The position numbers and the translations under genes are program-made. This document shows, piece after piece, positions 1 through 34,888 of a DNA stretch of 34,888 nucleotides. Source of the stretch: a virus; the IMG/VR virus record IMGVR_UViG_3300025128_000162, positions 1-34,888 of that record; one strand, written 5' to 3'. Each line of letters opens with the position of its first letter. Position 1 is the first letter of the stretch. The notes under the pieces are model-generated. The model searched no databases. It had not been told where the DNA came from and was given only the letters and a program-made list of their open reading frames with translations.

Positions 1-400
1 CCTGTTTCATAACGTATCGGTAAGATGTTGAAGAACCATTCTTGTAGACGTAAAGTTTTACGTCACCGTAAGTTGCACTGGTTAAATACACGTTTGACCA
101 AATCAAATACTTTCCCGTTTCTCCCGGAGTCCATCTATAGTTGGTAGATGAATCAAATGCTGAATCAGTGTCCCAAGACTCTGTGTTAAAAATGAGTTTT
201 GTCCATGCCCCGGAACCGATTGATTGAGACGCATCGTTGTATGCCGAAAAACTTGGAGTATTGTCTCCACCGAAACCAGTGGCAGTCCCACTGTTCGCTA
301 TCGTCACGCCACTTGGAATTGAGATGGTTGTCCCGCTAGTTCCAAGACTTAGCGTTGATCCGCTTTCTTTGTCGATTGCGTTTACGTTGATTGTTGACAT
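1..400 (-). CDS. C1q-like small tail protein, partial (cut by left window edge)
   Basis: An open frame starts with ATG at 398-400 and runs off the left edge in frame, giving 133 residues. It begins MSTINVNAIDKESG, carries the segment SGTATGFGGDNTPSFSAY, then WTKLIFNTESWDTDSAFDSS and VYKNGS. The same blocks occur in the genes at 33186-33758 and 34068-34655, so this is a third paralogue missing about 60 C-terminal residues. The pattern is that of compact trimeric beta-sandwich (C1q/TNF-like) domains found on phage fibre tips, so a receptor-binding role is inferred. Its start overlaps the tail fibre stop codon by one base (TAATG), which indicates translational coupling. Confidence 0.75.
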   Translation of the reverse strand, partial: MSTINVNAIDKESGSTLSLGTSGTTISIPSGVTIANSGTATGFGGDNTPSFSAYNDASQSIGSGAWTKLIFNTESWDTDSAFDSSTNYRWTPGETGKYLIWSNVYLTSATYGDVKLYVYKNGSSTSYRYVMKQ

Positions 401-1734
401 TAGACGATCACCCAAGTTGAACCGCTAGACACGGTTATCGTGCCCGTTACCGAAATTGGTCCGGCGCTGACACCGTTGTAGTTTGCTGTGATGGTGTAGT
501 CCTCACCGATGGCTATCTCATTCTCAAAAACAGTCGCCTCACCGTTCCCGCCTGATGCGCCCCCACCGATTGCGCCCCATGCAGTCGAGTACCCTTCAAA
601 ACCCCCTGTCGTTGTGTTGTAGCGGATGTAACCGGCTGACGGTGATCCATCGCGTTGTGCGGTCGTGCCTGACGGTAGCGCGCCTGATCCTGTTGCGGAG
701 GTTTTGGCGACTACGGTTGAGGAATCGACAGCAACGTCTGCCCAACTACTGCCATCAAAGACGCGCATTCGATCTGTCGCAGTGTTGAAATACATATCCC
801 CTGCCGTGAGTGCGTCACCGTCATTGTCTACCGTGGGATCGCTAGAGTGAGCGCCCAAGTACACATCATCGAAGTTATCCGCCGCGAGTTCTGCCGCCGC
901 TTGCGCCGCTTCTGCCGCTGTCTTAGCGGTTTCTGCCGCGTTCTTGTATGTGAGTGCGTTTGACTCTGAGGTGGCCGCGTTTGTCGCTGACGTTGATGCT
1001 GACGTTGCGGAGGTTGATGCGTTACTGGCTTGCGTGGTTGACGTTGCCGCATCTGCGGCTGTGCTAACTGCGTCTGCCGCCGTACTCACTGCATCCGCCG
1101 CTGTGCTTACTGCATCCGCCGCCGTGCTTACCGCGTCTGCCGCTGTCGCGGTTGCGTTTGTGGATGATGTGGTCGCGGAAGTAGCGGAATTGGTTTCCGA
1201 TGTCGCCGCCGCCGCCGCACTTGCCGCCGCCGCTGTCGCTGAAGCCGCCGCGTCAGTCGTAATCCCGTCTACCGCATCAGCGGAGTTCTCAAGAGCGGTT
1301 CCACCAGAATTCCACTTCAGTGCTTTCCCTGCTGACGGGAGCGGTAGATACGTGCTTGTAGTCGAATCCGATACAGGCATCTGCATCGCTCTGTCGATTT
1401 CTTCTTGAAGTTGCTGATCGACTTGAGTGAGTTTGTCCAACGCCGCTTCATGCGTTTCGGCAGGGAATGTGTCATAGGGAACGTAGTCAACGGTCTGCGT
1501 CTTAGGAACGATGCGGCGGATAACAATCTTTGCCGCGCTTGCGGGGGCTGTAGTAAATACAACCGTTGCTGTCGATCCTACTAACGTAACGCTGTAATCT
1601 GAACTTGACACCGTAGAGTCATCAACAGACACATCGACATGAGAGGAATCCGTTACAGGGTATGTAAGCGGATAACTCGTCTGAGAGCCATCACCAGTGA
1701 AGGCATCTCTGTTATTGGTGGTGCTAATAGTCAT
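400..1734 (-). CDS. T7 gp17-like tail fibre protein
   Basis: This 444-residue protein is the likely host-recognition fibre. Residues about 1-120 resemble the N-terminal, tail-attaching domain of T7 gp17: a DAFTGDGSQTSYPLTYPV start, then FPAETHEAALDKLTQVDQQL leading into a helix. The middle (about 165-290) is an Ala/Ser/Thr-rich predicted coiled-coil shaft with exact heptads (see repeat). It is followed by a segment with YLGAHSSDPTVDNDGDAL and GDMYFNTATDRMRVFDGSSW, common in fibres of marine phages, and a short beta-rich end. It lies directly after the three ejection protein genes, as gene 17 follows gene 16 in T7. Its start overlaps the upstream gene by 11 bases. Confidence 0.85.
   Translation of the reverse strand: MTISTTNNRDAFTGDGSQTSYPLTYPVTDSSHVDVSVDDSTVSSSDYSVTLVGSTATVVFTTAPASAAKIVIRRIVPKTQTVDYVPYDTFPAETHEAALDKLTQVDQQLQEEIDRAMQMPVSDSTTSTYLPLPSAGKALKWNSGGTALENSADAVDGITTDAAASATAAAASAAAAATSETNSATSATTSSTNATATAADAVSTAADAVSTAADAVSTAADAVSTAADAATSTTQASNASTSATSASTSATNAATSESNALTYKNAAETAKTAAEAAQAAAELAADNFDDVYLGAHSSDPTVDNDGDALTAGDMYFNTATDRMRVFDGSSWADVAVDSSTVVAKTSATGSGALPSGTTAQRDGSPSAGYIRYNTTTGGFEGYSTAWGAIGGGASGGNGEATVFENEIAIGEDYTITANYNGVSAGPISVTGTITVSSGSTWVIV
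1058..1141 (-). repeat. four 21-bp heptad-coding units in tail fibre shaft
   Basis: Four consecutive 21-base units (1058-1078, 1079-1099, 1100-1120, 1121-1141) each encode the heptad A-D-A-V-S-T-A on the minus strand, with partial units on both sides. The peptide is exact, but the DNA units differ at third codon positions (for example GCG/GCA for Ala and TCT/TCC on the plus strand). This is an old or synonymously diversified coiled-coil repeat rather than a fresh tandem duplication. Confidence 0.85.
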
Positions 1735-4700
1735 TTATCATGTTCCTGATGTTCTCCGCTACAGCCTGATCGTCCTGTGTAATACGTAATAATGGGTGGC
1801 TTTGAAATGGGGCCAAGCGTCTTGTAGCCCTAATGTCTGATTCAGATACATCGCCGCCTTGAATCAATCTTGAAACGGCTTGCGCGGTGGAATTCAAATC
1901 ACTAACAAGCCCTTCTGTTGGGCCGAACACATCTCCGTGCCAATTCCGCGAGTAGTACCGAGTGATTTCGTGTCCGCCCAATGGATTAAAGCCTAAGAAA
2001 TTCCCTGTGGCTTTCTCTGATATCGCTAATATATCGGCCAAAATTCCTGTGAATCCGCTTCTGTCATACGCCTCTCTCAAAAATCGCGTGTAGTTGTCAG
2101 AGGGGTCAACCCACTCACCTTTGTGCATGTAGTGTTTAAGTTCAAACACTAACCCGCCCATAGCAAGCATCGTTATCATTCCCGCTAGTGCGTTTCCATC
2201 CCCCGCCGCAATAAGTTGAGTCTGCGGAATAAATATCCTGTTAAACGCCGCAAAAGAGAACGACTTGAACTGCCCAACAACTTTTCCGGCTATTGATCTT
2301 GACCAAAGAGGGAGATCGCCCGCGCCGGGAGTCACGACACCTGTATCTGCTTCACGCTTTAGGATTGCTCGCATGAAGTCAACGACTGGAAGTTCGTCGC
2401 CAAGATCGTTGACCCATTTGTCAAGGTTCGGGATTCTTACTCCGTCAACAGTCTCGCCGTGCTTGTTAAAGTTAGTCTTGAGTTCGTCAAGAATCTCGTC
2501 GGAGATGCCAGACTTATTCAGTTTGGCCCTTCTGGTCTTGGAAAGCCTCAGAGTTCCTGTTGCGTACCCAAGAATCTCGTCCATGTAAAGAAGTATCTGC
2601 AACTTCTTTGCCATGTCATTCCAATGATTCATTCCAGAAATTTTGAAAGTTATGTCTGCGCCTTGATCTAACTTTCTTGCCCAATTCCTTTGGGGAATGA
2701 GGTCATCATGCTGTTTAATAATGTGCGCTCTGTCGCCCGTAAGGATTTCTGCAACCACGCTAAGTCGGTCTAACTCTTTACGAGACAAAGAGCGTAATGC
2801 GGGGTTTGAGGCCAACTTCCCTATCAATGACAGGGTTCGCCCTAGTCCGCGCCGACCAACAATCGCGCCAACGTCTGTCATGGACGGGATTAAAACGCCG
2901 CCCATAAGACGCATCACGTTAAATGATCTAAGGCCTGCCCCTACATCGTTGTAAATGCTGTTAAAAGAGGTTCCAACCTTGCCATGCTTACCCTGCAAGA
3001 CGTTATACACACCTTCAAACTTTTCCCTCAAGCGACGATGATCTTTTTCAATGGCTCGACGCGCTTTGATGTTAGGTTCCGCTTCGATTAGCAGTCGATA
3101 CCCTTCGTCAATCTCTTTTAGGATTTTTTCGGGATCATCAAGCCCTTCTCTTTTAAGATGAAGTAAAGTAATCATCTCTTTGTCGTGAGCATCAAACATT
3201 TCATTGATGCCCGTTCTAACAAATGCAACTTTGCGTCCATCTCCCGCATCAACAGCGCGGAAATTCTTTGAGCGCAGTTTGAGTTTTCTTTCTTTGGTTC
3301 TTTGAGAGCCGGGAACTACGATTGATTTATCAAAATGCGCGTTATGACGCTGAACAATCGTTTCCCACGTTTTCTCAAGAGACTTTCTTAAAACTTTTTC
3401 ATCAAGCGTATTGCCCGCCTGATCCTGTAGATCATCTATGGCGGTCTTGATCCACAACTGCTTGTTCTCAAACATGCCAACAGAATTCCAGATAGTAGGC
3501 ATGTATCTGGTATCACCAAACGGGATGGAATAACCTTCCCTCTCTGGAATAATTGAGGTTTTTCTTTCCTCAATCATCTGCTCTCGCGCTTTTACCAACC
3601 TATCAAGTCGGCTTTGGGCGGAGCGGTCTTTTGCTTTGAGTTTATTCCTCGCGGTTGTTAGGCTGTTTAAACGCTTTTGTACGTCATTGCGTTTTGATTC
3701 AACATCCCTTATCCGCGCAGAAATAGTTTTCTGAACTTCAATGTCTTTAGGCTTTCTCTTGCGTAACGATCCTAGTTCTTTCGATAACGCCTTCTTTTCG
3801 CCCTTGAGTTTCTGTATCTCAATGTTCTTTTCAGATATCTGCTTATCGTTGCGCTTCTTTCCTTTAGCCGCGTTGATATCTTTTTCAGATTTCTTGATTT
3901 TATTGTCTAGCAGTTCAATTCGCTTTGTCATGGAGCGAATTTCGTCTGCGTTAGCGGCGGGGATCAGCCCCTCTTTTGCGTAAGCCTCTTGGAGCGGCTT
4001 TCTTACTTCATCTAACTGCTTGACAGCGGTATTGATGGCATCAAATTTTGACGGATCATCGTACCGATACGCTCTTTCAAACAATTCATTGAGTTCCGTG
4101 TCGGAAATTTTATGTTCCCGCATCGCTTTTTTAAGATCAGACCATATTTTCAGCCGCTTGATCTGAACAACAGCAAGATCAGATTGAATTCTTGCCTCAA
4201 CAGGAACACTGCTTGGAAGAAAATCATCCATCTTGCGGAAAAATGGAACCCCAATTAACCGCTCGGTAGTTTTTGCAAGATAAGGAAGCCGCGCCATTGC
4301 CAAATCAGCAACCGGAGTCATCCTTCTGAACCATCTGTAAAACCAGCGCCCTTTTACCTCAAGCATCTCATTCTCTTCTTTGAGCATCAGCGCGTATTTT
4401 TCAGACTCGTCTATCTCTCCCGCCGCGTGTCTTGCGTTAATTGATTCCAAGACCTCTGGACGCGAATAGGAAGTAACCTGTTCACCGTTTTGAAGAGCCT
4501 TAAAGTCCGTGTCCAGTTTTTCAACGACAGGCGCAAGATCGGGTGGCAACCTTTTACCAAACGCAACACCCATCGCCCCCGATAAAAATGCCTCTGCACC
4601 TACGTTGTATAGAGATTCTTCAAGAGTTCGGAAGTCATGCAGATTATGTAAAGCAACTTCTCTTGCCGTGCCTGTGGCGGCTCCCGCTAGACCCCATTTG

Positions 4701-5152
4701 CCTAATCTTGCAAGCCATGTTGCCCCTTTTATTGGGGCGCTTGCCAGAACAAACGCCCATTCAGCGGGGTCGGTAATCGTCCCCAACGCATGAGCGGCAA
4801 GAAGTTGGCTTGCTCCCGCGTTCTGAATAATCTCTCTATTGCGCTTTTCTAGTTCAGCCCGCTTTAAGAGCCATCTCGCTTCGGATTCGTTTGTCGCGTC
4901 AATAGTTATCATCTGCTCAAACAAATCAGACGAAAACTCAAATGAGTTGAATGTCGGCTTAATGTAGTCCCCATGCTCGTTATAACGAGTCATCGGGCGT
5001 GGGCCTAATTCATCCTGTATCGACCATTGACCAGAGATATACTCATTCTGGCGCACAGCCTTTGCGACATCTGCAAAGACCTCTTCGTCTTCAACGGGTT
5101 GAGGGAACGCCATCAAAGGGGATGACGTTACCGGAGTCAGTTTAAGGGGCAT
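1724..5152 (-). CDS. large internal virion / DNA ejection protein (T7 gp16 position)
   Basis: This 1142-residue protein occupies the place of T7 gp16, directly before the tail fibre and after two other ejection-protein candidates. I see hydrophobic Ala/Gly-rich stretches near residues 150-200, and a very long charged coiled coil (about 400-560) with many Lys, Glu and Arg and segments such as KKSEKDINAAKGKKRNDKQ. Further weakly hydrophobic stretches lie in the C-terminal third. No lytic transglycosylase motif is visible at the N terminus, unlike T7 gp16. The role, forming part of the trans-envelope DNA ejection channel, is inferred from position, size and composition. It overlaps the 861-residue gene by 11 bases. 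Confidence 0.65.
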   Translation of the reverse strand: MPLKLTPVTSSPLMAFPQPVEDEEVFADVAKAVRQNEYISGQWSIQDELGPRPMTRYNEHGDYIKPTFNSFEFSSDLFEQMITIDATNESEARWLLKRAELEKRNREIIQNAGASQLLAAHALGTITDPAEWAFVLASAPIKGATWLARLGKWGLAGAATGTAREVALHNLHDFRTLEESLYNVGAEAFLSGAMGVAFGKRLPPDLAPVVEKLDTDFKALQNGEQVTSYSRPEVLESINARHAAGEIDESEKYALMLKEENEMLEVKGRWFYRWFRRMTPVADLAMARLPYLAKTTERLIGVPFFRKMDDFLPSSVPVEARIQSDLAVVQIKRLKIWSDLKKAMREHKISDTELNELFERAYRYDDPSKFDAINTAVKQLDEVRKPLQEAYAKEGLIPAANADEIRSMTKRIELLDNKIKKSEKDINAAKGKKRNDKQISEKNIEIQKLKGEKKALSKELGSLRKRKPKDIEVQKTISARIRDVESKRNDVQKRLNSLTTARNKLKAKDRSAQSRLDRLVKAREQMIEERKTSIIPEREGYSIPFGDTRYMPTIWNSVGMFENKQLWIKTAIDDLQDQAGNTLDEKVLRKSLEKTWETIVQRHNAHFDKSIVVPGSQRTKERKLKLRSKNFRAVDAGDGRKVAFVRTGINEMFDAHDKEMITLLHLKREGLDDPEKILKEIDEGYRLLIEAEPNIKARRAIEKDHRRLREKFEGVYNVLQGKHGKVGTSFNSIYNDVGAGLRSFNVMRLMGGVLIPSMTDVGAIVGRRGLGRTLSLIGKLASNPALRSLSRKELDRLSVVAEILTGDRAHIIKQHDDLIPQRNWARKLDQGADITFKISGMNHWNDMAKKLQILLYMDEILGYATGTLRLSKTRRAKLNKSGISDEILDELKTNFNKHGETVDGVRIPNLDKWVNDLGDELPVVDFMRAILKREADTGVVTPGAGDLPLWSRSIAGKVVGQFKSFSFAAFNRIFIPQTQLIAAGDGNALAGMITMLAMGGLVFELKHYMHKGEWVDPSDNYTRFLREAYDRSGFTGILADILAISEKATGNFLGFNPLGGHEITRYYSRNWHGDVFGPTEGLVSDLNSTAQAVSRLIQGGDVSESDIRATRRLAPFQSHPLLRITQDDQAVAENIRNMINDY

Positions 5153-7727
5153 CGGGTGCTATTCGCCCGTTTTGAAGCAACCAAAAATGGTAGTTGCCTC
5201 TTTGAATATCCATCTCCTTTATCGCCACTTCCTTGTTTGGATGATTTGGATCGTTGATGTACGCCTTTGCAACTTCTTCAAACATTTTCATCTCGTTGAC
5301 GTAGACAAGTTCCTTTTGAGTGGTGGTTGCGGCAGGGGTCATAATGTCATCGCTTAATGACAACTTCTTCCACTTTCCTAGCGGGCCTCCGTATTCGCTA
5401 ACAAGCATGTCAAAGGATTCTTTGCCTTCGTTTGCGGCGGCGGCTTCGCCCATGCTCTTCCTCAGTTTCGATTCTGCTTTGCCAAACTTAATCTCTGCAT
5501 AAACGAGTTGGCTAGGCTTGGAAGCCTCAACAACAATATCCCCTTCGGCTTCAGCCGCAGTCAGAACATCCTGCTCTGACCGAATGTTGATCGCAATGGG
5601 ATTGCCCTCATACACAAGCCTGTAGGTGGGGTCGGTTGGATGGTACTCAGCCAATTCAAAACCCACTTTGTTTGGCTCAAACCTTTGGCCTGTCCTATCA
5701 AAGATTTCATCAAGCACTTCCCGCTTATGGACTTCGATCCACATGTTTTCCGTGCTTGGAAACGGGATGTTGCTATGAACTGCATAGGGCGACATGTACA
5801 TCATCTGAGGCCCATCAGATTCTCCCGTTGCTACGTAACCCCACACTTTGCCAAGATTGTTAGAAACCATACGCACTGCTGTTTCATGGTTGCCTTTAAA
5901 GCCCTGCTTGTATAGTTCTTCCGCTTGGGCGAAAACGCTTTCGGCTACGTAGTAGTCATCCAAGTCAATGCCGTAGAATTTGTTTATCTGCTGTTCAATT
6001 GACTCACGGAATTTCTTTTTATTGTTGTCATCGTCTAAAAAAGTAGTCGCTTGTTTAGTCCAGTTCTTTGCCATTGCGTCAGTGTGGCGCAACCAAAGAT
6101 CAGCAGTGGTCGCTGTGTCATACGAGTTTTCTTTTACAAACGCATCAAACTCGCTCAACCCTTGCGGCGGCGCTCTCAGCCCAAGAAACTGAACAGCCGA
6201 TACTGCTGTGGCAATATCCTCTAACTTGTCTTCTCTTGGGTTATTGATAAGCCTTTTAATTTCTAGCGTCAGCAAGTCGGGAACCCAACCGCCACCACCT
6301 TTCATTAACTGCTTGCCTATCTGTAGTCCCGCGACCAACCCTTCCGGTGTTCGGATGTCAATTCCTTGCGATGCAAGAGATTTCTCATACAGATCGTTAG
6401 CGACTGGAATATCGCTAGGATACCAATTGTTTTGAGCAATACGCTGTAAAGACTCTAGTTCGGCTTGTCTTAACTCTTCTTCTGTTTGTGCGCTAGCCCT
6501 TGCCGCGTACTCGCTACGCAAATTTTGACCAAGATAATTAAGAATCTGTATGCGCTCCGCAGGGAACAGTCCAGTTTCTTGATCTAATTCAAGTCTGGCT
6601 TTTTCTATATCTTGCTGTATTGCGTCTAAAGAATCGTATTCTTCGCCAGTTAAATACTTACTCGCGTACAAATTTTGGGTTGCAACAAACTTTTCGTTTT
6701 GTGCTGTGATGGCGGCAGAAGCACTCATGTCGCGTGAGGCTTTTTCTTTGCGGAGCCTGTCGTATGTTTGGCTCATCGCGGTATCAACAGCCGCTTGATA
6801 CTCTGCTTCAGAGGTAAACACAGTGCCGTCTATCGGCATGTTGTTTAACTGCTCTTCATGCTCAATCGCTTGTGCATAAGTTTGTATTTCCAACTCCCCA
6901 ACAGCGGCGGCAAGAACCGCAGTGCTTTTTCTTAGGGCAACACGCTCAAGCGCCTCTATCTGAGTTTGGCTGTAAAGAGCGTTTTCTTTGACAATTTCAA
7001 GATGCTTTGCAATATCCCCAAGACTTTCTGTTTTAAGAATTGAGTCTCTTGTGCTTTTAAACTCAATGTTTGTTCTGTAAGGGTCAACTTGCAGGGCCGC
7101 GGCTTCTGGCGTTGATCTACCAGAGTCAATTAAGTCTTGGTAAATTTCGTCTACTACTTCAACGCTGTTGGCATTTTCCAATCTTTGCTTGATAGCATCG
7201 CCCGCCCGCTCGTTTTCTTTATCTAAAACGAACTTGCCAATCTCTTCGTTGACGCGGCCATCAATGCCTGTTCGATACAGGCCAAACTGGTTCTTCCCTG
7301 CTTGGGTACGCAACTGGTATTTATCAAGAATACGCTCTGCAATATCTTCAGAGTCGGTCTTGTACTTGTCTTCAAGCTCAAGGTAGGGGTAGGTATTTGT
7401 TTCGGGGTCATACGTCTTCCCGTTCAAAACATTTTGACCGTACCACTCTCCCGCTAGAGCGTTCTGATACTCTTGGGATGCCGCCTTTGCCGCTTGTATG
7501 TCTGCCTTTACAACAGCGTCCGCGTAAATATTTACTGACTTATTTACAGCACTGGCTATCGCGCCCCATTTGCGATCTGCCGCTCTCGCAATGTAGGAGT
7601 AATCAGTCGGCATGTTGCCCGATACTCTGCGGATTGCAGGTCTACGCATGGCGGGAGCATCGCGGAGTACCGCCCTTTGCGTGGGCATCCGCGTATCGTG
7701 ACGTTCAGAATAAGTGGGTAACTTCAT
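5142..7727 (-). CDS. internal virion protein (T7 gp15 position)
   Basis: This 861-residue, soluble, mostly helical protein has a basic N terminus (MKLPTYSERHDTRMPTQRAV) and long Ala/Glu/Gln-rich helical stretches. Size and place, between a 273-residue gp14-like protein and the 1142-residue gp16-like protein, match T7 gp15 (747 residues), a core and ejection protein. I cannot point to a diagnostic motif, so the assignment is by synteny and is inference. Its start lies three bases after the stop of the 273-residue gene, and its end overlaps the next start, consistent with one polycistronic late message. Confidence 0.65.
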   Translation of the reverse strand: MKLPTYSERHDTRMPTQRAVLRDAPAMRRPAIRRVSGNMPTDYSYIARAADRKWGAIASAVNKSVNIYADAVVKADIQAAKAASQEYQNALAGEWYGQNVLNGKTYDPETNTYPYLELEDKYKTDSEDIAERILDKYQLRTQAGKNQFGLYRTGIDGRVNEEIGKFVLDKENERAGDAIKQRLENANSVEVVDEIYQDLIDSGRSTPEAAALQVDPYRTNIEFKSTRDSILKTESLGDIAKHLEIVKENALYSQTQIEALERVALRKSTAVLAAAVGELEIQTYAQAIEHEEQLNNMPIDGTVFTSEAEYQAAVDTAMSQTYDRLRKEKASRDMSASAAITAQNEKFVATQNLYASKYLTGEEYDSLDAIQQDIEKARLELDQETGLFPAERIQILNYLGQNLRSEYAARASAQTEEELRQAELESLQRIAQNNWYPSDIPVANDLYEKSLASQGIDIRTPEGLVAGLQIGKQLMKGGGGWVPDLLTLEIKRLINNPREDKLEDIATAVSAVQFLGLRAPPQGLSEFDAFVKENSYDTATTADLWLRHTDAMAKNWTKQATTFLDDDNNKKKFRESIEQQINKFYGIDLDDYYVAESVFAQAEELYKQGFKGNHETAVRMVSNNLGKVWGYVATGESDGPQMMYMSPYAVHSNIPFPSTENMWIEVHKREVLDEIFDRTGQRFEPNKVGFELAEYHPTDPTYRLVYEGNPIAINIRSEQDVLTAAEAEGDIVVEASKPSQLVYAEIKFGKAESKLRKSMGEAAAANEGKESFDMLVSEYGGPLGKWKKLSLSDDIMTPAATTTQKELVYVNEMKMFEEVAKAYINDPNHPNKEVAIKEMDIQRGNYHFWLLQNGRIAPDAP

Positions 7728-7730
7728 CTT

Positions 7731-8552
7731 TTAAGACCACGATGAGAAGGATGACGTATACGGGCCAGAGAACGATGAACCGTATGAAGAATATGCGACT
7801 GTTGGCGCGGTTGCTGTCGGCGCAGGTGAAGAGAATCCACCGCCTTGCGCCCACAAACCTATGCCGCTTGATACCGCGTTACTTACGGCTCCCCACATGG
7901 CGGCAGAGGCGTTAGCGGCCCCCGCTTCTTCAGCGATATCTCCCGCACGTTCCATAGCAACGGCTCTTGCAGATGCGTCAGCCATAGCAACTTCCGCCTG
8001 TAGTGATGCGTTAGCCACCAATACTTCTGCCTGTTGATCCGCCTGTAGGCGTGTAATATCCCGCCTGTCTCTACCCTCAGAGGCGATAGTCAGAAGCGTC
8101 AACTTCTGCTTGTTAATCATGTAATCGCGTCTGCGAAAACCCTCTACGACCTGTGAGTTGAGGTGGTACTGAGGCGAGCCAAGTTCAGCGACGAATCCTG
8201 TGGATGCCGCCATAGCGCGAATCTCTCCCGCTAACGCTCCTTCTGAGGCTTTGTGAAGTCTTAAATCTTCCTCGCTCTGAATCGAAACATGAGCAAGATT
8301 GTTAAGCGTGGCTCTTTCGTGAGCGAGAGCATTTGCTTCGCCTACCTCAAGAACTGCGGCGGCATTGTTGTGCGCCGCGCCTGTGATTGCACCCGCGTTA
8401 ATTTCCGCCACCTGCATCACATCTTCGGCATTGGCGTAGTTTGCTTCTTTGGTTAAGCGGCCCGCCAGTCTGTGGGCAGAGGCTTGCTTGCTTCCCGCTA
8501 ACAGGGATACCCCTGCATTAGCAATCGCCGCGATAACTAAAGGATTAGCCAT
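7731..8552 (-). CDS. internal virion protein (T7 gp14 position)
   Basis: This 273-residue protein is extremely Ala-rich. It has an N-terminal hydrophobic stretch (MANPLVIAAIANAGVSLLAG), a long Ala-rich helical body (EVLVANASLQAEVAMADASA) and a Ser/Gly-rich tail. T7-type gp14 proteins are about 200 residues, Ala-rich, membrane-interacting, and lie between tail tubular protein B and gp15, as here. Role inferred: the outer-membrane part of the DNA ejection channel. It follows the tail tubular B gene with a two-base gap. Confidence 0.65.
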   Translation of the reverse strand: MANPLVIAAIANAGVSLLAGSKQASAHRLAGRLTKEANYANAEDVMQVAEINAGAITGAAHNNAAAVLEVGEANALAHERATLNNLAHVSIQSEEDLRLHKASEGALAGEIRAMAASTGFVAELGSPQYHLNSQVVEGFRRRDYMINKQKLTLLTIASEGRDRRDITRLQADQQAEVLVANASLQAEVAMADASARAVAMERAGDIAEEAGAANASAAMWGAVSNAVSSGIGLWAQGGGFSSPAPTATAPTVAYSSYGSSFSGPYTSSFSSWS

Positions 8553-8554
8553 TG

Positions 8555-10276
8555 CTATCCCCTATTAACTTCGTAGTCACCAAACACAGAAGTGATCTCG
8601 CATGGAAGTGGTAAGTCTTGCTTGATCTCAATTTGAGCGTACTGGTCAAATCCTGATCCCCTATATTCAAGATCACCCGTAACTAACGCTTCAGCCCTAT
8701 CCATTGAGGTAGAGGGATGGCGCGTTGGTTTCCGGTAACCGTTTATTATTGGATGGGCAGAACTAATCATCCGCGCAATGATCTTTGACCATCGCTTTTT
8801 CTGCCCTTGATCTGTTCCATCGTCAGCCGTTTCCATTGGAACGGTCTTGAGTGTGCTTGTGAACGGAAGCCCCACAACAATAGTTGAGGCAAGCCGCGTA
8901 AGCGTTATCGCCCCGCTTGATACAGTAAGGTCGGGATGCGTGGCTCCGTCCGCCAGGACGGATACCGTCTTTCCTTCAAGATGGGAAAGCCCGCTTACAG
9001 AAGCGGTAGCACTGCCGGAATACGATAAGGCGGAGTCCACAGCGATATCCCAATCCACTCGTTCAATCGTTCTGATGGTTCCCGATGTATTGGTTCGCTT
9101 AACGAGAACCCATGTTTCATCAATAGTGTCGTTGGGGATCGTGACAACAGACTCAACGGTTCCATCCGTTACGTGTCTTGCCCAACCCACTGTTTTAAAG
9201 TCATCACTGTCGAGCAGAGCCGGATCAGCGGTCATCGACAGTAGCGTTCCATCCGTTCTCACGCACCAAAGGATCGTGTACGGATACAACTGGTACGACA
9301 TGGAGATGATGCCCGATGTCGTGACATGCTCTGATAACCATGACAGGTCATCAGAATCATAAAGTTCTATATTCGATGCCGCCCTTTGCTCGTAAGTTCT
9401 GACCTGTCTACCAGAGCCTTGCACGAATACAGAGAAGCGGCCCATCTGTTCCGGCTGAATATGTCTGCCGCCGTATGAAGACATGCGAGAAGCGAGAGGC
9501 AGGTTACTGGAGGATAGATACTGATTTGGCAGTAGCCTATGCTCACCACCAGATGTTCCGATAATCAGTACCCTTCCCGAATGTAGCCATTGAATCTTCT
9601 CTTGCCTGTTAGAAGCAAGCACTAACTCAAGAGGGTCATCTGCCGCAGGGGAGGCCGGAATGGTGAACGCCTCAAAGTCGGCGGCTTTCGATGCCCACAG
9701 GGTTTGCGGGTCTTTAGTTCGCCCGCCAAACCACAGGCGTTGCTCAAAGAACACGGTAGTCAGCGGGAAGCCATCTGCGTGTCCGTCAGAGTTACTATCC
9801 CACGGTGCGCCTGTTAGTGACGGCGTTGCCAATGTCCAACTGGCCGCTCCCGTTCTTGAGAGTTTGCGTGGCTTAAATCCAGAATGAACGATGTACATAA
9901 CATCGTTGGCTTGGGCGAAATGTAAATCCCATATCTCAGTCTGCGACCACGGAGAGGCAATCTCGTAAGTGCTACCGCCCGATGTAACCTGTGCGCCGTC
10001 TGTATAAAAGCGGATGTACAGGTCGCCAAACTCAAGCACGTATGACTCGTCACGCGAAAAGACAAACGATATCAGCCGCGTTGACTTCGATGAATCCTTG
10101 ACGGTATTGATGTACTGCATACCGCCTCTTCGTCGCACCCCGCCATGGGGATCAACGATAAAGTTCTCTAGGGTTTCACAACCCTTTCGATACTGGTCTG
10201 TATCAATACGACCCCACAGTTTGCGAGAGATTTCTCCCGAACTGAAGTCCGTAATAATCCGTTGAAGTCTAGCCAC
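8555..10276 (-). CDS. tail tubular protein B-like (T7 gp12 type)
   Basis: This 573-residue protein begins MARLQRIITDFSSGEISRKL, the 'F..GE.SP.L' style opening seen in podovirus tail nozzle proteins. Blocks rich in W, Y and G such as YVLEFGDLYIRFYTDGAQV and FFEQRLWFGGRTKDPQTLW are typical of gp12-like tail tubular B proteins. It overlaps the end of the tail tubular A gene by eight bases, the usual pairing in T7-like phages. The predicted role is the tip of the short tail tube. Confidence 0.8.
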   Translation of the reverse strand: MARLQRIITDFSSGEISRKLWGRIDTDQYRKGCETLENFIVDPHGGVRRRGGMQYINTVKDSSKSTRLISFVFSRDESYVLEFGDLYIRFYTDGAQVTSGGSTYEIASPWSQTEIWDLHFAQANDVMYIVHSGFKPRKLSRTGAASWTLATPSLTGAPWDSNSDGHADGFPLTTVFFEQRLWFGGRTKDPQTLWASKAADFEAFTIPASPAADDPLELVLASNRQEKIQWLHSGRVLIIGTSGGEHRLLPNQYLSSSNLPLASRMSSYGGRHIQPEQMGRFSVFVQGSGRQVRTYEQRAASNIELYDSDDLSWLSEHVTTSGIISMSYQLYPYTILWCVRTDGTLLSMTADPALLDSDDFKTVGWARHVTDGTVESVVTIPNDTIDETWVLVKRTNTSGTIRTIERVDWDIAVDSALSYSGSATASVSGLSHLEGKTVSVLADGATHPDLTVSSGAITLTRLASTIVVGLPFTSTLKTVPMETADDGTDQGQKKRWSKIIARMISSAHPIINGYRKPTRHPSTSMDRAEALVTGDLEYRGSGFDQYAQIEIKQDLPLPCEITSVFGDYEVNRG

Positions 10277-10841
10277 GGAGAGCCGTAAATCGAGATTCAG
10301 ATGTTAATTGTTTAGATGTGCTTTCCAGAGCATCAGTGGTTCTCGCCTCATCAAGCGTTCCGTTATACATCGCCTCAATGTTGGCAAGAGAAGTATTGGA
10401 TGCAGATATGGAGTAAGCGATCTCTAGCGCGAGTCGATACACGATCACGCTGATAACGTGAGCATCCAACAATGATTCAGATACGTCCGATGAGACATAC
10501 TTCACAGAAAGCGTGGCTTGGTCGGACAGGATATCCCTGCCCTCAACCGACCAGTTATAGTCAGACCCCTTTCCTTCGGGATACGCTCTGATTACTCTGA
10601 GGCAATCATTCGGCAGTCTGAACTTGTACGAGTATTCCGATACGGGAGTGTCTGCAAGCAGGGCGCATGTTGCCCTTTTGGTAGCGCAGTTCCACGGGTA
10701 ACTTTTCAGCACAAACTGTTTTACCCCGTCATACGCTTGGTTGACAGTCTTGGCTTCTAACGTGTTGTCAGAGAATGATGTAATACGATCCGCGCCAATA
10801 ACAATCAGCGCACGATTGGCGATGTCTACTTGACTTGTCAT
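10269..10841 (-). CDS. tail tubular protein A-like (T7 gp11 type)
   Basis: This 190-residue protein matches the size of T7 gp11 (196). It begins MTSQVDIANRALIVIGADRI, and the block Y.....LKSYPWNCATKRA followed by YSYKFRLPNDCLRVIRAY is typical of the gp11/adaptor family, which joins the portal to the tail nozzle. It is located between the major capsid and tail tubular B genes as in T7. A strong intrinsic terminator separates it from the capsid gene, so it would be expressed below capsid level. Confidence 0.85.
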   Translation of the reverse strand: MTSQVDIANRALIVIGADRITSFSDNTLEAKTVNQAYDGVKQFVLKSYPWNCATKRATCALLADTPVSEYSYKFRLPNDCLRVIRAYPEGKGSDYNWSVEGRDILSDQATLSVKYVSSDVSESLLDAHVISVIVYRLALEIAYSISASNTSLANIEAMYNGTLDEARTTDALESTSKQLTSESRFTALRG

Positions 10842-10842
10842 A

Positions 10843-10872
10843 GTAAGAAAGGGGGCGAGTTACCCCGCCCCC
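10843..10872 (-). terminator. intrinsic terminator between capsid and tail tubular A genes
   Basis: Read on the minus strand, GGGGGCG (10872-10866) pairs with CGCCCCC (10857-10851) across an 8-base loop and is followed by TTTCTTAC. Seven G-C pairs followed by a T-rich run make a convincing Rho-independent terminator in the 39-base gap after the capsid gene. T7 has its T-phi terminator at the same place, after gene 10. Confidence 0.8.
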
Positions 10873-10880
10873 TCAGTGGC

Positions 10881-11729
10881 TTACTCGTTACACTCAATTT
10901 CAACCACACGATCCTCGTCTATACGAGTCGCGGCGGCACTGAAACGGAGATAAACGTGGTGGGCGAACGACTTGTCAGCACGTTCAGCGATCTTGGTTTC
11001 CACATCACGACCAATAGCAAGGCCGATAGCATCCTTCTGGTAAGCCAGACAGGAGCGAGTCGTGGAGGCAATAGCCAGACGCTCAGAGCGAATGAACTTA
11101 AAGCCCAAGAAGGTATCAAACGAACCGGAGACAAGAGCCTTGACCGTGTTGTAGTCACTCGATGTGACTTCGGTCGTGGCAAGCAGGTCTTCCATCTGCT
11201 CCGAACCACAGATGAGGTAGCGGTCGTTCTCAGGAACTTCCTTTCCATCCATCATCTTTTTCGCCGCACGGAGTTTAGCGATGGTCATGCCCGCAGAACC
11301 GTGAGCAATCGTATTGCCCGCCGGGAAAGCGACGGCAGAACCCGCACCATCCGTGGAGTTGGCTAGAGCCGCACCGATGACAAGATCATCCCAAGCGCGA
11401 TTCATTGCACCTGCGCCAACCTGAACGTAAGAAGACTTGGGATCGACAAGCATACGCAAGGTATCCTCATCATCCACCAAATCGCCCCACTGCCAATCAC
11501 GCATGGTGACAACCCGTCGTGAATGAGGCACTTCCAAGATTGGAGTGTCGGTATGGCGAGTCGTTTTCTCAGCCGCATCTACGTGGCCGAGCCGCTCAAA
11601 GTTGTGTTTTTCACCTGTGACAGCAACGTTCCGTACAGTGTTCCGCAGACGACCTTCCATCTGCTTTGCAAGAAACAGCACGTTAGATTCAAATTGCTGT
11701 ACAAAGGCGTTACTGATTGTATTAGCCAT
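10881..11729 (-). CDS. major capsid protein
   Basis: This 282-residue protein begins MANTISNAFVQQFESNVLFL. It has conserved capsid-family blocks: VTGEKHNFERLG, TRHTDTPILEVPHSRR and LVDDEDTLRMLVDP near the N terminus, and NRAWDDLVIGAAL after them. This arrangement is that of HK97-fold capsid proteins of podoviruses and related marine phages, and its place between scaffold and tail tubular A agrees. Upstream, AAAGG lies about 10 bases before the ATG, in a 115-base gap that separates it from the scaffold gene and may hold a separate late promoter or processing site, although I see no clear promoter there. Confidence 0.85.
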   Translation of the reverse strand: MANTISNAFVQQFESNVLFLAKQMEGRLRNTVRNVAVTGEKHNFERLGHVDAAEKTTRHTDTPILEVPHSRRVVTMRDWQWGDLVDDEDTLRMLVDPKSSYVQVGAGAMNRAWDDLVIGAALANSTDGAGSAVAFPAGNTIAHGSAGMTIAKLRAAKKMMDGKEVPENDRYLICGSEQMEDLLATTEVTSSDYNTVKALVSGSFDTFLGFKFIRSERLAIASTTRSCLAYQKDAIGLAIGRDVETKIAERADKSFAHHVYLRFSAAATRIDEDRVVEIECNE

Positions 11730-11844
11730 TTTTGACTTTACCTTTGTGAGTTAATTGAAATTGACACTGACGGCGCGGCTACCTGTGATACAGACCGTTC
11801 CTATCTATTTACGTCAGACTAGACGCGAGAAGAACACTGGACGC

Positions 11845-12654
11845 TTACGCGCTACCCACTGCCATCTCAAATAATTTTGCCCTCTGGTCGATAAGGCTCT
11901 GCCTTCGCGGATCAATTTCATCCAACGAAAACAGTTGTTCTGTAAGTTCCTGTGCGCGATCCATCGCTTCCCTTGTAGTCATAGAGGCACTCTTTGTGCC
12001 TTCCATCTTGGACTCTTCAAGTCCTTTGGAAAGGGAATAAAACAACTTAATCATCTGTGGATCGTTGCCCGCGCCAGAATCGTTAAGGTAGTCAACCAGA
12101 CCGCCTACCTGTTCGTCTAAGAAACGAACCGCTTTCTGCGCGAGGTCTACACGCGAGTCATAAGCGCGGCCCCATTCTTCTTTGAGATCGCTGACTCTTG
12201 CTTCCTGTGCGGAATCCCGCTCCGCTTGGTATGTGGTTTCCTGTTCTGCCATCCACTCACCGAGAGCGGTGGCTTGATCTTTGGTGAGGTTTGCTTTGTG
12301 GAAGGCTTGGGAAAAATCAGGTTGATCTATCCCGTATCCATCAGGCGCGTCCGGCCTTCCCAATTTACCCCACATCTCGCCCCACTCTTCTTCTGTAGTC
12401 GGGGTGCGATAGACGCTTGGCACTTGCGTCATGCGATCATTGAACTTTGCCCACTGATCTTCTGAGGCATCATCAGAGGGAATCTGTACGCTTCGGCCTA
12501 TCAACCCTTGTGCGTTGATAAACTGATTCGCAAGATCAGTCACATCCTTTACGTTAGACATTGCCGGATGCGATGCCACATCTTCTGGCAATCCATCCGT
12601 CCAAGTGCTTGCGATAGTTTCCGTTTCAGACTCAGTTAATATCTCGTCCGCCAT
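11845..12654 (-). CDS. capsid assembly scaffolding protein
   Basis: This 269-residue, acidic, Gln/Glu-rich, helical protein lies immediately upstream of the capsid gene, the standard place of the scaffold. The block EEWGEMWGKLGRPDAPDGYG (about residues 89-108) is a common signature in phage scaffold and capsid assembly proteins, followed by a predicted coiled coil with ALGEWMAEQETTYQAERDSA. The C terminus is helical and charged. It overlaps the 66-residue upstream gene by 23 bases. Function is assigned from the signature and synteny. Confidence 0.8.
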   Translation of the reverse strand: MADEILTESETETIASTWTDGLPEDVASHPAMSNVKDVTDLANQFINAQGLIGRSVQIPSDDASEDQWAKFNDRMTQVPSVYRTPTTEEEWGEMWGKLGRPDAPDGYGIDQPDFSQAFHKANLTKDQATALGEWMAEQETTYQAERDSAQEARVSDLKEEWGRAYDSRVDLAQKAVRFLDEQVGGLVDYLNDSGAGNDPQMIKLFYSLSKGLEESKMEGTKSASMTTREAMDRAQELTEQLFSLDEIDPRRQSLIDQRAKLFEMAVGSA

Positions 12655-12832
12655 GCTTCACTAACTCCTTTATGTATGACACCATTAAACGCCTACCTTC
12701 ATTAACAAGGGTTTCATTGATGTCTCCCTTGACGTATGAAGGACTCATAAGCACATCATCCAGATGCTTTAGTACCTCTTGGCCCGCCTCTGTGCGGAAG
12801 GCTTCGTAAAACAACCTAGCCTGTTTGTCCAT
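12632..12832 (-). CDS. small Bbp19-like virion-cluster protein
   Basis: This 66-residue protein has the pattern YEAFRTEAGQEVLKHLDDVL followed by an EGRR-type stretch (VNEGRRLMVSYI). It resembles the small Bbp19-like domain encoded beside portal genes in many podoviruses. Its role in those phages is not known to me. It overlaps the portal gene by 17 bases and the scaffold gene by 23, so all three are likely translated together. The family call rests on the motif only. Confidence 0.6.
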   Translation of the reverse strand: MDKQARLFYEAFRTEAGQEVLKHLDDVLMSPSYVKGDINETLVNEGRRLMVSYIKELVKHGGRDIN

Positions 12833-14354
12833 TCATCTGCATCTGCATTGCGGCTTGCTGTTGTGCTTCTTGTTCTTGCTTGAGTCTCTGTACGTCTTTG
12901 GGGCTACGGATGGCATCAGCGGGGATACCAATGCGGTCGAGTGCGATGCGGTATGCTTTTTCCACATCCATCACGTTGACCACACTTTGATCCAACTGTC
13001 CAAGCGTCATCGCAACTTCAACGGCGCGTTGGATAGATTGAATGTCTGCAAGTCTCTGGCTTCTCGCAAGCGGACCTTGATACTCAATATCAAGATCAGC
13101 GTCATACCCTGCGAGGATTTCCGGCATCTGTTTAAACTGACCATTTCGGTACATCAGGCCGAAAGCGCGTTCAATCAGAGGATTCAAAAACTCTGACTGA
13201 AGCCTTCCCATCGTTGGGCCTAAGACCCGTTGCATCAGTTCGTAACGAATCTGAACTTCCGTTGCTGTCGCGTTAGGACGCTCTGGAATGTGCAACTGAT
13301 CTATGTGGTAGATCGCACGGATGGAGTCTCTTAACTCCTGTGATTTGATCTGTGCCGCGTTCCAATCTGTGTAGTTGGTTAGGGGTCGGATCGCGCTTGT
13401 GTCACGTACATAGGTAACTGCACCCGCCTCCATGTGTAAATCGGAGATGACACCTGTTGCGGTTGCCATCATGGGCGGGTCAATCGACTTCTCCCATGCC
13501 GCGAGTTCGTATCGCTTTGCTTCGTTGAGTGTCCTGATGTCAGGACGGGCCATCAACGCGGGAGAGAATCCATATACGTCATTGGAAATCTTTGACCAAC
13601 GTGGAGTAAGGTAGGGATTCTCAAAGTAACCCCCCTCTTCCAGAATCTCCCTATCCTCTACCGCTATCCAACAGGACTTCCACGGCTGATCAGGCATGGC
13701 CTTCTTGTACTCCACTTCCCCTGCGGGTGTAACCGCATGAAGAATTCGATGGGTACGGTCAGGATTCTTTTCAAGGTCTGCTTTGATGCGCGGCGTGGAC
13801 ACATTGGGCCACCGTTGCGCTATCTGTCTTGCAGACATGCGGCGTTCATGGAATACAGTGTCCACCACACCGGAATAATTCTCATCAATCGCAACGCCCG
13901 ACATGTGACAGACCATGAAGTTCAAGCCTTCATTCCAATCAACGTACATGCACGACGTTCCAAAGCAAGTAAGGTCTTGGTATAACTCGTTTACCTGCGT
14001 GTCAAAACTGGAATCTGCGAAAGCGGTCAGCATCCTACGGCGACAGTCATCTAACCATGCGGAGGCTTCAGCATCGTCGTTGAGTTCAGCCTCACGGAAC
14101 CGTAATTCAAACCATACGGATGCGGGATTCGTCACTGCACCATGAATATGTGAGGCCAACAGGTGATTCGCGTGGATTGCCGTCGAATCATAGATGTGAA
14201 CCGTGCGGCTCTTGTCACCCTGTATTCGTATGGTGGTGAAATCACCCTTGTGCGGAAGCACATAGGAAGCAACTTCCTCCCATAGAGTCAACCAAGATGA
14301 TCGGTTGCCCTCAAGCGTTTCAAAACGCTTAATCAGTTCTTGAGCATTAGCCAT
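12816..14354 (-). CDS. head-tail connector (portal) protein, T7 gp8 type
   Basis: This 512-residue protein opens with MANAQELIKRFETLEGNRSS followed by W..LWEEVASYVLPHKGDF, the standard start of the T7-type head-to-tail connecting protein family, and the length fits (T7 gp8 is 536). Other family blocks include HIHGAVTNPASVWFELRFRE, YGFSPALMARPDIRTLNEAK and PNATATEVQIRYELMQRVLG. The C terminus is Gln/Met-rich. The dodecameric portal forms the DNA entry and exit channel and docks the terminase. The stop of the upstream gene and the start of this one share a base. Confidence 0.9.
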   Translation of the reverse strand: MANAQELIKRFETLEGNRSSWLTLWEEVASYVLPHKGDFTTIRIQGDKSRTVHIYDSTAIHANHLLASHIHGAVTNPASVWFELRFREAELNDDAEASAWLDDCRRRMLTAFADSSFDTQVNELYQDLTCFGTSCMYVDWNEGLNFMVCHMSGVAIDENYSGVVDTVFHERRMSARQIAQRWPNVSTPRIKADLEKNPDRTHRILHAVTPAGEVEYKKAMPDQPWKSCWIAVEDREILEEGGYFENPYLTPRWSKISNDVYGFSPALMARPDIRTLNEAKRYELAAWEKSIDPPMMATATGVISDLHMEAGAVTYVRDTSAIRPLTNYTDWNAAQIKSQELRDSIRAIYHIDQLHIPERPNATATEVQIRYELMQRVLGPTMGRLQSEFLNPLIERAFGLMYRNGQFKQMPEILAGYDADLDIEYQGPLARSQRLADIQSIQRAVEVAMTLGQLDQSVVNVMDVEKAYRIALDRIGIPADAIRSPKDVQRLKQEQEAQQQAAMQMQMNGQTG

Positions 14355-15253
14355 TATTCAGTAGCCTGTAGCGCATCCCATTGTGTTTTCGGCATCCAAG
14401 CCTTTACCCCTGCGGCAGTAGCCGCCGCCTTATTGGGATAGACTTTGCCGTTGACTGTATCCACGACTTGCGCTCCTTCAGTCAGCGTACTGGAACCCGC
14501 ATAGGGAGTCGTTGGTGTAGCGGAAACAGGGGTCAACACAGATGGAGAGGTTTCCTCTGTTACGCCAGAGGTCAGTACCGTGCCGGAGATTCCCGCGCCG
14601 CTTGCCACGCCCAAATCTGCGGCAGGGTTTTGTGCGGCAAGAGCCGCCGCTGTGGGAGCGTTGACTGCGGAAGAACCTGATGATCCCAAGTCGAGAGAAG
14701 CAATGTAAGCGTCAAGATCAGAAGTGATCTGATCGACATCCTGTTGTGCAGAGGATGAGGATGAAGACGAGCGACTGCCGCCTCCGCCACCTCTCGGCGC
14801 GGCAGGTTTATCAGCACCCGCAAAGTCAGCATCAAGTCTTCCGGCGGCGTTATATACACCCGCATTTGCTAGAACACGTACCGCCTCATTTCTCCGCCAT
14901 TGCGGTGACTTTCCTTCGTAATCCCCTTTCCCTGCGTTAAGATCGTTGATCTGGTCAACGACTTTTTTACCTGCTTCACTGGCTTTTCTAGGGTTGAAGG
15001 CAGTTGTGTGACTTCTTTCTTTGGCCTTTAGGTAAGCCTCTTCTGCAATCTCCGCTTGAGTTACGTTAGTGCCTTTGCCAACATTGATGCTGATATTTTT
15101 GCGACCACCGAAAAGACTTCTCGGCGCGTAACTTGGGTCTTCCTCTTTTCTTACGGCGTTGTAACGTCGGGATGCTAGTGTTTGTCTCCATCTATCCCAT
15201 GGGCCATCACTGCCACCCGCGTTGCCACCTTCTGCTCCACCCGCTCCTGCCAT
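14354..15253 (-). CDS. hypothetical protein, Gly/Ser- and Ala-rich, between terL and portal
   Basis: This 299-residue protein is not recognised. The N terminus is Gly-rich, a charged helical region follows (NVTQAEIAEEAYLKAKERSH), then a low-complexity linker of five Gly and a Ser run (near residue 155-170), and an Ala/Thr-rich C terminus. The last 35 residues form a compact block with VDTVNGKVYPNKAAATAAGV. Its place between the large terminase and the portal suggests a virion or packaging-associated protein. The upstream sequence GGGAGGAAAATATT before its ATG is a strong ribosome binding site. Confidence 0.6.
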   Translation of the reverse strand: MAGAGGAEGGNAGGSDGPWDRWRQTLASRRYNAVRKEEDPSYAPRSLFGGRKNISINVGKGTNVTQAEIAEEAYLKAKERSHTTAFNPRKASEAGKKVVDQINDLNAGKGDYEGKSPQWRRNEAVRVLANAGVYNAAGRLDADFAGADKPAAPRGGGGGSRSSSSSSSAQQDVDQITSDLDAYIASLDLGSSGSSAVNAPTAAALAAQNPAADLGVASGAGISGTVLTSGVTEETSPSVLTPVSATPTTPYAGSSTLTEGAQVVDTVNGKVYPNKAAATAAGVKAWMPKTQWDALQATE

Positions 15254-15271
15254 AATATTTTCCTCCCTCTC

Positions 15272-16552
15272 CTATGAGAGGCTTCTATGTACCTTTAATT
15301 TTTTGACGGTGCTGAACCCACCGATGTTTGCTACCTGATCAATGGCTAATGCGAAATAACGAAACGCATCAGCCCCGTGTGATGACCAATCGTGTACAGG
15401 CTTGGCGCGATACTCTCCCTTCTTATCGTCATATTCGCGGCGATAGTTAAAGAGCGCGTCGAGTCCACCCTTGCACTCGTTCTTGTCAAACCAACATCTA
15501 TGAAAAATGGTACGGGCGGCGTTGATGCCATCCGCGATAGGAAGTCTTGGGATCACGTTGAAGTAAATTCCCATCTGTGCGGCGATCTCATAGCGGGATC
15601 GTCCTGTTGATAACTCCCTCACCTTGAGATCGTGCGGCCCCCAATGCTCCCCATAGATATAGGGGCGTTCCTGAAGGGTGCGGATGTAGTAATCCAAGCC
15701 CTGCCCCTCATCTTGGAAGTATTCGATGAACCGAATCTCATGGTGGACGAACTGTACGAACCAGATTGAAGTCGCATCCCCGACACCGATATCCCAAAAA
15801 GTATGGACAGGGATCATGTTGTCGTATGGAACCTTACCTACGCGGCCCTCATCTTCCGCCTTCTTCATCTGGTCGGCGTAATAGGCTCCGCGGACGGTAG
15901 ACGTAAACTCTGCCTCTAACTCCTGAGAGAATTCTTCGGGTGTCATCACCCTTCTCAGTTCCTCTACCTCTTTCTCAGCGAGTACCCCTGCGGTCTTCCA
16001 CGGGATATGTATTCTTTCCCATTCGGGATCAGTCTCAGCAAACTCCCACTTCTCCCAAAAGTCATTCATCTTTCCATTGGGCGTTCCGGTGAACATGCAC
16101 CATCCCAATCTGTCCGCGAGAGTGGGTCTGACCACCTTGTTGAAGGCATCAGACGGGAACATTCCGTACTCATCCAACACAATCCCATCAAAGTACAAAC
16201 CTCGCAGAGAGTCAGGATTGTCAATACCAAATAACTGAATACGTGATCCATTCGGGAAGTCGGCTCTCAGTTCGTTTTCCATGTACCGCATCATGGGGAT
16301 GTCTTTAGTGAACTGTTTGACGTTATCCCAAGCGATCCGTTTTGCTTGCCGGTATGTCGGAGCCACGTAACCGAAACGTGATCGTCCATCTGACGCGGAC
16401 AATGCCCCTACAATTAAGTGATTGACTGCGGCGGTTGTCTTGCCCGACCTACGGGCGGCGGTCACTACCACGAACCGCTTGTTCTTCAACGCCTCATGTA
16501 TCCACTTCTGATGGTCATAAGGCTTATAGGGAATCCGAATGACTTTATTCAT
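15272..16552 (-). CDS. terL: terminase large subunit
   Basis: This 426-residue packaging motor ATPase and nuclease has Walker A AARRSGKTT at residues 32-40 and Walker B GIVLDEYG at 123-130. An early nuclease-domain acidic residue lies in FWDIGVGDAT (about 255), and the C-terminal HGADAFRY (about 397-404) resembles the last metal-binding motif of the nuclease. It cuts concatemers and translocates DNA through the portal. It overlaps the terS gene by eight bases. Having terS-terL upstream of the portal differs from T7, where both lie at the end of the late operon. Confidence 0.9.
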   Translation of the reverse strand: MNKVIRIPYKPYDHQKWIHEALKNKRFVVVTAARRSGKTTAAVNHLIVGALSASDGRSRFGYVAPTYRQAKRIAWDNVKQFTKDIPMMRYMENELRADFPNGSRIQLFGIDNPDSLRGLYFDGIVLDEYGMFPSDAFNKVVRPTLADRLGWCMFTGTPNGKMNDFWEKWEFAETDPEWERIHIPWKTAGVLAEKEVEELRRVMTPEEFSQELEAEFTSTVRGAYYADQMKKAEDEGRVGKVPYDNMIPVHTFWDIGVGDATSIWFVQFVHHEIRFIEYFQDEGQGLDYYIRTLQERPYIYGEHWGPHDLKVRELSTGRSRYEIAAQMGIYFNVIPRLPIADGINAARTIFHRCWFDKNECKGGLDALFNYRREYDDKKGEYRAKPVHDWSSHGADAFRYFALAIDQVANIGGFSTVKKLKVHRSLS

Positions 16553-17036
16553 CCCATTTGAATTCCATTTTGAGCGGCGCGTCTTCCGCTGTAACCTCCA
16601 CTGCCTTCACCTGTGGGATGAGGTACTTGGCAACATCCTTGTGGCACTCAAGCCTCACAGAGAGCGGTACAGAGGGGTCTTGAGCCACCCCCGCTATAGC
16701 CACAATCGGGTCATAGTTCGGGAATAACTCGTTTATTTTTTCCAATATGGCGGCACGGTTCTTGCCTTTGGTGACTGAGGTTGACACCTGTGCCTGTGGC
16801 TTTAGGAATAAGTCCTTTGCGGGGAGTCTCCACAGTGCCTTCCCTGCTTTCCCACCACCTGTCTTGATGACATTGAGCCTTTTGGCGGCTTCATAGATCG
16901 CGCTATGACGGAACCCGTACTCGTTTAACCTCTTCTGGATGTCAACTGAAAGATGCTCTTCACCATCCGATAAAATCTCCATCATGTGGGTCATAGCCTT
17001 TTGCACGCGGGGTGCTGGCTTGGTATCATGTGTCAT
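16545..17036 (-). CDS. terS: terminase small subunit (putative)
   Basis: This 163-residue protein lies just upstream of terL. The N-terminal 75 residues look like a winged helix (LSVDIQKRLNEYGFRHSAIY then AAKRLNVIKTGGG), suited to binding the packaging site. The C-terminal half (INELFPNYDPIVAIAGVAQD, then VRLECHKDVAKYLIPQVKAV) matches the helical block common to podovirus small terminases. The ATG at 17036 lacks a good ribosome binding site. A second Met 14 codons later is a possible alternative start. Confidence 0.7.
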   Translation of the reverse strand: MTHDTKPAPRVQKAMTHMMEILSDGEEHLSVDIQKRLNEYGFRHSAIYEAAKRLNVIKTGGGKAGKALWRLPAKDLFLKPQAQVSTSVTKGKNRAAILEKINELFPNYDPIVAIAGVAQDPSVPLSVRLECHKDVAKYLIPQVKAVEVTAEDAPLKMEFKWDE

Positions 17037-17461
17037 ATCGGGTAACTGGTTGAGATTTGCTCTAGTGTGTGACTACGTACCTACAGCGCATGGACGTACC
17101 CCCCGCGAAGTCGGGGGTGGGGGGTCGCTCCCGCCCGCGATCAGGGGGAAAACTCCGCCCTTTCAGCGCTTTACATAACACTACTTACGCGAACCACAGC
17201 GCACTTGTGGTAATCAGAGGGGATCGAGTGTGCGGCTTTTGATTCTGTGATGCGCGAGTGTTTAAACATCCTACTATCACGCAACCGTTTAAACGCTAGG
17301 ATTCTAGGGGTTATTGCTTGCGCTCTCGCTTGTTTGAGCGTGTCGCTTTTGGGATGCTCTTTGTCGCGTATGGATACTTGTGGTTGACTTTTGGGAGTTG
17401 GCTTCCGTTGACGGATATGCAATACTAGAGGCTCTTTCAATGAGACTTATGAGGTTTAAAC
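17037..17461. other. divergent intergenic control region between terS and the early operon
   Basis: These 425 bases hold no convincing gene. They contain a G/C hairpin (CCCCCG, 6-base loop, CGGGGG, near 17101-17118) followed by a G-run, an exact 6-bp dyad ACCACA/TGTGGT at 17193-17211 with a 7-base loop, two GTTTAAAC copies 27 bases apart (17260, 17287), and a third (17454) next to the first early start codon. It should contain the promoters for the leftward late and the rightward early operons, and lies where a pac or cos site could be. Confidence 0.6.
17398..17426 (+). promoter_or_regulatory. weak candidate sigma70-type promoter for early operon
   Basis: TTGGCT (17398-17403) and AATACT (17421-17426) are separated by 17 bases, each matching four of six consensus positions, about 35 bases before the first early ATG. 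Other TTG-AC hexamers nearby (17384, 17408) have no -10 at usual spacing. This is a candidate only. Confidence 0.3.
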
Positions 17462-18058
17462 ATGACACGAATCAGAGACATGAGAACCCGCGAACAATGG
17501 CTAACCCGTGGGGTTGAGGTATTGAACGCTGAGGTATTCACCCCCGCTGATATGGGCATTGCTGAGAATGTCCGCGTTTCTGTGGGCTTTCCTAGTGGTC
17601 GAGGCGGGCGGAATAATGCAATCGGTCAATGTTGGTCGCCGTCTGTATCCGCAGATCAAACGATTGAGATGTTTATCTCGCCTTCAATAGATGATCCGGT
17701 CCGCGTTCTGGATATTCTCGCGCATGAGATGATTCACGCAATCGTTGGTCTTGAATGTGGACACAAAGGCCCGTTTAAACGATTGGCTAATGAGATTGGA
17801 TTGGTTGGCAAAATGACAGCCACGAAAGCAGGCGATGATCTAAAGGTCAAACTCCAAGCGATAGCGGACAAGATAGGCGACTATCCACACTCCGCACTAG
17901 ACCCAAAGGGCAAGAATAGCGCCCCAAAGCAAACCACGCGGATGCTAAAGATAGAGTGTCCAGAGTGCGACAACATAGCGAGACAATCAGCAAAAGCCTA
18001 TGAGCAATTCGGCTTGAGGTGTCAGGCTTGCGATGTCCGAATGTTTTATAACGGGTAG
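17462..18058 (+). CDS. SprT-like zinc metallopeptidase
   Basis: This 198-residue protein has the metallopeptidase motif HEMIH at residues 88-92 within DILAHEMIHAIVGLECGHKG, where the later His (101) can serve as third zinc ligand, as in SprT/SPRTN-like proteins. The C terminus carries CPEC and CQAC pairs (about 166-190), the zinc ribbon usual for SprT. Such proteins cleave DNA-bound proteins, and the phage role is unknown. It is the first gene of the early operon. GTTTAAAC lies immediately before the ATG and another copy lies inside the gene, encoding Phe-Lys at about residue 105. Confidence 0.85.
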   Translation: MTRIRDMRTREQWLTRGVEVLNAEVFTPADMGIAENVRVSVGFPSGRGGRNNAIGQCWSPSVSADQTIEMFISPSIDDPVRVLDILAHEMIHAIVGLECGHKGPFKRLANEIGLVGKMTATKAGDDLKVKLQAIADKIGDYPHSALDPKGKNSAPKQTTRMLKIECPECDNIARQSAKAYEQFGLRCQACDVRMFYNG

Positions 18059-18060
18059 AG

Positions 18061-18078
18061 TGTCAACTACTTTTGACA
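18061..18078. promoter_or_regulatory. dyad TGTCAA-N6-TTGACA, candidate operator
   Basis: A perfect 6-bp inverted repeat with a 6-base centre lies two bases after the SprT stop codon. The same half-site TTGACA flanks the divergent promoters near 22624-22665. No -10 element at proper distance from this TTGACA is visible, so an operator is as likely as a promoter. Confidence 0.4.
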
Positions 18079-18097
18079 GACTTAATTAACCACAACC

Positions 18098-18113
18098 GCC
18101 CCCGCAAGGGGGC
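18098..18113 (+). other. intercistronic hairpin with GNRA loop
   Basis: GCCCCC (18098-18103) and GGGGGC (18108-18113) enclose the tetraloop GCAA. No T-run follows. The sequence AAGGAC-GTTTAAAC-GATG comes directly after, so the stem may set message stability or gate the next ribosome binding site rather than end transcription. Confidence 0.55.
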
Positions 18114-18128
18114 AAGGACGTTTAAACG

Positions 18129-18338
18129 ATGGATATCTCAAACGTTTTGAAAGACAACCCAAACACGATTCATTCACCAGTCGCAGAAGGAATCAAGAAC
18201 GCCATGAAATTAATAATTCGTGAAGCGTCTTACATGGAAGACACGGGGGAAGAATTCTCTGATCCAGACAAGTACAACGCATTGGTCAGGATTCTTAATG
18301 CGTCTGAGGCTTACTTCCGAAACAACCTACACATTTAA
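18129..18338 (+). CDS. hypothetical early protein, 69 aa
   Basis: This is a small acidic, helical protein (MDISNVLKDNPNTIHSPVAE followed by a Met/Ile-rich helix and an EEFSDPDKYNALVRIL segment). No family is recognised. The start is preceded by AAGGAC-GTTTAAAC, the junction cassette of this operon. Such short early genes in temperate phages often encode host-takeover or regulatory factors, but nothing in the sequence shows a function. Confidence 0.7.
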   Translation: MDISNVLKDNPNTIHSPVAEGIKNAMKLIIREASYMEDTGEEFSDPDKYNALVRILNASEAYFRNNLHI

Positions 18339-18352
18339 GGAGTGTTTAAACA

Positions 18353-18658
18353 ATGATTCTTATTAACGTTAAGTATCACAGTGCAACCAATCGCAAAGGC
18401 TCACGATGGACGGCAACCATGCAAGACGATGTTATTGACGGCATCACAACCAAACTGCGTGCAACCGTTGGCTATGACCACGGTGACAAGGACAAACACG
18501 ACGGACGCTTAGAGGCGTGTCAACGTCTGATCGCCAAGTGGGACGCCAAACATTTAATGAGTATTGGTGGTAAGTACGGTTGGAAAATTGAGCAAGTGGG
18601 AGAAGATCACCGGCACGAGTATATCTTCACCGCTTACGCTGATTATGAGGACGTTTAA
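18353..18658 (+). CDS. hypothetical early protein, 101 aa
   Basis: This is a mixed alpha/beta-looking small protein with MILINVKYHSATNRKGSRW at the N terminus and a His/Asp/Lys-rich stretch (YDHGDKDKHDGRLEACQRLI). It ends Tyr-Glu-Asp-Val, the last two residues and stop coming from the GACGTTTAA part of the junction cassette. A strong AAGGAG ribosome binding site lies ahead of the octamer and ATG. The family is not recognised. Confidence 0.7.
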   Translation: MILINVKYHSATNRKGSRWTATMQDDVIDGITTKLRATVGYDHGDKDKHDGRLEACQRLIAKWDAKHLMSIGGKYGWKIEQVGEDHRHEYIFTAYADYEDV

Positions 18659-18660
18659 AC

Positions 18661-18915
18661 ATGCGCCTCTTTGAAACATGGCGAGACACACCGCCACACC
18701 CCATCACTTCAGTCAGGAAATGCCGGTTCTGTTTGGCAAGGACTGACGACAAGTGCGCCCACGGTAAAGAGGTAAACATCAACAGACCTTTTGACCGTGA
18801 TTATTCCTGCCATCTTTGGGACTGGAACGGAGGCGTATACAGCGCCGAAGAAGCAGAACAACAGGGGCGATTCATCTATTACGAATGGCTTAACAAACAG
18901 GAGTTTGTCAAATGA
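18661..18915 (+). CDS. hypothetical early protein with Cys motif, 84 aa
   Basis: Four cysteines (CRFC near residues 21-24, a Cys about eight later, one in YSCHLWDWNGG) suggest a small zinc-binding fold. The C terminus is rich in aromatic and acidic residues (GRFIYYEWLNKQEFVK). The start follows GAGGAC-GTTTAAAC. The stop overlaps the next start (ATGA). The family is not recognised, so a DNA- or protein-binding role would be speculation. Confidence 0.7.
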   Translation: MRLFETWRDTPPHPITSVRKCRFCLARTDDKCAHGKEVNINRPFDRDYSCHLWDWNGGVYSAEEAEQQGRFIYYEWLNKQEFVK

Positions 18916-19118
18916 AATCGACACCAACTGTAAACAAGTATCAATATCTGTGGATAGTTCAGGGTCATTACGGCTCTTATGGTTGGGAGGATTTGACCGC
19001 CTCAACCAATTACAGAGAGGCGCGAGATGACCTCAGAGACTACCGAGACAACGAACCATACCCGCACAGATTAATCAAACGGCGGGAGCCTAACCCCGCA
19101 TATCAGGAGGGCGCTTAA
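18912..19118 (+). CDS. hypothetical early protein, 68 aa
   Basis: This basic protein is rich in Tyr, Arg and Asp (YQYLWIVQGHYGSYGWEDL, then REARDDLRDYRDNEPYPHRL). The phrase 'Y.Y...QG.Y...GWED' followed by a helix with many Arg and Asp is common among small phage proteins of unknown role. It starts by a four-base overlap with the upstream gene and is one of two genes in this operon lacking the octamer cassette. Its stop lies in a one-base variant of the octamer (GCTTAAAC). Confidence 0.65.
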   Translation: MKSTPTVNKYQYLWIVQGHYGSYGWEDLTASTNYREARDDLRDYRDNEPYPHRLIKRREPNPAYQEGA

Positions 19119-19120
19119 AC

Positions 19121-19231
19121 ATGGACGCAATCTTTATACTCTTAATACTGTTCCTTCCTATTGCCTCAGTGGTTGCTATCATGTCGGCGATTGCTGAAGC
19201 GATTGAATACCTACAATCGGAGGACGTTTAA
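19121..19231 (+). CDS. very small membrane protein, 36 aa
   Basis: ATG at 19121 follows GGAGGGCGCTTAAAC, a good ribosome binding site plus the variant octamer. The product starts MDAIFILLILFLPIASVVAI, a single clear transmembrane helix, then a short acidic tail ending Glu-Asp-Val, whose Val and stop come from the octamer (GTT-TAA). It fills the gap between two cassette-bounded genes exactly. A superinfection exclusion or host membrane effect is possible but unproven. Confidence 0.7.
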   Translation: MDAIFILLILFLPIASVVAIMSAIAEAIEYLQSEDV

Positions 19232-19233
19232 AC

Positions 19234-19563
19234 ATGCAAAAGAAAAAGCACTATAAGCATTGGCGTATAGAAATTCTCGACGCTAATGATGAGACTGTTG
19301 ATGTTGACTACGTTCCAACAAAAAGAGAAGCCATGAAAATAATCAATCGTGAACTTAAAGATGAGAATCTATGGCAGATTAATCTTGAAAATGAGCGCGT
19401 AAATTATTGGGATTTTGGCGAACTTGGCACAGACATAATCAATGTAGATAACATCAGCAAGGAATCATTTAGGGGTAAGGCTCAAGTAAAAGATAGAATT
19501 GAGCGGGCTGAAGAAGCCGTAAACGATATCGTTTATAAGTTCTTATCAAAGGAGGACGTTTAA
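19234..19563 (+). CDS. hypothetical early protein, 109 aa
   Basis: This protein is Lys/Glu/Asp/Asn-rich and begins MQKKKHYKHWRIEILDANDE. It looks like a small alpha/beta fold followed by a helix (QVKDRIERAEEAVNDIVYKF). It has more A+T-rich codon use than the structural genes. It is bounded on both sides by the full GAGGAC-GTTTAAAC-ATG cassette. No family is recognised. Confidence 0.7.
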   Translation: MQKKKHYKHWRIEILDANDETVDVDYVPTKREAMKIINRELKDENLWQINLENERVNYWDFGELGTDIINVDNISKESFRGKAQVKDRIERAEEAVNDIVYKFLSKEDV

Positions 19564-19565
19564 AC

Positions 19566-19757
19566 ATGTACAAAATAGAACTAACCGTTGAAACTGAACA
19601 ACAGAAAAATGAAATCCTTGAACTTCTGCGCGAAAGCGAAGAGGATGGGATTTTAGATTTTTCGTTTAACACTTTGGTCAGCAATGCAGACCAAGATAAT
19701 GACTGGTACTCCGCTCAAGATGCGCTGATGGAGCATGACGGGGGGAGATCAGAATGA
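19566..19757 (+). CDS. hypothetical early protein, 63 aa
   Basis: This small acidic protein starts MYKIELTVETEQQKNEILEL, with a beta strand then helix pattern, and ends in a Glu/Asp-rich stretch. It starts from the full junction cassette and overlaps the next gene by four bases (ATGA). Function is not visible. Acidic small early proteins can act as DNA mimics, but the length and charge here are not decisive. Confidence 0.65.
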   Translation: MYKIELTVETEQQKNEILELLRESEEDGILDFSFNTLVSNADQDNDWYSAQDALMEHDGGRSE

Positions 19758-19999
19758 CAATCTATGTGATCTACGGTGGTATGGACTGCGATTGTGTGCA
19801 TTACGCTAACCGCACCACCTTTGAAAGTGTCTCTGAATACCTAGCATGGGATGAAATTGAACGGCTAGAAGCAGAAGGCCCATTCTATTCGTACGAGGTG
19901 AGCAAATCTGATTGGGATTTGCAGAACTATCTCCCTTTAAGCAGGGACTTAGCACTAGAGGCATTCGAAGAAGGACACCCGCACATCGTATACGTTTAA
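19754..19999 (+). CDS. hypothetical early protein, 81 aa; last gene of early operon
   Basis: This protein starts MTIYVIYGGMDCDCVHYANR, with a beta strand and a GGMDCDCV motif, then acidic helices (YLAWDEIERLEAEGPFYSYE). The ribosome binding site GGGGGGAG precedes the start, which overlaps the previous stop. The final Val and stop codon are the GTT-TAA of an octamer copy at 19994, though no gene follows it, so that copy is not needed as a start cassette. A hairpin and a strong terminator follow. Confidence 0.65.
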   Translation: MTIYVIYGGMDCDCVHYANRTTFESVSEYLAWDEIERLEAEGPFYSYEVSKSDWDLQNYLPLSRDLALEAFEEGHPHIVYV

Positions 20000-20008
20000 A
20001 CACACGGC

Positions 20009-20067
20009 AAGATAGACACCTATCTTGGGTTCAACTTAGCCCCCGCATTAGGGGGCTTTCTTTTTAT
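20009..20067 (+). terminator. tandem hairpins ending in an intrinsic terminator
   Basis: First, AAGATAG/CTATCTT forms a perfect 7-bp stem with a 4-base loop (20009-20026). Eleven bases later AGCCCCC (20038-20044) pairs with GGGGGCT (20051-20057) across a 6-base loop and runs into TTTCTTTTTAT. The second is a textbook Rho-independent terminator closing the rightward early operon before the leftward genes begin. Confidence 0.9.
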
Positions 20068-20279
20068 CTCAAGTGGCGGGGCGGGGATTCTTGGAAGGAC
20101 TCCAAATCGTAGTGCTTAGTCGCTCCGTTATCGCCGTCACTGTGGACCAACACCCTATCACCTAGACTCCTGATCTGTTGCGCTCTATGGTCAGGGTCAA
20201 ACTCTCCCCCTATCACGCCAAGCATCCGCCCCCTATACCAGACAGCGGGGACTAGACCCCTTCCGACAGTAGCGCACAT
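20064..20279 (-). CDS. hypothetical small protein, 71 aa
   Basis: The start chosen is the ATG at 20279, eleven bases after the stop of the upstream gene. A longer reading from a TTG at 20342 would overlap that gene. The product contains VWYRGRMLGVIGGEFDPDHR then RVLVHSDGDNGATKHYDLES, a plausible small beta-rich fold. No strong ribosome binding site is visible and no family is recognised. It is the last gene of the leftward replication block. Confidence 0.45.
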   Translation of the reverse strand: MCATVGRGLVPAVWYRGRMLGVIGGEFDPDHRAQQIRSLGDRVLVHSDGDNGATKHYDLESFQESPPRHLR

Positions 20280-20290
20280 GTCGGCGGCGC

Positions 20291-20497
20291 TTATTTCTTT
20301 CCAAGCAACTCCGCCTTCTGGCGTTGCATGTCCTCTCGCCAAGCGTCGGTATCTCTTTTGTTAGGGGTGGGATCGGGGATCATGCCAAGTCGCTCACGCT
20401 CAAGCCAAGTTACATCCTGAACCGCGAACCACTCTGCGTTTTCTTGCCCGTCGAACTGGTCGAAATATTTATCGGGATGCTTATGCTTTTTTTTCAT
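20291..20497 (-). CDS. hypothetical small charged protein, 68 aa
   Basis: This Lys/Asp/Glu-rich protein begins MKKKHKHPDKYFDQFDGQEN and carries VTWLERERLGMIPDPTPNKR and a helical C terminus. Such composition suggests a soluble helical protein. It lies in the leftward replication block, 46 bases after the nuclease gene. The family is not recognised. Confidence 0.55.
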   Translation of the reverse strand: MKKKHKHPDKYFDQFDGQENAEWFAVQDVTWLERERLGMIPDPTPNKRDTDAWREDMQRQKAELLGKK

Positions 20498-20543
20498 ATC
20501 CCCACAACTACATTATACTACAGGTAAACGGCAAGTGCAAATT

Positions 20544-20828
20544 TTAGTTGACATACCAGTCACGAAAATCCCTCATGCGTATGCAGACGTAGCACTCCTG
20601 ATATTCAGTACCCTTCTGGTGAAGCACAACAACGGGCAACCTGTCGCCCGCCTCACGCACCGCTTGATCCATGCCATCTCTTAGGTAGGTCGGCAAGGCT
20701 TTGCGTTGCTTGACCTCAATTGCCAGGTGATTATGCTCAACGTCTATACGTGACTCACCGTTGCACCCCGTCCGTGTCCCGCCCAACAGTTTCGCCACCA
20801 TCCTCTCGGCATGTTTCCAAGAACTCAT
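20544..20828 (-). CDS. PD-(D/E)XK nuclease, Holliday-junction-resolvase-like
   Basis: This 94-residue protein has the resolvase-like order Glu8, then Gly-Asn-Gly-Glu-Ser-Arg, Asp29, and the Glu-Val-Lys motif at 38-40 in LAIEVKQRK, spaced as in small archaeal-type (Hjc-like) and phage PD-(D/E)XK resolvases. It would cut branched DNA before packaging or during recombination. The start was set at the ATG preceded by AAAG at 20828 because the upstream in-frame residues look non-coding and overlap another gene. It sits beside helicase and initiator genes, which fits. Confidence 0.65.
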   Translation of the reverse strand: MSSWKHAERMVAKLLGGTRTGCNGESRIDVEHNHLAIEVKQRKALPTYLRDGMDQAVREAGDRLPVVVLHQKGTEYQECYVCIRMRDFRDWYVN

Positions 20829-20994
20829 CTTTGTATTCCCATAGGGTCTGGTTGTACTTGCGTTTAAACACTTCGGCCCAAGTGATACCACTCGGCGCGG
20901 TTTCGTTACGATGCGTGGCGCAGTGGCGGGCGAAGCACCTCTTCAAAAAAGCCGGTGACTTCCGGTACTCCTCTGAGGATATATCTATACTCAC
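20755..20994 (-). CDS. hypothetical small protein, 79 aa, overlapping both neighbours
   Basis: This frame starts MSIDISSEEYRKSPAFLKRC and includes GITWAEVFKRKYNQTLWEYK, which reads like real protein. It overlaps the helicase end by 89 bases and the nuclease start by 74, long for this genome. One GTTTAAAC copy (20862) lies inside in the Phe-Lys frame, one of the two frames used in all other genes here. It would link the helicase and nuclease genes, which otherwise are 77 bases apart. Confidence 0.45.
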   Translation of the reverse strand: MSIDISSEEYRKSPAFLKRCFARHCATHRNETAPSGITWAEVFKRKYNQTLWEYKDEFLETCREDGGETVGRDTDGVQR

Positions 20995-21928
20995 TACTAA
21001 ACCTCATTGTTGGGGGGTCAAACCAAAGGCTGAATTGTCCGGTCCAACCCTCATCGTGGCGTTGCTTTGCCACCTCAAGGAAGGTGGTTGGCATCTGCTT
21101 CATCTTGATGTAGTCCTCTGACAACGGATCGTTATCAGGATGGATCAGATAATCTTCCCGCTTGTAGTTGCGGCGGACTAGAAGCACGTTATCCACAAGA
21201 TCGGACAGTGACCCACTGCCTTTGATACTCCACTTGTCATCCCGTGCGTATTTGTTTTCGGGCTTGCGAACATGGGCCACCACGAATACATGCACTCCTG
21301 TATCCCGTGACACAGCCACCATATCGCTGATGAATTCCTGTTGCGCCCTGTTTAAATCATCTCCTTTGATCTTCAGCACACTCATGTTATCCATGATGAT
21401 CTTGGTGATACCCAACTCAAGCGCGGCATACCGCATGACACCTACCAGTGTGCGTTGGTCGATGCTCCCCATGTGGTTGTAGATCAGCATCCCTTTCGAT
21501 AGCCAGATCAGGGTCGAGGCAATGTCTTGATCGGTGACCTTTTCCATCCGCTTTGCTGTCGCTTGTCTCACGATCCGGCCAAGATTCTGCGCCGGACTCA
21601 TCTCAGGTGAAATGATCAGCACCCTCTCCTGTTTAAACTGTTTGTCTTTTCTCAAGAGATGGATCGCCATATCCGTGAGCAAGGCTGATTTACCTGATCC
21701 GTTCTGGCCCGCAACCAACGTCACCTCTTCATCACGGAACTTGATGTGGTCGTGGGTCTTTGACCACGGCATGACCCCGCCTTTCTTGGAGTCACCAAAG
21801 AACTGTTGCACCGTGTCCTCATGGAAATGTAAGGGGCTGACCACCTTGCCCCGCTCCGCCTCTGGTACGATGTACTTGTCGAAGTTCTCGATGTCATCGA
21901 AGTCCAGAAAAATATCCTCTTCATTCAT
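20906..21928 (-). CDS. DnaB/gp4-like replicative helicase (ATPase domain)
   Basis: This 340-residue RecA-fold helicase has Walker A GQNGSGKS at 74-81, the DnaB-like LIISPEMSPAQNLGRIVRQA, Walker B IIMDN at 177-181, VVAHVRKP at 216-223 (sensor region) and GSGSLSDLVDNVLLV at 237-251. No primase (Toprim) domain is present, so priming must come from another protein or the host. It is hexameric in known relatives and unwinds DNA at the fork. Its start overlaps the initiator gene by four bases. An octamer copy encodes Phe-Lys at about residue 98. Confidence 0.85.
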   Translation of the reverse strand: MNEEDIFLDFDDIENFDKYIVPEAERGKVVSPLHFHEDTVQQFFGDSKKGGVMPWSKTHDHIKFRDEEVTLVAGQNGSGKSALLTDMAIHLLRKDKQFKQERVLIISPEMSPAQNLGRIVRQATAKRMEKVTDQDIASTLIWLSKGMLIYNHMGSIDQRTLVGVMRYAALELGITKIIMDNMSVLKIKGDDLNRAQQEFISDMVAVSRDTGVHVFVVAHVRKPENKYARDDKWSIKGSGSLSDLVDNVLLVRRNYKREDYLIHPDNDPLSEDYIKMKQMPTTFLEVAKQRHDEGWTGQFSLWFDPPTMRFSSEYRYILRGVPEVTGFFEEVLRPPLRHAS

Positions 21929-22557
21929 ATCACGCCCACCATGTCGTCATCGACGGTTGATGTAGTTTCCAATGGGTCTTCCCATCGCCGCTGATTCAAA
22001 TAGGTGGCGGGGTATGGGATGAATTGTTTATCGGTGTGTTTAAACCGCACCTTTAAATCCTTGAGGATGTCATCAAGGTGAGTGGACACAGGACGGAAGG
22101 CTCTTAATGCGGCGGGCTTACCCGCCTTACGTGGATAGGCAGACCAGAACAGGTTGAACTCTGTTTCTTTTTTGTTGTTTGTTTCTTTTGTTCTTAATGT
22201 TTCTTTTGTATGTGGTCTGGTTTCCTTCAGTGTGGACTTATCCTCATTGTGGAGTAATCCATCTTGTCGTGTTTCCGGCATGATGGTAATTAAGCGATTA
22301 CTTATACACCCACCCTTATCACGTTCTATCTCCACCACCCATAGCCCTGCCTCTTCCAGTTGACGGCGGGCCTTATCGAATCGTTGCCGTCCCAAATTAA
22401 ACTGACCCATAATCTGTTCCCGTCTGACCATCCATGATGGCGGCATTGACTGAAGGTACGCCCATATTGCCAGTGAATCAGGGTTGTTTAAACGCTGAAG
22501 CACCCTGTTAGACAGGATGGTGTATGGTAGGTCTGGTTTAATTAGTTTGTATATCAA
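21925..22557 (-). CDS. replication initiator / helicase loader (phage O-like)
   Basis: This 210-residue protein has an N-terminal winged helix (about 10-85, WAYLQSMPPSWMVRREQIMG, then FNLGRQRFDKARRQLEEAGL) and a polar Lys/Thr/Glu linker. Its C-terminal block, FWSAYPRKAGKPAALRAF and later FIPYPATYLNQRRWED, is the usual end of phage replication initiators that load helicase. It probably binds the origin and delivers the DnaB-like helicase encoded next. The frame opens with TTG at 22557 without a clear ribosome binding site, so the exact start is unsure. It is the first gene behind the strong leftward promoter. Confidence 0.75.
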   Translation of the reverse strand: MIYKLIKPDLPYTILSNRVLQRLNNPDSLAIWAYLQSMPPSWMVRREQIMGQFNLGRQRFDKARRQLEEAGLWVVEIERDKGGCISNRLITIMPETRQDGLLHNEDKSTLKETRPHTKETLRTKETNNKKETEFNLFWSAYPRKAGKPAALRAFRPVSTHLDDILKDLKVRFKHTDKQFIPYPATYLNQRRWEDPLETTSTVDDDMVGVI

Positions 22558-22592
22558 CAGTTTACATTGCAGACGCAGTTATCCGTGCCGAC

Positions 22593-22621
22593 ATTATACC
22601 TAAACCACGTTAAGAATTCAA
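22593..22621 (-). promoter_or_regulatory. strong leftward promoter for replication genes
   Basis: On the minus strand, TTGAAT (22621-22616), a 17-base spacer and a perfect TATAAT (22598-22593) precede the replication initiator by about 36 bases. The -35 matches four of six. The operator-like dyad at 22624-22665 abuts it, so the repressor could shut it. Confidence 0.75.
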
Positions 22622-22623
22622 TC

Positions 22624-22665
22624 AATGTCAACCATGAAAAACAAATGTAATCTATGCTTGACATT
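22624..22665. promoter_or_regulatory. 8-bp inverted repeat AATGTCAA/TTGACATT, candidate operator
   Basis: AATGTCAA (22624-22631) and TTGACATT (22658-22665) are perfect inverted copies with 26 bases between. One arm contains the -35 hexamer of the rightward promoter and the other touches the -35 of the leftward one. This is the expected place for an immunity operator between diverging lytic and lysogenic transcripts. Confidence 0.5.
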
Positions 22666-22686
22666 CACCGCGTCTTTGGTTAATGT
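22658..22686 (+). promoter_or_regulatory. rightward promoter toward repressor region
   Basis: A perfect TTGACA (22658-22663), a 17-base spacer and TAATGT (22681-22686, three of six matches) lie 30 bases before the ATG at 22717. The -35 is embedded in the operator-like dyad. Confidence 0.55.
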
Positions 22687-22716
22687 ATTCTCACTACCCT
22701 TAATACAAGGATCGAA

Positions 22717-23121
22717 ATGAAAATATGTGCTGAACAACTCTGGGCGTTGAACAACGTGAAAAAACGTGCGAAAACAGACGACCAAACGAATGGCCTGCAG
22801 GAATTTCTTCCCGGCGAATATCGTTCCGCATTCGGGGAGAGAAATTTTCTGAGCGGAAACTTTTTCTACGAAGGTTCGAGAAATTTCATCGAAAGTTGGA
22901 ACCTTCTCGCGGCATGGGGTGGCCGAACGGGGTGGGGGAAAGACTCCGGCATTGACGGCCACATGACCACCGACCAAGCAAAAAATCTTTGGTCAAGATT
23001 TGGCGAGTGCGCGATCCAGTCAAACCATATGGACAACCACGAAACGAGTGGAGCAGATCGTAAAGACATTCGCGGGTGGAGTTGTGGATGCCCTTGTTGG
23101 TATTGCGAGCATCAGCCTTAA
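22717..23121 (+). CDS. hypothetical protein, 134 aa, Trp/Gly-rich with C-terminal Cys cluster
   Basis: The ATG is preceded by AAGGA at good spacing and by a promoter with perfect -35. The product is rich in Asn, Gly, Phe and Trp, has an imperfect internal repeat (GERNFLSGNFF and EGSRNFIESWN), and ends with the cluster CGCPCWYC, which could bind metal. No family is recognised. It lies between the diverging promoters and the repressor, so a role in the lysis-lysogeny decision is possible. A frame on the other strand is also open here, hence moderate confidence. Confidence 0.5.
   Translation: MKICAEQLWALNNVKKRAKTDDQTNGLQEFLPGEYRSAFGERNFLSGNFFYEGSRNFIESWNLLAAWGGRTGWGKDSGIDGHMTTDQAKNLWSRFGECAIQSNHMDNHETSGADRKDIRGWSCGCPCWYCEHQP
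22870..22906. repeat. inverted repeat GAAGGTTC/GAACCTTC inside hypothetical gene
   Basis: A perfect 8-bp inverted repeat (22870-22877 and 22899-22906) encloses a smaller TTTC-ATC-GAAA stem. Further dyads lie just upstream (TTCCGC/GCGGAA near 22824-22857). The density of dyads is unusual for a coding stretch and could reflect structured RNA or an origin. Confidence 0.5.
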
Positions 23122-23173
23122 TTAAACGGCAGTTGCAGACCCCCTGCCTTAACAAATACTGCGGAGATAAACA

Positions 23174-23581
23174 GTGGCAATTAACGATTTTCCAAAGAGG
23201 TTAAAAGAGGCGCGACAGCGCACTGGTTTAAACATGAGTGAGATGGCAAGGAGTTTGGGAGTGACAAGAGCGGCAGTAAGTAAGTGGGAGAAGGCAGACA
23301 CGGCGGATATTTCTGCGGTGAACATTGCCAAAGCCGCTATGCTCTTGGGTTGCTCAACGGACGAACTCATCTTAGGCAAGAAAACATCCGGTGCATTGCG
23401 TGTGGATTTATTAATGAAAGCAATGGCTGTAGTAGACGAAGCGTTTAAACAATTAGGCGTGGACGAAAGGGCGAAGGCTGTTGCCAAAGCCTACGGTATG
23501 CTAGTGAGAGGGCATGAGGTTGATGCTGACTTCATTACTGATGATGTCATCCAATCCCGCGCTACTGGTTTGACGGACTAA
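23174..23581 (+). CDS. XRE/Cro-CI family repressor
   Basis: This 135-residue protein has an N-terminal helix-turn-helix of the XRE type at about residues 7-60 (LNMSEMARSLGVTRAAVSKW, then LLGCSTDELILG). The rest is a short helical C terminus, not a LexA/S24 peptidase domain, so RecA-stimulated self-cleavage of the lambda type is not expected. The GTG start has GGAG about eight bases ahead. Likely role: lysogeny repressor acting on operators around 22.6 kb. Two GTTTAAAC copies (Leu-Asn and Phe-Lys frames) lie inside the gene. Confidence 0.8.
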   Translation: MAINDFPKRLKEARQRTGLNMSEMARSLGVTRAAVSKWEKADTADISAVNIAKAAMLLGCSTDELILGKKTSGALRVDLLMKAMAVVDEAFKQLGVDERAKAVAKAYGMLVRGHEVDADFITDDVIQSRATGLTD

Positions 23582-23593
23582 GGAAACTAGGGG

Positions 23594-23622
23594 TTGACAA
23601 TGAGATCGGGTATCTGTACAAT
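23594..23622 (+). promoter_or_regulatory. strong rightward promoter, likely giving a near-leaderless message
   Basis: A perfect TTGACA (23594-23599), a 17-base spacer and TACAAT (23617-23622, five of six) lie just after the repressor stop. The expected transcription start is about 23629, and the DUF1364 ATG is at 23631. This is the probable promoter of the recombination and nucleotide metabolism operon. Confidence 0.75.
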
Positions 23623-23630
23623 GCTTCCCC

Positions 23631-23918
23631 ATGTCAAAGATCAGAGCGTATGCCAGAGGGATGCAGTGTCAGGTCAGGATACCCATGATCTGCACAGGCG
23701 ATCCAACGCAATCGGTCATGGCCCACTACCGTTTGGCAGGTTTAAACGGGGTGGGTCAGAAGCCGCCCGATTTTATGGTGGCGATAGCCTGTCATGGTTG
23801 CCACGATGCAGTAGATGGGCGGATGAAAGCCCCATACGACAAAGAAACGTTGAGGCTGTATCACGCAGAAGGGGTGTTCAGAACTCAGAACCTCCTCCAT
23901 CTGGACGGGTTGCTATGA
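23631..23918 (+). CDS. YbcO-like DUF1364 putative nuclease
   Basis: This 95-residue protein carries the DUF1364 pattern MQCQVRIPMICTGDPTQSVM then MAHYRLAGLNGVGQKPPDFM, AIACHGCHDAVDGR and GVFRTQN. Cys13, Cys21, Cys54 and Cys57 are placed to bind zinc, and the CHGCHDAVDGR block looks HNH-like. YbcO-type proteins are encoded in lambdoid phage recombination regions and are predicted nucleases. It is followed by NinB, the same neighbourhood. The stop overlaps the NinB start (ATGA). The start codon lies within about two bases of the predicted transcript start. Confidence 0.85.
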   Translation: MSKIRAYARGMQCQVRIPMICTGDPTQSVMAHYRLAGLNGVGQKPPDFMVAIACHGCHDAVDGRMKAPYDKETLRLYHAEGVFRTQNLLHLDGLL

Positions 23919-24286
23919 AGTTTCGGGCGCTGACTGACAGCAGGTTTTCGTTTGAGTCCACTGTCAATTCTATTCGACAAGCGTGGGATACAGCACAGGT
24001 GCATGAGGTTATCGTCAGGCCATACAAGTACAGCCGCTCACTTGAGCAGAACAATATGTTTCACGGGCTTTGCCGAGACATTGCAAAGGAGACAGGCAAC
24101 AGCGTTGCCGAGATCAAGGATTACTGTAAGGAAAACTTTCTAGGTGTCTCATCCTACGAGTTTAAGGGTGAGGTAAAACAACGTCTGCGGTCAACCAATG
24201 AACTGACCACCGACGAGATGTCTGAACTAATTGCGAGAACTGAGGCTCTCGCAAGCGAACTAGGAATTGAAAATGCAAGCACTTAA
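23915..24286 (+). CDS. NinB-like recombination protein
   Basis: This 123-residue protein contains the NinB family core VIVRPYKYSRSLEQNNMFHG, GLCRDIAKETGNSVAEIKDY and CKENFLG, with a STNELTTDEMSELIARTEAL C terminus. NinB (lambda Orf) binds ssDNA and SSB and replaces RecFOR functions in phage recombination. It is shorter than lambda NinB (146). The start was chosen at the ATG overlapping the DUF1364 stop. Its companion SSB-like and exonuclease genes follow, forming a recombination cluster. Confidence 0.85.
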   Translation: MKFRALTDSRFSFESTVNSIRQAWDTAQVHEVIVRPYKYSRSLEQNNMFHGLCRDIAKETGNSVAEIKDYCKENFLGVSSYEFKGEVKQRLRSTNELTTDEMSELIARTEALASELGIENAST

Positions 24287-24494
24287 AGATAACAACGTCA
24301 TGGACAACACCCTCTTCTTTGTCGAGCGTGATGCGGCTGAGAAGTTAGCGACCGATGCGTTCAGAGGAAGGGACGGTGATCTGCAAAAGATATATGCAGA
24401 GCATGTGCGGGATGCCGCAAGAGTTTGGGGATTCAAGAACAAGATTGACCCCGCCGACATCTTGAACATCTTGGGGATCAAAGATGAAGTTTAA
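24273..24494 (+). CDS. hypothetical small protein, 73 aa
   Basis: The chosen ATG (24273) has AGGAA seven bases ahead and overlaps the NinB end by 14 bases. A Met nine codons later is possible. It is a charged helical protein with FFVERDAAEKLATDAFRGRD and IDPADILNILGIKDEV. The stop overlaps the exonuclease start by 11 bases, so it is part of the recombination operon. The family is not recognised. Confidence 0.6.
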   Translation: MQALKDNNVMDNTLFFVERDAAEKLATDAFRGRDGDLQKIYAEHVRDAARVWGFKNKIDPADILNILGIKDEV

Positions 24495-25332
24495 GAACAA
24501 GGCAAACCTTCCCGAATGGGTGGTGCGTGGTCTGACGATGGACAACTACGCCAGAGGCGCACCCCCTTTCGACATCAGCGCGACAGGTTTAAACGACTCG
24601 TCCATGATCCGCACCCTGATGAAGAAGCACAAGGGTGAGATAGAGAAGGAGGCATTAGACATGCTCCCTTCTGCGATGGGTACGGCTATTCACTCCATCT
24701 TTGAAGAGGCTAACGTCAACAACGCTGATGTCGTGTGCGAGAAACGCCTGTACTTTGAGGTGGATGGCTACACCATCTCGGCACAGTACGATGTCTATGA
24801 GGGGCGGCTTGCGAAAATCACCGACATTAAAACTACGTCCGTATGGTCAATTATATTTGACAAAGGTAGTCAATGGGAAGCGCAACTGAACATCCAAGCC
24901 TATGCCGCCAAGCAAAACGGGATGGAAGTGGAGTCGCTTGAGGTGTGCGCCATCTTGAAAGACTGGCAGAGATCGAAGCAATGGGATGACGGCTACCCCC
25001 GCAACCCCGTCGTCATGGTTCCGATTGCACTGTGGTCAGAAGCACAGACGCTCGACTACATAGGCGACAGGTTGCGTGTTCACTTTGACGATGAGCCTAC
25101 CTGTACTGACGAAGAGAGATGGAAGAAGCCAGACAAGTGGGCAGTCAACAAGGACGGTAGGAAGTCTGCTGTCCGTGTACTTAATTCAAAGGAAGAAGCA
25201 GAACAGTACATGGAAGAGAACGGTTTAAACAACGATGCCCATCACATCACCCATCGAGTAGGTGGGTATACCAGATGCGGCGATTACTGCACGGTGTCTG
25301 ATTTTTGTCCACTCAACCCCAAACCTTTTTAG
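24484..25332 (+). CDS. Cas4/RecB-like PD-(D/E)XK exonuclease
   Basis: This 282-residue protein has the RecB-family nuclease motifs in order: His70 in GTAIHSIFEE, Asp103 in SAQYDVYEG, Asp114-Ile-Lys116 in ITDIKTTSVW, and the QLNIQAYA motif (134-141). The C-terminal Cys265, Cys269 and Cys275, with Cys85 as possible fourth ligand, resemble the Fe-S cluster ligands of Cas4/AddB proteins. It is a likely 5'-3' exonuclease making ssDNA for annealing with the DUF2815 and NinB proteins. Two octamer copies both encode Gly-Leu-Asn. Confidence 0.85.
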   Translation: MKFKNKANLPEWVVRGLTMDNYARGAPPFDISATGLNDSSMIRTLMKKHKGEIEKEALDMLPSAMGTAIHSIFEEANVNNADVVCEKRLYFEVDGYTISAQYDVYEGRLAKITDIKTTSVWSIIFDKGSQWEAQLNIQAYAAKQNGMEVESLEVCAILKDWQRSKQWDDGYPRNPVVMVPIALWSEAQTLDYIGDRLRVHFDDEPTCTDEERWKKPDKWAVNKDGRKSAVRVLNSKEEAEQYMEENGLNNDAHHITHRVGGYTRCGDYCTVSDFCPLNPKPF

Positions 25333-25340
25333 GAGTAAGC

Positions 25341-25826
25341 ATGGATATTGTGAAAGTTGAAACTGGCCCGACTCGGGTGATGTTCCCGAACCTCTCTGAG
25401 ACAGAGAAGTTTGAGGGCGAAGACACGCATCGCTACACGGTGACGATGAGGTGGCCCAAAGAATCTGATGATGCCGCCGCCATTGAGAAGGCGTTTAAAC
25501 AAGCAGACCAGACAGACGGCGCGGGTCACAACCCAATCAAGGAAGGGAACAACGAGTACACCGAAGGACAGATCGTGGTCAAGGCTAAGACCAAGCGTCC
25601 GCCTACCGTAGTGGATCAGGATGGGAACGACATTGATCCATCACGAATCGAGACAGGTGATACCTGTCGCTTGAAGATTGGCTTCCTTCCCTATGAAAAA
25701 GGGCCGAACAAAGGGGTGACGGTTGTGTTCAGTGCCGTTCAGTTATTGCAGAAGCGTGGCAACAAGGATGAGTTCAGCGAAGTACCTGAACAGTTCCGTG
25801 GCGCATCAGATGACTTCCCCTTTTGA
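25341..25826 (+). CDS. DUF2815 ssDNA-binding protein
   Basis: This 161-residue protein begins MDIVKVETGPTRVMFPNLSE and has the family style of an OB-fold DUF2815 protein: YTVTMRWPKE, GHNPIKEGNNEYTEGQIVVK, then LKIGFLPYEKGPNKGVTVVF. It ends Asp-Asp-Phe-Pro-Phe, close to the acidic SSB tip that recruits partners. A member from phage Enc34 has been shown to bind ssDNA. The start is the ATG with AGGAGT five bases ahead. An in-frame upstream TTG extension overlapping the exonuclease gene was rejected. Confidence 0.8.
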   Translation: MDIVKVETGPTRVMFPNLSETEKFEGEDTHRYTVTMRWPKESDDAAAIEKAFKQADQTDGAGHNPIKEGNNEYTEGQIVVKAKTKRPPTVVDQDGNDIDPSRIETGDTCRLKIGFLPYEKGPNKGVTVVFSAVQLLQKRGNKDEFSEVPEQFRGASDDFPF

Positions 25827-25998
25827 GGTCATCGAACTACAGAACTGCAAAGTTCAAGTCCCAAGACGTAGCGTACATCGTGTGTCCAACGGGACGGATC
25901 ACACAGAGGTAACGCTTTGGGATGGCACGGTCATCGAGACTGATGATCGTTTAAACATTATGGAAAAACTGTGGGGTGACGGGGAGTCTCCACGGTGA
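25810..25998 (+). CDS. hypothetical small protein, 62 aa
   Basis: The ATG at 25810 lies 17 bases before the end of the DUF2815 gene. The protein MTSPFEVIELQNCKVQVPRR, then VTLWDGTVIETDDRLNIMEK, looks like a compact beta-rich domain. No family is recognised. An octamer copy encodes Leu-Asn near the C terminus. It is followed immediately by a long hairpin, so it probably ends the recombination segment. Confidence 0.55.
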   Translation: MTSPFEVIELQNCKVQVPRRSVHRVSNGTDHTEVTLWDGTVIETDDRLNIMEKLWGDGESPR

Positions 25999-26074
25999 GC
26001 GGCGGCATCGGAGGATTGATTGGGCCTGTCACCTGATCTCGCATTTACCCGATCAATCCATCCGCCGCATTTTT
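25999..26074 (+). terminator. long imperfect hairpin, terminator or attenuator before RNR gene
   Basis: A left arm GCGGCGG...GGATTGATTGGG (about 25999-26025) pairs imperfectly with CCCGATCAATCC...CCGCCGC (about 26048-26068), followed by ATTTTTC. The stem exceeds 15 pairs with a bulge on the left arm, and the T-run suggests partial termination. The RNR ribosome binding site follows within 10 bases, so folding could also affect its translation. Confidence 0.6.
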
Positions 26075-26085
26075 CAAGGAGAAGC

Positions 26086-27966
26086 ATGAACACATATCAG
26101 GAGTTTATTCATAAGAGTCGGTACGCTCGTTACTTGGACGAGCATCAGCGGCGTGAGAATTGGGACGAGACTGTGGACAGATACATCTCATTCTTTGAGA
26201 GGCGCACCAAACTAAAGTTGGATCAGTTACGCAAAGCCATCATTGACATGGAAGTCATGCCAAGTATGAGGTGCATGATGACAGCGGGCGATGCGCTTGA
26301 CCGTGACAACGTGGCGGGATTTAACTGCGCGTACACTGCCATTGATTCGCCCCGTGCTTGGGATGAGATCATGTACATCCTCATGTGTGGGACAGGCGTG
26401 GGCTTCAGCGTTGAGCGTCAGTACATCAACCAGTTACCCGAAGTCGCGCCCACCTTCCACGATACGGAGACAGTGATCCATGTCCGTGACTCAAAGATTG
26501 GGTGGGCCAAAGCACTAAAGGAACTTATCTCCCTGCTGTATGCGGGGCAGGTTCCGACTTGGGACTTATCCAAGATCAGACCTGCGGGCGCACGACTCAA
26601 GACATTCGGAGGCAGAGCGTCAGGGCCAGAGCCACTTAACAATCTGTTTAAACATTTCGTCGGCGTATTCAAAGCGGCGGCGGGTCGCCGTTTAAACAGT
26701 ATCGAATGTCACGATCTAGTCTGCTTCATTGGAGAAGCGGTAGTCGTGGGCGGCGTGCGTAGGAGCGCCACCCTATCCCTGTCCAACCTGACTGATGAGC
26801 GGATGCGTCACGCCAAGAGCGGGCAGTGGTGGACAGAGAATCCGCAACGTGCGTTGGCTAACAACAGCGTGTGCTATACCGAGAAGCCAGACATGGGCAT
26901 CTTCATGCGGGAGTGGACTGCCCTGTACGAATCTCGCAGTGGTGAGCGTGGCATCTTCAATCGCAATGCCACCAAGCGTCTGCTTCCAGAGCGGCGCGAT
27001 GATGGCTACGACTTCGGCACAAATCCGTGTTCGGAAATAGTATTGAGAGGGCCACGTTTAAACGCCAGTGGTCAACCGATAGTTGGATCAGGCGGACAGT
27101 TCTGCAATCTCAGTGAGGTCGTGTGCCGTGATGGTGACAGTATTGCGGACATCACTCGCAAGGTGAGACTCGCCGCCATAGCCGGAACATTGCAAGCCAC
27201 ACTGACTGACTTCAGATATCTCTCCCCTTCATGGAAGCGGAACACAGAAGAGGAAGCCCTGCTAGGTGTATCACTGACGGGCATCATGGATTGCCCCGCC
27301 CTAATGAACGCATCAGAAAAACAGTTGAGGTCGCTACGTGATACAGCCGTCCAAACGAACAAGGAGTGGGCAGGTAAATTGGATATCAATCACTCTTGCG
27401 CTGTTACTTGCGTTAAGCCTTCTGGCACTGTTTCTCAGTTGGTTGGCTGTAGCAGTGGCATCCACCCTGCTTATGGTGATTACTATATCCGCCGTGTTCG
27501 CAATGACAAGAAAGACCCGATCAGCCAAGCGCTGATTGACGCGGGCATCCCTTATCAAACCGATCCGTACAACGATAGTGCGTGGGCGTTTGAGTTCCAC
27601 CATAAGTCAGCATCAGGATCACTAACCCGACACCGTTTAAACGCCATTGAACATTTGGAAATATGGAAACGCTTTGCGCTTCACTGGTGTGAACATAAGC
27701 CAAGCGTCACGGTCTACGTGAAAGAGGATGAGTGGATGGATGTAGGAGCGTGGGTGTACAACAACTTTGACATCCTGTCTGGCGTGTCCTTCCTTCCATC
27801 GGCGGATGATGCACACACCTACGAAGCGGCTCCTTATGAGGACATCTCTCGTAAAAATTTCAAGCCACTGTCAACTACAGTTGACTGGAACAAGGTGATC
27901 GAAGCAGACGATACGACGATTGCGTCACAAGAACTAGCCTGTACCGGAGGGGCTTGCGAGATATGA
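26086..27966 (+). CDS. adenosylcobalamin-dependent (class II) ribonucleotide reductase
   Basis: This 626-residue enzyme reduces ribonucleotides to deoxyribonucleotides for phage DNA. Key residues match the monomeric lactobacillar-type enzyme: Asn313, Cys315 and Glu317 in NPCSEI (radical site), Cys81 and Cys340 as likely redox pair (GFNCAYT, FCNL), and the C-terminal Cys619/Cys624 of CTGGACEI. VKPSGTVSQLVGCSSGIHPA is also typical. ATG at 26086 has AAGGAG seven bases ahead. It needs host vitamin B12 but neither oxygen nor a second subunit. Four octamer copies lie inside, encoding Phe-Lys or Leu-Asn. Confidence 0.92.
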   Translation: MNTYQEFIHKSRYARYLDEHQRRENWDETVDRYISFFERRTKLKLDQLRKAIIDMEVMPSMRCMMTAGDALDRDNVAGFNCAYTAIDSPRAWDEIMYILMCGTGVGFSVERQYINQLPEVAPTFHDTETVIHVRDSKIGWAKALKELISLLYAGQVPTWDLSKIRPAGARLKTFGGRASGPEPLNNLFKHFVGVFKAAAGRRLNSIECHDLVCFIGEAVVVGGVRRSATLSLSNLTDERMRHAKSGQWWTENPQRALANNSVCYTEKPDMGIFMREWTALYESRSGERGIFNRNATKRLLPERRDDGYDFGTNPCSEIVLRGPRLNASGQPIVGSGGQFCNLSEVVCRDGDSIADITRKVRLAAIAGTLQATLTDFRYLSPSWKRNTEEEALLGVSLTGIMDCPALMNASEKQLRSLRDTAVQTNKEWAGKLDINHSCAVTCVKPSGTVSQLVGCSSGIHPAYGDYYIRRVRNDKKDPISQALIDAGIPYQTDPYNDSAWAFEFHHKSASGSLTRHRLNAIEHLEIWKRFALHWCEHKPSVTVYVKEDEWMDVGAWVYNNFDILSGVSFLPSADDAHTYEAAPYEDISRKNFKPLSTTVDWNKVIEADDTTIASQELACTGGACEI

Positions 27967-28160
27967 GAGAGACACCATTTCACTACGACAACGGCATTGA
28001 GCCGATCAAGTTCATTCAGTCGCATGGGCTTAACTTTGCTGAAGGCAACGTCATCAAGTACATGGTGAGATACAAGAGCAAGGGAACAGCGCGGGAAGAT
28101 TTACTCAAAGCCCGCGACTACATCAACCTGCTTCTTTCGGAGTGGGGCCATGAAGATTGA
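27963..28160 (+). CDS. DUF3310 small phage protein
   Basis: This 65-residue protein has the pattern FHYDNGIEPIKFIQSHGLNF, EGNVIKYMVRYKSKG and DLLKARDYINLLLSE. This is the DUF3310 family, often called nucleotide kinase-like in phages although the activity is unproven. Its start overlaps the RNR stop (ATGA), and co-translation with RNR fits a nucleotide-metabolism or DNA-synthesis role. Confidence 0.8.
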   Translation: MRETPFHYDNGIEPIKFIQSHGLNFAEGNVIKYMVRYKSKGTAREDLLKARDYINLLLSEWGHED

Positions 28161-28377
28161 ATGGGGCAAGGGATCAGGCTTCAACTTGGGAAGGGTTGAG
28201 GGTACGGACTACAGGGTGGAGAGGATGAAGGGCATGGACAATAAGCATGGCTTTCTACTATCTGACTCCAAGAAAACCTACCTGTATGTAAGCGGCTGTA
28301 TCTACAGCACATCCGAAGAACGTGACACAGCCATCCATAGAGAGGTACGCAATCGTGAACTTGCTAATAATTCCTGA
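28150..28377 (+). CDS. hypothetical protein, 75 aa
   Basis: This small basic protein starts MKIEWGKGSGFNLGRVEGTD with a beta-rich middle (HGFLLSDSKKTYLYVSGCIY) and a charged helix at the end. It overlaps both its neighbours (11 bases with DUF3310, 23 bases with the phosphoesterase). No family is recognised. Confidence 0.6.
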   Translation: MKIEWGKGSGFNLGRVEGTDYRVERMKGMDNKHGFLLSDSKKTYLYVSGCIYSTSEERDTAIHREVRNRELANNS

Positions 28378-29137
28378 CGCTCATGCTTCAGCGGACTACG
28401 ACAACGAGAGGTTCAATGCGTTGGGTGAGTTCGTGGTCAAGCACAGGCCCGACACCATTGTGTGCTTGGGTGATTGGGCGGACATGCCTAGCCTCTCGCA
28501 CTACGACAGAGGCACTAAGGGCTTTGAAGGTCGCCGCTACCGTAAGGACATTCAGTCTGTCATAGATGCACAGGATCAATTCTTCTCTGCGATCCGCGCT
28601 CACAATAAACAGAAACGCAAGAACAAGGAGAAGCAGTACAAGCCCAAGTTGTACATGACGTTGGGTAACCATGAGGACAGGATTGACCGCGCCGTCAACG
28701 CTCAAGCAGAACTGCACGGCACGATTGGAATGTCCGATCTGCAATACGAGAAGTACGGGTGGAAATGCACACCGTTTAAACGGTCGCTTACCCTGCACAA
28801 TATCTCCTTCTCGCACTACTTCTCATCTGGTGTATCAGGCAGACCCATCTCCAATACGCACGTTGGCTATGCGCTCATCTCCAAACTCCATTGCTCTGCC
28901 GTACAGGGTCACTCGCACCTGTACAACCACGCAGAACAGACCCGCCCTGATGGACAAAAGATATTTGGATTAAGCGCGGGCTGTTACTCCCACCAGAGAT
29001 ACACGGAGGGATGGTGCAAGGACACTGAGCATACGTGGTGGCGTGGTGTGGTGATGCTCAAAGGTCTGGACGGTGAAGGGTACTACGACGAAATCCAATC
29101 CATCACGCAAAGGAGGTTGCTACGTGCCGACGCATGA
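28355..29137 (+). CDS. calcineurin-like metallophosphoesterase
   Basis: This 260-residue protein has the metal-binding motif series: Asp8-x-His10 in IIPDAHA, Gly-Asp40-x-x-Asp43 in CLGDWADM, GNHED in TLGNHEDR, and GHSH in VQGHSHLYNH. The GTG start at 28355 was chosen because the metal motif normally lies within the first 10 residues and GAGAGG precedes it. Family members cleave phosphomonoesters or diesters, and some phage versions act on nucleic acids. The substrate here is unknown. It follows RNR and DUF3310 and precedes a nuclease-like gene. Confidence 0.85.
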   Translation: MNLLIIPDAHASADYDNERFNALGEFVVKHRPDTIVCLGDWADMPSLSHYDRGTKGFEGRRYRKDIQSVIDAQDQFFSAIRAHNKQKRKNKEKQYKPKLYMTLGNHEDRIDRAVNAQAELHGTIGMSDLQYEKYGWKCTPFKRSLTLHNISFSHYFSSGVSGRPISNTHVGYALISKLHCSAVQGHSHLYNHAEQTRPDGQKIFGLSAGCYSHQRYTEGWCKDTEHTWWRGVVMLKGLDGEGYYDEIQSITQRRLLRADA

Positions 29138-29519
29138 AACGCAGAAGGATAGGGATAACGAGCAAGCCATCATGTCCATGATCTATCCCCATGCTCAGAA
29201 GTTATCGAACTTCTACCGATTCGATTACTTCATAGATGAGCCGCCGTGCGTGTACGAAGTGAAGTCACGCAAGAAGAAGTACCCCACTTGGTTTGTCTCA
29301 CTGTCAAAGGTGATGGTCGGTATGAACTATGAGGGGGTGGGGTTAGCCGCGTTCTTTCTGGTACGCTTTGAGGACACGGGAGAGATATTCAGAGTACGCC
29401 CCGCCACCACTGAGTTCACCTACGAATGGGGCGGAAGCAGTCGCGGTGACCCCGCTGACATTGAGCCGCTTGCTGTGTTTAAACTTGCTGATATGGAACC
29501 GATAACGGCTCCACATTAG
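29124..29519 (+). CDS. PD-(D/E)XK-like small nuclease (putative)
   Basis: This 131-residue protein starts with GTG behind AAAGGAGG, a near-perfect ribosome binding site. FDYFIDEPPCVYEVKSRKKK has an acidic residue followed by Glu45-x-Lys47, the core of PD-(D/E)XK nucleases, then a helix and strand (FVSLSKVMVGMNYE, AAFFLVRFED). A role in DNA processing is plausible, but the other catalytic residue is not certain. Its last 41 bases overlap the convergent integrase gene, and the shared segment contains a GTTTAAAC copy. Confidence 0.55.
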   Translation: MPTHETQKDRDNEQAIMSMIYPHAQKLSNFYRFDYFIDEPPCVYEVKSRKKKYPTWFVSLSKVMVGMNYEGVGLAAFFLVRFEDTGEIFRVRPATTEFTYEWGGSSRGDPADIEPLAVFKLADMEPITAPH

Positions 29520-30414
29520 CGGCTGTACCTGCCAGATAAATACGAGTGGTGTTCACATCCGAATGATCTGCTAACTCCATAGCCGCATGGATGTCGTGGC
29601 TCTGTCTGCGACACTGCAAGGCGAATCGTCTGAGGTCTTTGAACTGAAGGTCTTGGATGTTCGCCTTTACTTTTGCCCGCCGCCAAGCAGACCTGATAGC
29701 GTACTCGTTTAAACGCCCCCCTCTTGAGTTGGTCAATGGGTAGGTCAGAGACTTGAGGAAGGGTGTCCACTTGAACAGGATGGGTCTGCCTGTCTTGCTT
29801 ACATCAACGAGCAATCCCTGATCCTTAACACAGGATTCATCAAGAGAAATGATGTCACCCTGACGCAGTGCGGTGGTCACAGCCACATCAATAGCCACCT
29901 TCATCCATTGCGGTGAAGCGGCCCTCATTGCCCTCACATCGTCCACTAGCACAGCCATAACCCTCTTGGGTTCTTCTGCGCGGATAACGCCTTTACAGGG
30001 ATTTGAGGCGCACCACCGCTTAATCAGCCCCACCCTGTACGCTCCTGATAGGGGGGCTAGTTCCCTGTTCGCCTGATAGCCGCGCTCCCATACATGCTCA
30101 CAGAGCATGGCCGTGGTCACATCATCCATGGCATACCACCCATACTTCTCAACCCACATCTCTATGTGCCGCTCGTAGTCAATCTGAGTAGAGATCGCAA
30201 GTCTGCGGAAGTCCTTGCTTTTCGTGTATTCAGCCAAAGCCTCTGTGACTGTGCGTCCTCCGCCCTCATGCCGCGCCCACTTCTGCATCGCAATCTTGCG
30301 GTCTTTACCAAGACTCACCCACTTGGTTTTGCCGTCCACCTTTGGGGTGTAGTAGTACGTCCCCGCCTTCTCTTGCATCCTGACAGGGAGATCGTTTTTG
30401 CGTGGTCGAGCCAT
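29479..30414 (-). CDS. int: tyrosine recombinase integrase
   Basis: This 311-residue phage integrase has a core-binding domain at about 55-145 and a catalytic domain with Arg184 (TALRQGD), Lys207 (KTGR), Lys259-Asp-Leu-Arg262 (Lys instead of the usual first His), His284 (ADHSDVNTT) and nucleophile Tyr293. The gene starts about 80 bases from a tRNA-Lys fragment that supplies attP. Its stop codon is the GTT-TAA of a GTTTAAAC copy at 29477. It overlaps the convergent nuclease-like gene by 41 bases. A second octamer (29707) encodes Leu-Asn. Confidence 0.9.
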   Translation of the reverse strand: MARPRKNDLPVRMQEKAGTYYYTPKVDGKTKWVSLGKDRKIAMQKWARHEGGGRTVTEALAEYTKSKDFRRLAISTQIDYERHIEMWVEKYGWYAMDDVTTAMLCEHVWERGYQANRELAPLSGAYRVGLIKRWCASNPCKGVIRAEEPKRVMAVLVDDVRAMRAASPQWMKVAIDVAVTTALRQGDIISLDESCVKDQGLLVDVSKTGRPILFKWTPFLKSLTYPLTNSRGGRLNEYAIRSAWRRAKVKANIQDLQFKDLRRFALQCRRQSHDIHAAMELADHSDVNTTRIYLAGTAANVEPLSVPYQQV

Positions 30415-30435
30415 GCAGATATTGTTCTACATCTT

Positions 30436-30458
30436 CTATAATTTGGCAAGAATTATAG
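30436..30458. repeat. inverted repeat CTATAATT/AATTATAG between integrase and attP
   Basis: A perfect 8-bp inverted repeat with a 7-base centre (TGGCAAG) lies 22 bases before the integrase start. On the minus strand it contains TATAAT, so it could be an integrase promoter with its operator, or an arm-type or excisionase binding site. No good -35 is visible. Confidence 0.6.
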
Positions 30459-30460
30459 AC

Positions 30461-30487
30461 AAAAAAAAAGACTCACTCTCGTAAGTC
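30461..30487 (-). terminator. intrinsic terminator downstream of tRNA fragment
   Basis: On the minus strand GACTTAC (30487-30481), the GNRA-type loop GAGA and GTGAGTC (30476-30470) form a 7-pair stem with one G-T pair, followed by nine T. It lies just beyond the tRNA 3' end. It would end leftward late transcription before the integrase and may be the captured terminator of the host tRNA gene. Confidence 0.9.
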
Positions 30488-30494
30488 CTTGATT

Positions 30495-30545
30495 TGGTGG
30501 GCCGTGCAGGGATCGAACCTGCGACCCGCTGATTAAGAGTCAGCA
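30495..30545 (-). other. attP core: 3' half of tRNA-Lys(CTT)
   Basis: On the minus strand the sequence forms an anticodon stem GCTGA/TCAGC (30544-30528) around the loop CTCTTAA (anticodon CTT, Lys), a variable region, a T arm GCAGG-TTCGATC-CCTGC, and an acceptor end finishing in CCA at 30495. The D arm and 5' acceptor strand are missing, so it is not a functional gene. A tRNA 3' half beside an integrase is the classic phage attachment site that restores the host tRNA on integration. Confidence 0.9.
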
Positions 30546-30554
30546 CTCAGGATG

Positions 30555-30788
30555 CTAATCAGTTGATTCTAAAATGTATTCTCCACTCAGTTCTATAACA
30601 CACCCACGCGGTATGGCTGTGATGCCGTAGTATGAGTCATCGGCTCTGGTATCTGCTATCTTTATCTGAGCCTTATCTTGGTAGACTACCCACCCGACTT
30701 GTTCAATGACCTTTACGTCCACATCGTCGGCTTCACTCCAATCGGATGAGTCAACAGTGTCGAGCCATTTTATCAGAATCGGGTTCAT
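30555..30788 (-). CDS. hypothetical phage protein, 77 aa
   Basis: This acidic, beta-rich protein includes IKWLDTVDSSDWSEADDVDV then VGWVVYQDKAQIKIADTR and YGITAIPRGCVIEL. The layout 'W.D..SS.W......GW.V.......I........IP.G.I' is common in small phage proteins of unknown role. It is the last leftward gene before attP, hence at a prophage end, a typical position for genes expressed from the lysogen. Confidence 0.6.
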   Translation of the reverse strand: MNPILIKWLDTVDSSDWSEADDVDVKVIEQVGWVVYQDKAQIKIADTRADDSYYGITAIPRGCVIELSGEYILESTD

Positions 30789-30791
30789 AAA

Positions 30792-31775
30792 CTAAAACCG
30801 TAGTGAGTATGTAGCCATCACAGAACCGTCATCCCTGTAACTAACGCCAAGTTCGTGATCTTCATAAGAGCGTTTAAACCCTACTGAATATGAGTCCTCT
30901 GTTGCTTGCAACTGAAGGGGTACGTCAAACCTAGTAACAGCGTACAGGGTAGCCATGGCAACACCCGCGACCACCATCTCGTCCTGATACTTGTCGTACC
31001 ATTTCTCTTTCTTTGGCGGGGCTTGACCGCAAGCATGTACGTTGCGTCCGTTACCTGTGCCAACGGCTCCCATCGCGCAAGCAATATCGCCATAGTGTTT
31101 GGCAAGGGCCGACAGGGAATCCATAGAGTATTCTGAAACCACGACGGGTTTGCCTAATGCCAAAGCCTCTTGTACCCTTGATCTGAACTGCGCTTCGTTT
31201 AGGTTGAACCCTGTTTGCAGATACACAACGTCCGCGTTCTTGAAATATTCTGGCTTCACACCGGGGGTAAGGTGTACGGCTACAGGTTTATCAGTCCTAG
31301 TCTTTAGGTCTGCAACCATCGCTTGCACTTGAGCGGCTGACCAGTATTCATCACACTCAAGGCAGACAACGTAGTGATCCACCTTATCGTCAAAGCGTCT
31401 AACGATCTCAGCGTTGTGCGCTTTGTGGTAGGACAGTGGTTTGGCGGCAAGTGATGGGGAGTCATCAGCCATCAACCAGAAGACAGGCTTTAGCCCTCTA
31501 TTATTAAGATGGTTTAAACGCCCTTCCCAATCAGGCTGTGGTGATACGTCACCCACATCGTCCGCTTCATTCTGGCTATATACATATATATGTGTATCGC
31601 CGTTATTAAGAAGCGAGTTCTCCATGCTCAGTCGCCACTGATCGTCAACGTTAGTTGACAAGTAGGACAACGACATTCCCTGTGGGATCAGGAAAGAAGC
31701 CCTGCTTCCGAGTAGATCGGCAAATGCGGTAGAGATTGAGAAAGAAAGGATTAAGGAAAGGAGAAACGTTCTCAC
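30792..31775 (-). CDS. secreted TIM-barrel (glycoside-hydrolase-like) protein, candidate endolysin
   Basis: This 327-residue protein has a clear signal peptide (MRTFLLSLILSFSISTAFA, then cleavage). The middle looks like a TIM barrel: VFWLMADDSP, HYVVCLECDEYWSAAQVQAM, KPVAVHLTPG, DVVYLQTGFN and KPVVVSEYSM are strand-like segments, with Glu in LECDEYW and VVSEYS as catalytic candidates. The C-terminal 70 residues contain a hydrophobic stretch and amphipathic strands ending in Phe (YSLRF). It is the best candidate for the missing cell-wall enzyme. A lysogenic conversion factor acting in the envelope is the alternative. It contains two octamer copies. Confidence 0.55.
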   Translation of the reverse strand: MRTFLLSLILSFSISTAFADLLGSRASFLIPQGMSLSYLSTNVDDQWRLSMENSLLNNGDTHIYVYSQNEADDVGDVSPQPDWEGRLNHLNNRGLKPVFWLMADDSPSLAAKPLSYHKAHNAEIVRRFDDKVDHYVVCLECDEYWSAAQVQAMVADLKTRTDKPVAVHLTPGVKPEYFKNADVVYLQTGFNLNEAQFRSRVQEALALGKPVVVSEYSMDSLSALAKHYGDIACAMGAVGTGNGRNVHACGQAPPKKEKWYDKYQDEMVVAGVAMATLYAVTRFDVPLQLQATEDSYSVGFKRSYEDHELGVSYRDDGSVMATYSLRF

Positions 31776-32143
31776 TTCTTCTTACGCTCAAGCGGGCCGG
31801 GAAGAATCCAACCCAATAACATTGGAGCAATAAGCACAATAATGATGCCCCACCCCGCAGTAGTCAGAAGCGCCTCAATGATGTCAAACAGGTTTGTTGG
31901 AGCGCAGGTCATCTCAACTCCCGTAGAAGTGTGGGATGTTTCCGTCACTTCCGTCACCACATCTGCCACAAATGCAGTTGTCATGGCTCCCGCTATCGGC
32001 GCAATCACACCCCCACTGAATACAGTCCCCGCAACTGCACCCGTTCCCGCCGCTGTCGCTACTATCCCCGCCTTCTTTATTGTCCCGCAACCGACTAGCC
32101 CCAAACAATAGAGCAGAAGACTAGCGCGGCTAATCCGACGCAT
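31772..32143 (-). CDS. lipoprotein with C-terminal membrane helix, candidate unimolecular spanin
   Basis: Starting at the ATG at 32143 (AAAGG seven bases ahead), the 123-residue protein has a lipoprotein signal MRRISRASLLLYCLGLVGC with lipobox Leu-Val-Gly-Cys19. A Gly/Ala-rich stretch follows, then one strong C-terminal transmembrane segment (IIIVLIAPMLLGWILPG) and a positive tail. Outer-membrane lipidation plus inner-membrane helix is the topology of T1 gp11-type u-spanins. The hydrophobic Gly-rich middle is less typical. A longer reading from 32215 would hide the signal. It overlaps the enzyme gene by four bases. Confidence 0.55.
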   Translation of the reverse strand: MRRISRASLLLYCLGLVGCGTIKKAGIVATAAGTGAVAGTVFSGGVIAPIAGAMTTAFVADVVTEVTETSHTSTGVEMTCAPTNLFDIIEALLTTAGWGIIIVLIAPMLLGWILPGPLERKKK

Positions 32144-32190
32144 ACCCAAACCTTTGAACCATAATCTAGTGACCTCCATTTCTCCCTCAT
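32095..32190 (-). CDS. 31-aa membrane ORF nested over the lipoprotein start
   Basis: ATG at 32190, four bases after GGAGG, opens a frame encoding MREKWRSLDYGSKVWVCVGL and then a hydrophobic run ending VFCSIVWG, one membrane helix. It lies in another frame over the lipoprotein's ribosome binding site and signal peptide. The strong ribosome binding site favours translation. It could be a small holin-type or coupling peptide. Confidence 0.4.
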   Translation of the reverse strand: MREKWRSLDYGSKVWVCVGLAALVFCSIVWG

Positions 32191-32202
32191 ATTTCCTCCG
32201 AT

Positions 32203-32409
32203 TTACTCTGGACACTCACAGAGTTTTAAGTTGAGTTTCATGCTGATCCTTGCGTTCATGCGAGACATGAATTCGGGGAGAAACCATGGACAGATTGCAT
32301 GGGACAAGCCCACTAAACCTGTTGCTATAAACAGGAAGCACAGTGTTCCCGCGTGTAGGGCATGGGAAAGATATTCACCTTTTGCATGGGTAGGGTCGAA
32401 CACTTGCAT
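32203..32409 (-). CDS. DUF6356-like small membrane protein
   Basis: This 68-residue protein has a VFDPTHAKGEYLSHALHAGT opening, one or two membrane helices (LCFLFIATGLVGLSHAICPW) and a basic, Met-rich end (FMSRMNARI). The order 'F..HP...GE.Y..H...A......A....HA..P.L......S' recalls the DUF6356 family, function unknown. The ATG at 32409 overlaps the upstream TGA. A TTG one codon earlier is possible. Its place between a small helix protein and the lipoprotein suggests a lysis-associated membrane role, by inference. Confidence 0.55.
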   Translation of the reverse strand: MQVFDPTHAKGEYLSHALHAGTLCFLFIATGLVGLSHAICPWFLPEFMSRMNARISMKLNLKLCECPE

Positions 32410-32570
32410 CAATTTTTCCTATCGTTGTGCAACCTAAAAAGGTCGCGCACTTTTTCTTTGAGGGATTCCACATCTGTCCACAAACGAGACAGCACAAAAA
32501 TAAGGGTGACTAGGCCAATGAATATCGGCCAGAGAGTTCCAATTATTTCAACGAAATTAAGTCCATTCAT
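32409..32570 (-). CDS. small membrane protein, 53 aa (holin/spanin-like)
   Basis: ATG at 32570 opens a 53-residue frame: a short N terminus, a single membrane helix (LWPIFIGLVTLIFVLSRLW) and a charged predicted coiled coil (DVESLKEKVRDLFRLHNDRK). This N-out helix plus cytoplasmic or periplasmic coil is common in phage holin or inner-membrane spanin candidates. Tight overlaps with both neighbours support it as a gene in the leftward cassette. Confidence 0.6.
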   Translation of the reverse strand: MNGLNFVEIIGTLWPIFIGLVTLIFVLSRLWTDVESLKEKVRDLFRLHNDRKN

Positions 32571-32800
32571 TTACTCATCAACCGTTCTTCCATCTTGTCG
32601 ATGCGTGTTAGCACCCTGTCTATCGCGCCCTGCAATTCTTGGCGTGAGACTGATTCAGTGGAGAGGTCTGTAATTCTTGAGTGGAGTAACTTGTCCTCTT
32701 CCGCAAGTTTGTCGAACAGTTGGAAGATGCGTTTCAAAATGAATCCGAAAACCAACATCAGTACGCCGAGCATGATGTCGATCATCGCAGTAGACTCCAT
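32567..32800 (-). CDS. small membrane protein with coiled coil, 77 aa
   Basis: After MESTAM comes a membrane helix (IMLGVLMLVFGFILKRIF), then a long coiled coil (LFDKLAEEDKLLHSRITDLS, then LQGAIDRVLTRIDKMEERLM). The topology suits a pinholin-like or inner-membrane spanin subunit. The ATG at 32800 overlaps the upstream stop (TGATG), and its stop overlaps the next start. Assignment as lysis-related is by topology and place only. Confidence 0.6.
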   Translation of the reverse strand: MESTAMIDIMLGVLMLVFGFILKRIFQLFDKLAEEDKLLHSRITDLSTESVSRQELQGAIDRVLTRIDKMEERLMSK

Positions 32801-33183
32801 CAAATCTCGACCCCTTCTTTTTTAATTGGTTCGGGTGGGAAGTCAGGATTAGGATTAACGCTAAACGCATGGCCGCTTGATCGACCCGACCAGACGATAC
32901 AGGCTGATTCCTCCTGTTTGGATTTCTTCGTCACGACGATGGTCGATTGAGTATTTGCGGCGTTGGAAAACCAGACCATAGTAGTTGGCTCCGGCCCCTC
33001 ACGGAGGTAGCCCATCGCAACAGGTATCTCGCCAAAATCTACTGCAAGCACGTTCATCAAAAATTCAAACGAGTCAGCACAGAAAATCTGGAAGGGAACC
33101 GTTTTCGGTGTGATTCCCGGTGGGGGCGATTGCGCCATCAGTGGCGACACCATCATCGCAAGAATCAGCGCGAGGCGTTTCAC
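32800..33183 (-). CDS. secreted hypothetical protein, 127 aa
   Basis: This protein has a signal peptide (MKRLALILAMMVSPLMAQS). The mature part has PFQIFCADSFEFLMNVLAVD and ACIVWSGRSSG with two cysteines that could pair, and a Pro-rich end. Similar short exported proteins are frequent in marine podoviruses near lysis genes, but no function is known to me. It lies three bases after the C1q-like gene. Confidence 0.6.
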   Translation of the reverse strand: MKRLALILAMMVSPLMAQSPPPGITPKTVPFQIFCADSFEFLMNVLAVDFGEIPVAMGYLREGPEPTTMVWFSNAANTQSTIVVTKKSKQEESACIVWSGRSSGHAFSVNPNPDFPPEPIKKEGVEI

Positions 33184-33185
33184 GG

Positions 33186-33758
33186 CTAGACCCCTATCAA
33201 TTTCATGCTTGAGAATCGGGTATCGTTTGCTTGCACAGTTGAAGCACCGGGACTATTGAGTTCGGTGTAACACCAAACTTCAATGTAATCAGAAACCGAT
33301 AAGTCCATGATTTGTGTGATACACATTGCACCGGGATCGTCGTTAGGCGTTGTCACGCTTCTCGCGCCGAACGCACTACCGTTTTTGTAGAAGCGTATCT
33401 CGGCATATCGAGCCGTGTCCGACGGAGCGGCAAACGCGGCACTCGCAATCATTAAATATTTTCCCGCTTCACTAGACGGCACTGTAAAACGATAATTTGT
33501 GGAGTGGTCGAAAGCGGAATCAGTGTCATAATCTTCGGCTCCGAAAACAAGTTTCGTCCATGTCCCCCCGCTAACAGATTGGTTAACGCTTGCATACGCA
33601 CTGAAACTTGGAGTGTTATCACCGCCGAATCCTGTCGCTGATCCACTGTTCGTCAGGGTAACCCCATTTGGGATCGAGAAAGTATCTCCGCTCGTTCCTA
33701 GCGTTACGGTTCCCGATGCTGTGCGGGGGGAGAGTTTGTCTGTTTTTACTTCGCTCAT
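33186..33758 (-). CDS. C1q-like small tail protein (paralogue 2)
   Basis: This 190-residue protein has an N-terminal attachment part (MSEVKTDKLSPRTASGTVTL, then GTSGDTFSIPNGVTLTNSGS), the linker GFGGDNTPSFSAYASVNQSV and a beta-sandwich with WTKLVFGAEDYDTDSAFDHS, FTVPSSEAGKYLMIASAAFA and FYKNGSAFGARSV, ending FSSMKLIGV. It shares its whole layout with the genes at 1-400 and 34068-34655, while the outer loops differ. Its start overlaps the 103-residue partner gene by four bases. A receptor-binding or decoration role is inferred. Confidence 0.75.
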   Translation of the reverse strand: MSEVKTDKLSPRTASGTVTLGTSGDTFSIPNGVTLTNSGSATGFGGDNTPSFSAYASVNQSVSGGTWTKLVFGAEDYDTDSAFDHSTNYRFTVPSSEAGKYLMIASAAFAAPSDTARYAEIRFYKNGSAFGARSVTTPNDDPGAMCITQIMDLSVSDYIEVWCYTELNSPGASTVQANDTRFSSMKLIGV

Positions 33759-34066
33759 GGTTTAGGGTGAGCCTCCTTAACTGCTTCAATGTGGTCTAGC
33801 CACGTTCTGCTACCGTTCACCGAATCGTGATACTGCATATCCATCTGGTCACCGATAGAGGCGTAGGCATCTGATCTTGCTCTGGCGTAGGCTTTGGAGT
33901 CGTGGTCTGCTTGCCACTCAACGTGTGCCGCTTCAATGTCATCGACACTTGGTTGCGGAGACGCGATAAACCATTCGCGTATGTATGTGCCATCACCATC
34001 ATTCTGTAGTGAAAAATCAACTTCCGGCGTAAAGCCGAGTTGCTGTAAACCTTCCGCTGTAATCAT
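33755..34066 (-). CDS. small tail-associated protein paired with C1q-like gene, 103 aa
   Basis: The N-terminal half (GFTPEVDFSLQNDGDGTYIR, IASPQPSVDDIEAAHVEWQA) is nearly repeated in the gene at the right edge. The C-terminal half has YARARSDAYASIGDQMDMQY and WLDHIEAVKEAHPKP, the 'R..AY.SIGDQ.D..Y' signature frequent in phage tail and fibre assembly proteins. Being immediately upstream of a C1q-like gene in both cases, it is probably a chaperone or adaptor for it, by inference. Confidence 0.7.
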   Translation of the reverse strand: MITAEGLQQLGFTPEVDFSLQNDGDGTYIREWFIASPQPSVDDIEAAHVEWQADHDSKAYARARSDAYASIGDQMDMQYHDSVNGSRTWLDHIEAVKEAHPKP

Positions 34067-34067
34067 G

Positions 34068-34655
34068 TTAGACCCCTGCCAGTTTGAAGCCAGAAAAATA
34101 AGTCAAACCGGCAACAGTGTTTGACGTTGACAAGTTTTGGTAGACATACAATTCGACGTAATCACCCGCCACTAATGGCATGGCGGCGGTCAGTTGTGAA
34201 TAAACATCCCAACCTGTTCCTCCTGATGGCACTACCATCCATTGATGTCCACGACCATTATTAGTTTGCACAGAACCATTTTTATAGATTGCCAAATACA
34301 TAAGTTCATAGCCCGAGCCGCCTGTAAATCCACCCGCGCCACCATGAAACACATAATTCCCGCCCTCTCCTGATGGAACGGTAAATCTGCCGTAATTTGT
34401 AGTGGTATCAAACGCTCCATTCGAGTCCCAATCTTCTGCGTTAAAAGCAAGTTTCGTCCACGTTGCTGATGTAATAGATGTATCGCTTGATAATTTTCCG
34501 CAAAAACTTGGAGTGTTGTCGCTAGCAAAACCAGTCGCAGTTCCTGAATTCGCTATCGTCGCGCCTGATGCAATGTCCAGTGTCGTGCCGGATGGAATCG
34601 AAACCGTGGAGCCAGTCGCGGCTGAGATCGAATTTGTTTTAAGTAGACTGCTCAT
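34068..34655 (-). CDS. C1q-like small tail protein (paralogue 3)
   Basis: This 195-residue protein has N-terminal MSSLLKTNSISAATGSTVSI and TIANSGTATGFASDNTPSFC, followed by WTKLAFNAEDWDSNGAFDTT, RFTVPSGEGGNYVFHGGAGG, AIYKNGSVQTNNGRGHQWMV and the end FSGFKLAGV. The core is shared with the other two copies, but the exposed middle is distinct, as for alternative receptor-binding modules. It is coupled to the upstream small gene by a four-base overlap. Confidence 0.75.
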   Translation of the reverse strand: MSSLLKTNSISAATGSTVSIPSGTTLDIASGATIANSGTATGFASDNTPSFCGKLSSDTSITSATWTKLAFNAEDWDSNGAFDTTTNYGRFTVPSGEGGNYVFHGGAGGFTGGSGYELMYLAIYKNGSVQTNNGRGHQWMVVPSGGTGWDVYSQLTAAMPLVAGDYVELYVYQNLSTSNTVAGLTYFSGFKLAGV

Positions 34656-34888
34656 GTTATCGCCTCTATCTCTGCGTCAGTAAGCCCTAACCCTTTTAGT
34701 TTTGCGTTAGCAGAGGCTTTGTCTGCGGCTTTCTGCGTGGCTTCTGCTTCGACAGTCGAAACCCAAAGCGGTTCGGCTTCTTCAATTTCATCTACGCTTG
34801 GTTGCGGAGATGCGCTCAACCATTCACGGATGTATGTGCCATCACCATCGTCTTGAAGTGAAAAATCCACTTCTGGCGTAAAGCCGAG
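34652..34888 (-). CDS. small tail-associated protein paired with C1q-like gene, partial (cut by right edge)
   Basis: The frame is open to the edge and starts within LGFTPEVDFSLQDDGDGTYI, matching residues from about 10 on in the 103-residue paralogue, so only about nine N-terminal residues lie outside. The C-terminal half differs: an Ala/Glu/Lys-rich helix and GLGLTDAEIEAIT instead of the Gln-Met-Asp block. Same N-terminal module, exchanged C-terminal module. Confidence 0.7.
   Translation of the reverse strand, partial: LGFTPEVDFSLQDDGDGTYIREWLSASPQPSVDEIEEAEPLWVSTVEAEATQKAADKASANAKLKGLGLTDAEIEAIT

Follow-up and report, generated by a model that had tools for sequence, protein, structure and literature searches.

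Why do several gene junctions in one small operon of a phage share the same stop/Shine-Dalgarno/start cassette? The window (the whole stretch of DNA analysed, a 34,888-base IMG/VR virus record) carries its late genes on the minus strand (~0.4-17 kb) and, on the plus strand, a small-gene operon at 17.4-20.0 kb; replication, recombination and nucleotide genes come next. The nearest relatives of its portal protein are those of Pelagibacter podoviruses (41% identity). As an integrase and an XRE-type repressor are encoded, the phage is probably temperate. The cassette had been described as complete at three junctions and present in variant form at four others, and this is confirmed: GAGGACGTTTAAACATG occurs exactly at three sites (Table 1), and the genes at 18353-18658, 19121-19231 and 19234-19563 all end with Glu-Asp-Val and a stop codon through GTT-TAA, as had been noted. 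When up to 3 mismatches are allowed, six window sites match GAGGACGTTTAAACATG, against 0.10 expected from shuffling. The octamer GTTTAAAC, to which the original prediction gave too little weight, is the broader feature, and the cassette is one of the contexts in which it occurs.

The octamer, a perfect palindrome, is the top-ranked word of the record. It is found 32 times in the window against 0.55 expected from dinucleotide shuffles, and one-mismatch versions number only 7. Thirty of the 32 copies fall within 17.2-31.6 kb, the late genes containing few. By position, seven copies lie at gene junctions, two in the leader of a gene encoding a SprT-like protein (see below) and 23, on both strands, in coding sequence; a start codon directly follows six of the 32. 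In the four relatives tested statistically (77-91% identical), octamers are kept above background 8-mers: 21/24 against 47% in G001, 11/11 against 51% in L006, 9/14 against 18% in L007 and, weakly (p=0.04), 6/13 against 21% in G002. Raw counts in G012 (8/8 against 58%) and L022 (7/9 against 27%) go in the same direction. Since octamers are kept more than other 8-mers, the octamer itself appears to be under selection.

Table 1. Octamers, cassettes and associated genes of the window.
Feature	Position	Strand	Remarks
Octamer GTTTAAAC, leader upstream of SprT-like gene	17260..17267		Not conserved in G001 or L022
Second leader octamer of SprT-like gene	17287..17294		Not conserved in G001 or L022
Octamer directly 5' of SprT-like gene ATG	17454..17461		In variant cassette at 17448, no gene upstream
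SprT-like zinc metalloprotease with C-terminal zinc ribbon	17462..18058	+	phrog_6361; proposed octamer reader
Variant seam AGGAC-GTTTAAAC-G-ATG	18114..18131	+	Gene-loss joint in G001, G012, L022
Variant seam GGAGT-GTTTAAAC-A-ATG	18338..18355	+	Opposite side of gene loss seen at 18114 seam
Exact cassette GAGGACGTTTAAACATG (Glu-Asp-Val-stop, SD, start)	18647..18663	+	
Variant cassette GAGGGCGCTTAAACATG, octamer altered to GCTTAAAC before ATG	19107..19123	+	Upstream gene ends EGA-stop
Exact cassette GAGGACGTTTAAACATG	19220..19236	+	Near side of 19234-20001 gene-block loss in G001
Exact cassette GAGGACGTTTAAACATG	19552..19568	+	
Octamer forming stop of gene 19754-19999 (VYV-stop), no start after	19994..20001		Far side of G001 gene-block loss
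20 more octamers, chiefly inside replication, recombination, nucleotide-metabolism and integrase genes	20862..31519	both	At 20862, 21631, 22038, 22486, 23226, 23443, 23740, 24587, 25223, 25493, 25949, 26646, 26690, 27056, 27635, 28774, 29477, 29707, 30872, 31512
XRE/CI-type repressor	23174..23581	+	Weighed as general octamer reader, rejected

A scan for cassette DNA yielded contigs of 35-51% GC, several of them without nucleotide similarity to the window. Protein comparison identified 17462-18058, the SprT-like gene, as the window gene most often common to these contigs; the link between octamer and protein could therefore be tested in both directions. In the forward test, IMG/VR loci were fetched by alignment to the SprT-like protein alone, ignoring the octamer. 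Enrichment was scored (Poisson against a second-order Markov expectation, four-fold Bonferroni, p<1e-3) for the one best variant per locus, the variants GTTTAAAC and GTTTACAC having A or C at position 6. Fifty-two of 77 SprT loci were enriched, 26 in GTTTAAAC and 26 in GTTTACAC, and the octamer often ranked at the top of all 8-mers. The controls gave 0/78 for relatives of the HTVC010P terminase (a narrow set made of one phage's close relatives and mostly late genes) and 0/9 for relatives of a replication initiator (Fisher p=6e-24). Many of the 25 non-enriched loci are short; L243, L256 and L277 exceed 15 kb and show no octamer excess in the presence of the KQxTR motif described below.

The converse test started from IMG/VR contigs with a pair of GTTTAAAC copies within 12-36 bases. 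With this pair discounted, 38 contigs among the matches listed were enriched and 76 were not; the SprT alignment was searched against all 38 enriched records and 45 of the 76 that were not enriched. Among the matches listed, the SprT-like protein was found in 22/38 enriched contigs against 0/45 non-enriched ones (p=3e-10; in both tests p-values overstate independence, many loci being kin to each other), including all six enriched contigs of at least 30 kb. The 16 octamer-rich contigs with no SprT match, again among the matches listed, are all shorter than 25 kb and therefore probably fragments, although a SprT-independent case may be among them. The SprT gene also seems to be absent from G009, where the octamer cluster starts at the contig end, at a position homologous to G006 2171 and about 1.4 kb short of the SprT position in G006; this absence thus probably reflects truncation of the contig.

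In several named phages GTTTAAAC or GTTTACAC ranks first or second among 8-mers in excess: Methylophilales phage Venkman (34 copies against 1.7 expected), Dinoroseobacter R26L (20 against 0.02), Arthrobacter YesChef (26 against 0.13) and likewise Pixelle, Streptomyces JackieB (41 against 0.05), Microbacterium Barnstormer, phage 4A and Burkholderia Mica. SprT is the sole family near-universal in octamer-rich phages, the runner-up, a primase/helicase, being found in 12 of 23. Unlike the other octamer-rich phages compared, which have SprT, G036 has only the ribbon part. A search of the open-access literature found no published description of GTTTAAAC or GTTTACAC repeats in phages.

In two host genomes the word is concentrated mainly in blocks that look like prophages. 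In Arthrobacter sp. EPSL27, 18 of 43 GTTTACAC copies lie in a single 30-kb block that holds the SprT gene, and in Pseudarthrobacter siccitolerans the copies are clustered in blocks on SprT-bearing contigs. Going by their SprT gene and octamer density, the blocks of these two Arthrobacter-type genomes would be prophage-like. No such GTTTACAC cluster was found in the Sphingomonas and Novosphingobium genomes of the same search. EPSL27 (G112) has a second cluster, seven GTTTACAC in 19 kb (C4:1365980-1384725), possibly another prophage.

The window SprT-like protein has the HExxH zinc-binding motif (HEMIH, residues 88-92), and H88, E89, H92 and H101 are invariant in the SprT-like alignment (A1). 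A zinc-ribbon module, KQTTRM...C..C...C..C, spans about residues 156-198. The protein matches PHROG 6361 at 1e-48 and Pfam SprT-like (PF10263) weakly (18.6 bits, E 0.0018, cut-off 25.6); the Venkman homologue scores above the Pfam cut-off (38.3 bits, 1e-9). AlphaFold returned a confident two-part model of the full protein (mean pLDDT 92) and a moderate one of the ribbon modelled alone (pLDDT 82, pTM 0.50). Neither model found a match at E<=0.001 in a PDB fold search, and a sequence profile of the protein gave chance matches only against the PDB. Phage records matching the SprT-like protein number 163, and we found no established role for such phage genes in the open-access literature. Like SprT-like/Spartan proteins (PF10263), the window protein has the HExxH core; unlike them, its family has the KQxTRM zinc ribbon, an association with one DNA word, and protease-dead as well as protease-free versions.

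The protease-free versions come from three octamer-dense contigs (G036, with 42 octamers in 19.8 kb, G037 and G048) that match the C-terminal 45 residues only. They encode stand-alone ribbons of 55-58 aa counted from ATG (frames of 60-63 codons) with the pattern KQ[TS]TRLRKV.C...YIARISRST...G.PICP.C; phrog_34373 is a similar orphan ribbon family. Six non-redundant full-length homologues have no HExxH, and their contigs hold 10-21 octamers. The KQxTR motif is missing from the SprT-like proteins of Microbacterium Dismas, Eden, Coltrane, Franklin22, Bordetella CN1 and Pseudomonas Epa5, whose genomes have no more than a single copy of GTTTAAAC or GTTTACAC, this loss being confined to few clades among the named phages. 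For 111 non-redundant proteins, enrichment was seen with 80/87 that have KQxTR and 16/24 that do not (p=0.004); for bacterial genome contigs the figures are 10/20 and 3/60 (p=2e-5), kinship being ignored in both comparisons. Seven enriched loci have no clear KQxTR (L059, L209, L212, L225, L249, L275, L386), several with kindred forms such as KGSRL. The octamer association maps to the ribbon rather than to the protease part of the protein. Genome contigs of Limnohabitans, Polynucleobacter and other Burkholderiales (L450, L454, L480, L484 and similar) harbor SprT-like relatives without KQxTR; 57 of the 60 genome loci without the motif are not octamer-enriched.

The SprT genes themselves often have an octamer nearby: one lies within 150 nt upstream of 39/91 SprT genes (some of them related) against 9.4 expected from density. 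In L048 it falls between TTGACA and a TATAAA-like box, and in YesChef and relatives it comes immediately downstream of a -10-like TAGACT; a protein bound at either position would obstruct RNA polymerase. Beyond such SprT-gene cases no general octamer preference for promoters was found, and in several octamer-rich phages octamers prefer neither promoters nor starts. Use of the A or C variant agrees with the SprT tree (8 changes against a shuffled mean of 23.5), as does GC content. Mutual information, dominated by phylogeny, yielded no clear determinant among the residues for variant specificity. Two pairs of sister SprT proteins, L239/L252 and L267/L273, come from loci with different octamer variants and would be useful for finding such residues.

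We consider it probable that the octamers are a dispersed operator network addressed by the SprT-like protein. The address would be GTTTAAAC or, in phages that are mostly GC-rich and largely actinobacterial, GTTTACAC, and the C-terminal zinc ribbon (KQxTRM-K-C...C) is predicted as the part most likely to bind it in double-stranded DNA. Placement of the octamer at the putative SprT promoter, between -35 and -10 or just past -10, in many phages fits autorepression. Protein bound at ribosome-binding sites and within genes would stop or modulate transcription. In the window, as in some other phages, the site is packed between Shine-Dalgarno and start, giving the stop/SD/octamer/ATG cassette, and the octamer can serve as the joint when genes with such a 5' site are gained or lost. 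A further version, possible but rather unlikely, would make the ribbon-bound SprT-like protein a sequence-addressed protease acting on proteins on phage DNA, e.g., host silencers or proteins that are stalled or crosslinked there; in some phages the ribbon by itself would have been put to use as a regulator. The two-way octamer link gives phage SprT-like genes a testable function and singles out a zinc ribbon of about 45 residues as a candidate DNA-binding module; the natural series of full-length, protease-dead, ribbon-only and KQxTR-less forms, together with the GTTTAAAC/GTTTACAC specificity switch, lends itself to dissecting that function in laboratory phages of Arthrobacter.

A precedent for such a network exists in the stoperators of cluster A mycobacteriophages (L5, Bxb1, TipsytheTRex), more than 20 short dispersed sites, located at promoters and at other places, which are proposed to stop both initiation and elongation (PMC9283540). 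The window, with its 32 octamers, likewise has over 20 dispersed short sites. Stoperators differ in being asymmetric 13-mers oriented with transcription and lying in promoters and short intergenic spaces, whereas the octamer is an 8-bp word, a perfect palindrome in its GTTTAAAC form, and often found inside genes. Moreover, their reader is a helix-turn-helix (HTH) immunity repressor, and the octamer-linked gene encodes a zinc-ribbon SprT-like protein. Unlike cluster A stoperators, the octamer is also present in R26L, which we take to be virulent.

Reading of the octamer by some other phage or host protein, such as a CI/XRE repressor on which the SprT-like protein acts, would also account for the co-occurrence. 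Repressors are the targets of ImmA-type proteases; the window, probably temperate, encodes an integrase as well as an XRE repressor, the SprT-like protein is a metalloprotease, and placement at promoters suits a repressor. We nevertheless regard this as unlikely, as no other family is common to octamer-rich phages, and octamers are kept in phages whose ribbon stands alone or is attached to a dead protease domain. The window XRE repressor was rejected as the reader: it is found in close relatives only, and no such family is shared among octamer-rich phages. The exact copies and scarce one-mismatch versions would suit a host-driven or mutational word, or a methylation target, and the octamer resembles HIP1-type words in being an exact octanucleotide palindrome in large excess. 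Unlike these, GTTTAAAC and GTTTACAC are tied to one gene and concentrated in phages and in the prophage-like blocks of the two Arthrobacter-type genomes; this distribution and the paucity of copies in the window late genes make such an origin very improbable. No methyltransferase was detected among the window ORFs scanned, and both the methylation target and the host word were dropped as candidates. We give equally little credence to a role in translation like that of the start-associated sequences (SAS/ESAS) of cluster K mycobacteriophages, which are repeated with a Shine-Dalgarno at starts of non-structural genes only and sometimes include the stop codon of the gene upstream (PMC3203893, PMC11373665). 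These phages, too, have a gene for a SprT-like protein (PMC3203893, PMC11373665); no cluster K phage is among the organisms named in the tblastn matches listed for the window protein. Start-adjacent octamers do contain or abut a Shine-Dalgarno, and window octamers concentrate in non-structural genes as SAS do (PMC3203893). However, SAS are non-palindromic 13-mers, virtually all at starts, that include the Shine-Dalgarno, and their consensus, GGGATAGGAGCCC, is a different word; octamers are palindromic and mostly away from starts. A translation-only role was discarded, most octamers being intragenic and on both strands.

The original prediction proposed that the junctions look like modular seams that could let small genes be swapped through short homology while fixing translational coupling. 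Comparison of operons of related phages did not reveal an unchanged gene order with unconserved octamers; instead, four gene gains or losses in close relatives (75-97% identical) are joined exactly on one octamer, which supports this part of the claim. G001 is devoid of window 18128-18351 and 19234-20001; each joint keeps a single octamer, with the left flank from one junction and the right flank from the other. Segments are missing at the same 18120 seam in G012 and L022. An octamer lies within 12 bases of 11/36 unique clean indel joints (all from related octamer-rich contigs) against 1.2 expected at random positions, a null that is too weak because most junctions in the operon carry an octamer. 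Recombination at octamers is thus partly supported: the same data fit gene turnover at octamer-bearing gene boundaries, and a unit of octamer plus gene would yield the same joint products. Octamers could, in this way, explain one route to interchangeable ends of small phage genes. As to the seam being the octamer's main role, the Shine-Dalgarno/octamer/ATG arrangement is in excess in the window family (16 against 1.1 expected), G004 (8 against 0.3), G007 (8 against 0.5) and Venkman (6 against 0.4), but many octamer-rich phages (G006, G018, G019/G021, Barnstormer, L292), which make little or no use of seams, have it about as often as expected by chance. The octamer tracks the SprT-like gene instead, a tie to one protein family that a seam leaves unexplained; with most window copies intragenic and eight bases being short for homologous recombination, we find this role quite improbable.

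Other repeats were seen near starts or SprT genes. In Mycobacterium phage Adephagia (L065), where the top 10-mer is GGGATAGGAG, SAS/ESAS-type elements occur in the regions 14240-14350 and 14800-14935: TGTTGACATGCATACAG...CTGTATGCATGTCAACA followed by GATAGGAGCCCACA stands before the start of the SprT gene gp75, and gp76, the gene after it, has an element of this type in front as well. In L051 (7373-7725), an iteron-like array just upstream of the SprT-like gene consists of about 24 tandem 15-bp units with GCAAACCTG. Finally, GGAGTCAG is repeated 6-9 times in L049, L050, L052 and L053; at G021 7847-7880 it occurs shortly 5' of an ATG and looks like a separate start-associated sequence.
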